A stretch of DNA of 64,000 nt, taken from Wenyingzhuangia gilva. GTDB taxonomy: Bacteria; Bacteroidota; Bacteroidia; Flavobacteriales; Flavobacteriaceae. The notes under the pieces are model-generated. The model was given only the letters and a program-made list of their open reading frames with translations, searched no databases and was not told the origin of the DNA. Position 1 is the first letter of the stretch, and each line of letters begins with the position of its first letter. Positions 1-64,000 of the stretch are shown one piece after another. The stretch is taken from positions 124,001-188,000 of the forward strand of contig NZ_JAUMIT010000003.1 in NCBI RefSeq assembly GCF_030519655.1. The letters run 5' to 3'. The position numbers were made by a program, and so were the translations under genes.

Positions 1-323
1 TTCAAAGCCTTACTTCTTTGTAACGCTCCAGATTCAATATGATCCCACTCGTCAGCAGTAATTATCTTAGGAAATAAATCAAATGGAAAGACTTTTTCTA
101 CAGTGGTTTTATCATAAACCTGAAAGGTAATTCCTTGGTTTAAGAATGATAACTTTGCTTTCTCATTTAATAATTTAAAGTCATCAACTTTATATTCATT
201 AAACAACTTAAATAGTTCGTCATAAGTATTTCGAATTTCTTTGTCATTCTTAAAAATTTCATCATAAAAAATTGGATTGGTTTTATATGATGAAAATATG
301 GGCAGTGTTTTTTTAGATTCCAT
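1..323 (-). CDS. Circularly permuted ATP-grasp protein, N-terminal part (cut by window edge)
   Basis: Reading from ATG at 323 back to base 1 gives 107 uninterrupted codons beginning MESKKTLPIFSSYKTNP. The segment YDEIF, QGITFQVYD, FPFDLFPKII and ADEWDHIE follows the N-terminal pattern of the circularly permuted ATP-grasp type 2 family (old DUF404/DUF407), whose members often sit beside alpha-E and transglutaminase-like genes and probably make peptide-like bonds. The rest of the gene and any such neighbours lie outside the window, so the role cannot be checked. It is divergent from pckA. Family call is by motif recognition only. Confidence 0.72.
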   Translation of the reverse strand, partial: MESKKTLPIFSSYKTNPIFYDEIFKNDKEIRNTYDELFKLFNEYKVDDFKLLNEKAKLSFLNQGITFQVYDKTTVEKVFPFDLFPKIITADEWDHIESGALQRSKAL

Positions 324-887
324 ACCTATTTGATTTATATAATAAAGAACGCATTTTTATATTTTATTTGTGAGATTTTATGACAGTTTTTAAACTGTGA
401 TATGTCAGTTTGATCTTTATGTGTTGCTAAAACATTGATTTTGTATTGGTTAAGTTGTGTTGTGTTTTTGTTAATTTATTGATAAGAATATATAAATTTT
501 TAAAATAGTTGTAATCACTCTAAAGGGAGGTTCAATCTTTTAAAATCAATCATATTTTAACTATTTTTTTAGTTCTCAAAAAGAGGTGCTTTTTCCTTTT
601 TTAATGACCAATCTCTGTAACCTAATAAACCATAGAAATGTTTACAATATCATTTCTATAGACAATAGTTTGATTATAAATATTTGATTGATCACCCATA
701 GCATTTTTTTAAAGTTACAATTTATTCTAGTTGAAAATTAAATTTATTCTTAAGTTTTTTTGATATTGATAATCTTATTGATTTTTAGTCAATTTAACAT
801 TTAAATATGATACATATCATGTTGTTAACCAATATAATAACAGACCTTTATAGTGGTTAAATAATTAACAACTAAAAAATAATTGAT
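324..887. other. Divergent intergenic region upstream of pckA, with two inverted repeats
   Basis: No credible ORF lies in these 564 bases. Two structures are visible. ATAGAAATG (632-640) is repeated inverted as CATTTCTAT (651-659) around a 10-base spacer. ATGATA-CA-TATCAT (807-820) is a perfect 6-bp-arm palindrome 67 bases before the pckA start, in the right place for an operator. No clean TAnnTTTG box was found for pckA. The remainder is AT-rich and featureless by eye. Confidence 0.5.
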
Positions 888-2486
888 ATGGAATTTAATT
901 TAAAACAATACGGAATTGAAGTAACTGAAATTTACAGAAACAGTAATGTGCCTGTTTTGTATGAATTAGGATTAAGACTTGAAAAAGGAACTGCTATTTC
1001 AGACACTGGGGCTTTGTTGGTTTATTCTGGAAAAAAAACAGGAAGAAGCCCTAAAGACAAAAGGATTGTAAAACACCCTGCATCAGAAAAAAATATTGAT
1101 TGGGGAAAAATCAACATAGATTTAGACGAACATACTTACATGGTAAATCATGAAAGAGCTATTGATTATTTAAATATTAAAGAACATTTATACGTAGTGG
1201 ATGCTTATGCAGGTTGGGATCCGAATTACAGAATTAAAGTAAGAGTTATTTGTACAAGGGCCTACCATGCATTGTTTATGCAAAATATGTTAATTATGCC
1301 TACCCAACAAGAGTTGGCTGACTTTGGTGAACCAGATTACGTTATTTTTAATGCAGGAGGATTTAAAGCCAACAGTTATACGACTAAAATGACCTCTAAA
1401 ACAAGTATTGACTTAAACTTAGAGCGTAAAGAAATAGTGATTCTAGGGACAGAGTATGCAGGTGAAATGAAAAAAGGAATTTTTTCTGTTATGAATTATT
1501 TAATGCCGTTACAAGATGTAATGTCTATGCACTGTTCTGCAAATGTTGGTGAAAAAGAAGATGTAACTATTTTGTTTGGACTTTCAGGTACAGGAAAAAC
1601 CACTTTAAGTGCAGATCCTAAACGTAAATTAATTGGAGATGATGAGCATTGTTGGACAAACGAAGGAACTTTTAACATTGAAGGTGGATGTTATGCTAAA
1701 GCTGTTGATTTAAGTCAAGAAAAAGAACCAGACATTTTTGGAGCGATTAAATTTGGAACTGTTTTAGAAAATGTAGGATATTCTGAAGAAACCAGAACAG
1801 TAGATTATTCAGATATTTCTATAACCGAAAACACAAGAGCATCTTACCCAATAAATTATATCAACAATGCCAAAATACCATGTGTTGCCGGACATCCTAA
1901 AAATATTATCTTTTTAACTTGTGATGCTTTTGGGGTTTTACCTCCTGTAAGTAAATTAACTCCAGAACAAGCAAGTTATCATTTTATATCAGGATATACG
2001 GCTAAAGTTGCAGGTACAGAAATGGGAGTTACAGAACCTCAGGCTACTTTTAGTGCTTGTTTTGGAGCGGCTTTTATGATGTGGCATCCTAATAAATATG
2101 CCGAGTTATTATCTAATAAAATAAAAGAACACAATACTACTGCTTGGTTGGTAAATACTGGTTGGACCGGTGGTGCTTATGGTGTTGGAAGCAGAATGAA
2201 GTTAAAATATACCAGAGCGATGATTGATGCTATTCACAACGAAGACTTTAATAATGTTGAGTTTGTGGTTGATGAAAATTTTGGTTTCCAAATTCCAACA
2301 ACTTGTCCTAATGTTCCTTCTGAAATTTTAACTCCAAAAAATACTTGGACGGATAAAGAAGAGTATGAAAAAGTTAAAAATAAATTGATTTTATTATTTC
2401 AAAAAAACTTTAAACAATTTGAAGAAGGAGTGAATAAAGAAATTATAAAAGCAGGACCTGTTGCCAAAAAAATGATTGCGTTATAA
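888..2486 (+). CDS. pckA: Phosphoenolpyruvate carboxykinase (ATP)
   Basis: 532 aa, the usual length for ATP-dependent PEPCK. It converts oxaloacetate and ATP to PEP, CO2 and ADP, the entry step of gluconeogenesis, in the cytosol. Visible motifs are the P-loop kinase-1a GLSGTGKTTLS (about residues 231-241), kinase-2 LIGDDEHCW (about 247-255), the N-terminal GRSPKDKR substrate region, and GWTGGAYG near residue 427. It stands alone, divergent from the ATP-grasp gene and convergent with the GH43 pair, with its own terminator. The palindrome at 807-820 may be its operator. Start chosen at MEFNLKQYG, the only ATG before the conserved N-terminus. Confidence 0.97.
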   Translation: MEFNLKQYGIEVTEIYRNSNVPVLYELGLRLEKGTAISDTGALLVYSGKKTGRSPKDKRIVKHPASEKNIDWGKINIDLDEHTYMVNHERAIDYLNIKEHLYVVDAYAGWDPNYRIKVRVICTRAYHALFMQNMLIMPTQQELADFGEPDYVIFNAGGFKANSYTTKMTSKTSIDLNLERKEIVILGTEYAGEMKKGIFSVMNYLMPLQDVMSMHCSANVGEKEDVTILFGLSGTGKTTLSADPKRKLIGDDEHCWTNEGTFNIEGGCYAKAVDLSQEKEPDIFGAIKFGTVLENVGYSEETRTVDYSDISITENTRASYPINYINNAKIPCVAGHPKNIIFLTCDAFGVLPPVSKLTPEQASYHFISGYTAKVAGTEMGVTEPQATFSACFGAAFMMWHPNKYAELLSNKIKEHNTTAWLVNTGWTGGAYGVGSRMKLKYTRAMIDAIHNEDFNNVEFVVDENFGFQIPTTCPNVPSEILTPKNTWTDKEEYEKVKNKLILLFQKNFKQFEEGVNKEIIKAGPVAKKMIAL

Positions 2487-2510
2487 AGTTTCTGAAATTT
2501 TTTATAAAAA

Positions 2511-2540
2511 AAGCCTCTCAATGTAAATATTGAGAGGCTT
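2511..2540. terminator. Bidirectional terminator between pckA and the GH43 gene
   Basis: AAGCCTCTCAAT (2511-2522) pairs perfectly with ATTGAGAGGCTT (2529-2540) around a 6-base loop. T residues follow on the plus strand and A residues precede, so it can end both convergent transcripts. Confidence 0.9.
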
Positions 2541-2564
2541 TTTCTTTTAATTGAAAATCGATGA

Positions 2565-4475
2565 TTATTTATAAATTCCTTTGGTGGTCATTTGTATAGG
2601 TTTTATAGTCCCATTTTTGTTATATTCTAACTTTTCTATACAAACAGATCTGCTATAACTGCTTCCATCAGTTTGGATAGCCCCATTATGATAAATAAAG
2701 TATATTTTTCCCTTAAAGTCTACAATTGCTTGATGGTTGGTATTACTATTTCCTGCAATTTCATTTAAAATTCCCTTATACTCGTATGGACCTTCAACGT
2801 TATCCGCCATAGCATAAGCAATTTTTTCAGGAAAACCAGTGGCATAACTTAAGTAATATTTCCCTTTGTATTTGTGTATCCAAGGAGCTTCAGTAAAATC
2901 AAAATCTTTAAAATTAATTTGTTTAATTTCTCCATCAATTTCTACCATATTGTCTTTTAATTTGGCATAGTAGCATTCTCTGTTTCCCCAGAAAATCCAA
3001 CTTTGATTATCTTCATCAGTAAAAATAGCAGGATCAATACAGGCCCATGAATGTGTAGAAGCAAAACAATCTTTATTGGTTAATAATGGCTTTCCTAAAG
3101 CATCTTTAAAAGGGCCTTGGGGTTGGTCTGATACAGCTACTCCAATTCCACTCCAATTGGTACTTATGTACCAGTAATATTTTCCGTTTTTTTCGATCAC
3201 ATGTCCTGCATAAGCATCACCACTTTTTGCCCAAGAAAAATCAGTAATATCAAGTGGAGTAGGGTGTTCAGTCCAATTTTGCATATCCTCTGTAGAAAAC
3301 ACACACCAATCTTTCATTTTATATCCATTTTGTCCTCCAGCAAAATCATGTCCCGTATATAACCATAAGGTTTTATTTACCACAATAGCAGCTGGATCAG
3401 CAGTGTATTTATGAGTAATAATTGGATTTCCTTTAGACTTAAATTGATGAGTTTTTTGTGGTAATAATTCCTTTGGAACCCCTCCCCATTTTTGGTTTAA
3501 TCTTTGTGCTTCTTCACGTGTAATTCCAATCACGCTTCCGTGTCTAGGAAAGAAGTTTTTGGTAAAAGATTCTGGTTTTTTGGTAAAGTTGTATAAGTCT
3601 TTAGTTCTTTGAAACTCATATCTTCCATTAGAATACAAATCATACATTAAAATGTATTCATCAGAATTATTTAATTTAAAGATAGAAGATCCTTCTACGG
3701 TTGTTTTTTGATTCGCATAAAAATCTATGTATTCAAAACTTTCTTTCCAAGGTCCTTGTAAAGTTTTACTGGTGGCTTGTTTTATTCCGTTTTGAATTTC
3801 TTTTCCATTTTTATCTTTAGTATTTCCTTTATAAAATAAGTGATAAGTTCCGTCTTTATAAATAATATCACCATCTATAGCACCGTCTTTAGCACTATAC
3901 AAAAGGGTAGGAGTGCTTTCAAAACCTGTAAAATCTTTATTGGCATAAGCCGCATAAAAATCTAGTTTTTGATTGTAATTAAAACGAACTGTAAAATAGA
4001 TCAAATATTTTTTTACTATAGGATCATAAATAGTTTGTGGTGCCCAAACCCATTTAATGTCTTTGAACTTTACTGGATATTGTTTTTCTAAATCTATTAC
4101 AGCCGAAGTCCAATCTGTTAAGTTATTAGAATGTAATAGGCTAATTCCTGGATTGTAGTCCCAACCATTTTTACGAGTGTACATATCTGTAGCAACCATA
4201 TAAAAATCATTGTTTTCTCCTCTTAAAATATGTGGGTCTCTAATTCCACCCGTGTTGGATATTTTCTCCGAAGGAATTATAGGTTGATTATTGTTTAAAG
4301 CATTCCAATGAATGGCATCATTACTAACAGCAAAACGAAGTTGTTCTTGTTGATCATCTGGACCTTTTCCTTCAAAATAAGCGAATAAATAACCTTCAAG
4401 ATTTTTGTTCTGAGCAAATAATGATGACAAACTCAGAAAAGTAAAAAGAATGGTTTTTATAAAATATTGATTCAT
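2565..4475 (-). CDS. Secreted glycoside hydrolase with two GH43-like propeller modules
   Basis: 636 aa with a signal peptide (cleavage after about LSSLFAQ). Two five-bladed-propeller GH43-type units follow each other. The first (about 25-290) has GYLFAYF, GGIRDPHI, WAPQTIYD and DGDIIY. The second (about 315-630) has YTADPAAI, IDPAIF, TEAPWI and NTNHQAIV, the pattern of arabinosidase/xylosidase-like enzymes. RDPH, DPA and TEAPW probably carry the catalytic acids by family analogy. It likely trims side chains from plant or algal polysaccharide in the periplasm or at the cell surface. The next gene is a single-module relative transcribed just before it, so the pair is an operon. Exact subfamily and substrate cannot be decided here. 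Confidence 0.85.
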   Translation of the reverse strand: MNQYFIKTILFTFLSLSSLFAQNKNLEGYLFAYFEGKGPDDQQEQLRFAVSNDAIHWNALNNNQPIIPSEKISNTGGIRDPHILRGENNDFYMVATDMYTRKNGWDYNPGISLLHSNNLTDWTSAVIDLEKQYPVKFKDIKWVWAPQTIYDPIVKKYLIYFTVRFNYNQKLDFYAAYANKDFTGFESTPTLLYSAKDGAIDGDIIYKDGTYHLFYKGNTKDKNGKEIQNGIKQATSKTLQGPWKESFEYIDFYANQKTTVEGSSIFKLNNSDEYILMYDLYSNGRYEFQRTKDLYNFTKKPESFTKNFFPRHGSVIGITREEAQRLNQKWGGVPKELLPQKTHQFKSKGNPIITHKYTADPAAIVVNKTLWLYTGHDFAGGQNGYKMKDWCVFSTEDMQNWTEHPTPLDITDFSWAKSGDAYAGHVIEKNGKYYWYISTNWSGIGVAVSDQPQGPFKDALGKPLLTNKDCFASTHSWACIDPAIFTDEDNQSWIFWGNRECYYAKLKDNMVEIDGEIKQINFKDFDFTEAPWIHKYKGKYYLSYATGFPEKIAYAMADNVEGPYEYKGILNEIAGNSNTNHQAIVDFKGKIYFIYHNGAIQTDGSSYSRSVCIEKLEYNKNGTIKPIQMTTKGIYK

Positions 4476-4493
4476 GTTTATTTGATATTTTTA

Positions 4494-5558
4494 TTAGTGA
4501 ATAGAAAAATCCAGATTCCAGTGTTTGGCAAGTTTTAAAGCTTCTTTTTTTGAAATAGAAATTACAGAACCATGTTTTGGAGAGGTAAAATTTGTGGTTT
4601 TCATTACGCCCTCGTTAAAGTGCCCAAGATTTTTAAAGTTGACAAAATCAGTAGTTTCTACAAAACCAAAATTATGAGGTTTAATACTAAAAATGTCATA
4701 CATTAAGACCCATTTGTTTGTTCCATTTCGCTTCCACATATTTGGAGCTTCACAAGATCCTGGTTCAAAATCTATCCATTTAGTATCATATTTATATCCT
4801 TTGTTTATATCATCAGAAAAAGCAATTTTAATTCCACCTGGATTTTCCTGAGCAACATAGGTCATACAATAACGACCGTCAGGCATTTGAATGATATCAG
4901 CATCTAAAACCTGAATTTTTTCATTAGGATAATCAAATAAAATTTTTGGTTTGGTTGTTATTTTAGTAAAATCGTCATCGGCATAAGCATAGTACATTTT
5001 TGTTAATCCATGACCTATTCTCATTGTAAAATAAACCATCATTTTATCTTCTTTTGAATCGTAAATAGTTTGTGGAGCCCACGCACAACCTATTTCTTTT
5101 AATTCTTGAAAAGCTTCATTAAAAAGAAAGTTACTATGAGTCCAGTGAATCAAATCATATGACTTCATCATCACAAAACCTCTGTTATTTCCCCAATCAT
5201 ATTTTTCTGTAGGTCTTTCCCAATCAGTGTCTCTATATCCTAGTTTTTTTGCAAATATATGTAGGTCCGTCATTACCATATAATAAGCTCCATCTTTGCC
5301 TTTGGTAATATGTGGGTCTCTAATTCCTTTTTGACTAGCAATGGTGTCACCTCCGATAATAGCTTTTCCTTTGTTTATATCCGTAAATGTATAACCATCT
5401 GGACTTAATGCAAAATGAAGACTATGGTCATCATCTTTAAAGTAAGTCATTAAATAAACAGATGATTCTTTTTTGTTTGGTTTTAAAGATTTACATCCAG
5501 ATAAAGAAAAGATTAATACAGTTACGTATAGCAGTGATTTAAGGGTGATAGTTTTCAA
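4494..5558 (-). CDS. GH43-like lipoprotein
   Basis: 354 aa. The N-terminus ends in the lipobox LSGC (Cys22), so it is probably an outer-membrane-anchored lipoprotein. The body resembles the first module of the downstream gene: VYLMTYF, KGIRDPHI, WAPQTIYD, LDADII and SCEAPNMW, a single GH43-like propeller. It lies 18 bases upstream of the two-module GH43 gene and heads the operon. A TATATTTG box overlapped by a 19-bp palindrome precedes it. No SusC/SusD pair is nearby, so this is not a canonical polysaccharide utilisation locus within the window. Confidence 0.82.
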   Translation of the reverse strand: MKTITLKSLLYVTVLIFSLSGCKSLKPNKKESSVYLMTYFKDDDHSLHFALSPDGYTFTDINKGKAIIGGDTIASQKGIRDPHITKGKDGAYYMVMTDLHIFAKKLGYRDTDWERPTEKYDWGNNRGFVMMKSYDLIHWTHSNFLFNEAFQELKEIGCAWAPQTIYDSKEDKMMVYFTMRIGHGLTKMYYAYADDDFTKITTKPKILFDYPNEKIQVLDADIIQMPDGRYCMTYVAQENPGGIKIAFSDDINKGYKYDTKWIDFEPGSCEAPNMWKRNGTNKWVLMYDIFSIKPHNFGFVETTDFVNFKNLGHFNEGVMKTTNFTSPKHGSVISISKKEALKLAKHWNLDFSIH

Positions 5559-5586
5559 GATTTAATATTTTTAAATTACACAAAAA

Positions 5587-5612
5587 CAAATATAAGTGTT
5601 TTTAAAACACTT
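5587..5612 (-). promoter_or_regulatory. Promoter -7 box with overlapping 19-bp palindrome upstream of the GH43 operon
   Basis: On the minus strand TATATTTG (5594-5587) matches the Bacteroidetes -7 consensus. Touching it, AAGTGTTTT-T-AAAACACTT (5594-5612) is a perfect palindrome around one central base, the expected form of a LacI- or GntR-type operator. No good TTG was found at the -33 spacing, which would fit an activator-dependent or repressed promoter. Function is inferred from position. Confidence 0.6.
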
Positions 5613-5691
5613 GTAAATAAGATGTACAGTTAAATTATATAAAAATAAGGTGCTTAAATAATGAATGTAGAAATAAATTGATATAAAAAGT

Positions 5692-5729
5692 AAAAAGCCT
5701 ATGAAAAATTAAATTTTCATAGGCTTTTT
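5692..5729 (-). terminator. Terminator of the tRNA operon
   Basis: A 16-bp stem (5692-5707 with 5714-5729, core AAAGCCTATGAAAA) directly follows tRNA-Pro in the direction of transcription and runs into T residues on the minus strand. Confidence 0.85.
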
Positions 5730-5731
5730 GT

Positions 5732-5805
5732 CGGGGTGGCAGGATTCGAACCTGCGACCTCCTCGTCCCAAACGAGGCGCGATGACCGGGCTACGCTACA
5801 CCCCG
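5732..5805 (-). tRNA. tRNA-Pro (TGG)
   Basis: The reverse complement folds as a 74-nt cloverleaf: acceptor CGGGGTG with CACCCCG, T-arm GGTTCGAATCC, anticodon loop containing TGG. Last gene of the five-tRNA cluster. A terminator-like hairpin separates it from the Gly genes, so it probably depends on readthrough. Confidence 0.95.
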
Positions 5806-5823
5806 AAAAGTCATCTAAAAAAA

Positions 5824-5845
5824 AACACCATTATAGAATGGTGTT
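5824..5845 (-). terminator. Terminator-like hairpin inside the tRNA operon
   Basis: AACACCATT (5824-5832) pairs with AATGGTGTT (5837-5845) around a 4-base loop. On the minus strand it is followed by about nine T residues, so it has the full form of an intrinsic terminator between the third tRNA-Gly and tRNA-Pro. Either it lowers tRNA-Pro expression relative to Gly or it serves as a processing structure. Confidence 0.7.
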
Positions 5846-5851
5846 CTTAGA

Positions 5852-5923
5852 GCGAAAGACCGGGTTCGAACCGGCGACATTCAGCTTGGAAGGCTGACGC
5901 TCTACCAACTGAGCTACTTTCGC
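5852..5923 (-). tRNA. tRNA-Gly (TCC), copy 3 in transcript order
   Basis: 72-nt cloverleaf, acceptor GCGAAAG with CTTTCGC, anticodon loop CTTCCAA (TCC). The sequence is identical to the two upstream copies. Confidence 0.95.
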
Positions 5924-5959
5924 TTAATTAAATATATTTATAGTTTTAAAAAACTTAGA

Positions 5960-6031
5960 GCGAAAGACCGGGTTCGAACCGGCGACATTCAGCTTGGAAG
6001 GCTGACGCTCTACCAACTGAGCTACTTTCGC
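5960..6031 (-). tRNA. tRNA-Gly (TCC), copy 2
   Basis: Identical 72-nt tRNA-Gly. The spacers on either side are similar (AT-rich, sharing TTTTAAAAAACT), which suggests tandem duplication of a tRNA-plus-spacer unit. Confidence 0.95.
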
Positions 6032-6069
6032 ATACTGTAAATATACTTAATTATTTTTAAAAAACTAGA

Positions 6070-6141
6070 GCGAAAGACCGGGTTCGAACCGGCGACATTC
6101 AGCTTGGAAGGCTGACGCTCTACCAACTGAGCTACTTTCGC
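6070..6141 (-). tRNA. tRNA-Gly (TCC), copy 1
   Basis: Identical 72-nt tRNA-Gly with anticodon TCC, first of the three copies after tRNA-Met. Confidence 0.95.
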
Positions 6142-6183
6142 TTATTTTTTATTTGGTAATCATCTTGTTAAAAGAACTTTTAG

Positions 6184-6257
6184 TAGCGAAGACGGGAGTT
6201 GAACCCGTGACCTCAGGGTTATGAATCCTGCGCTCTAACCAACTGAGCTACCTCGCC
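6184..6257 (-). tRNA. tRNA with CAT anticodon (Met, elongator-like)
   Basis: 74-nt cloverleaf, acceptor GGCGAGG, anticodon loop TTCATAA (CAT), T-arm GGTTCAACTCC. It is the promoter-proximal gene. CAT can also belong to tRNA-Ile2, which needs lysidine modification; identity elements were not tested. Confidence 0.88.
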
Positions 6258-6267
6258 ATTGCGGATG

Positions 6268-6297
6268 CAAATATAAAGTATAACTCTGTTATGACAA
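6268..6297 (-). promoter_or_regulatory. Promoter of the tRNA operon
   Basis: On the minus strand TTG (6297-6295), a 19-bp spacer and TATATTTG (6275-6268) form a near-ideal Bacteroidetes sigma promoter. The -7 box ends 10 bases before tRNA-Met begins. Confidence 0.88.
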
Positions 6298-6374
6298 AAC
6301 AAAAATTTAACTTTTTTTTAGTGTTTTTTTAGTTGATTTACTATCAATTTGTTACAGTAAAAAATGAGGAGGAA

Positions 6375-7799
6375 CTATTCTTCTTCCTTGGCTCTTTCTA
6401 GTAATCTTTGATTAAATTCCTTGCTGTTTGTTTTTATTCCTAATTGTTTTAGGTTTTCAACTTTTACTATTAAATTTCCTCTACCAGTTAATTTTTTCAT
6501 GGTTGTGTCATAGGTTCCTTCAACGGTTTTTAATTGTTTACCTAACTTGATTAATTCTTCTGTAAGCCCAACAAATTGTTCAAACAAACGCGATGCTTGT
6601 AAGGCAATTTCCATGGCGTTTTTTTGTTGTTTTTCATTTTTCCACATACTTTCTATGGTACGTAAAGTAGCCAGTAAAGTACTAGGAGTTACAATAACAA
6701 TGTTTTTAGCAAACGCTTTGTTATATAACTCATTGTCTTGTTCTAAAGCCAAAGCAAAAGCTGGTTCTATAGGAATAAACATTAACACAAAATCAGGAGA
6801 TTCTATTTGATACAACTCCGAATATTTTTTTGCACTTAATTGCTCGATGTGTCTGTTTAATGATAACAAATGCTCTTTAGTATATTGATTTCTTTCTAAT
6901 TCATTATCAGAACTAACTAACTTTTCATAAGCGGTTAGTGTAACTTTAGAATCCACAATCATTTTTCGATTGTCAGGTAGGTTGATGATGACATCTGGTC
7001 TTAAACGAGTTTTAGATTCCATATCGGTATCAAAACTTTTTTCTAACTCATATTCTCTACCTTTTTCTAAACCAGATTTTTCTAATACACGTTCTAAGAT
7101 CATTTCTCCCCAGTTTCCTTGGGTTTTACTATCTCCTTTTAAGGCCTTAGTTAGGTTTTCAGCATCTTTACTCATTTTGTTGTTTAAGTCCTTTAAACTT
7201 TCAATTTGCTGTCTTAAACCTGAGTTTCTATCAATACTTTCTTTATTGGTATCTTCAACTTTTTTCTCAAAAGACTGAATTTTTTCTTGAAGAGGTTTTA
7301 AAATATCATTGATATTCTTTTGATTTTGATCTGAGAAAGTTTTAGATTTTTCTTCTAAAATTTTATTGGCTAAGTTTTCAAACTCTTTGGTGAATTTTTC
7401 TTGTAGCTTTTCAATTTCAGCTTTGTTTTCTCTTAAATCAGTAGAAAGTTCTTCTGTTTTTGCATTGGCTCTTTCTAAAGAAACCGCTAATATTTCTTTT
7501 TCTTTAGAGAGCTCTGTTAACTGTTCTTCTTTTTGATGACGAAGTTGTTCTAAATCAATTTTAGCGTTTTCAATCAACCTTTCTTGTTCTTTTTTACTTT
7601 CCAACAAAGATTGCTCTAATCTGGCAATGTTTTCTTTTGCATTGTTTTGTTGATATTCTATTTCCTTTTGTAACAAGTTGATTTTTTCGTTACCCGTTGC
7701 CAAGTCTTTTTCGGCTTGTAATCCACTAATTTTTTTAGCAATTACAAATCCAATCAAACCACCTGTTAAAAGGCTTAACAGCATATATATCATTTCCAT
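6375..7799 (-). CDS. rmuC: DNA recombination protein RmuC
   Basis: 474 aa. A single N-terminal membrane segment (about residues 3-21) is followed by a long coiled coil (about 25-200, Glu/Lys-rich) and the RmuC nuclease-like domain (about 220-430) with DSKVTLTAYEKL and FIPIEPAFALAL. In E. coli RmuC limits inversions at short inverted repeats; its biochemistry is poorly known. It lies between the tRNA operon and gcvT on the same strand as both. The 20-base gap to gcvT suggests cotranscription with it. Confidence 0.92.
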   Translation of the reverse strand: MEMIYMLLSLLTGGLIGFVIAKKISGLQAEKDLATGNEKINLLQKEIEYQQNNAKENIARLEQSLLESKKEQERLIENAKIDLEQLRHQKEEQLTELSKEKEILAVSLERANAKTEELSTDLRENKAEIEKLQEKFTKEFENLANKILEEKSKTFSDQNQKNINDILKPLQEKIQSFEKKVEDTNKESIDRNSGLRQQIESLKDLNNKMSKDAENLTKALKGDSKTQGNWGEMILERVLEKSGLEKGREYELEKSFDTDMESKTRLRPDVIINLPDNRKMIVDSKVTLTAYEKLVSSDNELERNQYTKEHLLSLNRHIEQLSAKKYSELYQIESPDFVLMFIPIEPAFALALEQDNELYNKAFAKNIVIVTPSTLLATLRTIESMWKNEKQQKNAMEIALQASRLFEQFVGLTEELIKLGKQLKTVEGTYDTTMKKLTGRGNLIVKVENLKQLGIKTNSKEFNQRLLERAKEEE

Positions 7800-7819
7800 A
7801 AAAAAGAGTCTTTAGTTGA

Positions 7820-8902
7820 TTATCCTTTGTAAAAAGGCAATTTTACCACTTTGGCTTTTATTTGTTTTTTTCTAACCTCGATGTAAATTTCATCACCAAT
7901 TTTACTATTCTCAGTAGTTACATAACCTAATCCAATAGCTTTGTTTAAACTAGGAGACATGGTTCCAGAAGTAACAATTCCAATTTGATTTCCATCAGCA
8001 TCTACTATAGGATAATCATGTCTGGCAATTCCTTTATCAACAATTTCAAATCCTACTAATTTTTTAGCAAGTCCATTTTCTTTTTGAGCCAAGATACTTT
8101 CTTTGTTGATGAAATCTTTGTTGAATTTAGTCACCCAACCCAAACCAGCTTCAATAGGAGAGGTAGTGTCGTTGATATCATTTCCATACAAACAATATCC
8201 CATTTCTAAACGTAAAGTATCACGAGCAGCCAATCCAATAGGTTTGATCCCGAATTCTTTTCCAGCTTCAAACACTTTTTCCCAAACTTGAGCTACTTCA
8301 TCATTTTTACAATAAATTTCAAAACCACCTGCACCAGTGTATCCTGTAGCAGAAATAATAACGTGTTCTATACCTGCAAAATCACCAACCACAAATTTGT
8401 AAAAAGGAATGGAAGCCAAATCAACAGACGTTAAACTCTGTAAAGCTTCGGTAGTTTTAGGACCTTGAATGGCCAATAAAGAATAAACATCAGATAGATT
8501 TTTCATTGCCACATTTAGGTCGTTATGTTTTTCTATCCAATTCCAATCTTTTTCAATATTAGAAGCATTTACAACTAAAAGGTATAATTCTTCTTTTATA
8601 CGGTAAATTAATAAATCATCTACAATTCCTCCTTCTTCATTTGGCATACAAGCGTATTGGGCATCACCAATAGCCAATTTACTTGCATCGTTCGAGCAGA
8701 CTTTCTGAATCAAAGCCAAAGCATTTGGACCTTCTAATAAAAATTCTCCCATGTGAGAAACATCAAAAACACCAACGGCTGTTCTAACTGTTTCGTGTTC
8801 TGCTTTAACTCCTTCGTATTGAACAGGCATGTTAAATCCTGCAAATGGAACCATTTTAGCTCCTAGTTGTTCGTGTATGTGTGTAAGTGCTGTATTTTTC
8901 AT
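7820..8902 (-). CDS. gcvT: Aminomethyltransferase (glycine cleavage system T protein)
   Basis: About 360 aa from the preferred start [14 protein letters not shown] (8902); an upstream in-frame ATG at 8926 adds eight residues unlike the family. It transfers the methylamine-derived one-carbon unit from lipoyl-GcvH to tetrahydrofolate. Family motifs: [57 protein letters not shown], and a C-terminal barrel with [16 protein letters not shown]. Other gcv genes are not nearby, which is common. It lies just downstream of the terminator at 8938-8960, so it has its own promoter. Confidence 0.95.
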
Positions 8903-8937
8903 TGAATGGATTATAATAGTTGACAAAAATAAATAAA

Positions 8938-8960
8938 AAAATCCCCAATAAGGGGATTTT
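8938..8960 (-). terminator. Terminator of the small ORF upstream of gcvT
   Basis: AAAATCCCC (8938-8946) pairs with GGGGATTTT (8952-8960), 5-base loop, and continues into T residues on the minus strand. It lies 29 bases past the end of the 117-aa ORF, which supports that ORF being a transcribed gene. Confidence 0.82.
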
Positions 8961-8988
8961 CATGTGGTGTATGTGCACAGAATATGGA

Positions 8989-9342
8989 TTATAATGGGCT
9001 ATCTAACCAGTTTAGGAATTTTAGGTAATACAAGGCTATAATGTTTTCTGTTGATTTTATTGTATTTGTAACAAGAGCGTGGCTATATGATGGGGTGTCA
9101 TCATCATTATTATTTTTAATATGCTCTTTTCTTTTAAAATAATTAATAATTGCTATTTCACGATCTAATAGTATAAGTGCTTTATTATAATTGCTTTGTT
9201 CAACAACAATATTATAATATATTTCGTTATAGTTATCAGTTTTTTTTATAATTGAAACAGATATGTTAGAAGCATTTTCAATAGTGTTTTTTATATGACA
9301 GGCATCTAAATTATTTTTGAATTTGTAGGGTATAGTTTTCAT
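8989..9342 (-). CDS. Hypothetical 117-aa protein
   Basis: Not recognised. 117 aa, no signal peptide or membrane segment, rich in Asn, Ile and Tyr, with an acidic NNNDDD stretch near residue 80. The first 65 residues (two short segments, the second ending NKALILLDREI) faintly recall DUF2007-type proteins, but this is weak. A clear terminator follows its stop, and it is divergent from the exopolysaccharide operon, so it may share regulation with it. It could still be a fast-evolving orphan. Confidence 0.5.
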   Translation of the reverse strand: MKTIPYKFKNNLDACHIKNTIENASNISVSIIKKTDNYNEIYYNIVVEQSNYNKALILLDREIAIINYFKRKEHIKNNNDDDTPSYSHALVTNTIKSTENIIALYYLKFLNWLDSPL

Positions 9343-9777
9343 AGCATTTTATGTTTAGCATAGCAATTCTAATTTAGTAAAAAATAATTTAAAAACATTT
9401 TTTTTTTCAATTATTTTAGGTTATCATTTTACTATATAAAATCATTATAGTCTTTAAATTCTGAAGACAGTTAAATATATCGAGTTTTAAAACATATCTA
9501 AATCTTATTGATATAGTTTTTGATTAACAAGGTCTAATCAAAAACGTTAGACTTTTTTTTCTTGAATATGGTTTGTTTTTTATCTCAAGACCCCCTTATT
9601 TTATTTACACTAATATTCTTTTTATTAACAAATGTTTAGTGTTTTTTTGTTGTGATTAGACTAGTTTTGCATAACAATTGTTAAGAATAATAGATTTACC
9701 TCACTTTTTGTGTGAAATATTTATTATTTCTGCAATATAGGTTGATAAGTATTTAAGATGTTTTACAGAAAAGATAC
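9343..9777 (+). other. Leader and intergenic region of the exopolysaccharide operon
   Basis: 435 bases with no ORF. It contains overlapping mutually exclusive hairpins at 9516-9560 (separate entry), a perfect palindrome AACAATTGTT (9673-9682), and a consensus -7 box TAGTTTTG (9662-9669) without a matching -33 TTG at the usual distance. The -7 box lies 108 bases before the first gene. The region between the operon and the divergent small ORF is the likely control point for the whole operon. Confidence 0.55.
9516..9560 (+). promoter_or_regulatory. Possible transcription attenuator (terminator and competing hairpin)
   Basis: GTCTAA (9532-9537) pairs with TTAGAC (9547-9552) and is followed by eight T residues (9553-9560): a standard intrinsic terminator. 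A second perfect 11-bp helix, GTTTTTGATTA (9516-9526) with TAATCAAAAAC (9535-9545), uses the same bases as the terminator's left arm, so the two cannot form together. That is the geometry of an attenuator or antiterminator. No upstream promoter was identified with confidence, so the element could instead end an unannotated short RNA. Confidence 0.5.
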
Positions 9778-10986
9778 ATGGATTTTATAAACTGGTTATA
9801 TTCTTTAAAACTCACTATAGGAAGCTTTCCTTTTATAATACAAGTCTCTATAGTATTTATATGTTTAAGTTTGTTTATGTCTGTTTTTTTGGTTATTTAC
9901 TTAACAATAATTAGAAATACAAATAAAATAAAAGAAAAGCTACAGGATAATATCGCTCCAAAGGTTAGTCAGCTCTTTATGGAAATTATTCACAATAATT
10001 ATCTTGAGAAAGAACAAGAGGTTAAAGAAAAGTTTGAAGAAATTATTGATTCTGACCATAAAAAAGTAAGAAAAAACAAAAAGTATAAACACGATTTAGC
10101 AATTGAAAGCTTAATAAAAATTCGTCAAAATTATAAAGAAGAGTCTGATAGGTATTCGTTAATTATTAGAGCATTAAATATAGAAAAATACATAGGAACT
10201 AAATTTTCTAAACTTACATATGGTGCTAAGAAAAAGGCTATATTAGAACTAGCAGAATTAGGATTGTCCTCATCAGATTCTAGAGTGCTTTCATATACCT
10301 ACAGTTCAAACAATGAAATTCAAACAGAAGCAAGATTATCATATCTAAGTTTAAGTCGTAACGACCCGTATCGTTTTTTTGATGAAATCAAAGGAGAAAT
10401 GTCTAGTTGGAGTCAAATAAAGCTAATGAATTTACTTATAGAACAATCTAATACTGAAGGTTTGCCGAATTTTGGTAAGTGGATTGGGTATTCCAAAAAT
10501 GATTCATTAGTAATTTTTCTCTTAAAAGCAGCTACTTATTTTGATCAAAAAAAAGCGATAGGAACCATTAGGGAGAAAATAAGAAGTGATAATCATATAT
10601 TAAGGAGTGAAGTTATTACAGCTCTTGGTAAACTTAAAGATTTTGAAATTGAAGATCATTTAAAAAATACTTATCAAAACGAATCCGATCTTTGTCAGGT
10701 ATCAATTATTAAAGCTATTGGTTATCTTGGTAGTGGTAAATCTTTAGAATTTTTAAAACAAAGCTTTTATGAAGCTACCAGTTTGGATATTAAAAAAGTG
10801 ATTGCTACGGTTATTTTTGATTATGATACCGATGGTAAAATGTTGTTTTTTGAAATGAAATCAAAAATAGAAAACAAAGTAGATTTCAGCCAAAAGCCTC
10901 TAGAAATAAACAGTTATAAAGAAAATTTATATTTTAATTTACAGTTGTTTAAGCATATAGAAAATGATTTAATTTTATACAAATAA
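9778..10986 (+). CDS. Membrane-anchored HEAT-repeat protein of the exopolysaccharide operon
   Basis: 402 aa. A hydrophobic segment at about residues 18-46 anchors it; a charged linker (about 50-125) and then helical HEAT-like repeats follow, clearest at about 260-350 (SEVITALGKLKDFE, VSIIKAIGYLGSG). The soluble part is probably cytoplasmic by the charge after the membrane segment. HEAT repeats bind proteins, so it may be a scaffold or regulator for the synthase encoded one base downstream. No enzymatic motif was seen. First gene of a five-gene operon. The family is recognised only at repeat level. Confidence 0.75.
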   Translation: MDFINWLYSLKLTIGSFPFIIQVSIVFICLSLFMSVFLVIYLTIIRNTNKIKEKLQDNIAPKVSQLFMEIIHNNYLEKEQEVKEKFEEIIDSDHKKVRKNKKYKHDLAIESLIKIRQNYKEESDRYSLIIRALNIEKYIGTKFSKLTYGAKKKAILELAELGLSSSDSRVLSYTYSSNNEIQTEARLSYLSLSRNDPYRFFDEIKGEMSSWSQIKLMNLLIEQSNTEGLPNFGKWIGYSKNDSLVIFLLKAATYFDQKKAIGTIREKIRSDNHILRSEVITALGKLKDFEIEDHLKNTYQNESDLCQVSIIKAIGYLGSGKSLEFLKQSFYEATSLDIKKVIATVIFDYDTDGKMLFFEMKSKIENKVDFSQKPLEINSYKENLYFNLQLFKHIENDLILYK

Positions 10987-10987
10987 A

Positions 10988-12397
10988 ATGTTAGAAAGTA
11001 TTACATATTACTACGAGTATTTTATTTTTTACTATGCTTCTTCAATGATTTTTAGTTATCTATTCTTAGGTACTATTTCAATAATTAATTTAATAAAGTA
11101 TAAGAGTTATAATTCAGATAAGGATGATGATGTCTTAATGAAATCTCCTTTGGTACCAGGAATTTCTGTAATAGCTCCTGCATACAATGAAGAAAAAACG
11201 ATTATTGAAAATGTAAAGTCCTTACTAACCTTAGAATATCCACTTTTTGAAGTGATTATTGTAAATGATGGTAGTAAAGATAAAACATTAGATAAACTGA
11301 TAGATGAATTTGAACTTATAGAGGTCGACTTTTTGTATTTAGAAAAAATAAAAACAAAACCCTTTAAACGAATTTTTAAGTCTACAAACCCACAGTATTC
11401 TATTTTAACCGTAGTAGATAAAGAGAATGGAGGAACAAAAGCTGATGCTTCTAACGCTGGAATTAATGCATCCGTTTTTCCATATTTTTTATGTACTGAT
11501 GTTGATTGTGTATTAAGTAGGCAAACTTTGTTAAAAATGATAAAACCTTTTTTAAATACAGAGGGAAAAGTTATTGCTGTTGGGTCTACTCTTAGGATGT
11601 TAAATGGTTGCGAGGTGAAGAATGGGGTGATTACTCGGGTAAAACCTCCAAAAAGACTAATTCCTTGTTTTCAAGAATTAGAATACATTAGAGGATATTT
11701 ATTAAGTAAAATGGGTTGGTCGTTTATTAATTCAGTACCAAACGTATCTGGCGGTTTAGGACTTTTTGATAAAGAAGTGGTTATAAAGTCAGGTGGTTAT
11801 TCAGGTGATTCCCATGCAGAGGATATGGATATGACAACTAAAATGGCATGTTACATGATGGATAATAATCTTAAATATAGAGTTGTATACATTCCAGTCT
11901 CGTGTTGTTGGACAGAAGGACCAACTACTGTTAAGGTATTAGGCAGACAAAGAACAAGATGGGGAGCTGGTTTGGCTCAAATATTTAAAGTACATCGTAA
12001 AGTACTGTTTAATAGAAAATATAAAAAATTAGGATTAATTACTTTTCCCTACATTTTTATATTCGAATTTTTAGCTCCAATTATAGAGTTTGTAGGGGTC
12101 TTGTTTTTTATTTATTTAGCAATTATGAATAAAATTAACTGGAGCATGGCTTATATCATAATGTTATATTCTTACACCTTTGCAATTTTTATAACAACAC
12201 TTGTTATTATTCAAGACCATATAGTATTTCATCATTATAAAAGAACCAGAGAAGTTTTTCGGTTGGTTTTAATGGGGTTTTTAGAACCGCTTTTATATCA
12301 TCCTTTAATTGTTTTTTTTGCAATAAAAGGATATTTTAACTTTTATAAAGGAAAAGAGTTAAAATGGGGAACAATGACAAGAACAGGAGTTAATTAA
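10988..12397 (+). CDS. Processive family 2 glycosyltransferase (exopolysaccharide synthase)
   Basis: 469 aa. An N-terminal membrane helix (about 14-36) precedes a GT2 domain (about 55-330) with all four signature elements: VNDGSKD (near 92), the TDVD motif (near 170), AEDMDM (near 277) and QRTRW (near 320). Three further hydrophobic segments lie at about 350-445. D,D,D,QxxRW with flanking helices is the pattern of synthases that polymerise and export a sugar chain through the inner membrane, such as BcsA, PgaC and hyaluronan synthase. No PilZ domain is visible. The sugar cannot be read from the sequence. One base follows the HEAT gene and four precede the TPR/barrel gene. Confidence 0.92.
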   Translation: MLESITYYYEYFIFYYASSMIFSYLFLGTISIINLIKYKSYNSDKDDDVLMKSPLVPGISVIAPAYNEEKTIIENVKSLLTLEYPLFEVIIVNDGSKDKTLDKLIDEFELIEVDFLYLEKIKTKPFKRIFKSTNPQYSILTVVDKENGGTKADASNAGINASVFPYFLCTDVDCVLSRQTLLKMIKPFLNTEGKVIAVGSTLRMLNGCEVKNGVITRVKPPKRLIPCFQELEYIRGYLLSKMGWSFINSVPNVSGGLGLFDKEVVIKSGGYSGDSHAEDMDMTTKMACYMMDNNLKYRVVYIPVSCCWTEGPTTVKVLGRQRTRWGAGLAQIFKVHRKVLFNRKYKKLGLITFPYIFIFEFLAPIIEFVGVLFFIYLAIMNKINWSMAYIIMLYSYTFAIFITTLVIIQDHIVFHHYKRTREVFRLVLMGFLEPLLYHPLIVFFAIKGYFNFYKGKELKWGTMTRTGVN

Positions 12398-12401
12398 TAA
12401 T

Positions 12402-15287
12402 TTGTATATGAAAATAAGTTTACGTACATGTTTGTTTTTCTTGCTGTTTGGAGTAAATGTAAATGTTTTTTCTCAATTCTTAGGAATAGAAAATCCTTAT
12501 TTTAAAGCAGCTAAACAAGCTGGTGTAGAAGGAGATTTTAGAAAATCAGCTGACTTATGTCTTCAGGGATTGAAAAAAAGTCCCTCTGACAATGACCTAA
12601 GGCAGCAGTTAGGAAAAAGTTATATGCAGTTAAAAGAGTTAGATAGTGCTCGTTTCTTTTTATCTAAAGTTGTAAATGAGGATGAAGATAATATACCTGC
12701 TAGACAATATTTAGTAAATGTAGAATATCAAAGTAAAAGATATTCTAGTGCTATATGTTATGTTAATGAATTATTGGAAAAGAAACCCTATACTAAAGAA
12801 CTTTGGCTAAAAAAAATATCGATATATAAAGAAATTGGAAATTATGGAGAAATTAAAAGATCCATTAAAAGATTAAGAGATATTTTTCCAAATGATACGG
12901 TAGTTGAAAAACAGTATAATTTTATAATGAGTCAGGAGGGATTTAAAGTTGCTAAAACAGGAAACGCTGATGAGGCTAAAAAGATTTATTTAAATATTTT
13001 AGAAGAATCTCCTGATGATAAAAATATATATATAAGTTTGATTAATCTAGAGACCAATCAAGGATCCTTAAACTCCGCATTAGAGTATGCAGAAAGAGGA
13101 TTGAAATATTACCCTAATGATTTAGAATTAATCAAAAAGAAAATAGGGATTTTAGAGGCTTTAAAAAGATATGATGTTGCCATAAGTTATTTAAAATCTA
13201 AAAATAACGATGTTCCTAAAGATTTTTTTAATAAGATTGAAAGATATTTAGTATCTGAAGCGGCTAGGTTTTATGAAAATACAGATCCATATATACTGCA
13301 TCAAAAATCTTATGCTTTAGATAGAAATAGAAATTCGTATCATTATTTGTTAAATAAATCAATAGAAAGAGGGTATTATAATGAATCCTTGAAACTAATA
13401 GAGCAAGGACTTTTAAGATATCCAAACGATAAAGATTTATTAGTAAAACAAATGTTTATCTATAAAAAACAAAATAATATTTCTAAATATTATGAGTCAG
13501 TTTATACTTTATACGAAAGGTATCCAGAAGATTATGATATTAGACAAGAGTATGCATCTGTTTTATTGTCAGAAGCAAAAGAATATACCTCACAAAAACA
13601 GTATCAGGCAGCATTAGATAATTATTTTATCTTACTTAAATTTTCGGAGTTTTCTGAAATCGCAAATAATAATATTTTTGTGGTATATACTTTACAAAAT
13701 AACACTACAGGAGCATTAAGTCAAATTGATGCAATGATTGAAAGCGAACCTGAAAAAAAAATAAATCTAGTTAAGAAAGCTGAATTACTAAAAGATATTA
13801 AAGATTTTGATGCGGCTTTAAGTATTGTAAATAGTTTGATTTTAGAATTTCCTGAGGAAAAAAAGTATAAAACACAATATGTATATTATTCTGATTTATA
13901 CATGAAGGATTTAATAACTGATGAATTATACTATAAAGCCCTTCCTGTAGCAGATAAAAGTTTAGAAGTTGATAGAACCAATAAGTTAACATATAATTAT
14001 GCTATTAATGCTTCTTCAGCAATGAAAAAGTATGATAAGATGTTGGTTTATACTGATAGTGCAGTTTATCATTATCCTGATGATATTGATTTAAAGTTAA
14101 AGAGAATAGCAGCATATTCTAATCTAAAAAATCATCAAAAAGCAACGGAACTTTTGGAGGAATTGGAAAATAAATATCCACAAGACATAAGAGTGAAAGG
14201 TGTTTTAGTAGAAGAAAGGTATAAGCTAGCGACCAATGCTGAAAAAAATGAAGACTATGACACGGCCAATACTCTTTATAATTCTATTTTATTACTAGAT
14301 TCTTTAAATATTCCCACCTATCAAAGATTGGTAAATTTATCTATCAATCAAAAAGATTATACAAATGCAATGGTATATGTAGATAGAGCTTTAGAAATTG
14401 ACCCCAATCCTGAGCAAAAATTCTTTTTATATAAAAAAGGAGTTGTTTATGAAATGACTGAAGATTTTGAAAAAGCTTATGAGTATCAAAAGATGAAAGA
14501 AGATGTAGATTTAAATGATCATTTAGATTATTTGTTAAGTAAAAAAATGAAGAACATACTAGGAATAAATTATTTAAAAGTTTACTCAGGTCAAGAAAGT
14601 TTTACTTCTGCTGTTGCAGGAATTTACTATCAAAGAATTTTAAAAAAGAATACTTATGGTTTACGTCTTAATTATGCATCAAAAGAAAGTGATGGTGTAG
14701 GTTTACAACTACAAGGAGAATGGTCTCATAAATTTTCTTCTACATTTTACACACAGTTAGATGCTTATATAGGAAATCTTTATTTTCCGAAATTTAAAAT
14801 ATCAGGTACTGCATACAAATATTTAAAGAATGATTGGGAGGTAGGTTTAGGTGTTGGATTGACCAAGGTTCCTACAGGAAAAGAATTTTTTAATGTTCAA
14901 GGAATCTTGTCAAAAGATATCGGTGATTTTTGGTTAAATGCTAGATTAAATGTTTTATTTAGTGAAGGAGCTGTATACAACAACTGGTTTGGTCAAGCTA
15001 GATATAACATTAATGGTAATGGTGATTATTTTGTAGCCATGGCTTCAACGGGTAATGCACCTCAAGAAGATAGAGCAACTAATTTTCAAATAAATACTTT
15101 TTTAACGTATACCAACTCTATGGTTGGTGCCGGATATAGATGGAATCATAAACATAAGTACACTTATGGAATTCAAGGGAATTGGTATAATTTTTATATA
15201 CCAGGTACTACAAATAATGGTTTACCTGTTCCAAGCTCTAGGGTAGATCAATATCATTTGTTATTTGTCATCCAAACTAAATTTTAA
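12402..15287 (+). CDS. TPR outer-membrane protein with C-terminal YaiO-type beta-barrel
   Basis: 961 aa. Signal peptide ends about NVFSQ. Residues about 30-680 are TPR-like helical repeats, seen as repeated tyrosine-rich pairs such as ALEYAERGLKYYPND and ESLKLIEQGLLRYPND. From about 690 the sequence becomes alternating beta strands (YYQRILKKNTYGLRLNY, WEVGLGVGLTKVP) and ends in Phe, like the YaiO outer-membrane barrel family. This periplasmic TPR plus porin arrangement parallels PgaA and BcsC, the exit pores for poly-GlcNAc and cellulose. It is cotranscribed with the GT2 synthase. A second ATG six bases in may be the true start. Confidence 0.85.
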   Translation: MYMKISLRTCLFFLLFGVNVNVFSQFLGIENPYFKAAKQAGVEGDFRKSADLCLQGLKKSPSDNDLRQQLGKSYMQLKELDSARFFLSKVVNEDEDNIPARQYLVNVEYQSKRYSSAICYVNELLEKKPYTKELWLKKISIYKEIGNYGEIKRSIKRLRDIFPNDTVVEKQYNFIMSQEGFKVAKTGNADEAKKIYLNILEESPDDKNIYISLINLETNQGSLNSALEYAERGLKYYPNDLELIKKKIGILEALKRYDVAISYLKSKNNDVPKDFFNKIERYLVSEAARFYENTDPYILHQKSYALDRNRNSYHYLLNKSIERGYYNESLKLIEQGLLRYPNDKDLLVKQMFIYKKQNNISKYYESVYTLYERYPEDYDIRQEYASVLLSEAKEYTSQKQYQAALDNYFILLKFSEFSEIANNNIFVVYTLQNNTTGALSQIDAMIESEPEKKINLVKKAELLKDIKDFDAALSIVNSLILEFPEEKKYKTQYVYYSDLYMKDLITDELYYKALPVADKSLEVDRTNKLTYNYAINASSAMKKYDKMLVYTDSAVYHYPDDIDLKLKRIAAYSNLKNHQKATELLEELENKYPQDIRVKGVLVEERYKLATNAEKNEDYDTANTLYNSILLLDSLNIPTYQRLVNLSINQKDYTNAMVYVDRALEIDPNPEQKFFLYKKGVVYEMTEDFEKAYEYQKMKEDVDLNDHLDYLLSKKMKNILGINYLKVYSGQESFTSAVAGIYYQRILKKNTYGLRLNYASKESDGVGLQLQGEWSHKFSSTFYTQLDAYIGNLYFPKFKISGTAYKYLKNDWEVGLGVGLTKVPTGKEFFNVQGILSKDIGDFWLNARLNVLFSEGAVYNNWFGQARYNINGNGDYFVAMASTGNAPQEDRATNFQINTFLTYTNSMVGAGYRWNHKHKYTYGIQGNWYNFYIPGTTNNGLPVPSSRVDQYHLLFVIQTKF

Positions 15288-15300
15288 TTAAGGACTCTTT

Positions 15301-17409
15301 ATGAAAAAACTATTTGTTATTTCATTTTTATTCTGTTGTTTTTTGGGGTTTTCTCAACAAGAAAATATACTTTTTTATAAAAAAGGAGTAACCAAGCCCA
15401 TTATTTATGTTACAAGTGTTAGTAATAACTTAATTACTCCAATTAGTAATTTTCAAAAACAAATTAGGAAAGCTTTAGGTTTAAGAATTTTATTCTCACC
15501 TAAGTATGATCCAAATGCAATTAATATAAGTTTTAATTTTGTTAACAGTGAAACTTTAAAAAACAAAGAGTTCGAGGTTTATTTAGATGGAAAAGAATTA
15601 ATGATAAAAGCTAGTTCAAACACAAATTTTGAAAAGGCCATAAGATATATTATTTCAGATTTATTAGAAGTAAAACAAGAAAATACCATTATATATTTAA
15701 AAAATAATAAGATTGCTCAAAGACCTTTACAGACCAGCTTTGATTATAGAGAAGTTTATTTTTCTCAAAACTTCAATAAAAATATTAGAGCTGAGTATAA
15801 TACGCAATATTTAGAATTAGAATGGGGATTATGGGGTCATAATATTATTAAATGGGTAAAAAATGAAAAAGTTACAGATAATTTGTATGCCTTAGTAAAT
15901 GGGAAGAGAAATCACGATCAATTATGTTTTTCGAGTTCTGAATTAAAAAACATCATTCATAAAAATGTAAAAAGAATATCAGAAGAAGATGCTTCCTTAA
16001 AACGATTTATGATTGCTCCAAATGATAATAGTTTGGTTTGTCAGTGTAATTTGTGTTTGGCTAAAGGAAATACTAAAAAGAATGCAAGTCCCGCTGTATT
16101 TAGTTTAATTTCTAAAATGGCAATGCAATATCCTTCTAAAACATTTTGGTCTTTAGGATATGTTACAACTAAAACACCACCAAATTTTAAGCTTCCTAAT
16201 AATGTAGGTGTTTTGTTAAGTACTATTGATTGTCAGGAATCTTTACCATTAACTAATACTTTAAAAGGCAAGAGTTTTTTAAACCAAATATCAGATTGGA
16301 ATACTAAAATTAAGAATATATATGTATGGGATTATGTAGTGAATTTTGATAACTATATGGATTTCTACCCAATATTTAATTCAACTAAAAAAAATCTACA
16401 AGCATATAAAGAAAATGGTGTCACAGGTGTTTTTTTTAATGGTAGTGGTTATGATTACTCAATATTAGAAGAAGTAAAATATCATGTTTTAGCCTCCCTT
16501 TTAAGTGATGTTGAAAGTTCAGTAGATGATTTAATTTTAGAAGGAACTAAAAAATATTATCCCCAAATAACTGATGAAATATATGAGTATTTAAAATTTA
16601 TTGAAGAGAAATCACAAACAAAGCAAGGTATTTACAGCAGTATTAATGAAGCTAAAAAAAGATATCTTACTTTAAATAAATTAAAAGAACTAGAAGAAGC
16701 TATTAATAAAGTTCCTTCAAATTTAAGGTTAAATCAATTTAAAATAGGTGTCTTGTTTTTAGAACTTGAATTAATGAGGGTTAACGGTTTAAACAATGAA
16801 GGATATGCTTTTTTAAATAATGATGAAATCAAACTTAATGTTAAAGTAGAATCTAACCTTAATCAATTAGGAAAGTTGCTAAAATTGAGTCAATTATATA
16901 AAATAAGTGAAAGAAATGAAACATTTTCTAATTATCTAGAGCAGTGGAAACAACTTTTAATTAAAATAAAAAGCAATCCTTCTTTTTATGATATTAACAT
17001 TTCTTCTGAAACTAAATTAGATGAGGATTATAATAATATTAATATTTTAAATGATGGAGCTTTTGGTTTTGAAGATTATAATAACAATTGGTTAGTCTTT
17101 AGTGGAGGTGAGTTGAGAATAAATATAAGCAGTCAGAAATGTGTTGATAATGTATTTCATAAAATTGAATTAAGCTTATTAAGTGATGCTAAGCATAAAA
17201 TCTTTTTGCCAAATAAAATTCAGCTTTTAAATGAGGAAAAAAAAGTAATTAAAGAAATCAGCCTAATAAATAAAGAAAATGCAAATCCTTTTATAAAAAA
17301 TATTGAGTTTTCTTTACCTTCATCTTATAGCAATAAATGTTTATACACCATAAAATTATTTAATGCCAACAAATCAATAGCCATTGATGAAATTAGATTT
17401 TTAAAATAA
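15301..17409 (+). CDS. DUF4838-type secreted glycosidase-like protein
   Basis: 702 aa with a signal peptide (ends about GFSQ). An N-terminal alpha/beta region (about 35-120) is followed by a TIM-barrel-like region with LEWGLWGHN, CFSSSEL, CQCNLC and VWDYVVNFDNY, the pattern of DUF4838 proteins, relatives of alpha-glucuronidases. A beta-rich C-terminal part begins about residue 555. In the operon it sits where PgaB (deacetylase/hydrolase) or BcsZ would, so periplasmic trimming or editing of the nascent polymer is the natural inference. The CxCxxC cluster may bind metal. Catalytic residues were not identified. Confidence 0.72.
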   Translation: MKKLFVISFLFCCFLGFSQQENILFYKKGVTKPIIYVTSVSNNLITPISNFQKQIRKALGLRILFSPKYDPNAINISFNFVNSETLKNKEFEVYLDGKELMIKASSNTNFEKAIRYIISDLLEVKQENTIIYLKNNKIAQRPLQTSFDYREVYFSQNFNKNIRAEYNTQYLELEWGLWGHNIIKWVKNEKVTDNLYALVNGKRNHDQLCFSSSELKNIIHKNVKRISEEDASLKRFMIAPNDNSLVCQCNLCLAKGNTKKNASPAVFSLISKMAMQYPSKTFWSLGYVTTKTPPNFKLPNNVGVLLSTIDCQESLPLTNTLKGKSFLNQISDWNTKIKNIYVWDYVVNFDNYMDFYPIFNSTKKNLQAYKENGVTGVFFNGSGYDYSILEEVKYHVLASLLSDVESSVDDLILEGTKKYYPQITDEIYEYLKFIEEKSQTKQGIYSSINEAKKRYLTLNKLKELEEAINKVPSNLRLNQFKIGVLFLELELMRVNGLNNEGYAFLNNDEIKLNVKVESNLNQLGKLLKLSQLYKISERNETFSNYLEQWKQLLIKIKSNPSFYDINISSETKLDEDYNNINILNDGAFGFEDYNNNWLVFSGGELRINISSQKCVDNVFHKIELSLLSDAKHKIFLPNKIQLLNEEKKVIKEISLINKENANPFIKNIEFSLPSSYSNKCLYTIKLFNANKSIAIDEIRFLK

Positions 17410-17927
17410 TGAATAGATATCTTATATATATATTATTTTTCTCTCTAGTTGCTTGTATAGGTGATCTTAGTAGAGATAAAGCTGTAGATTATTTAGAACA
17501 GACCTCTATGAGAATAGAGGATCCAGAGAGACATTATTTTCCTATTATTAGAGGAGCTATATTAAAAACGGCGTTTAAATTTTATAACACAGGAGATCAT
17601 CCTTTAGTACTTAAAGATGTTAATACTTCTTGTGGTTGTACAAATGTACAATATTCACCAGGTCTTATATCACCAGGCAGTTATGGTGAAATTTATATTG
17701 AATATAATAGTGGTAAAAATATAGGACATGTAGAGTTTTATATCGATGTATATGCAAATTTAGATACTGTATTTAAGAAAACAATTAAGTTTGATATTAA
17801 TGTGGTAACAGGTGCGGATTATACCAGAGATTATGAAGAAGTATATAATGAGTTTTTAAAAGGTCAGAATGCAGAATATAAAAAGAAGGGATATTATACT
17901 GAGTTAGATGGACAAGTAAAGTACTAG
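17409..17927 (+). CDS. DUF1573 lipoprotein
   Basis: 172 aa. Lipobox VAC at Cys16 makes it a lipoprotein. Residues about 45-150 form an immunoglobulin-like DUF1573 domain with the diagnostic TSCGCTNVQY. Its ATG overlaps the stop of the DUF4838 gene (TAATG), so the two are translationally coupled. DUF1573 function is unknown; the fold suggests protein or chaperone-like binding in the periplasm. Last gene of the exopolysaccharide operon, followed by a strong terminator. Confidence 0.8.
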   Translation: MNRYLIYILFFSLVACIGDLSRDKAVDYLEQTSMRIEDPERHYFPIIRGAILKTAFKFYNTGDHPLVLKDVNTSCGCTNVQYSPGLISPGSYGEIYIEYNSGKNIGHVEFYIDVYANLDTVFKKTIKFDINVVTGADYTRDYEEVYNEFLKGQNAEYKKKGYYTELDGQVKY

Positions 17928-17950
17928 TACAATAATAATTATATAACACA

Positions 17951-17980
17951 AAAAACCACTATCTAAGGATAGTGGTTTTT
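17951..17980. terminator. Bidirectional terminator, exopolysaccharide operon and thrC
   Basis: A 13-bp perfect stem, AAAAACCACTATC with GATAGTGGTTTTT, around a TAAG loop, between convergent operons. Confidence 0.92.
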
Positions 17981-18013
17981 TTATTAATAACTCTATTTTT
18001 TAAATTTAGAGAT

Positions 18014-19312
18014 TTAAGACTTTAAAAAATCTGTCAATCCTTTGTAATCTGAAATTTTAATAGAAACTTTAGGTTTGTCTATTACGGCTTTAATTTGCTC
18101 TGGTAATTCTATAGTTTCTGCAACTCCAGGATATAAAACATCCATAAATTTAACAGGGTGAGCAGTTTCTAAAAACAAACCTTGTGTGTTGGTTGCTGTT
18201 TTTAAATAATTTTTTAAAGCCAAGTAACCAATCGCTCCATGAGGTTCTGCTACATAATTGAACTTTTTATACAAATGCCCCATTGCTGCTGTAGCTTCAT
18301 CATCGGTATAAGAATATCCTTTTAGATTTTTACGCAGTTTCTCAACATCAAAATCGTGTAATTTTTCTATTCTGATAAAGTTGCTAGGAGCCCCAACATC
18401 CATTGCATTAGAAATGGTAGGGATGGTTTTTTTAGGTTCGTAAATTCCCGTTTCTAAATACGCAGGAACCACTCTGTTTACATTTGTACCTGTGATGAAT
18501 TCTTTGATAGGCAATCCTAATTTTTGAGCAATCATTCCTGCACAAATATTTCCAAAGTTTCCACTAGGGACAGAGAATACAATATCTTTTGATTTGTCTT
18601 TTAATTGTTTATAAGCAAAGAAAAAGTAGAATGCTTGTGGCAACCAACGAGCTACATTGATTGAGTTTGCGGAAGTTAACGTTCTGTGTTCTTTTAAAGA
18701 CTCATCTAAAAAAGCAGTTTTCACCATGTCTTGACAATCGTCAAAAGCACCGTCTACTTCTAAAGCAGTAATGTTTTGTCCCAAAGCAGTTAATTGCTTT
18801 TCTTGAACGTTAGATACTTTTCCGCTAGGGTATAAAATAACAACATTAACACCTTGAACTCCTAAGAAACCACTTGCAACAGCACCTCCAGTATCTCCAG
18901 AAGTAGCCACCAATACAGTGATGTCTTTATCGTTTTTTTCTTTTTTGTTAAAATATCCTAAACAACGAGCCATAAAGCGACCACCCACATCTTTAAATGC
19001 CATGGTTGGACCGTGAAACAATTCTAAAGAACCAATATTTTCTTCAATAGGAACTATAGGAAAATCAAAACACAATGTTTCTTCAACAATTTGTTTCAAG
19101 TCTTGTTCAGGAATTTCATCACCAACAAACTGTTTGATGATTTCGTATCCAATTTCACTATTGCTATAATTGTCTAAATTATCAATAAACTCTTTTGATA
19201 ACGGCGTAATACTTTCAGGAAAATATAAACCTCTGTCTGGAGCAATTCCGTTGACAACAGCGTCTCTAAAAGAGACTTCAGGAGCGTTTCCGTTTAAACT
19301 AAAATATTTCAT
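18014..19312 (-). CDS. thrC: Threonine synthase
   Basis: 432 aa PLP enzyme, last step of threonine synthesis (phosphohomoserine to threonine). Motifs: the N-terminal NGIAPDRGLYFPE typical of the long (bacterial) class, FHGPTMAFKDVGGRF with the PLP lysine, and the phosphate-binding VATSGDTGGAV and VPSGNFGN. Third gene of thrABC on the minus strand. The 85-base gap to thrB holds an imperfect inverted repeat. Confidence 0.96.
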   Translation of the reverse strand: MKYFSLNGNAPEVSFRDAVVNGIAPDRGLYFPESITPLSKEFIDNLDNYSNSEIGYEIIKQFVGDEIPEQDLKQIVEETLCFDFPIVPIEENIGSLELFHGPTMAFKDVGGRFMARCLGYFNKKEKNDKDITVLVATSGDTGGAVASGFLGVQGVNVVILYPSGKVSNVQEKQLTALGQNITALEVDGAFDDCQDMVKTAFLDESLKEHRTLTSANSINVARWLPQAFYFFFAYKQLKDKSKDIVFSVPSGNFGNICAGMIAQKLGLPIKEFITGTNVNRVVPAYLETGIYEPKKTIPTISNAMDVGAPSNFIRIEKLHDFDVEKLRKNLKGYSYTDDEATAAMGHLYKKFNYVAEPHGAIGYLALKNYLKTATNTQGLFLETAHPVKFMDVLYPGVAETIELPEQIKAVIDKPKVSIKISDYKGLTDFLKS

Positions 19313-19326
19313 TTTTTTATGTTGAT

Positions 19327-19394
19327 GTGTTTATTTGTGTAATTGTTTATTCGTTTTTTATCAGTTCAACGAATAAGCAAATAAACGAATACAC
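19327..19394. repeat. Imperfect inverted low-complexity repeat between thrB and thrC
   Basis: Left arm about 19327-19353 (GTTTATTTGTG...TTTATTCG) and right arm about 19369-19394 (CGAATAAGCAAATAAACG) are near complements. The sequence is built from TTTATTCG/TTTATTTG words. It could form a long hairpin in the thrABC mRNA. Confidence 0.65.
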
Positions 19395-19397
19395 TTA

Positions 19398-20321
19398 TTA
19401 TAAAATCTTGATTCCTTGATCGTTAATTTTTGAGATGTGGATGTCGTAAGCAACTCCCACTTTATCGTAAACAGCTTTCATTGCCTCAGCCACTTTAATA
19501 GCGGTTTCTTCTCCTTTACTTAACGCAAAAATAGAAGGTCCAGAACCAGAAATCCCAGAACCCAAAGCACCAGCATTTTTACACTCTTCTTTTACTTTGT
19601 CAAAAGCAGGGATTAAAATTGAACGAATTGGTTCTACAATTTCATCATGCAGAGAACGAGATAGTAAATCGTAGTCTTCTGTATACAAAGCACTTACTAA
19701 AGCTCCAATATTTCCCCATTGCGTGATGGCAGTTTTTAATCTTAATTTACTTTTTAAGATTTGACGAGCATCGGCAGTTTTTACTTCAATTTGTGGATGA
19801 ATGACTGTAGCGTATAATAATGAAGGTGTGTTTAATTTAATCACATCTAAAGGAGCGGTAGAACGTACCAATGTAAATCCACCTAATAGGGCAGGAGCAA
19901 CATTGTCAGCATGAGGAACCCCACTTGCTAACTCTTCACCTCTCATGGCAAATTCAATCAAATCATGATTGCTAAAAGGTTTTCCTAATAACTCATTTAC
20001 ACCATATACGGCACCAGTACTACTTGCGGCAGAACTACCAATTCCACTACCTGGTTTGATATTTTTGTAGATTTCAATCTCAAAACCATCGGTAGTATTG
20101 TTTAACTTTTCTAGCATTGCTAAAACAGCCACACCTGCTACATTTTTTTCGGTAGCTAAAGGTAAATCTTGACCTATTATTTTTGTGATTTTTACGCCAG
20201 GAGTTTCAATTTTACGAATCACCATTTCATCTCCAGTGGAATCTAAACAAAGTCCTAAGACATCAAATCCACAAGAAACATTGGCAATGGTACCTGGGCA
20301 AAATAATTTTATTTCTTTCAT
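19398..20321 (-). CDS. thrB: Homoserine kinase
   Basis: 307 aa GHMP kinase that phosphorylates homoserine for thrC. Visible: NVSCGFDVLGLCLD near the start, the GHMP phosphate loop PGSGIGSSAASSTGAVYG (about 90-107), and the C-terminal GSGISGSGPSIFALS. Lies between thrA and thrC in the operon. Start at MKEIKLFCPGT matches the family. Confidence 0.96.
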   Translation of the reverse strand: MKEIKLFCPGTIANVSCGFDVLGLCLDSTGDEMVIRKIETPGVKITKIIGQDLPLATEKNVAGVAVLAMLEKLNNTTDGFEIEIYKNIKPGSGIGSSAASSTGAVYGVNELLGKPFSNHDLIEFAMRGEELASGVPHADNVAPALLGGFTLVRSTAPLDVIKLNTPSLLYATVIHPQIEVKTADARQILKSKLRLKTAITQWGNIGALVSALYTEDYDLLSRSLHDEIVEPIRSILIPAFDKVKEECKNAGALGSGISGSGPSIFALSKGEETAIKVAEAMKAVYDKVGVAYDIHISKINDQGIKIL

Positions 20322-20324
20322 TTT

Positions 20325-20384
20325 TTTTAGCTTTTGGCTATTTGCTTTTGGCCATTAGCTAATTGCTAAAGGCTAAAGGCTAAA
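20325..20384. repeat. Imperfect inverted word repeat between thrA and thrB
   Basis: TTTTAGCTTTTGGCTATTTG on the left faces CTAAAGGCTAAAGGCTAAAA on the right, with the word GGCTAAA in tandem. A related sequence lies at 32842-32877. This type of word-like intergenic repeat recurs in the window and would fold in the mRNA. Confidence 0.7.
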
Positions 20385-20386
20385 AA

Positions 20387-22840
20387 TTATCCTTTTCCTA
20401 TTCTAATAATATCAGCAAAAATACCTGAAGCAGTTACATCAGCACCTGCACCAGCTCCTTTTATAATTAAAGGGAATTCAGGATATCTTTCTGTAAAGAA
20501 CAACACAATATTATCACTTCCTTGTAAGTTTGAGAATGGGTGCTTGCTATCTACTTCTTGTAAAGAAACATTGGCTTTACCATTTACAAATTCCGCTACA
20601 TATTTTAATTCAGCATTGTTTGCAGCTGCTTTTTCTTTAATGGCTTCAAAATGAGAAGCCTCAGAAATTAAGGTCTTTTTAAAATCTTCGATAGAATCCG
20701 CTTCTAAACTAGCTTTAGGTAAGAAAGTTTTATTTTCAATATCTTCTAAATTCATTTTAGCACCGCTTTCACGAGCCAAAATTAAAATTTTACGGGCAAC
20801 ATCTACACCACTTAAATCAATTCTTGGGTCTGGTTCTGTAAATCCTAAGGCTCCAGCTTGGTCTACTATTTCAGCAAAATTAGCATCTCCTACAAATGAG
20901 TTAAAGATAAAGTTTAAAGATCCTGAAGCCACTGCTTGAATTTTGATGATTTGATCTCCGGATTGTACCAAATTATTTAAAGTGTTGATGATTGGCAATC
21001 CAGCTCCAACATTGGTTTCAAATAAGTAAGGAGCATTGTATTCTTGAGATAATCTTTTTAACTCAGCATACACACTATATTCTGATGAAGCAGCAATTTT
21101 GTTACAAGTAACCACTCCAATACTTTCTTTTAAATAATCAGCATATAAACCAGCAATGGTTGCGTTGGCAGTATTGTCTACAAACACACTGTTACTTAAG
21201 TTCATTTCTTTTACATGTTCGTGGAATAAATCAAGGTTTAATTCCTCACCATTGTCAATTAAGTTTTGTTTCCAATCGGCAGAAATATCAATTCCTTCTT
21301 CGTTGAAAATCATTTTTTTAGAATTTGCCATTCCAACAACTTCTATGCTTAATTGTAATTTATCTAATAAATAAGCTTTTTGCTTTTCTATTTGTTCTAA
21401 TAATTTTCCTCCAACATTTCCAACACCTACAACAAATAAGTTTAATTTGGTAATGTGACCTTCAAAAAACTCAGCATGTAAACCATTCAATGCTTTTTTA
21501 ACATTTTTGGCATCAATTACTGTAGATATATTTCTTTCAGAAGCCCCTTGAGCAATGGCATGAATATTTACGTTGTCTTTACCTAATGCGCTAAACATTC
21601 TACCGCTAATTCCTTGGTGACTTTTCATTTCTTCACCTACAATCGCTACAATAGCCATGTTGGTTTGTGTATGTAAAGGATCAATTTTTCCTAAGCTTAA
21701 TTCATATGCAAATTCATCTTGAATAGCCAATTCTGCTTTTTCAACTTCATTTCCATCAATAGCAATACAAATAGAATGTTCTGAGGAAGCTTGAGTAATT
21801 AAAATTACATTCACCTTTTTCTCAGACAAAGCACTGAACAATCTTTTAGAAACCCCTGGAATTCCTATCAATCCATTTCCTTCTACAGTTGCCAAAGCAA
21901 TATTATCGATATGACTAATTCCTTTTACAATACCACCACCTTTAACATTTTCATTGGTAATGAATGACCCCGCATCTTCGGGATGAAAGGTATTCTTTAT
22001 GTATAAAGGAATGTTTTTGTTCATCACAGGTTGAACCGTTGGCGGATATAAAACAGAAGCTCCAAAATGAGACAATTCCATCGCTTCACTATAAGACAAA
22101 GTTTTAATAGGCTCCGCTTGTTTTACCAATTTAGGATTGGCGGTATACATTCCACTTACATCTGTCCAAATTTCTAATTGTTCTACTTCTAAGGCAGCCG
22201 CTAAAATAGCAGCAGTATAATCAGAACCACCACGACCTAAAGTAGTTTTTTCTCCTTGTTGATTACAAGCAATAAAACCAGGTAACACTGTTATATTATG
22301 ATTGTTATTTGCAAAATATTCTTTGATGTTTTTATCAGTTAAATCAATAATAGGAACAGCGTTTCCATAATTACTATTGGTTACAATTAACTCTCCACTA
22401 TTTTTATATACAGCATCAATTTCATTGCATTGTAAAGCTTTGGTAATGATAAAAGTTGATAAAAATTCTCCATAACTAACAATAGTATCATTTGTTTTAG
22501 GAGAAAGTTCTTGTAATAAATAGACTCCCTCTAGAATATTTTCTAGTTGGTTGAATATTTTTTTAACACCACTTAGTACACCACTTTGATTGTTAACAGG
22601 AATTAATTCACGTACAATATCAAAATGATTGTTTTCTAATTCGCTTAAACTAGCATTATAAGTATCATCTTGCTTTTGTGCTTTTGATGCCATATTAATT
22701 AAGGCATCAGTGGTTTTATTAATAGCAGAAAAAACGACTGCAATTTGATTGTTTTCGCTAGTTGATTTTAAGATATCAATAACGCGATTAATATTTGCTG
22801 CTGAGGCGATTGAAGAACCACCGAATTTTAAAATTTTCAT
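20387..22840 (-). CDS. thrA: Bifunctional aspartate kinase / homoserine dehydrogenase
   Basis: 817 aa. N-terminal aspartokinase (about 1-290) with KFGGSS and TTLGRGGSDYTA, two ACT-type regulatory modules (about 305-450), then homoserine dehydrogenase (about 465-815) with the NAD(P)-binding GVGNVGG, ETNVGAGLP and GFTEPDPRIDLSG. It catalyses the first and third steps of threonine synthesis; the ACT pair normally gives threonine feedback. First gene of thrABC. A possible minus-strand -7 box TAATTTTG lies at 23016-23009. No Thr- or Ile-rich leader peptide was found upstream. Confidence 0.96.
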   Translation of the reverse strand: MKILKFGGSSIASAANINRVIDILKSTSENNQIAVVFSAINKTTDALINMASKAQKQDDTYNASLSELENNHFDIVRELIPVNNQSGVLSGVKKIFNQLENILEGVYLLQELSPKTNDTIVSYGEFLSTFIITKALQCNEIDAVYKNSGELIVTNSNYGNAVPIIDLTDKNIKEYFANNNHNITVLPGFIACNQQGEKTTLGRGGSDYTAAILAAALEVEQLEIWTDVSGMYTANPKLVKQAEPIKTLSYSEAMELSHFGASVLYPPTVQPVMNKNIPLYIKNTFHPEDAGSFITNENVKGGGIVKGISHIDNIALATVEGNGLIGIPGVSKRLFSALSEKKVNVILITQASSEHSICIAIDGNEVEKAELAIQDEFAYELSLGKIDPLHTQTNMAIVAIVGEEMKSHQGISGRMFSALGKDNVNIHAIAQGASERNISTVIDAKNVKKALNGLHAEFFEGHITKLNLFVVGVGNVGGKLLEQIEKQKAYLLDKLQLSIEVVGMANSKKMIFNEEGIDISADWKQNLIDNGEELNLDLFHEHVKEMNLSNSVFVDNTANATIAGLYADYLKESIGVVTCNKIAASSEYSVYAELKRLSQEYNAPYLFETNVGAGLPIINTLNNLVQSGDQIIKIQAVASGSLNFIFNSFVGDANFAEIVDQAGALGFTEPDPRIDLSGVDVARKILILARESGAKMNLEDIENKTFLPKASLEADSIEDFKKTLISEASHFEAIKEKAAANNAELKYVAEFVNGKANVSLQEVDSKHPFSNLQGSDNIVLFFTERYPEFPLIIKGAGAGADVTASGIFADIIRIGKG

Positions 22841-23149
22841 ATGAATGTAGGAATGATTGAGAAAAAAAACAGTACTTGATGTTTAATGAAAGTCATATCA
22901 ATTAAAGTACAAGATTTTACGGTTTATATATATAAATAACAAAGACAACCCCAAAGGGTAGTAAAGAAAGAAGTTGTTAAATATGTAGTCTCTGTATTTT
23001 TCACGCATCAAAATTAAGAAATTATTTAAAACAGCACCTTTAATTTTTATAAAATTAATTATAAATAAGGCAATAAAAACTTTGATATTCCATATATACT
23101 TATAAGAATTGTATATTTGCGACATTAATTAGTAAGACAACAATAATTT
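22841..23149. other. Divergent promoter region of thrABC and the acyl-CoA dehydrogenase
   Basis: 309 bases. Plus strand: -7 box TATATTTG (23112-23119), 30 bases before the acyl-CoA dehydrogenase start; the nearest TTG (23082-23084) is 27 bases upstream, wider than usual. Minus strand: possible -7 TAATTTTG (23016-23009) for thrA, giving a leader of about 160 nt. In that leader GTACTT and AAGTAC could pair over a long loop before a T run, a weak attenuator candidate. A 75-codon minus-strand ORF here looks spurious. Confidence 0.5.
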
Positions 23150-24658
23150 ATGTCAATAAAAGATATTACAAATATTTCTTATGATACCTTTTTAAAGGAT
23201 TTTAAAGATACTTTAAAAAGCGTTTTTTATGAGAAAGATGATATTCAAAAGTTTAGCCAATTAAGAGGGTTTCCTTCTTTGGTTTTTAGAGATATCATGG
23301 CAAAAAAGCCTTTATCAGTAGCAATTCCTACTGAATATGGAGGAAGAGGAGTTAAGGTAAAAGAATGTTTGGGGGTGTTAGAAGCTGCTTCATACGAATC
23401 ATTACCACTCTCTTTAACCTTCGGAATTAACATAGCACTTTTTTTAGAACCTGTAGCTAAGTATGCCAAACCAGAAGTAAAAGCTCCTATTTTTAAACGT
23501 TTTTTAGAAGAAAGAAACATGGGAGGGTTGATGATTACTGAGCCAAGTTTTGGTTCAGATGCTTTAAGCATGGAAACATCAAACACCTTTAAAGATGGGA
23601 AATACCACATCGAAGGGTATAAGCATTGGCAAGGATTAACAGGGTTAGCTGATTATTGGTTAATTACTTCTCGTAAAAAAGGAGAAGATGGAAGATTAGG
23701 TAGAGATATCGATTTTTTTATTGCTGATAATCAAGATCCAGAACAAAGAGTAATTGTTGATGAATATTACAACAATGCTGGTTTGTATGCCATTCCTTAT
23801 GGAAATAACAAATTAGATTTAAAGGTTCCTGAAAATCAGAAATTAGAAGGAGGAAGTACAGGTATTAAGTTAATGTTAGACTTATTGCACCGTTCTAGAA
23901 TGCAATTTCCTGGTATGGCCATGGGATTCATTAAAAGAATGATGGATGAAGCTATAGAGCATTGTAATAATAGAATAGTAGGAGGTAAAAACTTACTGGC
24001 TTTAGATAAAGTAAGAGAGCAAATAGCTAATATTCAATCGGCATTTACAGTTTGTTCTGCCATGTGTGCACGTAGTGCTGAACATAGTGGTATTGACAAT
24101 GAATTGGCTATGGATCAAGTAGAAGCGAACAGTATGAAATCTGTGATTACAGATATGATGCAGTTTTCTGCTCAAACTTTAGTTCAATTATCAGGTTCTT
24201 CTGGTTACAAAGAAGAAAATATTGGTGCGAGAGGAATTATGGATAGTCGAGCGTTTATGATTTTTGAAGGATCTAACGAAATGTTATATACTCAGATTTC
24301 CGAAGCAGTAATGAAGTTGATGAAACGTAAAAAAGTCACCAATTTATTTGATTTCTTAAAAGAGTATGATTTAACCATTAAATCTTCGGAATTCTTTAAA
24401 GATATTTTAAACTTCAATTTAAATATGGAACTACCACAACGTAAAATGGTAGACTTAGGAAGGATTATCGGTAGAGTAGTTTCTGCTAATTTTGTGATTG
24501 ATTTAGGAATAAAAGGATTTAGATCTGATTTGGTTTCAGAATGTATTACTTCATTAAAACATGAAGTGACTGCTTGTGTAAGTTCTTTAACTTTTCAAGA
24601 AAACACAAACTTAATTACTGATTATAAACAAGATAGTACTTGGTTGAATTTGGTATAA
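23150..24658 (+). CDS. Acyl-CoA dehydrogenase family protein
   Basis: 502 aa, longer than classical acyl-CoA dehydrogenases (about 380-400). The FAD-binding acyl-CoA dehydrogenase core is visible: FGINIALFLEPVAKY, MITEPSFGSDALSMET, GYKHWQGLTGLADYW, and the C-terminal helical MIFEGSNEMLYTQISEAV. The last 120 residues form an extra helical extension. Probably oxidises an acyl-CoA with transfer to ETF; substrate unknown. Monocistronic, with TATATTTG at 23112-23119 and a good terminator after it. Confidence 0.88.
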   Translation: MSIKDITNISYDTFLKDFKDTLKSVFYEKDDIQKFSQLRGFPSLVFRDIMAKKPLSVAIPTEYGGRGVKVKECLGVLEAASYESLPLSLTFGINIALFLEPVAKYAKPEVKAPIFKRFLEERNMGGLMITEPSFGSDALSMETSNTFKDGKYHIEGYKHWQGLTGLADYWLITSRKKGEDGRLGRDIDFFIADNQDPEQRVIVDEYYNNAGLYAIPYGNNKLDLKVPENQKLEGGSTGIKLMLDLLHRSRMQFPGMAMGFIKRMMDEAIEHCNNRIVGGKNLLALDKVREQIANIQSAFTVCSAMCARSAEHSGIDNELAMDQVEANSMKSVITDMMQFSAQTLVQLSGSSGYKEENIGARGIMDSRAFMIFEGSNEMLYTQISEAVMKLMKRKKVTNLFDFLKEYDLTIKSSEFFKDILNFNLNMELPQRKMVDLGRIIGRVVSANFVIDLGIKGFRSDLVSECITSLKHEVTACVSSLTFQENTNLITDYKQDSTWLNLV

Positions 24659-24681
24659 GGATTTGTCAATAGGAGATAGGG

Positions 24682-24705
24682 ATAGCGATGTTTTTACATC
24701 GCTAT
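24682..24705 (+). terminator. Terminator of the acyl-CoA dehydrogenase gene
   Basis: ATAGCGATGT (24682-24691) pairs with ACATCGCTAT (24696-24705) around TTTT, then T residues. Confidence 0.92.
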
Positions 24706-24733
24706 TTTTTTTGAAAAAAGTTTTATTTTTTTG

Positions 24734-24763
24734 TTGTGTAAATATAAAAAGGTTGTATATTTG
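24734..24763 (+). promoter_or_regulatory. Promoter of tRNA-Asp copy 1
   Basis: TTG (24734-24736), 19-bp spacer, TATATTTG (24756-24763), 17 bases before the mature tRNA. Same spacing and -7 box as copy 2. Confidence 0.88.
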
Positions 24764-24780
24764 CCACCGCTAATAGCAAC

Positions 24781-24854
24781 GGTCTGGTAGTTCAGCTGGT
24801 TAGAATACCTGCCTGTCACGCAGGGGGTCGCGGGTTCGAGTCCCGTCCAGACCG
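24781..24854 (+). tRNA. tRNA-Asp (GTC), copy 1
   Basis: 74-nt cloverleaf, acceptor GGTCTGG with CCAGACC, anticodon loop CTGTCACG (GTC), T-arm GGTTCGAGTCC. Identical to the copy at 36197. An integrase remnant follows, as expected when a tRNA gene serves as an integration site. Confidence 0.97.
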
Positions 24855-24877
24855 CAAGAGAAACATTAAACTCTTAC

Positions 24878-24910
24878 AAAACCTTATAAACTTTATGTTT
24901 ATAAGGTTTT
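24878..24910 (+). terminator. Terminator of tRNA-Asp copy 1
   Basis: Perfect 14-bp stem AAAACCTTATAAAC with GTTTATAAGGTTTT around TTTAT, then T residues. Same as at 36294-36326. Confidence 0.92.
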
Positions 24911-24956
24911 TTTATTTATGCTGATTTGAATACAAACCAAAATATTTTATATATTA

Positions 24957-25010
24957 GGTAAGTATTTCGGTTAGTATAATTTTAAGCTTAAAATTACTAA
25001 CCTCTTTACC
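24957..25010. promoter_or_regulatory. Long nested palindrome between tRNA-Asp and integrase, island 1
   Basis: Core 24969-25002 reads GGTTAGTA-TA-ATTTTAAG then CTTAAAATTACTAACC, self-complementary apart from two extra bases. Outer GGTAA (24957-24961) and TTACC (25006-25010) extend it. The same structure is kept at 36373-36426. Its place beside a tyrosine integrase suggests a recombinase arm site, excisionase site or integrase operator; this is inference. Confidence 0.6.
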
Positions 25011-25075
25011 TCGAAAAGATACTATTAGTTTGATTTGACTTTCGTCCAATGTTTAACCACAAAAGACGATTACTA

Positions 25076-25275
25076 TGGTATTATCAAACACTTATTCATT
25101 ACTTACCTGGTTATATATTCAAAAAGTAGAACCTGGTTTTGCAACTATTTATTTTAGAATTACTATCAATTCTAAATGAGCTAATATTAGTCTAAAGAAG
25201 AAAATAAATACTTCTCTTTGGGATAATTCAAAGTCTAAAGCTCGTGGGAATTTTCAAGATGCTCGAACTTTAAAT
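25076..25275 (+). pseudogene. Tyrosine recombinase (integrase) N-terminal remnant
   Basis: Starts MVLSNTYSLLTWLYIQK, closely matching the integrase start at 36492. An in-frame TGA at 25178-25180 replaces the CGA (Arg) of the other copy. About 66 codons remain before the left end of an insertion sequence at 25276. Only the arm-DNA-binding region survives, so it cannot be active. It marks a decayed tRNA-Asp-linked element. Confidence 0.88.
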
Positions 25276-25297
25276 GGATCAATCACAAAAGTTGTGT

Positions 25298-25545
25298 TTA
25301 GGTAAAAATATTGGTTAATCTAAAGAGGAAGAATTCTACGTTTTTCACTCCTATGAACTGTACTTTAAAAGCTTTTATTTTGGTATTGAAAGATTCAGCA
25401 GCTGCGTTTGTACTTCTGTTATTAAAGTAATTTAAGGTGGATCGATAGTTAGTATAGATGGTATTTGCTACTGTATTAAAATCCTTAAACCTTGATTTTT
25501 CTATTTGATTATACCACTGAGCTAACCTTGTGTATGTTGTTTTTA
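25298..25545 (-). pseudogene. Transposase C-terminal fragment (ISAon1/ISL3-like)
   Basis: Minus-strand reading ends RSTNAAAESFNTKIKAFK...VEFFLFRLTNIFT with TAA at 25300-25298. The STNAAAESFN-KIKAF pattern is the C-terminal signature of Bacteroidetes ISL3-like transposases, holding the last catalytic acid (AAESFN). The N-terminal and central DDE regions are missing. Confidence 0.8.
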
Positions 25546-25740
25546 TTGATTTAGCTTGGTTGAATATATTTCAGAGTCCTTGTGCCAAGTCAAACGCTTC
25601 TCTTTAGGAGCTGTTATTTTCTCTTCAAAATATAGATGAAGAGTTTGGTTGACTTTAGTGTGCTTTACTAAATCGAATTTGTCTATTAAGAATTCAGGAA
25701 GTATAAGTTTCAAAAGGTCTAAAGTAACTTCTAGTACCAA
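25543..25740 (-). pseudogene. ISAon1-type transposase N-terminal-region protein
   Basis: 65 codons starting MVLEVTLDLLKLILPEFL, with LHLYFEEK and PKEKRLTWHKDSE, as in the small N-terminal-region protein encoded before ISAon1-type transposases. It abuts the transposase C-terminal fragment across the internal deletion, so the end is probably altered. A second copy of the same start, further degraded, is at 42286-42360. Confidence 0.7.
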
Positions 25741-25820
25741 TAAACTTAAATCTCAAAACTAAAACTATATTAATTCAAACACAACTTTTGTTCTTGATCC
25801 ATATTACTCTTAAAAATTAA

Positions 25821-25851
25821 AAAAGCCCTAAGTGCTATTCTTAGGGCTTTT
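25821..25851. terminator. Terminator hairpin just outside the IS
   Basis: AAAAGCCCTAAG (25821-25832) pairs with CTTAGGGCTTTT (25840-25851), 7-base loop. It has no obvious gene upstream on the plus strand, so it may be left from a lost gene, or act on the minus strand after the GGCT-like gene. Confidence 0.75.
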
Positions 25852-26060
25852 GTGTATTTTGAAATACATTTGAGTTTTGTTACAGTTAAGTAACTTTGTT
25901 TGTTTAGTTGAAAGAATTGTTGCTATTTTCAACCAAACTCTTTTCTTTCCTTACATATTATATAACATGTAAAAAAATTGCTATGAAAAAGTTGTTGTTA
26001 CATCAAAGATACGTTTATACTCTTCTTTCCTTTTGTTTTATTCGGTGACTTGTATTTATG

Positions 26061-26101
26061 TATCGATGAATGGTTGTTTTTTATCGATGAATGGTTGTTT
26101 T
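26061..26101. repeat. Two-copy tandem repeat
   Basis: TATCGATGAATGGTTGTTTT occurs at 26061-26080 and again at 26082-26101, separated by one T. Exact copies, no known function. Confidence 0.9.
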
Positions 26102-26114
26102 GAGTAGGGCAATT

Positions 26115-26423
26115 TTAAGAAGAGATATAGACCCAGGCCTCTATTCCTGAACATAACTCAATAACAATTCTTTTATATTCATTACCCTCATATTCATCAC
26201 AAATCAATATTTCTTGATCTGATAAATCATAACATGTCCCTTTAATTACTTTAGTTGATTTATTATTTTTAACTAAAATAGGATATATTACTCCGTCTAA
26301 AGTTATTTCTTGTTTTTCAAATCCTATAATTGAATCAATACTCCCTTTTAGAGTTTTATTAAAAAGTGCTAATTGTACAGATTCATCTTGTAATGTTCCG
26401 TAAGTAAAGAGTTTAGGCATCAA
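26115..26423 (-). CDS. Gamma-glutamylcyclotransferase-like (AIG2 family) protein
   Basis: 102 aa, typical for small GGCT-fold proteins. LFTYGTLQD near the N-terminus is the substrate-loop signature; CDEYEGNEYKR carries the usual acidic residues. Members cleave gamma-glutamyl amines or peptides to 5-oxoproline, but many are uncharacterised. Stands alone, divergent from the exonuclease gene. Start may be the first or second Met. Confidence 0.82.
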   Translation of the reverse strand: MMPKLFTYGTLQDESVQLALFNKTLKGSIDSIIGFEKQEITLDGVIYPILVKNNKSTKVIKGTCYDLSDQEILICDEYEGNEYKRIVIELCSGIEAWVYISS

Positions 26424-26505
26424 TAAAAAGAATTAGGATTTAGTGCTCATAAATTTAAGTCTTTCGATTGATTTTTTTTAAATTTACTACTCTTATAATT
26501 ATCAC

Positions 26506-27282
26506 ATGAATTTAGAATTAACCAGACCTATTGTTTTCTTTGACTTGGAAACAACAGGAATCAATATAGCTACAGATAGAATTGTTGAAATATCAATACT
26601 TAAGGTATTTCCTAATGGAAATAAAGAAAGTAAAACATGGTTGGTAAATCCAGAAGTTAAAATTCCTAAAGAAGCTTCAGATATTCATGGAATTACCAAT
26701 GAAAAAGTAATAAATGAGCCTACTTTTAAAGAATTAGCTCCTAGGGTTCATGAATTAATCAAAGGATGTGATTTGGCTGGATTTAATTCAAATCGATTTG
26801 ATATTCCTCTACTTGCAGAAGAAATGTTAAGAGCTGAAGTTGATTTTGATTTGACAAACATAAAATTTGTAGATGTTCAAACAATTTTTCATAAAAAAGA
26901 ACAAAGAACATTAAGTGCTGGATATCAATTTTACTGCAATAAAGAATTAGAAGGAGCACATTCTGCAGAAGCTGACACCAATGCTACTTATGAAATTTTG
27001 TTAGCTCAAATAGAAAAATACGACGATATAGGAACAACTGTTAGTGAATTAAGCGATTATTCTTCTCATCAAAAGAGAGCAGATTTTGCTGGTTTTATAC
27101 AGTTTAATGATAATGATGTAGAGATTTTTACGTTTGGTAAATATAAAAACCGAACTGTTTTAGAGGTTTTAGCTGAGAATCCAGGCTATTATAATTGGAT
27201 TATGAATGCGGATTTTCCGTTGTATACAAAAAAGGTTTTAACCAATATTAGATTAAAGTCTTTAAACACTAAATTAAAATAA
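26506..27282 (+). CDS. DEDDh 3'-5' exonuclease with C-terminal DUF3820-like domain
   Basis: 258 aa. Exonuclease fold (about 8-172): FFDLETTG (ExoI), GFNSNRFDIPLL (ExoII), and HSAEADTNATY (ExoIII, DEDDh). After about 200, TFGKYKNRTVLEVLAENPGYYNW is a DUF3820-like module also found with DnaQ-type nucleases. Possibly a DNA polymerase III epsilon-like proofreading or repair nuclease. One base separates it from the next gene, so they form an operon. Confidence 0.9.
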   Translation: MNLELTRPIVFFDLETTGINIATDRIVEISILKVFPNGNKESKTWLVNPEVKIPKEASDIHGITNEKVINEPTFKELAPRVHELIKGCDLAGFNSNRFDIPLLAEEMLRAEVDFDLTNIKFVDVQTIFHKKEQRTLSAGYQFYCNKELEGAHSAEADTNATYEILLAQIEKYDDIGTTVSELSDYSSHQKRADFAGFIQFNDNDVEIFTFGKYKNRTVLEVLAENPGYYNWIMNADFPLYTKKVLTNIRLKSLNTKLK

Positions 27283-27283
27283 A

Positions 27284-27769
27284 ATGTACGTACCCTATAA
27301 TACATTACCCGATACTGCTCGTGTGTGGATCTATCAATCTAACAGAAAGTTTAACGAGCAAGAAAAAGAAAAAATTAATGAAATGACTACAGAATTTGTA
27401 GAACAATGGACACGACATGGAGAAAATGTTCGTGGTAGTTTTACAATTTTATATGATCAATTTTTAATCATTGCTGTAGATCAAAATTTTGTAGAAGTAT
27501 CTGGTTGTTCTATTGATGCTTCCGTAAAATTAGTACAACAAATTCAGGCAGGCTTAAAGGTAGACATGCTTAACAAATTAGCCATTGCCTATAAAGAAAA
27601 TGATGAAATTAAAGTGACTCCTATGTCAGATTTTACCCACTTAGCAAAATCTGGTATAGTAAATGCTAATACTATTGTGTTTAACAATATGGTAAACTCT
27701 AAAAAAGGAGTTGCTACATTGTGGGAGGTGCCGGCTACACAGAGTTGGCATGCTCGCTTTTTTAACTAG
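27284..27769 (+). CDS. Conserved Bacteroidetes protein, often labelled 'ABC transporter ATPase'
   Basis: 161 aa with no Walker A, signature or Walker B motif, so the transporter label used for homologs in flavobacterial genomes is not supported. Recognisable features are the start MYVPYNTLPDTARVWIYQSN and the conserved WTRHG, VEVSGCSIDASVK and MSDFTHLAKSG. Soluble, no signal peptide. Sits between a nuclease gene and the GH3 fusion. Function unknown. Confidence 0.75.
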   Translation: MYVPYNTLPDTARVWIYQSNRKFNEQEKEKINEMTTEFVEQWTRHGENVRGSFTILYDQFLIIAVDQNFVEVSGCSIDASVKLVQQIQAGLKVDMLNKLAIAYKENDEIKVTPMSDFTHLAKSGIVNANTIVFNNMVNSKKGVATLWEVPATQSWHARFFN

Positions 27770-27781
27770 ATCACCTCTTTT

Positions 27782-30718
27782 ATGAAATACACTTTTTTAC
27801 TATTTGTTTCATTTAGTTTTGCTTTGTTTGCTCAAAACTCAAATGAAACCAAAAGTTCTATTGCAAAACCTTTAATAGCAAAGGATACTTTATCTCAAAA
27901 AATTTGGTTAGATAGCTTATTGTCTAAAATGACTTTAGATGAAAAAATAGGCCAGTTATTTATGGTGCAAGCCTATTCAAACAAAGATGAAAAACACAAA
28001 CAAGAAATCATCAACTTAATTGAGAAATATCATATTGGAGGATTGATTTTTATGCAAGGAAGTCCTGAAAAGCAAATTAATTTGTATAATGATTATCAAT
28101 CTAAAAGCAAAGTTCCTTTATTAATTGGTTTTGATGGTGAATGGGGATTGTCTATGCGAATTAAACCATCATTTGCTTATCCTTGGAACATGACACTGGG
28201 TGCAGTTCAAAATGATTCTTTAATATATCAGGTAGGAAAACAAATAGGTAACCATTGTAAAGAAGTTGGTGTACATATAAATTTCGCTCCAGTAGTTGAT
28301 ATCAATACAAATCCAAAAAATCCAATTATAGGAAATAGATCTTTTGGAGAAAATAGAGAGAATGTTACTCAAAAATCAATTGCATTTATCAATGGAATGC
28401 AAAGCGTTGGGGTCTTAGCAAATGCCAAACATTTTCCTGGACATGGTGATACTGCTTCAGATTCTCACAAAACATTACCTGTCGTTAATTTTGATATGAA
28501 AAGATTGGATAGTATTGAAATGTATCCATACAAACAATTGGCAAAATCTAATTTGGCAAGTGTCATGGTTGCTCATTTGGATGTACCAGCTTTAAAAACC
28601 GAAAAAGGTAGACCTACTTCTATTTCAAAAAAAGTAATTACTGATTTACTAAAAAATAAAATAGAATTTAAAGGATTGGTATTTACCGATGCTTTAAATA
28701 TGAATGGAGTTGCAAGTTATACTACTAGCGATCAGGTGGCTTTAGAAGCATTTAAAGCAGGAAATGATATGTTGTTAATTCCTGTAGATGTTGAAAAAGG
28801 AATAGCTACAATTCACAAAGCAATTACAGATAGTTTGATTTCCGAAAAAAGATTAGATAGTTCTGTAATAAAAGTTCTACAAGCTAAATATTGGGCAGGG
28901 TTAAATCAATTAGAATTGTTAAAAACAACCAACATTCAGCAAAGAATTCACACAGTAGAAGATGATTTATTATTTAAAAAAGTAGCAGAAAATGCCATTA
29001 CTTTGGTAAAAAACAATCAAGACTTTTTACCTTTAAAAAGATTAGACACTTTAAGCATCGCTTCTATTTCTTTAGGCGATGAAGGTAGTAGTGAATTCGT
29101 AAAAACAATTAACAAATACAAAGAAGCTACCATTGTTAAAGGAGTAGATCAAAATAATTTTAAAAACAAACTAGTAACCTATAACACGGTTATCATTGGA
29201 ATCCATAAATCAGATGCAAATCCTTGGAAATCTTATGAAATTTCTAACGCTGAGATACGTCTTATCAATGAAATTTCCAAAACCAAGACAGTAATATTAA
29301 CCGTATTTGCAAGTCCATATTCTTTATTAAAACTAAACGGATTTAAAAATATATCAAATATCATTGTTGCTTATCAGAACAATTCCGTTTTTCAATCTGT
29401 AGCAGCACAACAAATTTTTGGTGCTTTACCTTTTTTAGGAAAATTACCTGTTTCGGTTTCTAAACAACATAATGTTGGTAGTGGAATTGTTACAGAATCT
29501 ATCCATAGATTACAATATGGAACTCCTGAAGAAGTAGGAATGAATTCCCTAAAATTATCTAAAATAGATTCTATAGCGAATATTGTCATTTCTGAAAAAA
29601 TGTCTCCTGGTCTACAAGTATTGGTAGCTAAAAACAATAAAGTTGTTTTTGAAAAATCATATGGATATTATACTTATGACAAACATCAAAAAGTAAACAA
29701 TAACTCTTTATATGATTTGGCTTCTTTAACCAAAATACTGGGAGCCTTTCCTTTGTATCTAAAAGCCTTTGAAGAAGGTGTTTATCACTTAGATGATACT
29801 TTAGGAGATTTGTTACCTATGTATAAAGATAGTCCTTTAGGTAATTTATTGGTGATAGATATGTTTGCACATCAATCTGGTTTAAAAGCATGGATTCCTT
29901 TTTATTTAAAAACTTTAGATAGTGTATCTCATCAACCCATGAAAAAATGGTATCACCCAACTAAAGGTAATGGTTACAATGTTAAAGTAGCAGAAAATGT
30001 ATTTATGAAAGATGAATATATTGATAGTATTTATCAAACCATCAAAACAACCCCTCTTAGAGATAAAAGAGATTATTTGTATAGCGGTTTGCCTTTCTTG
30101 TTATTCAAAAAAATTTTAGAAAACCACTATCATAAATCTATGGATGTATTATTGGCTGAAAACTTCACCAATTCTTTAGGAGCTGATAAATTGCTATATA
30201 CCCCGTTAAACAAATACAAAAAAGATAGCATTGTTCCTTCTGAAGAAGACAATTATTATAGACACCAAAGACTGCAAGGAAATGTTCACGATATGGCTGC
30301 AGCTATGTTTGGTGGTGTTACAGGAAATGCAGGTCTTTTTGGAAATGCAAATGACATTGCTAAAATGATGCAATTATATTTAAATAGAGGAATTTATGGT
30401 AGTCATAAATATTTTAAACCTAACACCTTTAATAATTTTAACAAATCATACTTTAAAAACAGGGATAATAGAAGAGCACTAATTTTAGACAAACCATCTT
30501 TTGATTCAAAAGTTCTTAACACCTGTAATTGTGTTTCATCTAAAAGTTTTGGACACAGTGGTTTTACTGGTACTTTTGCTTGGGCTGATCCTGAAACAAA
30601 TCTTATATACATATTTCTATCTAATAGAACCTACCCTAGCATGGATAATAATTTATTAGGTAAAAAAGACATTAGAACCAATATTCAACAACTTATACAA
30701 GATGCAATCATTAAATAA
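27782..30718 (+). CDS. GH3 beta-N-acetylhexosaminidase fused to a serine-hydrolase (beta-lactamase-like) domain
   Basis: 978 aa. Signal peptide ends about LFAQ. GH3 catalytic domain (about 45-365) with the NagZ-type loop KHFPGHGDTASDSH, which supplies the His/Asp acid-base pair, and FTDALNMNGV with the nucleophile Asp. A GH3 C-terminal-like part (about 395-560) leads to a class C beta-lactamase/D-aminopeptidase-like domain (about 590-970) with SLTK (Ser-x-x-Lys) and a GHSGFTG box in place of KTG. Likely a periplasmic peptidoglycan-recycling enzyme combining glycosidase and peptidase or esterase functions. This fusion is known in Bacteroidetes. Confidence 0.9.
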   Translation: MKYTFLLFVSFSFALFAQNSNETKSSIAKPLIAKDTLSQKIWLDSLLSKMTLDEKIGQLFMVQAYSNKDEKHKQEIINLIEKYHIGGLIFMQGSPEKQINLYNDYQSKSKVPLLIGFDGEWGLSMRIKPSFAYPWNMTLGAVQNDSLIYQVGKQIGNHCKEVGVHINFAPVVDINTNPKNPIIGNRSFGENRENVTQKSIAFINGMQSVGVLANAKHFPGHGDTASDSHKTLPVVNFDMKRLDSIEMYPYKQLAKSNLASVMVAHLDVPALKTEKGRPTSISKKVITDLLKNKIEFKGLVFTDALNMNGVASYTTSDQVALEAFKAGNDMLLIPVDVEKGIATIHKAITDSLISEKRLDSSVIKVLQAKYWAGLNQLELLKTTNIQQRIHTVEDDLLFKKVAENAITLVKNNQDFLPLKRLDTLSIASISLGDEGSSEFVKTINKYKEATIVKGVDQNNFKNKLVTYNTVIIGIHKSDANPWKSYEISNAEIRLINEISKTKTVILTVFASPYSLLKLNGFKNISNIIVAYQNNSVFQSVAAQQIFGALPFLGKLPVSVSKQHNVGSGIVTESIHRLQYGTPEEVGMNSLKLSKIDSIANIVISEKMSPGLQVLVAKNNKVVFEKSYGYYTYDKHQKVNNNSLYDLASLTKILGAFPLYLKAFEEGVYHLDDTLGDLLPMYKDSPLGNLLVIDMFAHQSGLKAWIPFYLKTLDSVSHQPMKKWYHPTKGNGYNVKVAENVFMKDEYIDSIYQTIKTTPLRDKRDYLYSGLPFLLFKKILENHYHKSMDVLLAENFTNSLGADKLLYTPLNKYKKDSIVPSEEDNYYRHQRLQGNVHDMAAAMFGGVTGNAGLFGNANDIAKMMQLYLNRGIYGSHKYFKPNTFNNFNKSYFKNRDNRRALILDKPSFDSKVLNTCNCVSSKSFGHSGFTGTFAWADPETNLIYIFLSNRTYPSMDNNLLGKKDIRTNIQQLIQDAIIK

Positions 30719-31081
30719 TTTGCATTTTTAAGCACTCCTCTATACTTCTCTTCATCAATTAATTAATTTCCACATCATATATCAATATAAATATTCACTT
30801 ATTTTCAATAAACATATGTTTATTAGCAAAAAAAGCATCTATTAATCAAACTTTTTCAAAGCAAAAACACGCGTAAACAACTAATAAACAAATATTTAAT
30901 TGTTATGTTTTAATAATTTTCTATTTTAAGTTTTGTTTACAGTGTTATTTGTGATAAATTAAGGTATACTAAAAATAACCTATTAATTAATCTCATTGTT
31001 TCATTTTTTTAATAACGTATATGACTAAAAATTAAATAAAAATTATTTCATTAATGAAATGATGAACAAATCTTTAATGCT
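30719..31081 (+). other. AT-rich intergenic region with a 16-bp palindrome
   Basis: 363 bases, no ORF. ATTTCATTAATGAAAT (31045-31060) is a perfect palindrome ending 21 bases before the next start codon; it could be an operator or a hairpin masking the ribosome site. No clear promoter box and no terminator for the GH3 gene were seen. Confidence 0.5.
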
Positions 31082-31600
31082 ATGAAGATACGTTCGTTGT
31101 TGTTTTTTGTAATGATTGTTGCTTCATTACAAATGTTTGCCCAAAAAAAAGGAATTATCCAAGTTTCTTTTGACCCAACTATGTTGGTTAATGGACCTTA
31201 CAGTGATAGCCAAAAAGGGGCATTAGATTTTTTAATTAAAACCTCAATCGGAGATTCTAAAAATGAATTCGGATTGTATTTTGAAAAATTTAAAGCCATG
31301 GAATACACTAGTGCTGGAGTATTGTATAATTACAAAATGGAATTAGCTAAAGTTTCATCTGTATTAAACAATATGATAGGTCTAATTGGATTAGATGCTG
31401 GTTACATTAGAAGAGATTTGGCTAAAACGTCAGATGCTTTTACTGTTTCATTAAATGCAGAATTAAGGTATTTAGTAAGTAAGAATTTCGGTGTAAATTT
31501 GACTTCTAACTACAGAGTAAGGGGAGATTTAATAGATTTGTACAATGACAAAACTCCTTTTATTTTTAGTGGTTATGTAGGATTATTCGTTATTCTATAA
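31082..31600 (+). CDS. Small secreted outer-membrane-like protein
   Basis: 172 aa. Signal peptide ends about LQMFAQ. The mature part has alternating hydrophobic and polar strands (FGLYFEKFKAM, TVSLNAELRYLV, IFSGYVGLFVIL) and ends in short hydrophobic strands, as in small eight-stranded barrels. No enzymatic motif, family not recognised. Monocistronic: palindrome before it and a 20-bp terminator stem after it. Confidence 0.65.
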   Translation: MKIRSLLFFVMIVASLQMFAQKKGIIQVSFDPTMLVNGPYSDSQKGALDFLIKTSIGDSKNEFGLYFEKFKAMEYTSAGVLYNYKMELAKVSSVLNNMIGLIGLDAGYIRRDLAKTSDAFTVSLNAELRYLVSKNFGVNLTSNYRVRGDLIDLYNDKTPFIFSGYVGLFVIL

Positions 31601-31615
31601 TAAAACTACCTCTTT

Positions 31616-31662
31616 AAATCACTTTATTTTAACACCTGCTATGTGTTAAAATAAAGTGATTT
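31616..31662 (+). terminator. Long perfect terminator stem
   Basis: A 20-bp perfect stem (31616-31635 with 31643-31662) beginning AAATCACTTTATTTT, 7-base loop, then T residues. Lies 16 bases after the small outer-membrane gene. Confidence 0.9.
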
Positions 31663-31717
31663 TTCATTTAATTAAAGTTCATATTATACTTTTAACATAA
31701 ACCCTCAAACCTTTCTT

Positions 31718-31744
31718 TTGTTAAAGCTATAAACCTTATATTTG
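31718..31744 (+). promoter_or_regulatory. Promoter of the split methionine synthase operon
   Basis: TTG (31718-31720), 16-bp spacer, TATATTTG (31737-31744). The -7 box contains the TTG that would start the longest reading frame, so translation must start downstream, at ATG 31805. The leader is about 55 nt. GTCG (31748-31751) and CGAC (31780-31783) could pair, but no known SAM or cobalamin riboswitch fold was recognised. Confidence 0.7.
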
Positions 31745-31804
31745 CAAGTCGGAAATAAGGGTAAGGTATTTTTATGTTTACGACCCAGTAGCCAAACAAA
31801 ATCT

Positions 31805-32803
31805 ATGGCAAATATTAGAGAAGAACTTAAGAAAAGAATTTTAGTGTTAGATGGTGCTATGGGTACCATGATTCAACAATACAAATTTACAGAAGAAGAT
31901 TATAGAGGCGAACAATTTAAGGATTGGCATGTTTCTGTAAAAGGTAACAATGATATGTTATCTATTACTCAACCAAGTGCTATCAAAGAAATTCATGCAA
32001 AATACTTTGAAGCCGGAGCAGATATTGCTGAAACCAATACATTTTCTAGTACTACCATTGCAATGGCAGATTATGAAATGGAGAATTATGTATATCAACT
32101 AAATTATGAATCTGCAAAAATAGCCAAAGAAGTAGCAGATGAATTTACAGCAAAAGAACCTCATAAACCTCGTTTTGTGGCTGGTTCTATAGGACCTACC
32201 AACAGAACATTAAGTATGTCTCCAGATGTAAATGACCCAGGATATAGAGCTGTTACTTTTGATGAACTAAGAATTGCTTACAAACAACAAACAGAAGCTT
32301 TGTTAGATGGTGGTGTTGATGTTTTATTGGTAGAAACAGTTTTTGATACTTTAAATGCCAAAGCTGCTTTATTTGCAATTGAAGAAGTTAAAGCAGAAAG
32401 AGGAATTGATGTGCCTATTATGTTAAGCGGTACTATTACCGATGCGTCTGGTAGAACTTTATCTGGTCAAACAGCTGAAGCATTTTTAATTTCAGTATCT
32501 CACATTCCTTTGTTAACAGTTGGGTTAAATTGTGCTTTGGGAGCAGATGCATTAGTGCCTCATCTAGAGGCTATATCAAGCAATACTCAATTTGGAGTCT
32601 CAGCGCATCCAAATGCAGGTTTACCAAATGCTTTTGGAGAATATGATGAATCTCCTGCACAAATGGCCAAACAAATTCAAGGTTATTTTGATAAAAGTTT
32701 AATCAACATTATCGGTGGTTGTTGTGGAACCACTCCAGCACACATCAAAGCCATTGCAGATATTGCTGCATTAGCAGAGCCAAGAAAATTACAAGAAGCA
32801 TAA
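31805..32803 (+). CDS. metH: Homocysteine S-methyltransferase half of methionine synthase
   Basis: About 332 aa from MANIREELKKR; the longer frame from 31742 begins inside the promoter box and is rejected. It is the homocysteine- and zinc-binding barrel of MetH: DGAMGTMIQ, FVAGSIGPTNR, GLNCALGA and GGCCGTTPAHI supply the three zinc cysteines. The cobalamin-dependent half is a separate gene 79 bases downstream; this split is usual in flavobacteria. Cytosolic; makes methionine from homocysteine and methyl-cobalamin bound to the partner. Confidence 0.94.
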   Translation: MANIREELKKRILVLDGAMGTMIQQYKFTEEDYRGEQFKDWHVSVKGNNDMLSITQPSAIKEIHAKYFEAGADIAETNTFSSTTIAMADYEMENYVYQLNYESAKIAKEVADEFTAKEPHKPRFVAGSIGPTNRTLSMSPDVNDPGYRAVTFDELRIAYKQQTEALLDGGVDVLLVETVFDTLNAKAALFAIEEVKAERGIDVPIMLSGTITDASGRTLSGQTAEAFLISVSHIPLLTVGLNCALGADALVPHLEAISSNTQFGVSAHPNAGLPNAFGEYDESPAQMAKQIQGYFDKSLINIIGGCCGTTPAHIKAIADIAALAEPRKLQEA

Positions 32804-32841
32804 AGTTGGTTTTTAAGTTATAAAAACTAAAATTGATAAGC

Positions 32842-32877
32842 ACTAATGGCTAAAGACCAATAGTCAAAAGCTAATTA
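32842..32877. repeat. Word-like intergenic repeat between the metH halves
   Basis: AATGGCTAAAGACCAATAG and related words resemble the inverted repeat between thrA and thrB (20325-20384). Same low-complexity vocabulary (GGCTAAAG, AGCTAATT) in another operon gap. Confidence 0.55.
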
Positions 32878-32882
32878 CAATT

Positions 32883-35579
32883 ATGAGTAAAATCAAACAA
32901 ACAAAATACATGAAGTTATCAGGATTAGAACCTTTGGTTTTAGGTCCTGATATGAATTTTATCAATGTTGGAGAAAGAACAAATGTAGCAGGATCTAAAA
33001 TGTTCTTAAGACTAATCAAAGAAGAAAAATTTGATGAAGCTTTAGCCGTTGCCCTACATCAAGTAGAAGGTGGTGCTCAAATCATTGATATTAACATGGA
33101 TGATGGTTTGATTGATGGAAAAGAATCTATGGTTCGTTTTCTTAATTTAATCATGGCAGAACCAGATATTGCTCGTGTTCCAATTATGATTGATTCTTCT
33201 AAATGGGATATCATTGAAGCTGGTTTACAAGTTGTACAAGGTAAATGTGTGGTAAACTCTATTTCTTTAAAAGAAGGTGAAGAAATTTTTAAAGAGCATG
33301 TCCGCAAACTTAAAATGTATGGAGCTGCTGTTATTGTGATGGCTTTTGATGAAGACGGACAAGCTGACAATTATGATCGCAGATGTGAAATAGCAGAACG
33401 TTCTTATCGTATTATGGTTGATGAATGTGGTTTTCCATCAGAAGATATTATTTTTGATTTAAACATATTCCCTGTAGCTACAGGAATGGAAGAACACCGA
33501 AGAAACGCTATCGATTTTATTGAAGCAACATACTGGGTTCGTACCCATCTACCAAATGTGAGTGTTAGTGGAGGGGTTAGTAACGTGTCTTTTTCTTTTA
33601 GAGGAAATAATCCTGTAAGAGAAGCGATGCACTCTGTGTTTTTATACCACGCAATTAAAAAAGGAATGAACATGGGGATTGTAAATCCAGCCATGTTAGA
33701 GGTTTATGATGATATTCCAAAAGATTTATTAGAGTATGTAGAGGATGTAATTTTGGACAGACGTGATGATGCTACAGAACGTTTGTTAGATTTTGCAGAA
33801 AGTTTTAAAGGAGAAGTAAAATCTGAAGCTCAAAAATTAGCTTGGAGAGACTTGCCTTTACAAGATAGAATTACACATGGATTGGTAAAAGGTATTGATC
33901 AATTTATTGTTGAAGATGTAGAAGAAGCTCGTTTACAAGTAGCCAAACCTTTAGAAGTGATTGAAGGTCATTTAATGATTGGAATGGGCGTTGTTGGAGA
34001 TTTATTTGGAGAAGGAAAAATGTTCTTGCCACAAGTAGTTAAATCTGCTCGTGTGATGAAAAGAGCTGTAGCTCACCTAATGCCTTTTATAGAAGCTGCA
34101 AAAGATGAAAACAGTCCGCCACAAGGAAAAGTATTATTAGCAACCGTAAAAGGAGATGTACACGATATTGGTAAAAATATTGTAGGAGTTGTATTGGCTT
34201 GTAACAATTATGCTATTGTAGATTTGGGAGTGATGGTATCCCCAGAAAAAATACTGCAAACAGCTATTGATGAAAAAGTAGATATTATTGGGTTAAGTGG
34301 ATTAATAACCCCATCGTTGGATGAGATGGTTCATATTGCCAAAGAAATGAAGCGATTGAATTTTATCATTCCTTTATTGATTGGTGGAGCAACAACTTCT
34401 AAAGCCCATACTGCTGTGAAAATAGCTCCAGAGTATGATGGTGGAGTGATTCATGTATTAGATGCTTCTCGTTCTGTACCTGTTACAAGTACTTTAATTG
34501 GAGAAGATAAAGAAATATCTCAAGCTTTTAAAGACAAAACCTATGCAGAGTACGATAAAGTTCGTGAAGGCTTTTTAAGTAGAGGTCGTAAGAAAGTGTA
34601 TTTGCCATTAAACAAAGCTAGAGAAAATAATTACAAGTTAGAGTTTAACCATAATACAGTTTATACTCCAAATAAAACAGGAGTTCAAGTTATAAATGAC
34701 TTACCTTTAGAAGAGTTATTGCCTTTTATCGATTGGACACCATTTTTTCAATCATGGGAGTTACATGGAAAGTTTCCTGCCATTTTAGAGGATGAAATTG
34801 TAGGAGTACAAGCCAAAGATTTGTATAGAGACGCTAAAGAAATGTTAGATAAAATTGTGAAAGAAAAATGGTTTGTAGCTAAAGCGGTTTATGGATTATT
34901 TCCAGCAAACACTGTAAATTCTGATGACATAGAAATATACAAAGATAATAGCCGTTCAGAAACCATACAAACCATGTTAACGTTACGTCAGCAATCTAAA
35001 AAAGCAGCAGGAAAACCTCATATTGCTTTAGCGGATTATATAGCACCTAAAGAAAGTGGATTAGAAGATTATATTGGTGCATTTTGTGTAACTGCGGGGT
35101 TTGGAGTTGAGGAAAAAGCTGAAGAGTTTAAACAAAATTTAGATGATTATAATAGTATTATGGTAAAAGCTTTGGCAGATAGATTTGCTGAGGCATTTGC
35201 AGAATACTTACACGATAAGATTCGTAAACAAGATTGGGGATATGCCAAAGGAGAAGATTTATCTAACGAAGAATTGATTAAGGAATCTTATCAAGGAATT
35301 CGTCCAGCTCCAGGATATCCATCTTGTCCAGATCATACAGAAAAAATACAATTATGGGATCTTTTAAAGGTTAAAGAAAATATTGGAGTAGAGTTAACCG
35401 ATAGTTTGGCCATGTTCCCTACAGCATCTGTTTCTGGACACTATTTTGCTCACAAAGAGGCTCGTTACTTTGGATTAGGTAAAATAACCAAAGAACAAGT
35501 TCATGATTTTGCCAACAGAAGAGGATTAACCAATGCAGAGGCGGAAAGGTGGTTAAGTCCAAATATGGCTGAAGAATAA
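32883..35579 (+). CDS. metH: Methionine synthase, folate/cobalamin/reactivation half
   Basis: 898 aa. Pterin-binding barrel (about 15-280) with [12 protein letters not shown] and [10 protein letters not shown]; cap and B12-binding domains (about 320-560) with the lower-ligand motif [17 protein letters not shown] and [12 protein letters not shown]-terminal SAM-dependent reactivation domain (about 575-895) with [12 protein letters not shown] and [19 protein letters not shown]. Works with the upstream homocysteine half. metF, often next to these, is not in the window. Confidence 0.96.
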
Positions 35580-35636
35580 AATTTGTAAGTATAAAAACGA
35601 TTGATAGACCTATAAGTAAAAGCGATTATATAAAAC

Positions 35637-35666
35637 TTTGATTAGTTGAATAATTGTATATTTTTG
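35637..35666 (+). promoter_or_regulatory. Promoter of trxA
   Basis: TTTG (35637-35640), 18-bp spacer, TATTTTTG (35659-35666). Both boxes fit the Bacteroidetes consensus; 42 bases before the ATG. Confidence 0.78.
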
Positions 35667-35708
35667 TTAATACGTAAGAATAAAATAAAACATTAAAAAA
35701 ATAAAATT

Positions 35709-36026
35709 ATGGCATTAGAAATTACAGATGCAACATTTGAAGAAGTAGTATTGCAATCAGATAAGCCAGTATTGGTAGATTTTTGGGCAGCTTGGTGTGG
35801 TCCATGTAGAATGGTAGCTCCTATTATTGATGAGTTAACTGAAGAATATGAAGGAAAAGCTGTTATAGGTAAAGTAGATGTAGATGCAAATCAGGAATTT
35901 GCAGCAAAATACGGTGTCCGTAACATTCCTACAGTATTAGTTTTCAAAGGAGGTGAAGTAGTAGATAAGCAAGTAGGTGTAGCACCAAAAGCAACATATG
36001 CAGCAAAAATTGATGCTGCTATCTAA
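35709..36026 (+). CDS. trxA: Thioredoxin
   Basis: 105 aa, standard thioredoxin. Redox site WCGPC with Cys30 and Cys33, the cis-proline loop NIPTVL, and FWAAW before the active site. Cytosolic disulfide reductase that receives electrons from thioredoxin reductase. Monocistronic, with its own promoter and terminator. Confidence 0.97.
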   Translation: MALEITDATFEEVVLQSDKPVLVDFWAAWCGPCRMVAPIIDELTEEYEGKAVIGKVDVDANQEFAAKYGVRNIPTVLVFKGGEVVDKQVGVAPKATYAAKIDAAI

Positions 36027-36047
36027 TTCTTCTATTATCATAGATAA

Positions 36048-36074
36048 AAAAAGATTACCAATGGTAATCTTTTT
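36048..36074 (+). terminator. Terminator of trxA
   Basis: AAAAAGATTACC with GGTAATCTTTTT around AAT, then T residues. Confidence 0.9.
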
Positions 36075-36149
36075 TTATGTCTAAAATTCTGGTTTTAAGT
36101 AAAGTATCATTTTTGACTAAAAAAAATATGAAAAAAGCTAAGAAAGCCT

Positions 36150-36179
36150 TTGCTTAACTGTGATTTAGTTGTATATTTG
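36150..36179 (+). promoter_or_regulatory. Promoter of tRNA-Asp copy 2
   Basis: TTG (36150-36152), 19-bp spacer, TATATTTG (36172-36179). The -33 region differs in surrounding sequence from copy 1 but keeps the same spacing. Confidence 0.87.
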
Positions 36180-36196
36180 CCACCGCTAACAGCAAC

Positions 36197-36270
36197 GGTC
36201 TGGTAGTTCAGCTGGTTAGAATACCTGCCTGTCACGCAGGGGGTCGCGGGTTCGAGTCCCGTCCAGACCG
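36197..36270 (+). tRNA. tRNA-Asp (GTC), copy 2
   Basis: 74-nt cloverleaf identical to the gene at 24781-24854, anticodon GTC. Followed by the same terminator, palindrome and integrase. Confidence 0.97.
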
Positions 36271-36293
36271 CAAGAGAAACATTAAACTCTTAC

Positions 36294-36326
36294 AAAACCT
36301 TATAAACTTTATGTTTATAAGGTTTT
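36294..36326 (+). terminator. Terminator of tRNA-Asp copy 2
   Basis: Same 14-bp stem as copy 1, AAAACCTTATAAAC with its complement around TTTAT. Confidence 0.92.
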
Positions 36327-36372
36327 TTTATTTATGCTGATTTGAATACAAACCAAAATATTTTATATATTA

Positions 36373-36426
36373 GGTAAGTATTTCGGTTAGTATAATTTTA
36401 AGCTTAAAATTACTAACCTCTTTACC
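36373..36426. promoter_or_regulatory. Long nested palindrome between tRNA-Asp and integrase, island 2
   Basis: Core 36385-36418 is identical to the core at 24969-25002, with the same outer GGTAA/TTACC pair. Retention in both islands while the integrase diverged argues for a functional DNA or RNA element rather than chance. Confidence 0.6.
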
Positions 36427-36491
36427 TTGAAAAGATACTATTAGTTTGATTTTGACTTTCGTCCTATGTTTCACCACAAAAGACGATTACT

Positions 36492-37661
36492 ATGGTATCA
36501 TCAAACACTTATTCATTACTTATCTGGTTGTACACACAAAAGATTGAACCAGGATACGCAATTATTTATTTTAGAATTACCATTAATTCTAAACGATCTA
36601 ATATTAGTTTAAACAAGAAAATTAAAATTGATTTATGGGATATTTCCAAATCTAAAATTAGAGGAAATTCTAATGAAGCAAGGATTTTAAATCAGTTTCT
36701 TAAAGAAGAAGAGTCTAAAATTGCCAAAGCTTATAGAGAGTTAGAGCTTGAGGAAAAACTAATCACAGCTCAATTAGTAAAGTCTAGATATCTAGGAACA
36801 GACCAAAAACATAAAACTTTACAAGATTTAGTGGCTTATCACAACCAATTTGTAGAGAAAAAAATCCATAAAGACACTTTACGTAGTTACAAAACTTCTC
36901 AAACATACCTTTTTTCTTACCTAAATGAACTACTAAAAACTACCGATTTATATCTTAAAGAATTAGACTATCAATTTTTATTAGGATTTGAATCATATCT
37001 ACGCAATTTCAAGCCTACCAATGGACAAGCAAGCATTCAGAACAATACGATAATGAAACACATTCAAAGACTACGTAAAATGGTTAAAATGGCTATTGAA
37101 ATGGAATGGATAGACAAAGCCCCTTTTATAAGGTTCTCTCCTACTATCGAAAAGAAACAACGAGAATATTTATCAGAACAAGAGCTTCTTTCTATCAATG
37201 AATATCAACCCAAAATAGAAAGATTACGTTTGGTAAAAGACCTGTTTTTATTTAGTTGTTATACAGATTTATCTTACATCGATACCAGAAATTTATCTCC
37301 AGATAATATTTTAAAAGGAATTGATGGAAGTAATTGGATTTTCACTAAAAGACAAAAAACAGGAACTTCTGTAAAAGTACCTTTGTTAGAACCTGCTGAA
37401 AAGTTGATAAAATCATCTACCGAAAACTACCGAAAAATTGATTTCAATAAAATCTTTCCCACCATCTCTAATCAAAAGGTAAATAGCTACTTAAAAGAAA
37501 TTGCAGATTGTTGTGGCATTACTAAAAATTTAACCTTTGTTACCACCAACCTCAATGCAGAAGAAATTGATAAACGTTACGGTTTCAGAGTTCGTTCTAG
37601 AATGAGACAATTATTTAATTTAGTAGCTTTTGATAAGAATTATAGTGACAAAAGGTTGTAA
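36492..37661 (+). pseudogene. Truncated tyrosine integrase fused to an ATPase-like tail
   Basis: 389 codons, open throughout. Residues 1-349 are a Bacteroidetes site-specific integrase: arm-binding region, SAM-like core-binding domain (about 100-200), and the first part of the catalytic domain (LFLFSCYTDLSYIDTRNL, TKRQKTGTSVKVPLL). After NLTF, where HMARHTFAT and the nucleophile tyrosine should follow, the frame instead reads VTTNLNAEEIDKRYG...RVRSRM...FNLVAFD, which looks like the C-terminus of a DnaC/IstB-type AAA+ ATPase. The integrase therefore lacks box II and the Tyr and should be inactive. The junction is near 37538. Confidence 0.8.
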
Positions 37662-37887
37662 ATCATTTAAAACAAGGCTTAAAGTGCTGTATAGTACATT
37701 TTTTGTTGTAATTCCATCATGCTAAAGATATTTCAGTAGCTTAGAATAGCTTTATTTAGCAATAACCAAAACCTTCTATTAAAGATTATTTAATTATATT
37801 TTTTTACATATAAATATATAGCTTTGAATTAAATTATATTCATTTACATATAATTTGTATCAATAGTATATCTAAAAACATATAATC
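37662..37887 (+). promoter_or_regulatory. Upstream region of the hip operon with three ACATATAA repeats
   Basis: ACATATAA occurs at 37806-37813, 37846-37853 and 37878-37885, the last ending two bases before the hipB start. Regularly placed direct repeats before an antitoxin gene are typical operators for HipB-like autoregulation. The rest of the 226 bases has no ORF. Confidence 0.5.
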
Positions 37888-38085
37888 ATGCTTGCTGAAT
37901 TTGTCAAAGAGAAACGTAAAGAAGTCGGGTTAACTCAAGAAGAGTTTGCGGATAGAGTAGGGGTGGCTTTAACGGTAATTCGTAAAATAGAACAAGGGAA
38001 AACAAATTTAAATCTAGACAAAGTAAACCTTGTTTTGGCTATGTTTGGACATGAACTAACGCCAACCAAAATAACAAACTCATGA
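37888..38085 (+). CDS. HipB-like antitoxin, HTH (Xre/Y4mF type)
   Basis: 65 aa single-domain Cro/C1-type helix-turn-helix: GLTQEEFADRVGVALTVIRKIEQGK. This is the DNA-binding antitoxin of split HipA systems; it represses its own operon and binds the toxin. Its stop overlaps the next start (ATGA), so it is translationally coupled to the hipS-like gene. It appears intact. Confidence 0.85.
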   Translation: MLAEFVKEKRKEVGLTQEEFADRVGVALTVIRKIEQGKTNLNLDKVNLVLAMFGHELTPTKITNS

Positions 38086-38416
38086 GGCAAGCAAATGTTT
38101 TATACAAAGAAATACATGTGGGTGTGTTAACAGAAACAGACGAAGGAGAATATTGGTTTGAGTACGATAAAGATTACATCACTCAATATCCAAAACAGTT
38201 TATTTCTTTTTCATTTCCGGTAGATGAAACCATTTACAAAGAAAAACGATTGTTTCCTTTTTTTGAAGGTTTAATTCCCGAAGGTTGGTTGTTAGAAATA
38301 GCAACCAAAAATTGGAAAATCAATCCAAATGATAGAATGGGGTATTATTAACTTGTTGTTCCAATTGTATTGGAGCGGTAAGTATTCATCCTTTAAACAG
38401 TAAAACAGATGAATAA
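38082..38416 (+). pseudogene. HipS-like (HipA N-terminal domain) gene with frameshift
   Basis: The open frame encodes 89 aa (LYKEIHVGVLTE, FPFFEGLIPEGWLLEIA, NPNDRMG) and stops at 38351. Adding one base near 38341 restores the family ending RMGLLLTCCSNCIGAV and continues to TAA at 38414-38416, overlapping the next ATG as in intact operons. So one base has been lost, giving a truncated protein with an altered C-terminus. HipS-type proteins act as the antitoxin in HipBST systems. A sequencing error is possible but the island has many other lesions. Confidence 0.8.
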
Positions 38417-39335
38417 GTGTTTGTATTGTTATCAAGAATTAGACAAAGAGGAAAAAGATTTTCATAACACTTGTAGTCTTGAGTTTTTCGGAACCAAGAC
38501 TTCACCAGTATTAGAATATTCTTTTGAAGAAATGGAAAGCTTGGCCAAAGAAACTATACAGCGAAATATTTCCGTACCAGGAGTACAGCCTAAATTATCG
38601 ATGGATTTTAATAGTACCACTTCTCGCTTAACAGTATTAGGAGCTTTGGGTGGAAATTACATTTTCAAACCACCAAACAAAAATTACCAAGAAATGCCCG
38701 AAAACGAACATGTCACCATGCGAATGGCAGAAGCTTTCGGGATTCAGGTAGTGCCTTCTAGTTTGATTCGCTTAAAATCTGGAGAATTGTCTTACATCAC
38801 TAAACGTATAGACAGAACTATGGAGGGAGACAAAATCCATATGTTAGATTTCTTCCAGATAACAGAAGCTTTTGATAAATACAGAAGTTCTATAGAACGC
38901 ATAGGAAAAGCTTTACATACCCATGCAACCAACACCCAATTAGACAAATTGTTCTTTTTTGAAATGGTGGTATTTTCTTACCTAACAGGAAACAACAACA
39001 TGCATCTAAAAAACTTTTCCATGATAGAGCAGCAAGGGAATTGGAAATTAGCTCCAGCTTATGATTTGTTAAATGTAGCCATTGTAAATCCAGCAGACAA
39101 AGAAGAATCAGCCTTAACGATCTGTGGTAAAAAAAGTAATTTAAATAAATCTGATTTTGAAAAAATCGGCGAAAATCTGTTACTAACATCTAAACAAATC
39201 TCTGGAGTATTTAAACGTTTTTCTAAAAAGAAATCTATAGCGACAGACTTGATTCATCAATCTTTTTTAAGTGAGGAGATGAAGAAGAAATACATAGTAT
39301 TGTTAGAAGATAGGTTTTCTAAAGTAAAGTATTAA
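38409..39335 (+). CDS. HipT-like serine/threonine kinase toxin, probable catalytic Asp changed to Asn
   Basis: 308 aa. An N-terminal Cys4/Cys7/His19/Cys22 cluster may bind zinc. The HipA kinase core has VPGVQPKLS (about 56-64), YIFKPP, ENEH and YITKRIDR. The catalytic loop reads GNNNMHLKNFS (194-204), where HipA proteins have GNxDxHxKN, so Asn197 stands at the catalytic Asp. The metal-binding Asp in PAYD (Asp219) is kept. HipA toxins phosphorylate glutamyl- or tryptophanyl-tRNA synthetase; this one is predicted inactive. It is the third gene of hipB-hipS-hipT, with the hipS frame also broken. Confidence 0.85.
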   Translation: MNKCLYCYQELDKEEKDFHNTCSLEFFGTKTSPVLEYSFEEMESLAKETIQRNISVPGVQPKLSMDFNSTTSRLTVLGALGGNYIFKPPNKNYQEMPENEHVTMRMAEAFGIQVVPSSLIRLKSGELSYITKRIDRTMEGDKIHMLDFFQITEAFDKYRSSIERIGKALHTHATNTQLDKLFFFEMVVFSYLTGNNNMHLKNFSMIEQQGNWKLAPAYDLLNVAIVNPADKEESALTICGKKSNLNKSDFEKIGENLLLTSKQISGVFKRFSKKKSIATDLIHQSFLSEEMKKKYIVLLEDRFSKVKY

Positions 39336-39735
39336 CTATACTATATGCCGATTTTTATATTTTAACGTTCAACCCAAGAAATAATGAACGAGCCAGATGG
39401 TGGACAGGTACAAATTGACGGAGTGAGGGGTGCACAGCAATTTCACAGGTTTGTATTTGACTTTTTGGTTCGTTTTGTACTTGAGCTAGTCGAAGTATCA
39501 AGACGAAATGAAGAGATAATACTTATAATTACAAGTTCACATACAAGGCAAAAGAACATAATAGATGAATTATAGTGTAAAGAATTTCTAATTTTCCTTA
39601 CCACTCACTACTCATCGTTCTACCCATAGTCCTTTTACCAACTACCAACTACCAGATTCCTACTACCAAAAATGCACCCCACCCACACAAATACATACTA
39701 AACCCAACAAACATCAATAAAATTGTCTACGTGTA
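39336..39735. other. Intergenic stretch with low-complexity and repeat-like sequence
   Basis: 400 bases without a credible gene. 39455-39515 contains CTTGAGCTAGTCGAAGTATC, resembling short intergenic repeats often seen in flavobacteria. 39595-39700 is made of ACTACC/CTCACT words (ACCAACTACCAACTACCAG), a word-like low-complexity tract. A 63-codon ORF across the first part has no family features. Confidence 0.55.
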
Positions 39736-40133
39736 ATGGGATTCAATTTTTTAATTTCTTCTACAGTAAATCAGTCTCTAGAAAGTGAAAAAGAAATATC
39801 GAATCAAATACAAGAAACGTACGATATAAAAACAAAATCCTTTAGAGCAACTATGGTAGAAACCGACCAAGGATATATTGTGCTAAAAGGAAGTGAAGCC
39901 AAAAAAACATTGTCAAATTCTTGTACAGAAACCTATAAGAAAATGAGACGTAAATTGTTAGAAACAGAAATATTAAAATAGACAAAGACAAACTTGTTTT
40001 TACTGAGGATGCTGTTTTTAATAGCCCTAGTGCTGCAGCAAACATGGTTTTAGGGCGAAATGCTAATGGTTTTATAGAATGGGTCACTAAGAGTGGAAAA
40101 AGCTTTAAAGAGACACAAGAAAGTAGAGAATAA
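39736..40133 (+). pseudogene. DUF4357-domain fragment with frameshift
   Basis: The first frame gives 81 codons ending at 39981 (GYIVLKGSEAKKT, KMRRKLLETEIL). The same protein continues in another frame from about 39975: KLVFTEDAVFNSPSAAANMV and LGRNANGFIEW, stop at 40131-40133. Together they form a complete DUF4357 domain, usually the C-terminal part of GIY-YIG-type nuclease or restriction proteins. No N-terminal enzyme domain is present. So it is both 5'-truncated and frameshifted. Confidence 0.78.
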
Positions 40134-40300
40134 AATTAAATTACATCAAAATAAATGCATTATATTCACAAACTAAAAGTTGTTTTTTAACAAACATCAT
40201 TAAAACTAATTTTTAACAGTTTAACGTATTCAAATACTTTTTATATTAGCCGAAAAACGCTATGTAAACTTTTCTTATAAGTTTACCTAAAAAGGTTAAA

Positions 40301-40723
40301 ATGAAACAATCCGTTTTAAAAGGGGAGTAAATTTTCAATTCCTTATCACAAAGTTTAAATAATGCTAAAGAAAATATTATTATAGTTACTGCATGGTTTA
40401 CTGATCAGCAGTTGCTTGATATATTAGTAGAAAAGCAAAAAGATGGTATACCAGTATCTGTTGTTATTGGTGATAATAAAGATAATGAAAAGCTAGATTT
40501 TAATGAGTTATTAAAATTGGGCGGGATGATAACTAAAATCAAAGGAAAAGGATATGGGATGAAGCATCAAAAGTATTGTATAATTGATAATGATACTGGT
40601 TTTGATGGTTCCTATAATTGGACAGTAAATACAAGAAAAAATAATTCAGAATCCGTGATTAAAACAAATCACAAATTAATGATTGAAAACCTATTAAATG
40701 ATTTGGATACTAAATTTATTTAA
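40301..40723 (+). pseudogene. Phospholipase D-like gene with an early stop codon
   Basis: ATG at 40301 reads MKQSVLKGE then an in-frame TAA (40328-40330), after which the same frame continues IFNSLSQSLNNAKENIIIVT to 40723. The body holds one HKD-type motif, HQKYCIID with GSYNW (His-x-Lys, then GS). Single-HKD proteins of this kind act as dimers, often as nucleases in island cargo. A later ATG (40412) would lose the first strand and helix of the fold. Likely inactive. Confidence 0.78.
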
Positions 40724-40903
40724 TAGAAACCTAAACCTATTAGAGGTTGAGAATCATAAAACGATCGTAACCAAGGCTTACAATGTTGATTGTCTTGTGT
40801 TTAAGTATCTAAATATTACTATATTTAATGTGTAATTATTTGATTTTATGTAACTATTGTGTGATACACAATGTTTTTAAAATGACATAAAAGATAAAAG
40901 CTA

Positions 40904-41338
40904 ATGAAAAAGATCCTAGAAACCACTCAACTTGAATTTGACAAAAGTGATTTTCTAATAGACTTAGTAAAACACGATAATGGTCAACTTTATATAGAAA
41001 TTGTACAAACAATTTTAAACACTGAGAAAAAATCAGAATCGATAAAAATAAATCCTTCTGTTTTATCGGACATACTTAAAGTATTACAAAACTACCAGAC
41101 AAAACTTCCGAAAGAATCTATTTCAGAGATAAAACATATAACAGAATTTGATCAGAAAAAAATACAAGAGAGGTATTTAAAAGGTGTTTCAATCAAAGAT
41201 TTAGCGCTTCAATTTGATCAAACACATGAACTAATTGAAATGATATTAAGGAATAGAGGAATTGAAATTGTGGAAAATAAAATACCTAAATACAGGTATT
41301 ATAAAAAAAACTACAAACTAAAAAGAAACAAACGATAA
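40904..41338 (+). CDS. Conserved hypothetical protein with C-terminal HTH-like segment
   Basis: 144 aa, no signal peptide or membrane segment. Residues about 30-70 are mixed beta/helix. Residues about 86-120 (IQERYLKGVSIKDLALQFDQ, then IEMILRNRGIEIV) look like a small helix-turn-helix as in sigma-region-4-like or transposon-associated proteins. A basic tail follows. It appears intact amid broken neighbours. Function not known. Confidence 0.6.
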   Translation: MKKILETTQLEFDKSDFLIDLVKHDNGQLYIEIVQTILNTEKKSESIKINPSVLSDILKVLQNYQTKLPKESISEIKHITEFDQKKIQERYLKGVSIKDLALQFDQTHELIEMILRNRGIEIVENKIPKYRYYKKNYKLKRNKR

Positions 41339-41493
41339 GTTATATTTTAGAAATCAGATACAAGGAATTGTTGTTAAAATTAGACAGGCTATTGAATATA
41401 TTTTAAGTGTGTAGCTCAATCTTTTGGTGACTTAATAGGTAAACGTTCTTGTTTACTAGTTGAAATATGTATTATTGTAAAAACAAAAGACTT

Positions 41494-42006
41494 ATGTTAC
41501 CTCAATTAGCTAAAATTAAAGGAATTCATCCTGGGGTGATATTAAAACGTGAATTAGAACGTAACAATATAAAAAGCTCCGTATTAGCTATGGAAATAAA
41601 TGAGCACAAGCAAACTATTAGTGCTATTGTAAATCAAAAAAGAGGGGTAAATCCTGAGTTGTCTATCAAACTAGCCAACTATTTTCATACAGAAGCAGAT
41701 TATTTTATGCTACTACAAGCAAGTTATGAAGTCAATCAAAAGTTAGATTCCATTTCTAAACATACACCAAACTTAAATAACATAAGGAAAGTATTATTTT
41801 GGGATACAACTTTTGATAAAATAGATTGGAATAAAAATAAAAAAGCGATTATTAAAAGAGTTTTAGAAAGAGGGAACGAATAAGAAAAAGAAGAAATCAT
41901 AAGCTTTTACGGTAAATCCTTAGTTAATACAATTAATAACACCATAAAAGAGTCTCCAAACTTTACACGTTCATTCAACAAAAAAAGAAAACAAAGGATT
42001 GAATAA
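41494..42006 (+). pseudogene. HigA-like HTH antitoxin with DUF6922-type C-terminus, interrupted by a stop
   Basis: Likely start MLPQLAKIKGIHPGVIL (41494); an upstream ATG at 41467 adds nine residues. HTH about 15-70 (SVLAMEINEHKQTISAIVNQ, GVNPELSIKLANYF) as in HigA/VapI antidotes, then VLFWDTTFDKIDWNKNKKAI, a DUF6922-like end. TAA at 41881-41883 interrupts the expected ending; the same frame resumes EKEEIISFYGKSLVNTI and stops at 42004-42006. An AbiEii-like toxin follows, the usual partner. The N-terminal DNA-binding part may still be made. Confidence 0.75.
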
Positions 42007-42290
42007 GCATGAATTCAATACCTTTCGTTTGGTAGGGGGGACATCATTAAGCTTGCAATATGGTCACAGAGAATCGATAGATATAGACTTATTTACTGAC
42101 GAAGCCTATGTAAGTATTGATTTTAAGAAACTAGAAAACAGATTACACAAAACATTTCCTTATGTAGATAAAACCTCAGTGGGAGAAGTGGTGTTTGGAA
42201 GATCCTATTTTTGTAGGAATAAGTCCAGACAATGTACTAAAACTAGATATCTATTATACAGAACATTTTGTGTTTCCCATAGTTGTCGAT
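41972..42290 (+). pseudogene. AbiEii-type nucleotidyltransferase toxin fragment
   Basis: Reads LNKHEFNTFRLVGGTSLSLQ, HRESIDIDLF and VVFGRSYF, the nucleotidyltransferase N-terminal half with its GG-T and DIDLF metal-binding residues. One extra T in the run 42208-42212 shifts the frame; the other frame continues VGISPDNVLKLDIYYTE and FVFPIVV until an IS remnant begins near 42286. The 3' half is gone, and the 5' end has no clear start. Partner of the preceding antitoxin; inactive. Confidence 0.8.
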
Positions 42291-42404
42291 TAAAAATTCA
42301 GGAAGTATAAGCTTTAAAAGGTCTAAAGTAAGTTCCAATACCAATAAATTTAAACCTCAAAGCTAAAACTATATTAATTCAAACACAACTTTTGTGATTG
42401 ATCC
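42286..42404 (-). mobile_element. IS right-end remnant (ISAon1/ISL3-like)
   Basis: Aligns with 25678-25800, the right end of the IS in island 1. It carries the degraded start of the N-terminal-region gene and a terminal repeat at 42381-42404 (AAACACAACTTTTGTGATTG...) that is an exact reverse complement of the left terminal repeat at 25276-25299. The rest of the element is missing. It truncates the AbiEii fragment and marks the end of recognisable island 2 sequence. Confidence 0.82.
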
Positions 42405-42512
42405 CTTGGCTGTGATCCATTAATGTTAAAGAAAAAAATAAAGATATTAAACTTTATAACATTCCTAGAGTCATAGTATTGTTAGTGAATAAAAAACAGC
42501 AAAACAAATACT

Positions 42513-45269
42513 ATGAAAAAACTTTTCTTTATCATTATTATTTTATTTTTACAGCACACCAATGCTCAGTCGTTAAAATCAATAGGGTTTGAGGTGTCAG
42601 GAACTTTAATTTCTAACGATGATAAGTCTCCACTAGAATCTGCAACAGTTTATTTAGAAAGAAAAAAGGATAGTACTGTTGTTAGCTATACTATTACCGA
42701 TGACAAGGGAAAATTCTCATTAGAGGGTAGTACTAAAGATGCTGAGTTAAATTTTAATATTACTTACGTAGGTTACAAATCATATCATAAAGATTTAGAT
42801 TTAACTAAACAAGCTGTGATAGACATGAAAGAGGTTTTGTTAAAACCTGATGCAAATGAGTTAAATGAAGTTGTACTTAAATTATCTCCTCCTATTACAA
42901 TTAAAAAAGATACAATAGAATTTAATGCCAAATCTTTTAAAACAAAGAAAGATGCAAATGTAGAAGATTTGATTAAGGTGTTACCTGGAGCCGAAGTCGA
43001 TGCAGAAGGAAATATTACTATTAACGGAAAGCCTGTAAATAGAGTATTAATTAATGGAAAGCCTTTTTTTGGAAATGATCCTACGATCGCTACTAGAAAC
43101 TTTCCTAAAGATATTATTGAAAAAGTTCAAGTTTTAGATACCAAAAGTAAATCGCAAGCTTTTACTGGTGAAGATAGTGATGGAGAGAATAAAACAGTAA
43201 ACCTTGTTATTAAAAAAGAAAACAATAAAGGAGTTTTTGGAAGAGCTGGTGCAGGAGTAGGAACAGATAGTAGATATCAATATGCAGGAATGTATAACCG
43301 TTTTGACAATGATCAAAAATTTAGTGCTCTTTTAGGGGGGAATAATGTAAATTCTCCCGGCTTTAGTTTTGGAGAAATTAGAGAAATGTTTGGAGGAGGA
43401 GTTAGCCCTAGAAATTTTGGAGGAGGACAAGGTATTGTGACTTCAGATAATGTTGGCGTTAATTATGCAGATGATTATGGGAAAAATGTAGAGTTTACTT
43501 CTAATTACTTTTACTCAAGAAGTGATTCTGAAAATGAGTCATCAAGTGAAAGAGAGAATCTTTTTCCTACTTTTAGTAACTTTTCTACTTCTAACAATAA
43601 ATCATCAACAACTAATGACAATCATTCTGCAAATTTTGAGGTAGATATTAAAAAAGACTCTACTTGGTTGATTAACATTTCTCCTTCGTTTAGGTTTTCA
43701 AAAAGTAATACTTTTTTTGAAAATGATGGAATTACTGTAGATGAAAATCAAAACCTAATTAGAGAGTCTAATTCGTCGTCTAATGTAGAAAGTAATAATA
43801 GAAGTATAAGTACTGATATTGATGTGACAAGAAGGTATGGTTCTAAAGGAGGTTTTTTTAGAGTTGGAGCAGATTTAAGTGTTAGTGCTTCGGACAGTGA
43901 GGATTTTAACAAAACAAGTACTAATGTAATCCAAGACTCTTCTCAAAATGTTGATAGAGATTTGTATGCTGATATAGACAATACTTCACAAAACATTGGA
44001 ACTTCTTTTACGTATAGGTTGCCAATTCTTCCAAAAGAGTTATTTGTTGACTTTGGATACTCATATAATAGAAATCAAAATTCATCTGATAAAAAATCAT
44101 ATGATCGAACTAATAATAATTCGTTTATCAGTAATTTAAGTACAGATTTTACAAATACTGATCAAAGTCATATACCAAGAATAGGATTTAATTATTCAAC
44201 AGAAAAAATAAGATTAAGACTTAATAGCTCATATCGTTTTAGAACTATGGAAAATAAAGACGATCTAAGACCTATTTATAGTATTAAAAGACAATTTAAT
44301 AATTTTGAACAAAATGTAAACTTTAGATATAGTTTTAGTGAAAAATCATCATTTAATTTTAGATATAATCTAAGAAATAACCCACCTAGTTTATCAAACT
44401 TACAAGCGTTTGAAAATGTTAATGACCCAGACAATACGGTACAAGGTAACCCGAATCTTAAACCTCAGAAAGATCATGACTTTAATATGTTTTTTAATAA
44501 TTTTGATTTTCAAAACCAAACGGGTTTTTATGGTTATGTTAACGGGAATTTAACACAAGATCAAACAGTGCGAAGAACTGAAATTGATTCTCTTTCTGGA
44601 CAAAGAAGAACTACTTATGCTAACGTAGATGGTAATTACAGCATTTCTGGAGGGATTGGAGCTAATAAAAAGTTTAAATTTACAGATGTATCTTCTTTAG
44701 ATATAAGACTAGGTGGTGGTCCAAGTTATAGAAAATCTGTAAACTATAATAACAATGTGTTATATGCAAGTAAGACAATTTCTTTGAATCCCAATATTGG
44801 TTTAAGGTATGAGTTGAGAGATGTTCTGGATATTGATACAAGGTATAATATATCATACTCTAATAGTCAATATGATCTTGCTAACTTAGGTGATAGAAAT
44901 ATAACGTCTCATAGAATTGATTTAAATACCACTACCATGGTGCCTAAAGGATTAGAGTGGAGAAACAATCTTAATTACAATTATAATCCAAATGTTGCAG
45001 ATGGATTTCAAAAAAGTGCATGGTTTTGGAATATGACTTTATCATATGCCGTATTAAAGGATAAGGGGCTTATCTCTTTATCTGCATATGATTTATTAAA
45101 TCAAAATACTAATGTAAGAAGAATTGCAAATGCAGACTATATAGAAGATTCACAAAGTACTGTGTTAAAACAATACTTTATGCTTGGGTTTAGTTGGAAG
45201 TTTAATACCTTAGGTGATAGAGGTAATTCTAGGGGAGGTAGAGGAAATTATAGAGGACGTAGATTTTAA
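42513..45269 (+). CDS. Outer-membrane beta-barrel protein with carboxypeptidase-regulatory-like and plug domains
   Basis: 918 aa. Signal peptide ends about HTNAQ. Residues about 25-110 form a CarboxypepD_reg-like beta domain ([20 protein letters not shown]); about 115-240 a TonB-plug-like segment ([31 protein letters not shown]). The remainder is a large Asn/Ser/Tyr-rich barrel of the OMP_b-brl_3 type, with a Gly/Arg-rich end ([12 protein letters not shown]). Likely TonB-related outer-membrane transport or adhesion; substrate unknown. The stop overlaps the convergent ndk gene by four bases. Confidence 0.85.
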
Positions 45270-45691
45270 TACGCTATAATTTCATCATTTTTAAAATGAA
45301 AAGCAGTTTCAATAGCTGCATTTTCATCACTATCAGAGCCGTGGATGGCGTTAAAGGTTACATCGGTAGCAAATAAGTTTCTAATGGTACCTTCAGCGGC
45401 ATCTTCTGGGTTGGTGGCTCCAATCAAAGCTCTAAAATCATCCACTGCGTTTTTCTTTTCAAGAACAGCAGCAATAATAGGTCCACTAGTCATAAAATCA
45501 ATAAGTTTATTATAAAATACTTTTTCTTTATGAATAGCATAAAATTCAGCCGCTTGTTCTGAGCTAAGTTTTGTTAGTTTTAGGGCAACAATTTTAAATC
45601 CTGAATTGGTTATTTTCTGAATAATAGCTCCAGTATTGCCTTTTGCAAAAGCATCAGGCTTAATCATAGTAAAGGTTCTGTTATTTGCCAT
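45266..45691 (-). CDS. ndk: Nucleoside-diphosphate kinase
   Basis: 141 aa. Transfers the gamma phosphate of ATP to NDPs through a phosphohistidine. [12 protein letters not shown] near the N-terminus and catalytic His117 in NAIHGSDS are present. Monocistronic, divergent from the DHH gene with an 88-base shared promoter region. Confidence 0.97.
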
Positions 45692-45779
45692 GTTGATATG
45701 TTTTATAGTGCTAAGATACTTTTTTCAAAAAAATATTAGCTGCTTTGCATACTCATTTTTAATTGTATTTTAGCAGCTT

Positions 45780-46811
45780 ATGAATACAAATGATATTAAC
45801 GTTTTAAAAACGTATTTTAAAGAGCCAAAAAAAATAGTGTTTGTAGCACACAAAAACCCTGATGGTGATGCAGTTGGATCTACTACAGCTATGGCTATGT
45901 TTTATAAAAAATTAGGTCATCAAGTACAAGTGGTTTTGCCTAATGGAATTCCAGATTTTATTGCATGGGTACCAGGAGCTGAGGAAGTTTATAGGTATGA
46001 TTTACAAAATATTCAATCTAAAAAGGCAATTAACGAAGCAGATGTGATTTTTTTATTAGATTTTAATGCTTTGCACAGAGTAGGCGATGATATGCAAAAT
46101 GGATTAGAAACCTTTACAGGAGATTTTATCATGATAGATCATCATCAACAACCAGATGATATTGCGATGGTTACTTATTCTGATACTTCAATTAGCTCTA
46201 CTTGTCAAATGGTTTATCATTATATTGATGCTTTAGGACAAACAGATTTGATTGATGAAGATATTGCTACTAGTATTTATACTGGTATTATGACAGATAC
46301 GGGTTCTTTTCGTTTTCCGTCAACTACAAGTACAACCCATAGAATTATTGCGGACTTGATTGATAAAGGAGCTAAAAATGCTGATATACACAATCAGGTA
46401 TTTAGCAATAATTCATACAGCAGATTACAACTGTTAGGAAAGGCTTTAACTAATTTGGTCTTGCTAGAAGATTGTAAAACAGCTTATATTACTTTGTCGC
46501 AAGAAGAATTAAAGCAGTATAATTATAACAAAGGAGATACAGAGGGAATTGTAAATTATGCATTGTCTTTAAAAGGAATTGTATTGGCGGGTATTTTTAT
46601 TGAGGATACAGATCAAGGAATTGTAAAAATATCATTTAGATCTAAAGGAAATTTTTCAGTCAATCAATTTGCAAGAAATCACTTTGATGGAGGAGGTCAT
46701 GACAATGCTGCTGGAGGAAGATCAGTGGATAGTTTGCAAGAAACTGTTGATAAATTTGTATCAATAGTACCTAATTATAAACAAGAATTGTTGGTTTCAT
46801 ATGAAATATAG
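45780..46811 (+). CDS. DHH-DHHA1 phosphoesterase (NrnA-like nanoRNase/pAp phosphatase)
   Basis: 343 aa. DHH domain with HKNPDGDAVGS (about 21-31), FLLDFNALHR and DHHQQPDD, all metal-binding; DHHA1 domain at the C-terminus with GGGHDNAAGG. NrnA enzymes degrade short RNAs and dephosphorylate pAp. The downstream gldI start lies inside its 3' end (11-base overlap), so they are cotranscribed. Confidence 0.92.
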   Translation: MNTNDINVLKTYFKEPKKIVFVAHKNPDGDAVGSTTAMAMFYKKLGHQVQVVLPNGIPDFIAWVPGAEEVYRYDLQNIQSKKAINEADVIFLLDFNALHRVGDDMQNGLETFTGDFIMIDHHQQPDDIAMVTYSDTSISSTCQMVYHYIDALGQTDLIDEDIATSIYTGIMTDTGSFRFPSTTSTTHRIIADLIDKGAKNADIHNQVFSNNSYSRLQLLGKALTNLVLLEDCKTAYITLSQEELKQYNYNKGDTEGIVNYALSLKGIVLAGIFIEDTDQGIVKISFRSKGNFSVNQFARNHFDGGGHDNAAGGRSVDSLQETVDKFVSIVPNYKQELLVSYEI

Positions 46812-47325
46812 TTGGCTACTTGTTTGTGGAATAGTTTTTGTTTCCTGTAACAACGCAAAAGCAAGAAGACCTATTAATAAAAATAAATCATCTTCTAAAT
46901 ATGATTATTCTATTGCTTTAAATAAAATCATTCAAGCAGAGGAAGAAAACAGCATCAAAAAGTACATTACAAATGATACTTTGTTTAACTATACCTTTTC
47001 TCCTTATGGTTTTGCCTACGCTAAAGTAAAAACATCGGATTTATTAACTACTAAAGTGCAACAAAACGATGTGGTTACTTACACTAAAACAGTTTTTAAT
47101 TTAAAAAACGAATTGATTTACAGTGAAATACAACAAACAATAAAGGTTGGAAAATCAAATGAGACAAAAGGAATCGAGGAAGGACTTAAATTAATGCAAG
47201 AAGATGAGGAATTTAAATTTATTTTTAGTTCATTTGTATCCCACGGATTTAGTGGAGATGGTAATAAAATAGGTGCTAACACACCCATAATAGTAAATAT
47301 TAAACTTTTAAAAATTAATAAATAA
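46801..47325 (+). CDS. gldI: Gliding-motility-associated FKBP-type lipoprotein GldI
   Basis: 174 aa lipoprotein, lipobox VSC at Cys16. The C-terminal half is an FKBP-like domain (VTYTKTVFNLKNELIYS, GIEEGLKLMQEDEEFKFIF), shorter than a full PPIase. Matches GldI, needed for gliding in Flavobacterium, thought to help fold periplasmic gliding proteins. Followed seven bases later by a second FKBP gene. Gliding itself cannot be concluded from this gene alone. Confidence 0.8.
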   Translation: MKYSWLLVCGIVFVSCNNAKARRPINKNKSSSKYDYSIALNKIIQAEEENSIKKYITNDTLFNYTFSPYGFAYAKVKTSDLLTTKVQQNDVVTYTKTVFNLKNELIYSEIQQTIKVGKSNETKGIEEGLKLMQEDEEFKFIFSSFVSHGFSGDGNKIGANTPIIVNIKLLKINK

Positions 47326-47332
47326 CAAGAAA

Positions 47333-48007
47333 ATGAATATCATTAAAGGATTAGCTTTAGGATTAGCAGTTACAGGAATGGTGTCTTGTAACCAACAAGC
47401 AGCAAAGAAAACAAAATTAGAAACTGAAATGGATTCAGTAAGTTATGCTTTAGGAGCATATATTAATGCAAACTTTAAAGTAAGTGAAGATTTTAAAGAT
47501 TTAGACTTAGCTGTTTTTAATCAAGCATTACAAGAATCTCAAGATACTGCTACAACTTTGTTAGATCAAAAAGATTTAGCTCCAATATTAATTGCTTACA
47601 CTAAGAAAATAGCTGAAGCAAAAAATGCAAAGTATAAGAGAGATCTTGGAGATTTTACAAAAGTAGACGAGTCTATTGCTGTAGAAACTACTGAAAGCGG
47701 TTTAAAATATCAAGTAATTACTGAAGGTTCAGGAGAAAAGCCAGTAGCAACAAGTACTGTAAAAGTGCACTACCATGGAACTACACCTGATGGTGAAGTT
47801 TTTGATAGCTCTGTAGAAAGAGGAACTCCAGCTGAATTCCCATTAAATAGAGTGATTCCAGGATGGACAGAAGGATTACAATTAATGTCTGTAGGTTCTA
47901 AGTACAAGCTTATTATTCCTGCTGATTTAGCTTATAAAGATCAAAAGCCAAGTAATGGTGATGATATTATCTTTATTGTTGAATTATTAGAGATCGTAAA
48001 AAAGTAA
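47333..48007 (+). CDS. FKBP-type peptidyl-prolyl isomerase lipoprotein
   Basis: 224 aa. Lipobox MVSC at Cys19. An N-terminal dimerisation-like helical part (about 30-110) precedes a full FKBP domain (about 120-224): VKVHYHGTTPDGEVFDSS, GTPAEFPLNRVIPGWTEGL and GDDIIFIVELLEI. Periplasmic foldase, similar to FkpA/Mip. Third gene of the nrnA-gldI-fkp unit, followed by a strong terminator. Confidence 0.93.
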   Translation: MNIIKGLALGLAVTGMVSCNQQAAKKTKLETEMDSVSYALGAYINANFKVSEDFKDLDLAVFNQALQESQDTATTLLDQKDLAPILIAYTKKIAEAKNAKYKRDLGDFTKVDESIAVETTESGLKYQVITEGSGEKPVATSTVKVHYHGTTPDGEVFDSSVERGTPAEFPLNRVIPGWTEGLQLMSVGSKYKLIIPADLAYKDQKPSNGDDIIFIVELLEIVKK

Positions 48008-48030
48008 TTTGATACTTAAGTCATAAAATA

Positions 48031-48065
48031 AAAAGCCCAATTAAGAATTTCTTAATTGGGCTTTT
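48031..48065 (+). terminator. Terminator of the gldI/FKBP unit
   Basis: 15-bp stem AAAAGCCCAATTAAG with CTTAATTGGGCTTTT around AATTT. The extended upstream frame of cysS would begin inside it, which argues for the downstream cysS start. Confidence 0.93.
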
Positions 48066-48127
48066 TCTTGCTACTATATTCAATACAGAAAGTTTATATT
48101 TACGCTTTTAAAATTAAAAGGAAATCC

Positions 48128-49606
48128 ATGAGCTTATTTCAAGATCAGTCTTTAAAAGTATACAACTCAATTAGCAAAACAAAAGAAACTTTTTCTCCGG
48201 TAACCGAAGGAAATGTGGGAATGTATGTATGTGGACCTACCGTGTATAGCAATGTGCATTTAGGAAACGTAAGAACGTTTATGAGTTTTGATTTGGTGTT
48301 TAGATACTTACAGCATTTGGGATATAAAGTACGTTATGTTCGTAATATTACTGATGCAGGACATATGGAGGATGATGCTGATGAAGGAGAGGATAAAATT
48401 GCTAAAAAAGCTCGTGTTGAAAAAATAGAGCCGATGGAAGTGGTGCAACGCTACACTTTAGACTTCCATAATATTTTACAACAATTAAATAATTTACCGC
48501 CAAGTATTGAGCCAACCGCTACAGGACATATTATTGAGCAAATTGAAATTATTAAAGATATTTTAGACAAAGGATTGGCTTATGAGGTAAATGGTTCTGT
48601 ATATTTTGATGTTTTAAAATACAATGAAAGTAAAACTTACGGAGTTTTATCTGGTAGAAAAATAGAAGATGCGGTTCATAACACTCGTGTGTTAGATGGA
48701 CAATCGGAAAAGAAGAATCCTCAAGATTTCGCTTTGTGGAAAAAAGCAAGTCCACAACATATTATGCGCTGGCCTTCTCCTTGGGGAATTGGTTTCCCAG
48801 GTTGGCATTTAGAGTGTACTGCTATGAGTACAAAATACTTAGGAGAAAAGTTTGATATACACGGAGGAGGAATGGATTTAAAATTCCCTCATCACGAATG
48901 TGAAATTGCGCAAGCAGAAGCTTGTAACGGTCACAATCCTGTAAATTATTGGATGCATGCGAATATGTTAACCATGAACGGACAAAAAATGTCTAAATCA
49001 ACAGGGAATAACATCTTACCAGGAGAAATTTTTACTGGAGAGAATGCTATTTTATCAAAACCATTTTCGCCAGCAGTTGTTCGTTTCTTTATGATGCAAG
49101 CACATTATCGTAGTATTTTAGATTTTTCTAGTGAAGCTTTAGAGGCATCAGAAAAAGGATATCATAAATTGGTAGAAGCGTTAAAGTATCTATCTAACAT
49201 CACGGCATCTAAAACATCAACCATAGATGTTAAGAGTTGGAAGCAGGCTTGCTATGATGCGATGAATGATGATTTTAATAGTCCTGTATTGATTGCTAAT
49301 TTGTTTGATGCTGTTAAAAACATCAATCTATTAAAAGAAGGTAAAGCAAGTTTAACACAAGAAGATTTAGATTTATTTACAAACACTTTACATGCTTTTG
49401 TTTATGATGTGTTAGGTTTGTTAACAGAAACTACTGAGCAGGGTTCTAACAAATTAGAGGGAGTGGTAAATATGTTAATTGGAATGCGTAAGCAAGCAAG
49501 AGATAATAAAGATTGGGCGATGAGTGATTTGATTCGTGATGAATTAAAAGCTTTAGGGATTCAATTAAAAGATGGAAAAGAAGGAACTACTTTTGTTGTA
49601 GAATAA
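48128..49606 (+). CDS. cysS: Cysteinyl-tRNA synthetase
   Basis: 492 aa from [14 protein letters not shown]; the longer frame from 48056 starts in the terminator stem and adds unrelated residues. Class I synthetase: [13 protein letters not shown] (zinc Cys and HIGH-type motif), HLECTAMS and HHECEIAQ zinc ligands, KMSKSTGN (KMSKS). A TATATTTA box (48095-48102) lies 26 bases upstream with TTG 24 bases before it. Followed seven bases later by yidD and lgt, a probable operon. Confidence 0.97.
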
Positions 49607-49613
49607 ATTAAGA

Positions 49614-49868
49614 ATGGATAGAATGAAAAAGATATTAATATTTCCTTTTATCCTATTGATAAGATTTTATCAAGGAGCCATTTCTCCTTTTACACCTGCC
49701 ACGTGTAGGTATTTACCTACCTGTTCTAGTTATAGCATAGAAGCTTTGCAAAAGCATGGCATTATTTATGGTGGATGGTTGGCTATTAAAAGAATTGCAA
49801 GTTGTCACCCATGGGGAGGCAGTGGTTACGATCCTGTACCAGAAAAACAAAATAAAAAAGAGATATGA
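49614..49868 (+). CDS. yidD: Membrane protein insertion efficiency factor YidD
   Basis: 84 aa. [25 protein letters not shown] and [13 protein letters not shown] are the full YidD signature. Peripheral inner-membrane protein that aids YidC-dependent insertion. Its stop overlaps the lgt start (ATGA), so the two are coupled. Confidence 0.95.
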
Positions 49869-50677
49869 ATGTATTAGCCATTACTTGGGATCCCTCTTTA
49901 GGGATTGACTTAGGTTTTTTTGTAATAAGATATTATAGTTTGATGTTTGTAATTGCGTTTGCATTGGGATATCAAATTATGAAGCGAATTTTTATTCATG
50001 AAAAGGTAGAATTAGAAAAATTAGACAAACTATTAATGTATGTAGTCTTTGCTACCATTTTAGGAGCAAGATTAGGACATGTTTTCTTTTACGATTGGGC
50101 TTATTTTAGTCAACATCCAGCAGAAATCTTGTTGCCTTTTAAATTTCAGCCTACTTTTAAATTCACTGGTTTTGCAGGATTGGCAAGTCATGGAGCAGCC
50201 ATAGGGATTATTGCTTCTTTGTGGTATTTTTCTAAAAAAGTAATGCACAAACCTTTACTTTATATTTTGGATAGGGTAGGGATTACCGTTGCTATTGCTG
50301 GATTGTTTATCCGTTTGGGGAATTTGATGAATTCAGAAATTATTGGACATCCAACAGGAACAAATTATGGGGTGATTTTTGCAAATTTAGGAGAAAATTT
50401 TCCTAGACATCCAACACAATTGTATGAAGGATTTGGTTATTTAATAGTATTTGTTATTCTTTTTTATATGTATTGGAAAACCGATGCAGCACAAAAGCAA
50501 GGACTGCTATTTGGAACCTTTTTTGCTCTACTATGGTCTGTTCGTTTTGTGGTTGAGTTCTTTAAAGAAGATCAGGTTGATTTTGAAAAAGGAATGATCT
50601 TAAATATGGGACAAATTTTAAGTATTCCTTTAATTATAATAGGGGTTTACTTTATGATAAAGGCCAAAAAGAAATAA
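49865..50677 (+). CDS. lgt: Prolipoprotein diacylglyceryl transferase
   Basis: 270 aa with about seven membrane segments. Signature [15 protein letters not shown], plus SHGAAIG and RHPTQLYEG. Transfers diacylglycerol from phosphatidylglycerol to the lipobox cysteine, the first step in making the many lipoproteins encoded nearby. Confidence 0.96.
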
Positions 50678-50684
50678 ATAAAAT

Positions 50685-50708
50685 ACGACCACTAATATTA
50701 GTGGTCGT
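50685..50708. terminator. Bidirectional terminator after lgt
   Basis: Perfect 24-base palindrome, ACGACCACTAAT with ATTAGTGGTCGT, then T residues; serves lgt and the convergent TonB receptor gene. Confidence 0.9.
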
Positions 50709-50731
50709 TTTTGTTTGATAATATGTTTAAA

Positions 50732-52849
50732 TTAGAATAAATACTTTAGGTTTATTCCTGTGTAATAATTCAAAGGGTTTCCTGGATAATAATATCTAGG
50801 TGCACTATTTCCAAATCCTGAAGCATTGATTAATATTTGTGAGGCATATGCTTTGTTAAAAATATTATTGATTCCTATAAAGGTATCTAAATCAAGTTTT
50901 TTAAAAAGGCTTATAGTATAACCAAGTTTTAAATTTGTGAGTCTGTAGCTATCAGAATATAGACTGTTGCTATCTGTTATTGGCATGCTTCCAACGTATT
51001 GATAGTTGAGGTTTCCATGGATTCCTATATTAGAATTAAAATCAACTCCAGTATTAAAAACATCAGAAGGAACTCCTGTTAAATCATTTTCAGAATAATC
51101 CTTATTGTCATCTATAAACTTTTTAAACGTAAAATGATTGAGCGTATAATTGGTAAAGGAACTAATAGATAGTTTTTTGTTCTTTAACCAATAATAATTT
51201 AGTGTTAGTTCTAAACCATTGTGCTGTGTTTTTCCAGCATTAACACCTATGTATTGATCTTGGGCAGTACGCTTTGCTACTAATAGATTTTTGATGTTTA
51301 AACTATATAAAGCAAGACCAAATTGTAAACGATTGCTTAACATTTCTCCACGCGTTCCAATTTCATAGTTCCAACCTGTTTCAGGTTTTAAGTTGTTGTT
51401 AATTTGTCCATCAGGTAGCAAGGTTTCTGCTAAAGTGATGGGAGAAAATCCGTGATTGATACTAGTATATAAACGGATGTTTTTTAAAGGGTTATATGAG
51501 ATTCCAAATTTTGGAGAAAGAATGTTTTTAAATTTAAAATTTCCTGACTGATCTGGATTGGAGGATGAAAAAGCAAAGTTGTCTTTTAAATTGTAGGCAG
51601 TTTTGTTTAGGTTTAGACCTACAGAAAGAGTTGTTTTAAGCGAAAGTTGGTAGTTGCTTTCTAAAAACAGATTGTAGTAGTTTCTTTTTTCTTTAAAGTT
51701 TGATAATTCATTCCCTTGAACACTCCCTGTTCCTGAAGGATAATCTTGATATAGATTTTGATAATTTTGATATTGATAAGTGTCCTTAAAAAACTCTCCT
51801 CCTAGTGTATAATCTAAATTACTGTTCCATAGTTTTAGGTTTCCTAATAGCTTTGTTCTAATCCCTATGGCGTGAGTTTTTTCTTTTAAAATGTCAAAAG
51901 GTCTTGGCTCGTAAGCCTCTTTAAACGAGGAAAAAACACTAGTGGTTTGAATAAGATTATTGTTGTATTGATGTTTCCAAGAGAGACCTAGAAGTCCTCT
52001 TATAACATCTTCATATCCTTTTGCTTGTTTCCAAGTAAAAGCAGCTTTTTTTGGATTGTTTTTATAATCATTTTGATTGATGGAGCTTGGAATAAAAGCT
52101 TTTAAATCTACAAAACTAGATAGGAGGGATAGTTCATCATTTTTACCAAAGTAATGGTTAGTGCTTACAGTAAAAGTTTGTCTGTTATACTCATTATTTT
52201 CACGGTAGCCATTACTGTGGGTATCACTATAAATAGTTTGGATATTATTTTTTTTAGTACTATAATTTACTTTAAAAATTCCTTTTGATAAACCAAAAGA
52301 ACCAATGGTTAGTTGATTAAAAATACTTGATTGGTTTCCGTTAGATTCATGAGGTTTTATTTGGATAACTCCGCCAAGACCCGCTCCATATTTAAGAGCA
52401 CTTGTTCCTTTTATAATATAAATGGCTCCAATAGAAGCCAATTCAAAATCTTCAATATTGGTTTCTCCGCTTCCGTTGGTTAAAGGAATGTCTTTATAAT
52501 AAGCCCTAATTTTAGCAGTACCATATAGGTTTCTAGCACCAATACCCCTAATGGTAATTCTATTGGTATTTAATGATCCGCTTTGCATAAAAATACCAGG
52601 TATTCTATTTAAAACAGGAGCAAAATTGGTGTTATTAGCACGTTCTAATTCTTTTGACGAAATGGTATCAATAGTACTTGCTATCTGTTTGTTTTTTTTT
52701 GCGTTGTTTCTAACACTAATGACCACTTCATTTAATTCTGATGTATTACCTTCTGTTATTGTTTTTTCGCTATTTTTTGATTGACTGTAACAGACGATAG
52801 AAGATAATAGGTGAAAAGTAAAAAGGATTCTTGTTTTGAATGAAATCAT
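50732..52849 (-). CDS. TonB-dependent receptor
   Basis: 705 aa. Signal peptide ends about IVCYS. Plug domain (about 55-180): APVLNRIPGIFMQSG, ITIRGIGARNLYG, IYIIKGTSALKYGAGLGGVI. The rest is a 22-strand barrel ending YYTGINLKYLF with a terminal Phe. The FecA-like plug and length fit a siderophore or metal-complex receptor, but the substrate is not decided. Monocistronic. Confidence 0.93.
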   Translation of the reverse strand: MISFKTRILFTFHLLSSIVCYSQSKNSEKTITEGNTSELNEVVISVRNNAKKNKQIASTIDTISSKELERANNTNFAPVLNRIPGIFMQSGSLNTNRITIRGIGARNLYGTAKIRAYYKDIPLTNGSGETNIEDFELASIGAIYIIKGTSALKYGAGLGGVIQIKPHESNGNQSSIFNQLTIGSFGLSKGIFKVNYSTKKNNIQTIYSDTHSNGYRENNEYNRQTFTVSTNHYFGKNDELSLLSSFVDLKAFIPSSINQNDYKNNPKKAAFTWKQAKGYEDVIRGLLGLSWKHQYNNNLIQTTSVFSSFKEAYEPRPFDILKEKTHAIGIRTKLLGNLKLWNSNLDYTLGGEFFKDTYQYQNYQNLYQDYPSGTGSVQGNELSNFKEKRNYYNLFLESNYQLSLKTTLSVGLNLNKTAYNLKDNFAFSSSNPDQSGNFKFKNILSPKFGISYNPLKNIRLYTSINHGFSPITLAETLLPDGQINNNLKPETGWNYEIGTRGEMLSNRLQFGLALYSLNIKNLLVAKRTAQDQYIGVNAGKTQHNGLELTLNYYWLKNKKLSISSFTNYTLNHFTFKKFIDDNKDYSENDLTGVPSDVFNTGVDFNSNIGIHGNLNYQYVGSMPITDSNSLYSDSYRLTNLKLGYTISLFKKLDLDTFIGINNIFNKAYASQILINASGFGNSAPRYYYPGNPLNYYTGINLKYLF

Positions 52850-52972
52850 TAAAAGAGATTAAAATAATAAAAAGACTAATTTATAATTTTAGTTTTAAGG
52901 TTACTCTTTTTTATAAAGAAGATAAGTCTTTAAGTTCAAATTAATATCTTAGAGTATTAAAATTAAAGAGCT

Positions 52973-53671
52973 ATGAAAAACCTAGTATTAGCGAGTTCAG
53001 GAAGTGTACATGGATCTGAGTATTTAGAATATTTAATTCCTACTATAGATAAGTTATACAAAGACATTGAAGAAATTTTATTTATTCCTTATGCACAACC
53101 AAGTGGAATTAGTTTTGATGAGTATACAGATGCAGTACAAGAAGCCATTAGTACTTTAGGAATAGAGGTGAAAGGAATTCATGAATATTCAGATCCAAAG
53201 GAGGCTATTAAAAAAGCCAAAGGTATTTTTGTAGGAGGTGGGAATACTTTTTTATTAGTCAGTAAGTTGTATGAATTTGGTTTGTTGGAAGTACTAAAAG
53301 AAGTTATTGATCAAGGAGTTCCGTATTTGGGTACTAGTGCAGGGACTAATATTACAGGCTTAACTATGCAAACTACTAATGATATGCCAATAGTGCTTCC
53401 TCCTAGTTTTAAAACTCTAGGAATTGTTCCTTTTAACTTTAATGCACATTTTATACCTGCTGATAAAAACTCTACTCACAAAGGAGAAACTAGAGAGACC
53501 AGAATAAAAGAATTTCAATGCATAGAAAGTACTCCGGTTATTGGACTACAAGAAGGTAGTTGGTTAAGAGTAAAGGGAGATGATGTCTTTTTAAGGGGAG
53601 GGGAATATGCTTATTGGTTTGAAAATAAAACCGTAAAATTAATTGAAGCCAATACAAATTTAAAAGCATAA
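52973..53671 (+). CDS. pepE: Dipeptidase E (alpha-aspartyl dipeptidase)
   Basis: 232 aa peptidase S51. Catalytic Ser122 in GTSAGTN; FVGGGNTFLL precedes it and NAHF follows (His region). Cleaves Asp-X dipeptides in the cytosol. Monocistronic with a terminator shared with ribBA. Confidence 0.95.
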   Translation: MKNLVLASSGSVHGSEYLEYLIPTIDKLYKDIEEILFIPYAQPSGISFDEYTDAVQEAISTLGIEVKGIHEYSDPKEAIKKAKGIFVGGGNTFLLVSKLYEFGLLEVLKEVIDQGVPYLGTSAGTNITGLTMQTTNDMPIVLPPSFKTLGIVPFNFNAHFIPADKNSTHKGETRETRIKEFQCIESTPVIGLQEGSWLRVKGDDVFLRGGEYAYWFENKTVKLIEANTNLKA

Positions 53672-53700
53672 AAAAAGCTGAGCATTTGCTCAGCTTTTTT
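53671..53700. terminator. Bidirectional terminator between pepE and ribBA
   Basis: Palindrome AAAAAAGCTGAGCA-TT-TGCTCAGCTTTTTT, three bases before the end of ribBA and directly after pepE. Confidence 0.92.
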
Positions 53701-53702
53701 GT

Positions 53703-54854
53703 TTAGTAATTTATTCTTTCTACTACTTCTAACCCATAACCTGTAATACCTACACGTTTTTTACTAGCAGGAGAGTTGGTTAGTAATCTTAGTTTGTTAA
53801 CATCTATATTGTGTAAAATTTGGGCTCCAATACCAAAATCTTTTTCATCCATAGGATTGCTTGTAGGTTGTTCTGGAGCAATTCCTTTTTGAGTGTTTTT
53901 AAGGTCTGTAAGGCGTTTTTTAAGATTAAAGGTTAATTGTTCTTGGTTGATAAAAACCACAGCACCTTTTCCTTCTTCATTGATTTTGTCAAAAATTCTT
54001 GTCAACTTATCTTCAGAACCAGTAGTTAAAGTATTTAGAATGTCGTTTCCAAAAGCATTAGGTGTTACCTTGCATAATACTTCTTCGTCTTTTGTCCAGG
54101 ATCCTTTGGTTAAAGCCAAATGAATTTGATTATTGGTGGTTTGGTTATAGGCTCTTAATCTAAAAGTTCCAAAACGAGTGTCAATATCAAAATCTTCAAT
54201 TTTTTTAATTAAAGAATCGTGTTGCATACGGTAAGAAACCAAATCCTCAATAGAAATTAATTTTAAATTGAATTTATCAGCAACTTCTCTTAAACGTGGC
54301 AAACGAGCCATGCTACCGTCTTCATTTAAAATTTCTACTAAGATTCCAGCAGGTTTTAATCCAGCTAAACGAGCTAAATCAACACTTGCTTCTGTATGTC
54401 CAGTTCTTCTTAATACGCCACCTTCTTTAGCTTTTAACGGAAAAATATGTCCAGGTCTTCCTAAATCAGAAGGTTTGGTTTCGTTTTGTGTTAAAGCATA
54501 AATGGTTTTAGCTCTATCGTGAGCAGAAATTCCTGTGGTACATCCATGACCAATTAAATCTACTGAAACGGTGAATTGAGTATGATGTAAAACAGTGTTA
54601 TTGTACACCATCATATTTAAACCTAATTCCTCGCAACGTTCTTCTATTAAAGGAGCACAAATCAATCCACGACCATGTTGAGCCATGAAATTAATCATTT
54701 CAGGTGTTACCTTTTCGGCAGCAGCAATAAAGTCACCTTCATTTTCTCTGTCTTCATCATCTACAACAATAATCATTTTTCCATTTCTAATGTCTTCAAT
54801 GGCTTCTTGTATAGAATCTAACTTTATTTGGGGTGTATTTTCGGTATTATTCAT
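53703..54854 (-). CDS. ribB: RibBA: DHBP synthase with a degenerate GTP cyclohydrolase II domain
   Basis: 383 aa. The N-terminal DHBP synthase (about 10-210) is complete: [33 protein letters not shown] and [11 protein letters not shown]. It makes dihydroxybutanone phosphate from ribulose 5-phosphate for riboflavin. The C-terminal part (about 218-380) has the GCHII fold outline ([27 protein letters not shown]) but no Cys-x2-Gly...Cys-x-Cys zinc site (the region reads [17 protein letters not shown]), so cyclohydrolase activity is not expected. Its start overlaps the end of the upstream lptF-like gene by eight bases. Confidence 0.92.
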
Positions 54855-56289
54855 TTGTTTTTTTAAATCTATTGAATAGTTTTTTAAATGGGGTTAAAAT
54901 TACATCAAATTTAACGAATCCCATATCTTTAGAGGCACTTATCGTAAAAATAATGGCCAATGGTAGCATTACTAATGTTCCTGACCATCCTCCTAAAAAG
55001 GCACTAATTTTACTTTCTTCAGCAACATTTTTTCCAAAGGTGTTGATAAAATAATAAGCTACATAAATAATAATAGCTATAATCATAGGCATTCCAAATC
55101 CTCCTTTTCTAATGATAGAGCCTAAAGAAGCTCCCACAAAAAATAAAAGAAGACAAGAAAAAGAATTCGTTAAAATAAAGTGAAATTGATAATCATGATT
55201 ATTTAAGTCTTTACGCTTTCTTTTATAGTAATCTTTATAGCCTTCTATGTCCTTTAATTTGTTTTCAACAGCTCTTGAAGCCTGACTTAAAATATTTATT
55301 TTACTACCATCCGTAAAATTATCTAAAATATTTTTTTGCAAGGGCTTGTATTTTGTAGTATCTAATTCTTTAGACATTTCGTTAACTAAAATATTAGATT
55401 GCATAGATCTTAGTTTGGTGTCGATGTATTTATCGTAATTGTATTTTAAACTATCAGAACTAGCTTTTAGCTGTCCCATGTTTTTCATGGTGTAGTGATA
55501 TTTATGTTTTTCTTCTTCTAAATCACCACTAGTTAAGTCAGAAATATCAATATTTACGGTGTGTCTATCAAATTTTGCCATGGAAGAAGGCATTTTTAAT
55601 CTGTTTGCACGTTTTCTTTGATCATTGGTGTGGTCTTCAAAATAATAACCATCATCTAAAATTAAGGTCATGTATTTACTTCCTTCTTCAGTTGTAATTT
55701 TTCCTTTTTTAGCGGTGATAGTAATTTGATCGTCTTTTGATCCTTTGGTTTCTATGATTAAAACATCTTTTAATAAGTTGTTTTCTTCTCCATATTTTTT
55801 TGAAAACTTGATACTATATCCTGGAATTTCATCGTTAAAACTACCTTCTACCAAAGCCAAAGTAGGTTGTGTTTTTTTGATGTTTACATATAAGTTTTTT
55901 TGTTTTAAACTGGCGTATGGATAAACGTAGTTAATTAAAAAGAAGTTTGCAAGTGATATCAAACCTACACAGATGATAAGAGGTCTTAGGAATCTGAAAA
56001 ATGAAATTCCAGCAGATTTAACAGCTGCAAACTCATAGTTTTCTCCTAAATTTCCCAAGGTCATAATGGAAGATAGTAGTACAGATATTGGTAAAGCTTG
56101 TGGCGTTACATACAAGCACATGTACCATAAAAATTTTATAATAATAACAATACCTATTCCTTTCCCTGCTAATTCATCAAACATTAACCAAATAGCCTGC
56201 ATAACCAATACAAACATTACAATGGAGAATGAAGCAAAAAAGGGAACTAAAAAGCTCTTGATTAAATATTTGTCTAGGATTTTCAACAA
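54847..56289 (-). CDS. LptF/LptG-type permease
   Basis: 480 aa. Three N-terminal membrane helices, a periplasmic jellyroll-like middle (about 125-350), three C-terminal helices. [19 protein letters not shown] and [17 protein letters not shown] are typical of the YjgP/YjgQ family that extracts lipopolysaccharide from the inner membrane. LptF or LptG cannot be told apart here. Middle of a lolA-lptF/G-ribBA run. Confidence 0.93.
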
Positions 56290-56298
56290 AAAGAGGGA

Positions 56299-56931
56299 TT
56301 ATTCATTAATATAATACCCTAATGATACATATTTTGTTTTATTAAAAACAAAAGTATTAGGGGCTAATTGTTGATTTGTTTTGTATGATGTAATAGTAAA
56401 ATTTGTGTTTGTTCCGTTGGTTCCTACTTCTGTTAATGAAGTAATTTGATTGTTTTGAGTATTGATTCCTAACAAAATATGAGAAACTTCTTCTGATTTT
56501 TCCGTAGGAGTTAACTTGATAAATTGAACAACACCTTCTTTTTTATCTAATTGATAAGTATATCCTTTTTTGTAAAAACTCAGTAGTTTTGAAGGCGTAA
56601 TGCTTTCATCACTAATATCACTTGCTGGCGTAATATTTACTTCTTCATTTTCAGGAGAAATCACATAATTGTTCTTTTTATCAAATAAAATAATGTTGTC
56701 TAAATAATTTAATACATATTTATCACCTTCAATAATGGCAGAACCTTTACTGGTTTGTTTGATGTTTACAGCTTTGTTTTCTAAAGTGTGTGTAAACTGA
56801 ATCGTAATGTTTTTGTATTGTTCTAATTCGCTAGAAACTTTGTCTAAAATAGCTTGTGCTTTAGGAGCGTTTTGTGAAAAACCTAAAGAACTTAAAAATA
56901 AGGTAAAAACTATAAGGATGTTTTTTTTCAT
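56299..56931 (-). CDS. lolA: Outer-membrane lipoprotein carrier protein LolA
   Basis: About 210 aa from MKKNILIVFTLFLSS (56931); an ATG at 56949 would add six residues and overlap ftsK. Signal peptide ends about LGFSQ. LolA fold motifs: KAQAILDKVSSELEQYKNIT, GSAIIEGDKYVLNY, PSKLLSFYKKGYTY. Carries lipoproteins across the periplasm. One base after ftsK, nine before lptF/G, so these envelope genes are an operon. Confidence 0.9.
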   Translation of the reverse strand: MKKNILIVFTLFLSSLGFSQNAPKAQAILDKVSSELEQYKNITIQFTHTLENKAVNIKQTSKGSAIIEGDKYVLNYLDNIILFDKKNNYVISPENEEVNITPASDISDESITPSKLLSFYKKGYTYQLDKKEGVVQFIKLTPTEKSEEVSHILLGINTQNNQITSLTEVGTNGTNTNFTITSYKTNQQLAPNTFVFNKTKYVSLGYYINE

Positions 56932-56932
56932 G

Positions 56933-59392
56933 TTAATTGTTTTTTTCATCGGCCAACATTTGGTCCAAAGATGCTAAATCATTTATTAAAACTTGTCTGG
57001 CTTTACTTCCTTCAAAAGGACCTACAATTCCTGCTGCTTCTAATTGATCTATTAATCTCCCTGCTCTGTTATAGCCTAATTTTAATTTACGTTGTAATAA
57101 GGAAGCCGATCCTTGTTGTGCAATCACAATAGTTTCAGCTGCTTCCCTAAATAATTTATCTCTGTCGGCAATGTCAATATCAAGTTCTGTACCACTTCCA
57201 TCTTCACCAACATATTCAGGTAATTGGTATGCTTCTGGGTATGCTCTTTGCGAACCAATAAAGTCAGTAATTTTTTCAACCTCTGGAGTATCTACAAAAG
57301 CACATTGTACACGAATTAAATCGTTTCCGCTAGAAATTAGTAAATCTCCACGACCAATTAATTGATCTGCCCCTGGAGCATCTAAAATGGTTCTAGAATC
57401 TATTTTAGAAGTTACTCTAAAAGCAATTCTTAAAGGGAAATTGGCTTTAATAATTCCTGTGATTACGTTAACAGAAGGTCTTTGTGTGGCTACAATTAAA
57501 TGTATTCCAATGGCACGGGCTAATTGAGCCAAACGAGCAATAGGTGTTTCTACTTCTTTACCAGCAGTCATAATTAAATCAGCAAACTCATCAATCACCA
57601 AAACAATGTATGGTAAGAATTTATGTCCTTCATTAGGATTTAACTTACGTGCTTTGAATTTTTCATTATATTCTTTAATGTTACGAACCATGGCATCTTT
57701 AAGTAGATCGTAACGATTGTCCATTTCTATACACAGAGAGTTTAGAGTATGTACTACTTTGGTGGTGTCTGTAATAATGGCCTCATCAGTATCTGGTAAT
57801 TTGGCTAAGTAGTGACGTTCTATTTTGTTAAACAATGTCAATTCCACTTTCTTAGGATCTACCAATACAAACTTAATTTCTGCAGGATGTTTTTTATATA
57901 ACAATGAGGTTAAAATAGCATTTAGCCCTACCGATTTACCTTGTCCAGTAGCACCTGCCATTAATAGGTGAGGAGCCTTGGCTAAATCGAAAATAAAAGT
58001 TTCGTTAGCAATGGTTTTTCCTAAAGCAATAGGCAATTCCATTTTGGATTGCTGGAATCTATTTGATGCAATTACCGAGTTCATAGAAACTACAGTTGCT
58101 TTTTGGTTAGGAACTTCTATACCAATAGTTCCTTTACCGGGAATTGGAGCAATGATACGAATTCCTAAAGCTGATAAAGACAATGCAATATCATCTTCTA
58201 AGTTTTTAATTTTAGAAATTCTAATTCCGGCTTCAGGCACAATTTCATACAAAGTAATAGTAGGTCCTACCGTTGCTTTAATTTGTGCAATTCCTATTTT
58301 GTAATTGTTAAGGGTATCAACAATTTTATTTTTATTGGCTTCAAGTTCTCCTGCATCAACAGAAATACTATCATCAAATTCTCTAAGTAGATTTAGAGTA
58401 GGGAACTTATAGTTTCCTAAATCTAAAGTAGGATCAAATTCTCCAAAATCTTTGACTAATTGATCTGATAAATTAGAAGTTGTAATTTCTTCTTTTTTTA
58501 CTTGTTCTACATCAATCTTAAGCTCTTCTTTGATCTCTTCTTTTTTAGAGACGTTGATGTTTGAGTGATTTTGAATGGTAGGGCTTACATTTTTTACTGC
58601 CATTTCAAAAGTGGAAGTTGGTTTTACTTCTTGGTCTTTTTCTTCAAACTCATCTAAAGAAATTATCTTTTCTTTGATAATTTCATTTTCATCATTGATA
58701 CTGGTATTTTTTTCTTCGGAATCTTTGTTATCCTCTTCATCATCAAGGTTTTCATCTGACTCAGTGGCTTTAAAACTATTCTTTAATTCACTGATGTCTT
58801 CTTTTTTAGGTAACCATCCTTTAATTTTTTCAGGTGTGATTTTAAAACGAATCACAAAGTATGTGGCATATCCAAAAACAATTAAAATAATCAATCCTAA
58901 AGGAGCAAGATATGGAATTAAGAAGCTGTTTAATTCAACACCTACCACTCCAGCAATCAAAGCATTTTTATCAGCAAAAAAACCAAAAGTTGTAGCGGTC
59001 CAAATTAAACCCAACATTCCCCAGTTCCAAGATTTAAAAATTTTTTTGATTGGTATTTTTAATAAAATATAGAGCCCTGTAAAAAATAAAAGAACTGGAA
59101 TAAGAATGGCAGCAACTCCAAAACCTTTATAAATAAAGAAGTAACTTAAGTTAGCTCCTAATTTTCCAAGTAAATTTTGAGCTTCTATAGCTTTATTAGC
59201 TAGTTGATTAACGGTAGATTGATCGGCTTGCCAAGTAAAGAAAAAAGAGATAAAGGCGGTAAATAAGAATATACTAAATAACAGCATAAATAAACCGAAA
59301 ACGGTCTGAGTTTGCCTGTTGTTTGCAAATTCTCGTAGCTTTTCTTTTCGTTCTGTATTTTTAGTAACTTTTTTGTTGCTTTTTTTGGGCAT
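56933..59392 (-). CDS. ftsK: DNA translocase FtsK/SpoIIIE
   Basis: 819 aa. Four N-terminal membrane segments (about 35-185), an acidic linker (about 205-300), the motor domain with Walker A GATGQGKS (about 479-486) and Walker B VLVIDEFADL, and a gamma winged helix (SLLQRKLKLGYNRAGRLIDQ, near 755-774) that reads KOPS-like DNA sites. Pumps chromosome termini at division. First gene of ftsK-lolA-lptF/G-ribBA. Confidence 0.96.
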   Translation of the reverse strand: MPKKSNKKVTKNTERKEKLREFANNRQTQTVFGLFMLLFSIFLFTAFISFFFTWQADQSTVNQLANKAIEAQNLLGKLGANLSYFFIYKGFGVAAILIPVLLFFTGLYILLKIPIKKIFKSWNWGMLGLIWTATTFGFFADKNALIAGVVGVELNSFLIPYLAPLGLIILIVFGYATYFVIRFKITPEKIKGWLPKKEDISELKNSFKATESDENLDDEEDNKDSEEKNTSINDENEIIKEKIISLDEFEEKDQEVKPTSTFEMAVKNVSPTIQNHSNINVSKKEEIKEELKIDVEQVKKEEITTSNLSDQLVKDFGEFDPTLDLGNYKFPTLNLLREFDDSISVDAGELEANKNKIVDTLNNYKIGIAQIKATVGPTITLYEIVPEAGIRISKIKNLEDDIALSLSALGIRIIAPIPGKGTIGIEVPNQKATVVSMNSVIASNRFQQSKMELPIALGKTIANETFIFDLAKAPHLLMAGATGQGKSVGLNAILTSLLYKKHPAEIKFVLVDPKKVELTLFNKIERHYLAKLPDTDEAIITDTTKVVHTLNSLCIEMDNRYDLLKDAMVRNIKEYNEKFKARKLNPNEGHKFLPYIVLVIDEFADLIMTAGKEVETPIARLAQLARAIGIHLIVATQRPSVNVITGIIKANFPLRIAFRVTSKIDSRTILDAPGADQLIGRGDLLISSGNDLIRVQCAFVDTPEVEKITDFIGSQRAYPEAYQLPEYVGEDGSGTELDIDIADRDKLFREAAETIVIAQQGSASLLQRKLKLGYNRAGRLIDQLEAAGIVGPFEGSKARQVLINDLASLDQMLADEKNN

Positions 59393-59427
59393 TTAAAGAC
59401 GATAAAATTTTTGGTAAAGATACAGAA

Positions 59428-59814
59428 TTACTGATACAGGAAAAGCATTAATTTAGGGATATAAATAAAGCCAATAATGATGGCTCCAAATAAGCCTGCA
59501 AATAAAACGGCACCAGCACTTACATCTTTAATTGTTCCTATTTTTTTATCAAAATCAGGTTGAATAAAATCAGCTATTTTTTCTATTGAAGTATTTAATG
59601 CCTCTACACTAATAACAAGTCCAATGGCTAAAAATTGAAACATCCATTCAATTCTGCTAAGTTCTGTAAAATAACCTAAAATACTCAGTAATAAAGTACT
59701 TGTACAATGTACTTTAATAGCGTTTTCAGTTTTAATTAAATACAAAGCACCTACAATGGCATACTTTAAGCTTTCTATTCTATTAACTACAAAATTTTGT
59801 TTTTTTGTTTCCAT
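59428..59814 (-). CDS. Diacylglycerol kinase family (DgkA-like) membrane protein
   Basis: 128 aa with three membrane helices. EALNTSIEKIADF and IKDVSAGAVLFAG match the DgkA/undecaprenol kinase active-site pattern (ENT-IE, KD-AGAVL). Recycles diacylglycerol or undecaprenol. Same strand as ftsK, downstream of tpx but separated by a terminator. Confidence 0.9.
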   Translation of the reverse strand: METKKQNFVVNRIESLKYAIVGALYLIKTENAIKVHCTSTLLLSILGYFTELSRIEWMFQFLAIGLVISVEALNTSIEKIADFIQPDFDKKIGTIKDVSAGAVLFAGLFGAIIIGFIYIPKLMLFLYQ

Positions 59815-59823
59815 GTTATAAGA

Positions 59824-59849
59824 AAAAGGCTTGTCATGACAAGCCTTTT
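59824..59849 (-). terminator. Terminator of tpx
   Basis: AAAAGGCTTGTC with GACAAGCCTTTT around AT, ten bases after the tpx stop on the minus strand. Confidence 0.88.
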
Positions 59850-59858
59850 ATAAGCTTA

Positions 59859-60353
59859 TTATAATACAGCTAATGCCGCTTCGTAGTTAGGTTCATTGGT
59901 AGTTTCACTTACTTGCTCTGTGTAAATTACTTCTCCTTTGGTATTGATAACAACTATAGATCTTGATAATAATCCTTCTAAAGGTCCATCTGCAAAAGTC
60001 ACTTCATAATCTTTTCCAAAGTTTCCAGAAATATCGGATAAACTCAATACGTTTTCAATTCCTTCAGCACCACAAAAACGAGCATGAGCAAAAGGTAAAT
60101 CTTTAGATATACATAAAACTTTTGTATTTTCAAGTTCAGAAGCTTCTTTGTTAAAAGTCCTTACAGACATTGCGCAAGTTCCAGTATCAACACTAGGAAA
60201 AATATTTAGAATTAAATTTTTACCTTCAAAATCAGATAAACTTACTTCTGATAAATCAGTATTTCTTAATGTAAAATTAGGAGCTTTTGTACCTACAGCC
60301 GGTAAGTTTCCAATAGTTGTAATAGGATTGCTTTTTAATGTAATATTTGCCAT
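59859..60353 (-). CDS. tpx: Thiol peroxidase
   Basis: 164 aa atypical 2-Cys peroxiredoxin. Peroxidatic Cys60 in SVDTGTC and resolving Cys94 in ARFCGAEG are at the expected spacing; GTKAPNFTL and SRSIVVINTKG are family marks. Reduces peroxides with electrons from thioredoxin, such as trxA at 35.7 kb. Confidence 0.96.
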   Translation of the reverse strand: MANITLKSNPITTIGNLPAVGTKAPNFTLRNTDLSEVSLSDFEGKNLILNIFPSVDTGTCAMSVRTFNKEASELENTKVLCISKDLPFAHARFCGAEGIENVLSLSDISGNFGKDYEVTFADGPLEGLLSRSIVVINTKGEVIYTEQVSETTNEPNYEAALAVL

Positions 60354-60388
60354 TTTGATTATTTTTTTAGAAAAATAAATATATAAAA

Positions 60389-60415
60389 AATGCCTTTAAC
60401 ATTGTTAAAGGCATT
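60389..60415 (-). terminator. Terminator of the CBM48 gene
   Basis: AATGCCTTTAAC with GTTAAAGGCATT around ATT, followed on the minus strand by T residues. Confidence 0.88.
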
Positions 60416-60437
60416 CAGGTTTATATTGGTTTATTTT

Positions 60438-60734
60438 TTATAATGCTAATAAAGAGTTCTCGGCATTAGCAAATTCATTAAAGATCAATGCTTCAGGCTC
60501 ATCGTCATTTACATATTCCCCATCAATAAGGTATTTGTATTCGTATGATTTTTCAGTGTCTAAATCGATTACAACTTTAAAAGTTCCGTTTTTAAGTTTT
60601 TTTAATGGAGTGGCTGTAGTATCCCATTCATTAAAATCACCTACTAGTACAGCTTCTGCAGCATCTGGGGCAGAAATTGCAAATGTTACTTTACATACAG
60701 GTTTGGTCTTTAAAAATTTCTTAGTTATAGCCAT
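60438..60734 (-). CDS. Isoamylase-early-set (CBM48-like) small protein
   Basis: 98 aa, a single immunoglobulin-like glycogen-binding domain: VTFAISAPDAAEAVLVGDFNEWD (split here by family positions), YEYKYLIDGEYVNDDE and EFANAENSLL. Same fold as the AMPK beta CBM. It stands alone with no attached enzyme, so it may bind glycogen or regulate a glycogen enzyme encoded elsewhere. A -7-like TAAATTTG (minus strand, 60765-60758) lies upstream. Confidence 0.87.
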   Translation of the reverse strand: MAITKKFLKTKPVCKVTFAISAPDAAEAVLVGDFNEWDTTATPLKKLKNGTFKVVIDLDTEKSYEYKYLIDGEYVNDDEPEALIFNEFANAENSLLAL

Positions 60735-60982
60735 AGTTTATTAGTTTTATATATTTTCAAATTTAAGTATAAATACAATATCTGTCACGTTTTTTTTGGG
60801 AAAGTGTTGATTTTTAATGATTTGTTAAATTATGTGTATTAACATTAGTTAATTGTTAAATCTACGTATTCATTCTTGTTTTAATGACATTAATAATTAT
60901 GATTTTGAATTAAATTATGATAACCTGTGTTAATTTTTTATATTTAAACGACCTATAAAACGATACATTTAAGCAAAATTGA

Positions 60983-61483
60983 TTGATGATAAACGAAATA
61001 GTTAAAAATTTACAGAAAGGAAAAAGTTTACTAGTTGATATTTCCCAAGAACAGTATTGTGATAAGTCTATACCTCCTTATTACTCGAGTATAGGTGGAC
61101 ATGTAAGACATATTTTAGATATGTTTCAATGTATTTTCACAGGGTATCCTAATGGAGTTGTAGATTTAACCAAAAGAGAAAGAAATATTAATGTTGAAAC
61201 CTTTCCTAGTTATGGTTTGGAGTATTTAGAGAATATAATTCAGCATTTGTTAAACTTAAAAGTGTCTGAATTAGATTTGTCTATAGAAGTAGTAGATGAT
61301 TTGGGAAACGGAAATTGTACCGTAAAATCTACTTTAGGAGCTGTGTTGGCTCAAGCTCAAAGTCACACCATACATCATTATGCAACTATAGGTTATATGA
61401 TGCATCATTTAGATATTTGTTTACACGATGATTGTTTTGGCTTAAATCCTACTACACCAAAAATAAAAGTTTTAAAAAACTAA
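60983..61483 (+). CDS. DinB-family protein
   Basis: 166 aa four-helix DinB/YfiT-like fold. Metal-binding histidines in GGHVRHILDMF and SHTIHHYATIGYMMHH. Such proteins are often bacillithiol or mycothiol transferases, or damage-induced proteins of unknown function. Alone on the plus strand, overlapping the end of the convergent DUF6095 gene by four bases. Promoter region contains TATATTTA near 60939. Confidence 0.8.
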   Translation: MMINEIVKNLQKGKSLLVDISQEQYCDKSIPPYYSSIGGHVRHILDMFQCIFTGYPNGVVDLTKRERNINVETFPSYGLEYLENIIQHLLNLKVSELDLSIEVVDDLGNGNCTVKSTLGAVLAQAQSHTIHHYATIGYMMHHLDICLHDDCFGLNPTTPKIKVLKN

Positions 61484-61701
61484 TTATTAAATAAATGGTT
61501 TAGCAATGCTCTAATTCCTAGTACAAATAGTATAATGGTTACAATGGCAAGCAGTGTTCCAATAATTAAAAAAACGTAAATACCATCTTTTTGTAGGGCT
61601 TTAAAACCGATGTTTACAACCACTGGACTTAAAATTAACAGGGGTAATACCGCTGCCATGATATTGATTCCCTTTTGTAAGTGATTTTTTTTACTGCTCA
61701 T
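61480..61701 (-). CDS. Small two-helix membrane protein (DUF6095-like)
   Basis: 73 aa, two membrane helices (about 12-34 and 42-66) with a basic N-terminus (SSKKNHLQKG). Matches the short DUF6095 proteins of flavobacteria. Starts inside the 3' end of murQ (11-base overlap), so it is made from the murQ transcript. Function unknown. Confidence 0.78.
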   Translation of the reverse strand: MSSKKNHLQKGINIMAAVLPLLILSPVVVNIGFKALQKDGIYVFLIIGTLLAIVTIILFVLGIRALLNHLFNN

Positions 61702-62509
61702 TATTTACATAATTAATAACGTTCCTAACGCTACCATGGGTCAATAGTAATTCTTTTGCTTTGGCATAAGACATTTGAAGTTCGTCTACTAACATTTGTG
61801 TACCTCTATCTACCAGTTTATCATTAGATAATTGCATGTCTACCATTTTATTTCCTTTTACTTTTCCTAAAAGAATCATACTGGCAGTACTAATCATGTT
61901 TAAAACCATTTTCTGAGCAGAACCTGCTTTCATTCTAGAACTTCCTGTAACAAATTCTGGTCCTACATGTATTACAATTGGGTAGTTGGCAACTCTTTCC
62001 AATGGAGTGTCTGCATTCATGGTGATGCATCCTGTAACAATATTGTTTTTTTGACAAGTCTCTAGAGCACTCACAACATAAGGAGTCGTTCCTGAGGCCG
62101 CTATTCCAATCACTACATCTTTTTCATTAACATGATGATTTAATAAATCTATCCAACCTTGCATATCATCATCTTCGGCGTTTTCTACTGCTTTTCTAAT
62201 CGCAACATCTCCACCAGCAATAATTCCAACGACCAATTCATGAGGAACCCCAAAAGTAGGAGGACATTCAGAAGCATCTAAAATTCCCAAACGGCCACTG
62301 GTTCCTGCTCCCATGTAAAACAATCTACCTCCATTTTTTAATTTATCAGCCACCACATCAATTAGTTTTTCAATACTTGGCAAGCTGTTTTTTATAGCCA
62401 AAGCTACTTTTTGATCTTCCTCATTGATGTATTGAACCAATTCAGATGTTGACATATTTTCTAAGTTAGTATAAAGAGAATCTTGTTCGGTAGTTTTATG
62501 GTGTTTCAT
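61691..62509 (-). CDS. murQ: N-acetylmuramic acid 6-phosphate etherase
   Basis: 272 aa SIS-domain enzyme. GAGTSGRLGILDASECPPTF and GIAASGTTPYV are the sugar-phosphate sites; GSSRMKAGSAQK the second signature. Converts MurNAc-6-P to GlcNAc-6-P and lactate in peptidoglycan recycling, a step in the same pathway served by the GH3 fusion at 27.8 kb. Three bases after pbpC, so part of one transcript. Confidence 0.96.
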   Translation of the reverse strand: MKHHKTTEQDSLYTNLENMSTSELVQYINEEDQKVALAIKNSLPSIEKLIDVVADKLKNGGRLFYMGAGTSGRLGILDASECPPTFGVPHELVVGIIAGGDVAIRKAVENAEDDDMQGWIDLLNHHVNEKDVVIGIAASGTTPYVVSALETCQKNNIVTGCITMNADTPLERVANYPIVIHVGPEFVTGSSRMKAGSAQKMVLNMISTASMILLGKVKGNKMVDMQLSNDKLVDRGTQMLVDELQMSYAKAKELLLTHGSVRNVINYVNNEQ

Positions 62510-62512
62510 GAT

Positions 62513-64000
62513 TTATTCAATCTGTATTTTTCTGGTGATTTTGTTTCCGTTTTCATCAACAATAATAATTTTGTGATTTCCTTTTGTAGGAATAATAGCA
62601 ATTTCATGTTGATGTTGGGTCGTTTTTATAAAGTGATCATCTAAATACCAAAATAAAGTTTCTTCGCTTCTCTGATGGGTCGCTTTAATTACAATAGGAT
62701 TTGTTTTTTCATTAAAATCTTTTGTTAATATAAAAGTAGCATTTTCATTTGGACTTAAGAAATCCATCACCCGGGTATTTGCTTCTAAACACTCTTTTTT
62801 TATAGGAGGCAATTCCATATAATTAGCGTTTTGTTTTTTGTAATACCAAGCCTGATTTGGAGGTAAAATAAACCATGTTTTAGAAGTGATTTCATTATTA
62901 TCAACACAATTTTTAAACACTCTGTATCTTTTGTTTTTGTCTAAAAAAATGGTTTGATGGTAAGGACATGGAAGCGTAGTATTTGGTTTTAAAGGAATCC
63001 ATTCTTTTTTTGTTGGACATAAAGAAGTGGCTTTGTGTCCGCTTATACTACAAACATCAATGGTTTTTAGTTCGTCTAAAGGTTTTGTAAACCAATTGTT
63101 TTTAGGTAGTTTTTCTAATACTTCAAACATAATAGGAGCAGCGTGGTTCACTCCAGTCATGTTGGCAATTCCTTCTCCGTCAGCATTTCCTACCCAAACA
63201 CCAATAGCATAATTTTGATTGACTCCAATACTCCAAGCATCTTTGTTTCCAAAACTGGTTCCTGTTTTCCAAGCAATTTTTTCAGAAGAACTATAATGTT
63301 TCCATTCCTTGTCATCTTCGGGTCTGCTTAGTTCTGTCATGGCTTCAAAACCTAAATAAATACTTCCTGCATCAAAAATATTTTGATCGTAAGCCTTTGT
63401 TCCTAAATCTGTTTTATGGTGTAAATAATAGCTGCTATATTGATGTTCTTTGGTAAAGTATTGACTGTTATTTTCGGTATAATGATTTACCGTACTGGCG
63501 AGATTTGCATACATGTTGGTCATGTCCCATAAAGAACTTTCTGCACCACCTAAAATCAAAGTCAAGCCATAATAATCTACAGGTTTGTTAACGTTTTTTA
63601 AGCCCAAATAATTCAAATCATTTTTAAATTTATGTAAACCATATTGTCTTAACAATCGAACAGCAGGAATGTTTAAAGATTTTGCAATGGCTTTTTTTGC
63701 GGAAATCGCTCCCGCATAAGTCATGTCAAAATTCTGAGGCGTGTATTCTTGTATTTGCGTTGGAATGTCTGGAACAAGCATGTTGGGTAACAATTCTCCA
63801 TTGTTTAACAAGCCCATGTAAAGAATAGGTTTTAAGGTACTTCCTGTACTTCTTTGTGCTTGAACCATGTCTACAAATTTTTGGTTTTCTACGTCTGTAG
63901 GACTGTTTCCAACATAAGCAACTACTTTTTTTGTTTTAACGTTTAAGATTAATACTGCAATGTTGTGTATGTTGTTTTTTTTATATTGATGATAATATTT
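62513..64000 (-). CDS. pbpC: Penicillin-binding protein 1C, C-terminal part (cut by window edge)
   Basis: The frame is open to base 64000, so the gene enters from outside; the ATG at 63868 is internal. Transpeptidase domain: VLILNVKTKKVVAYVGNS, SxxK in RSTGSTLKP (active Ser), and KTGTSFGNKDAWSIG (KTG box). After about residue 255 of the visible part comes the PBP1C-specific C-terminal domain (CPTKKEWIPL, HQTIFLDKNKRYRV). The glycosyltransferase domain is outside. Cotranscribed with murQ and the DUF6095 gene. Confidence 0.93.
   Translation of the reverse strand, partial: KYYHQYKKNNIHNIAVLILNVKTKKVVAYVGNSPTDVENQKFVDMVQAQRSTGSTLKPILYMGLLNNGELLPNMLVPDIPTQIQEYTPQNFDMTYAGAISAKKAIAKSLNIPAVRLLRQYGLHKFKNDLNYLGLKNVNKPVDYYGLTLILGGAESSLWDMTNMYANLASTVNHYTENNSQYFTKEHQYSSYYLHHKTDLGTKAYDQNIFDAGSIYLGFEAMTELSRPEDDKEWKHYSSSEKIAWKTGTSFGNKDAWSIGVNQNYAIGVWVGNADGEGIANMTGVNHAAPIMFEVLEKLPKNNWFTKPLDELKTIDVCSISGHKATSLCPTKKEWIPLKPNTTLPCPYHQTIFLDKNKRYRVFKNCVDNNEITSKTWFILPPNQAWYYKKQNANYMELPPIKKECLEANTRVMDFLSPNENATFILTKDFNEKTNPIVIKATHQRSEETLFWYLDDHFIKTTQHQHEIAIIPTKGNHKIIIVDENGNKITRKIQIE

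Follow-up and report, generated by a model that had tools for sequence, protein, structure and literature searches.

The closest described counterparts of the locus reported here are the PgaABCD system of Escherichia coli, which makes poly-beta-1,6-GlcNAc, and the BcsABZC cellulose system. The outer-membrane barrels of their exporters, PgaA and BcsC, have 16 strands, and in proteobacteria the Pga, Bcs, Alg, and Pel systems are under c-di-GMP control. Little is known of the matrix polysaccharides of Bacteroidota, a phylum that includes marine particle colonisers as well as inhabitants of the rumen and gut.

Here we describe a five-gene operon from Wenyingzhuangia gilva (Flavobacteriaceae), located in a 64,000-nucleotide stretch of contig NZ_JAUMIT010000003.1 (the window), which probably represents a synthase-dependent exopolysaccharide system that works independently of c-di-GMP and includes a hydrolase of its own. 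We establish its gene order, domains, motifs, predicted folds, and phylogeny, as well as the absence of GGDEF and PilZ domains from the genome, and compare it with its relatives across the phylum and with the known systems.

Operon structure and genomic context

An earlier note on this DNA had described five nearly gapless genes at positions 9778-17927, and both the positions and its domain assignments (HEAT, GT2, TPR plus YaiO, DUF4838, and DUF1573) were borne out by our analysis, the latter by Pfam profile search (Table 1). Successive reading frames are separated by 1, 4, 13, and -1 bases, and for the third gene the ATG at 12408 is a more probable start than the TTG at 12402. The gene thrC is convergent to the operon, and the inverted repeat between them likely forms a two-way terminator. 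A search for the Bacteroidota promoter pattern gave no match 5' of the operon and chance-level numbers across the window.

Table 1. Features of the operon and its downstream boundary (window coordinates).
Feature	Position	Strand	Evidence
HEAT-repeat membrane-anchored protein, 402 aa	9778..10986	+	ORF call, Pfam
Family 2 glycosyltransferase (GT2), 469 aa	10988..12397	+	ORF call, Pfam, motifs
TPR + C-terminal YaiO beta-barrel protein, 961 aa	12402..15287	+	Pfam, signal peptide, model
DUF4838 (GH163-type) secreted glycoside-hydrolase-like protein, 702 aa	15301..17409	+	Pfam, signal peptide, model
DUF1573 Ig-like lipoprotein, 172 aa	17409..17927	+	Pfam, lipobox
33-nt inverted repeat between operon and thrC	17931..18000	.	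Sequence

The GC content of the five genes is 25-30%, versus 34% in gcvT and thrC, which flank the operon in the window and in the genomes G004 and G209 (in G209, the flanks were assigned from length and strand). In sister genomes of the same genus, gcvT and thrC lie 70-80 bases apart (G001, G003, and G006) or about 610 bases apart (G002). The five genes are thus either all there or all missing, which supports a single shared function, and loss in the sister genomes is as possible as gain, since G209, with the operon at the same site, is assigned to another genus. Most likely, the five genes constitute one accessory unit that makes, exports, and trims a sugar polymer.

Synthase and its proposed HEAT-repeat partner

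The second protein, matched by PF00535/PF13641, has about four predicted transmembrane (TM) segments and contains all the catalytic motifs (D, D, D, QxxRW) ascribed to it previously, namely D94, D171xD173, E278D279, and Q321xxR324W325. These residues are invariant across a 12-sequence alignment and complete in 106 of 109 relatives, and by its sequence the protein is a processive-type synthase. Its closest NCBIfam equivalog is PgaC_IcaA (TIGR03937), at 124 bits and thus below the cut-off of 422.3. The GT2 family profile finds E. coli PgaC at 123 bits (25.7% identity, E 4e-27) and E. coli YaiP at 57.6 bits, and it also matches the chondroitin, hyaluronan, and cellulose synthases.

The HEAT_2 match is weak in the window's first protein, barely above the cut-off (28.1 vs 27.7 bits), and firmer in its relatives. 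A single N-terminal TM segment (residues 23-41) is followed by a basic stretch, and the HEAT domain is therewith predicted to be cytosolic; an N-terminal hydrophobic segment is found in 97 of 99 relatives. We propose this protein as a partner or regulator of the GT2. Profile searches of the genome, with positive controls, detected neither GGDEF nor PilZ domains, so the usual c-di-GMP control is absent.

Predicted secreted hydrolase, lipoprotein, and the probable nature of the polymer

The fourth protein carries a signal peptide and belongs to the DUF4838/GH163 family (PF16126, 158.6 bits vs a cut-off of 26.6). Its structural model (pLDDT 90.7) starts with an N-terminal domain, continues with a TIM-barrel-like part at approximately residues 147-505 and a helical part, and ends in a beta domain. 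The fold neighbours are the GH20 enzyme BT0459 (6q63; Z 17.2, rmsd 10.1, 494 aligned), a GH115 enzyme (4zmh; Z 15.9, 4.8 A, 458 aligned), a GH67 enzyme (1l8n; Z 15.6, 5.8 A, 424 aligned), and the human GH84 O-GlcNAcase (5un9; Z 15.1, 4.3 A, 289 aligned), and the model thus resembles a hexosaminidase- or glucuronidase-like TIM barrel. A phmmer search of the PDB with the single protein gave no match, whereas the family profile found the same GH20 BT0459 (6e-19), matching at both ends. Invariant residues among relatives include W178-G179-H180, D242, C247/C249/C252, and W343-D344-Y345. D242 belongs to an [NDE]-D pair just behind a strand of the barrel; at a guess from the model, this pair may lie at about the site of the GH20/GH84 catalytic pair. 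Both the modelled fold and the position of the gene suggest a role in editing the polymer. The fifth protein matches DUF1573 (PF07610, 69.5 bits vs a cut-off of 26.1) and has a lipobox, LVAC, and the family motif RHYYP in the form RHYFP.

The GH67 and GH115 glucuronidases score about as high as the hexosaminidases, and the fold therefore leaves the substrate specificity unsettled. The same machine might accordingly make a polymer that is not hexosamine-based, such as a uronic-acid or neutral glycan, with DUF4838 acting as a glucuronidase-like or other hydrolase; this reading draws on the near-equal fit of the alpha-glucuronidases to the model and on the breadth of synthases reached by the GT2 profile. 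We consider it unlikely, as the closest GT2 equivalog is a synthase of poly-N-acetylglucosamine (PNAG) and GH163, the CAZy name under which the Polaribacter dokdonensis DUF4838 protein is listed, includes an enzyme that cuts GlcNAc-beta-1,2-Man, its characterised substrate being N-glycan antennae. By family and fold, DUF4838 would most likely act at hexosamine linkages, and hence the polymer probably contains N-acetylhexosamine.

Proposed outer-membrane exporter

The third protein has a signal peptide, a TPR_19 match, and a C-terminal domain belonging to the YaiO family (PF19413, 60.1 bits vs a cut-off of 23.9). The barrel (residues 690-961) was modelled as a clean 14-stranded structure (pLDDT 90.6), and among solved barrels the closest to it are the FadL-family protein TodX (6z38; Z 21.8, 2.5 A, 223 aligned), CymA (4d5b; Z 20.4, 2.8 A, 234 aligned), and OmpG (2x9k; Z 19.9, 3.0 A, 229 aligned). 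All three are 14-strand channels; cyclodextrins pass through CymA, so a glycan would not be too bulky for a bore of such size. The solved PgaA structure (4Y25) is outside the best 50 VIA-align matches of the barrel and stands at rank 17 (TM 0.54) in a Foldseek search, yet the two barrels may be akin. At the sequence level, the family profile of the window's barrel scores 31.8 bits to E. coli YaiO vs 0.4 bits to PgaA, and the PgaA equivalog TIGR03939 matches the TPR part only, at 42.2 bits, under its cut-off of 366.65. The nearest named exporter relative is the uncharacterised E. coli YaiO, encoded two genes from the GT2 YaiP.

As one operon encodes both a processive-type GT2 with TM segments and a TPR-barrel protein of the outer membrane, the locus has the general synthase-dependent layout, and the exopolysaccharide-type reading of the earlier note is supported. 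Its further suggestion that the synthase and TPR/barrel parts follow Pga and Bcs logic is right for the overall plan and fails for homology of the exporter, given the YaiO-type barrel modelled with 14 strands. A quite improbable alternative is that the GT2 and its partners build a lipid- or protein-linked surface glycan while the TPR/YaiO protein serves envelope assembly. GT2 families are broad, and we found no description of a substrate for a YaiO protein in the open-access literature, both of which would suit such a role; yet processive synthases typically have the QxxRW motif and C-terminal TM segments found here, and the exporter shares its operon with a periplasmic hydrolase.

Distribution across Bacteroidota

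A GT2-alignment scan of named genomes returned 80 loci, all but one titled Bacteroidota; the remaining one, with a Beijerinckiaceae title, appears to be a contaminant contig. Layouts were surveyed for 109 GT2s from 99 loci, comprising the scan loci and relatives, with four loci left out of the counts where a longer antisense ORF masked the GT2 (L120, L123, L125, and L128). At nearly every locus, a HEAT gene adjoins the GT2. Most frequent, with 22 loci (L033 and L092 being a single locus entered twice), is the layout of the window, HEAT-GT2-TPR/YaiO-DUF4838-DUF1573. The survey also showed REC-HEAT-GT2-sulfatase-YaiO, REC-YaiO-HEAT-GT2, HEAT-GT2-YaiO-DUF4838-REC, and, in Chitinophaga, a form with two synthases, REC-HEAT-GT2-GT2-YaiO-DUF4838. 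The HEAT-GT2 pair is thus the constant core of a larger family, whose variable modules are DUF4838, DUF1573, a response regulator consisting of a single domain, and a sulfatase-like membrane protein that in some cases is fused to the GT2.

GT2-seeded loci are a biased sample, and a draw of 296 Bacteroidota genomes gives a fairer count, with the GT2 core present in 70. In the same draw, which was not seeded on the operon, 19 of 296 genomes had a DUF4838 gene detected by the operon profile, and nine of these 19, including the eight best-scoring, had it within approximately 6 kb of the GT2 core gene. In the genus of Polaribacter vadi, DUF4838 was found in 17 of 78 genomes, and all five genes stood in order at each of the 13 loci read. 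The five-gene order occurs in Flavobacteriia, Sphingobacteriia, and Bacteroidia, and without DUF1573 also in Chitinophagia. Its recurrence throughout the phylum puts it far beyond chance, and it is not peculiar to the window's genome. The system, which the earlier note proposed as one of flavobacteria, is not confined to them. Our searches of the open-access literature, mostly of titles and abstracts, on DUF4838, YaiO, HEAT and EPS, and PgaC-like synthases in Bacteroidetes yielded no description of the locus, and the arrangement is apparently undescribed.

Synthase phylogeny and the receiver domain

In a GT2 tree built by a quick method (LG+G4), with deep forks partly unresolved, a 69-row branch (SH-aLRT 100) contains nearly all DUF4838-linked synthases and is separate from the synthases of the sulfatase type. 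Nested within it, a 29-row branch (100) corresponds to the five-gene type, with neighbouring DUF4838 in 28 of 29, DUF1573 in 24 (several of the five members without an adjoining DUF1573 are cut by contig ends), and a receiver domain in two. The five-gene form is therefore one clade of a larger REC/HEAT/GT2/YaiO family. Outside this branch, a receiver lies near 69 of 80 GT2s, and the tree suggests that the receiver was ancestral to the family and seems to have disappeared when DUF1573 was acquired.

By Pfam, the receivers are genuine Response_reg domains; across 33 aligned sequences, the phospho-acceptor Asp and the Lys are invariant, and the acidic pocket and Ser/Thr are conserved. Hybrid kinases and receivers are frequent beside the HEAT partner in the wider family, for which a phosphorelay is the best candidate input, judging from gene content; REC is absent from the window's operon. 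A broader proposal, which we advance only tentatively, is that the post-translational switch is not c-di-GMP but a receiver/HEAT pair taking its input from hybrid histidine kinases, with HEAT-GT2 as the core of a phylum-wide polysaccharide synthase class and a swappable GH163-type hydrolase or membrane sulfatase-family transferase setting the editing of the polymer.

The window's genome itself has a paralogous locus (L032, at G000:C23:369113), whose GT2 is 45% identical to that of the window and whose layout is REC-HEAT-GT2-sulfatase, with the YaiO gene on the opposite strand. The sulfatase-family protein has five TM segments, and we take it to resemble the membrane phosphoethanolamine/phosphoglycerol transferases. 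Decoration of the polymer is thus the probable role of the sulfatase branch, whereas that of the window would cut its own. A single protein carries both the GT2 and the sulfatase domain in G040, G053, and G156, which argues that these modules act on one product.

Expression near algae

When Polaribacter dokdonensis MED152 was co-cultured with the microalga Micromonas commoda, the GT2 gene MED152_03905 was up 8.8-fold and MED152_03915, encoding a DUF4838 (GH163) protein, 18.5-fold; the two were listed as enriched CAZymes outside PULs, beside GlcNAc catabolic genes (PMC9870897). Going by their tag numbers, the two are separated by a single gene, the spacing expected from the operon order; together with the five genes found at all loci read in other members of the genus, this spacing leads us to infer that the pair belongs to the same operon and that its signal reflects polymer production near algae. 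A catabolic locus degrading algal N-acetylglucosamine polymers, as implied in that study and by the co-induction with GlcNAc catabolic genes, is very improbable, because the operon has no SusC/SusD, transporter, or second hydrolase by Pfam and DUF4838 in the relatives is accompanied by a GT2 of the processive type and by a barrel protein of the outer membrane. The co-culture data can thus be read in another way: an apparent operon of the same type was filed under catabolic enzymes and is biosynthetic in layout.

Proposed mechanism and comparison with known systems

For the favoured exopolysaccharide system, we infer the polymer, the way it travels, and what HEAT, DUF4838, and DUF1573 contribute as follows. 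The GT2 would polymerise a nucleotide-sugar and extrude the chain across the inner membrane, with the membrane-anchored cytosolic HEAT protein as its constant partner, probably a regulatory or assembly subunit holding the place that PgaD or BcsA-PilZ has in other systems. The stand-alone receiver near HEAT in most relatives suggests phosphorelay input, presumably lost from the five-gene branch. The periplasmic TPR stretch would guide the chain to the YaiO barrel in the outer membrane, and the secreted DUF4838 protein would cut or trim it, like the hydrolase domain of PgaB or BcsZ. The DUF1573 lipoprotein may be an Ig-like accessory, perhaps a tether for the hydrolase, porin, or product. The c-di-GMP parts, by which such systems are elsewhere found and explained, are missing from this genome, and since the core is conserved and its components are well defined, the identity of the polymer and its switch become testable questions.

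The locus resembles PgaABCD in its PgaC-related GT2, its TPR-barrel exporter, a secreted hydrolase in the operon, and a membrane partner for the synthase. It differs in the type and modelled strand number of the barrel, in the synthase partner, a HEAT protein unrelated to PgaD by profile, in the c-di-GMP domains missing from the genome, and in its lack of a deacetylase: no polysaccharide deacetylase domain was detected in the five proteins, and the sole one in the genome is on another contig. The HEAT and DUF4838 profiles do not match PgaB or PgaD, and the window's proteins fall under every Pga equivalog cut-off. With BcsABZC, the operon shares a GT2 with D, D, D, QxxRW and the combination of an exporter and an endo-hydrolase (BcsZ), but its hydrolase is from another family, and it lacks PilZ and BcsB, the latter without a match among the Pfam results for the five proteins. 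Identity with either system was rejected, as each defining part tested failed, though the GT2 is related to PgaC; the three accessory parts are, as had been noted, not the known ones, the operon having no equivalent of PgaB, PgaD, BcsB, or PilZ. The E. coli yaiS-yaiP-yaiX-yaiO locus likewise combines a GT2 with a YaiO barrel, but its YaiO has 257 aa, it includes a putative deacetylase and a broken acyltransferase, and it is without HEAT, DUF4838, and DUF1573. In the REC-HEAT-GT2-sulfatase-YaiO loci, including the paralogous one in the same genome, the five-TM sulfatase-family protein replaces DUF4838 and the GT2s form a separate branch, while the HEAT-GT2 core and the YaiO barrel are shared with the operon described here.

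Genomic setting of the operon

gcvT and thrC are separated by 70-80 bases in three of the sister genomes, and a fourth has about 610 bases between them; in the region 7820-19312 of the window, the space between the two genes is taken up by the five-gene operon and a DUF4026-like ORF. The tRNA-Asp, tyrosine recombinase, and HipA_C genes at window 36197-39335 possibly constitute a tRNA-linked mobile element.

Features of the window and of related HEAT-GT2 loci
Feature	Location	Content or context
DUF4026-like ORF	window 8989-9342	between gcvT and thrC, alongside the operon
Second tRNA-Asp	window 24781-24855	
Glycoside hydrolase family 3 and beta-lactamase-type domain	window 27782-30718	one fusion
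Methionine synthase in two genes	window 31742-35579	homocysteine methyltransferase; pterin/B12/activation gene
tRNA-Asp region	window 36197-39335	tRNA-Asp, then tyrosine recombinase and HipA_C gene
Tyrosine recombinase	window 36492-37661	follows tRNA-Asp
HipA_C gene	window 38409-39335	
Second HEAT-GT2 system (L032)	G000:C23:361000-378500	receiver, HEAT, GT2, five-TM sulfatase
Sister-genome locus (G006)	L048:6537-13815	REC-HEAT-GT2-hybrid histidine kinase
Sister-genome locus (G002)	L049:7059-14308	REC-HEAT-GT2-hybrid histidine kinase
Rumen Bacteroidales locus	L118:17218-21397	two receiver genes, large TPR-like protein

Related loci in the same genus

A second HEAT-GT2 system is present in the genome of W. 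gilva itself. The neighbourhood of its core genes also encodes a YaiO protein, a protein of 386 aa that matches no Pfam family, and a protein of 1160 aa that contains a receiver. In two sister genomes, the GT2 gene lies in a locus that encodes a hybrid histidine kinase of about 1450 aa and has no YaiO gene nearby. All three catalytic Asp residues of these GT2 proteins are replaced with Asn and the QxxRW motif is disrupted (K..S/N W), yet the reading frame is still long. They look like dead synthases put to new use in signalling.

Variant architectures in other Bacteroidota

In the rumen Bacteroidales locus L118, the receiver genes and the TPR-like protein directly follow HEAT-GT2-YaiO-DUF4838-DUF1573, and this locus is an exception that unites the receiver type with the DUF1573 type. 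The Chitinophaga-type loci (L101, L102, L103, L105, L108, L109, L110, and L112) carry a tandem GT2 pair upstream of the TPR/barrel gene. L105, a typical member, sits in a record titled Beijerinckiaceae (Alphaproteobacteria), which is probably a contaminant contig within that assembly. The tandem GT2 genes fall in separate clades, and the paired synthases might produce a two-sugar repeat.
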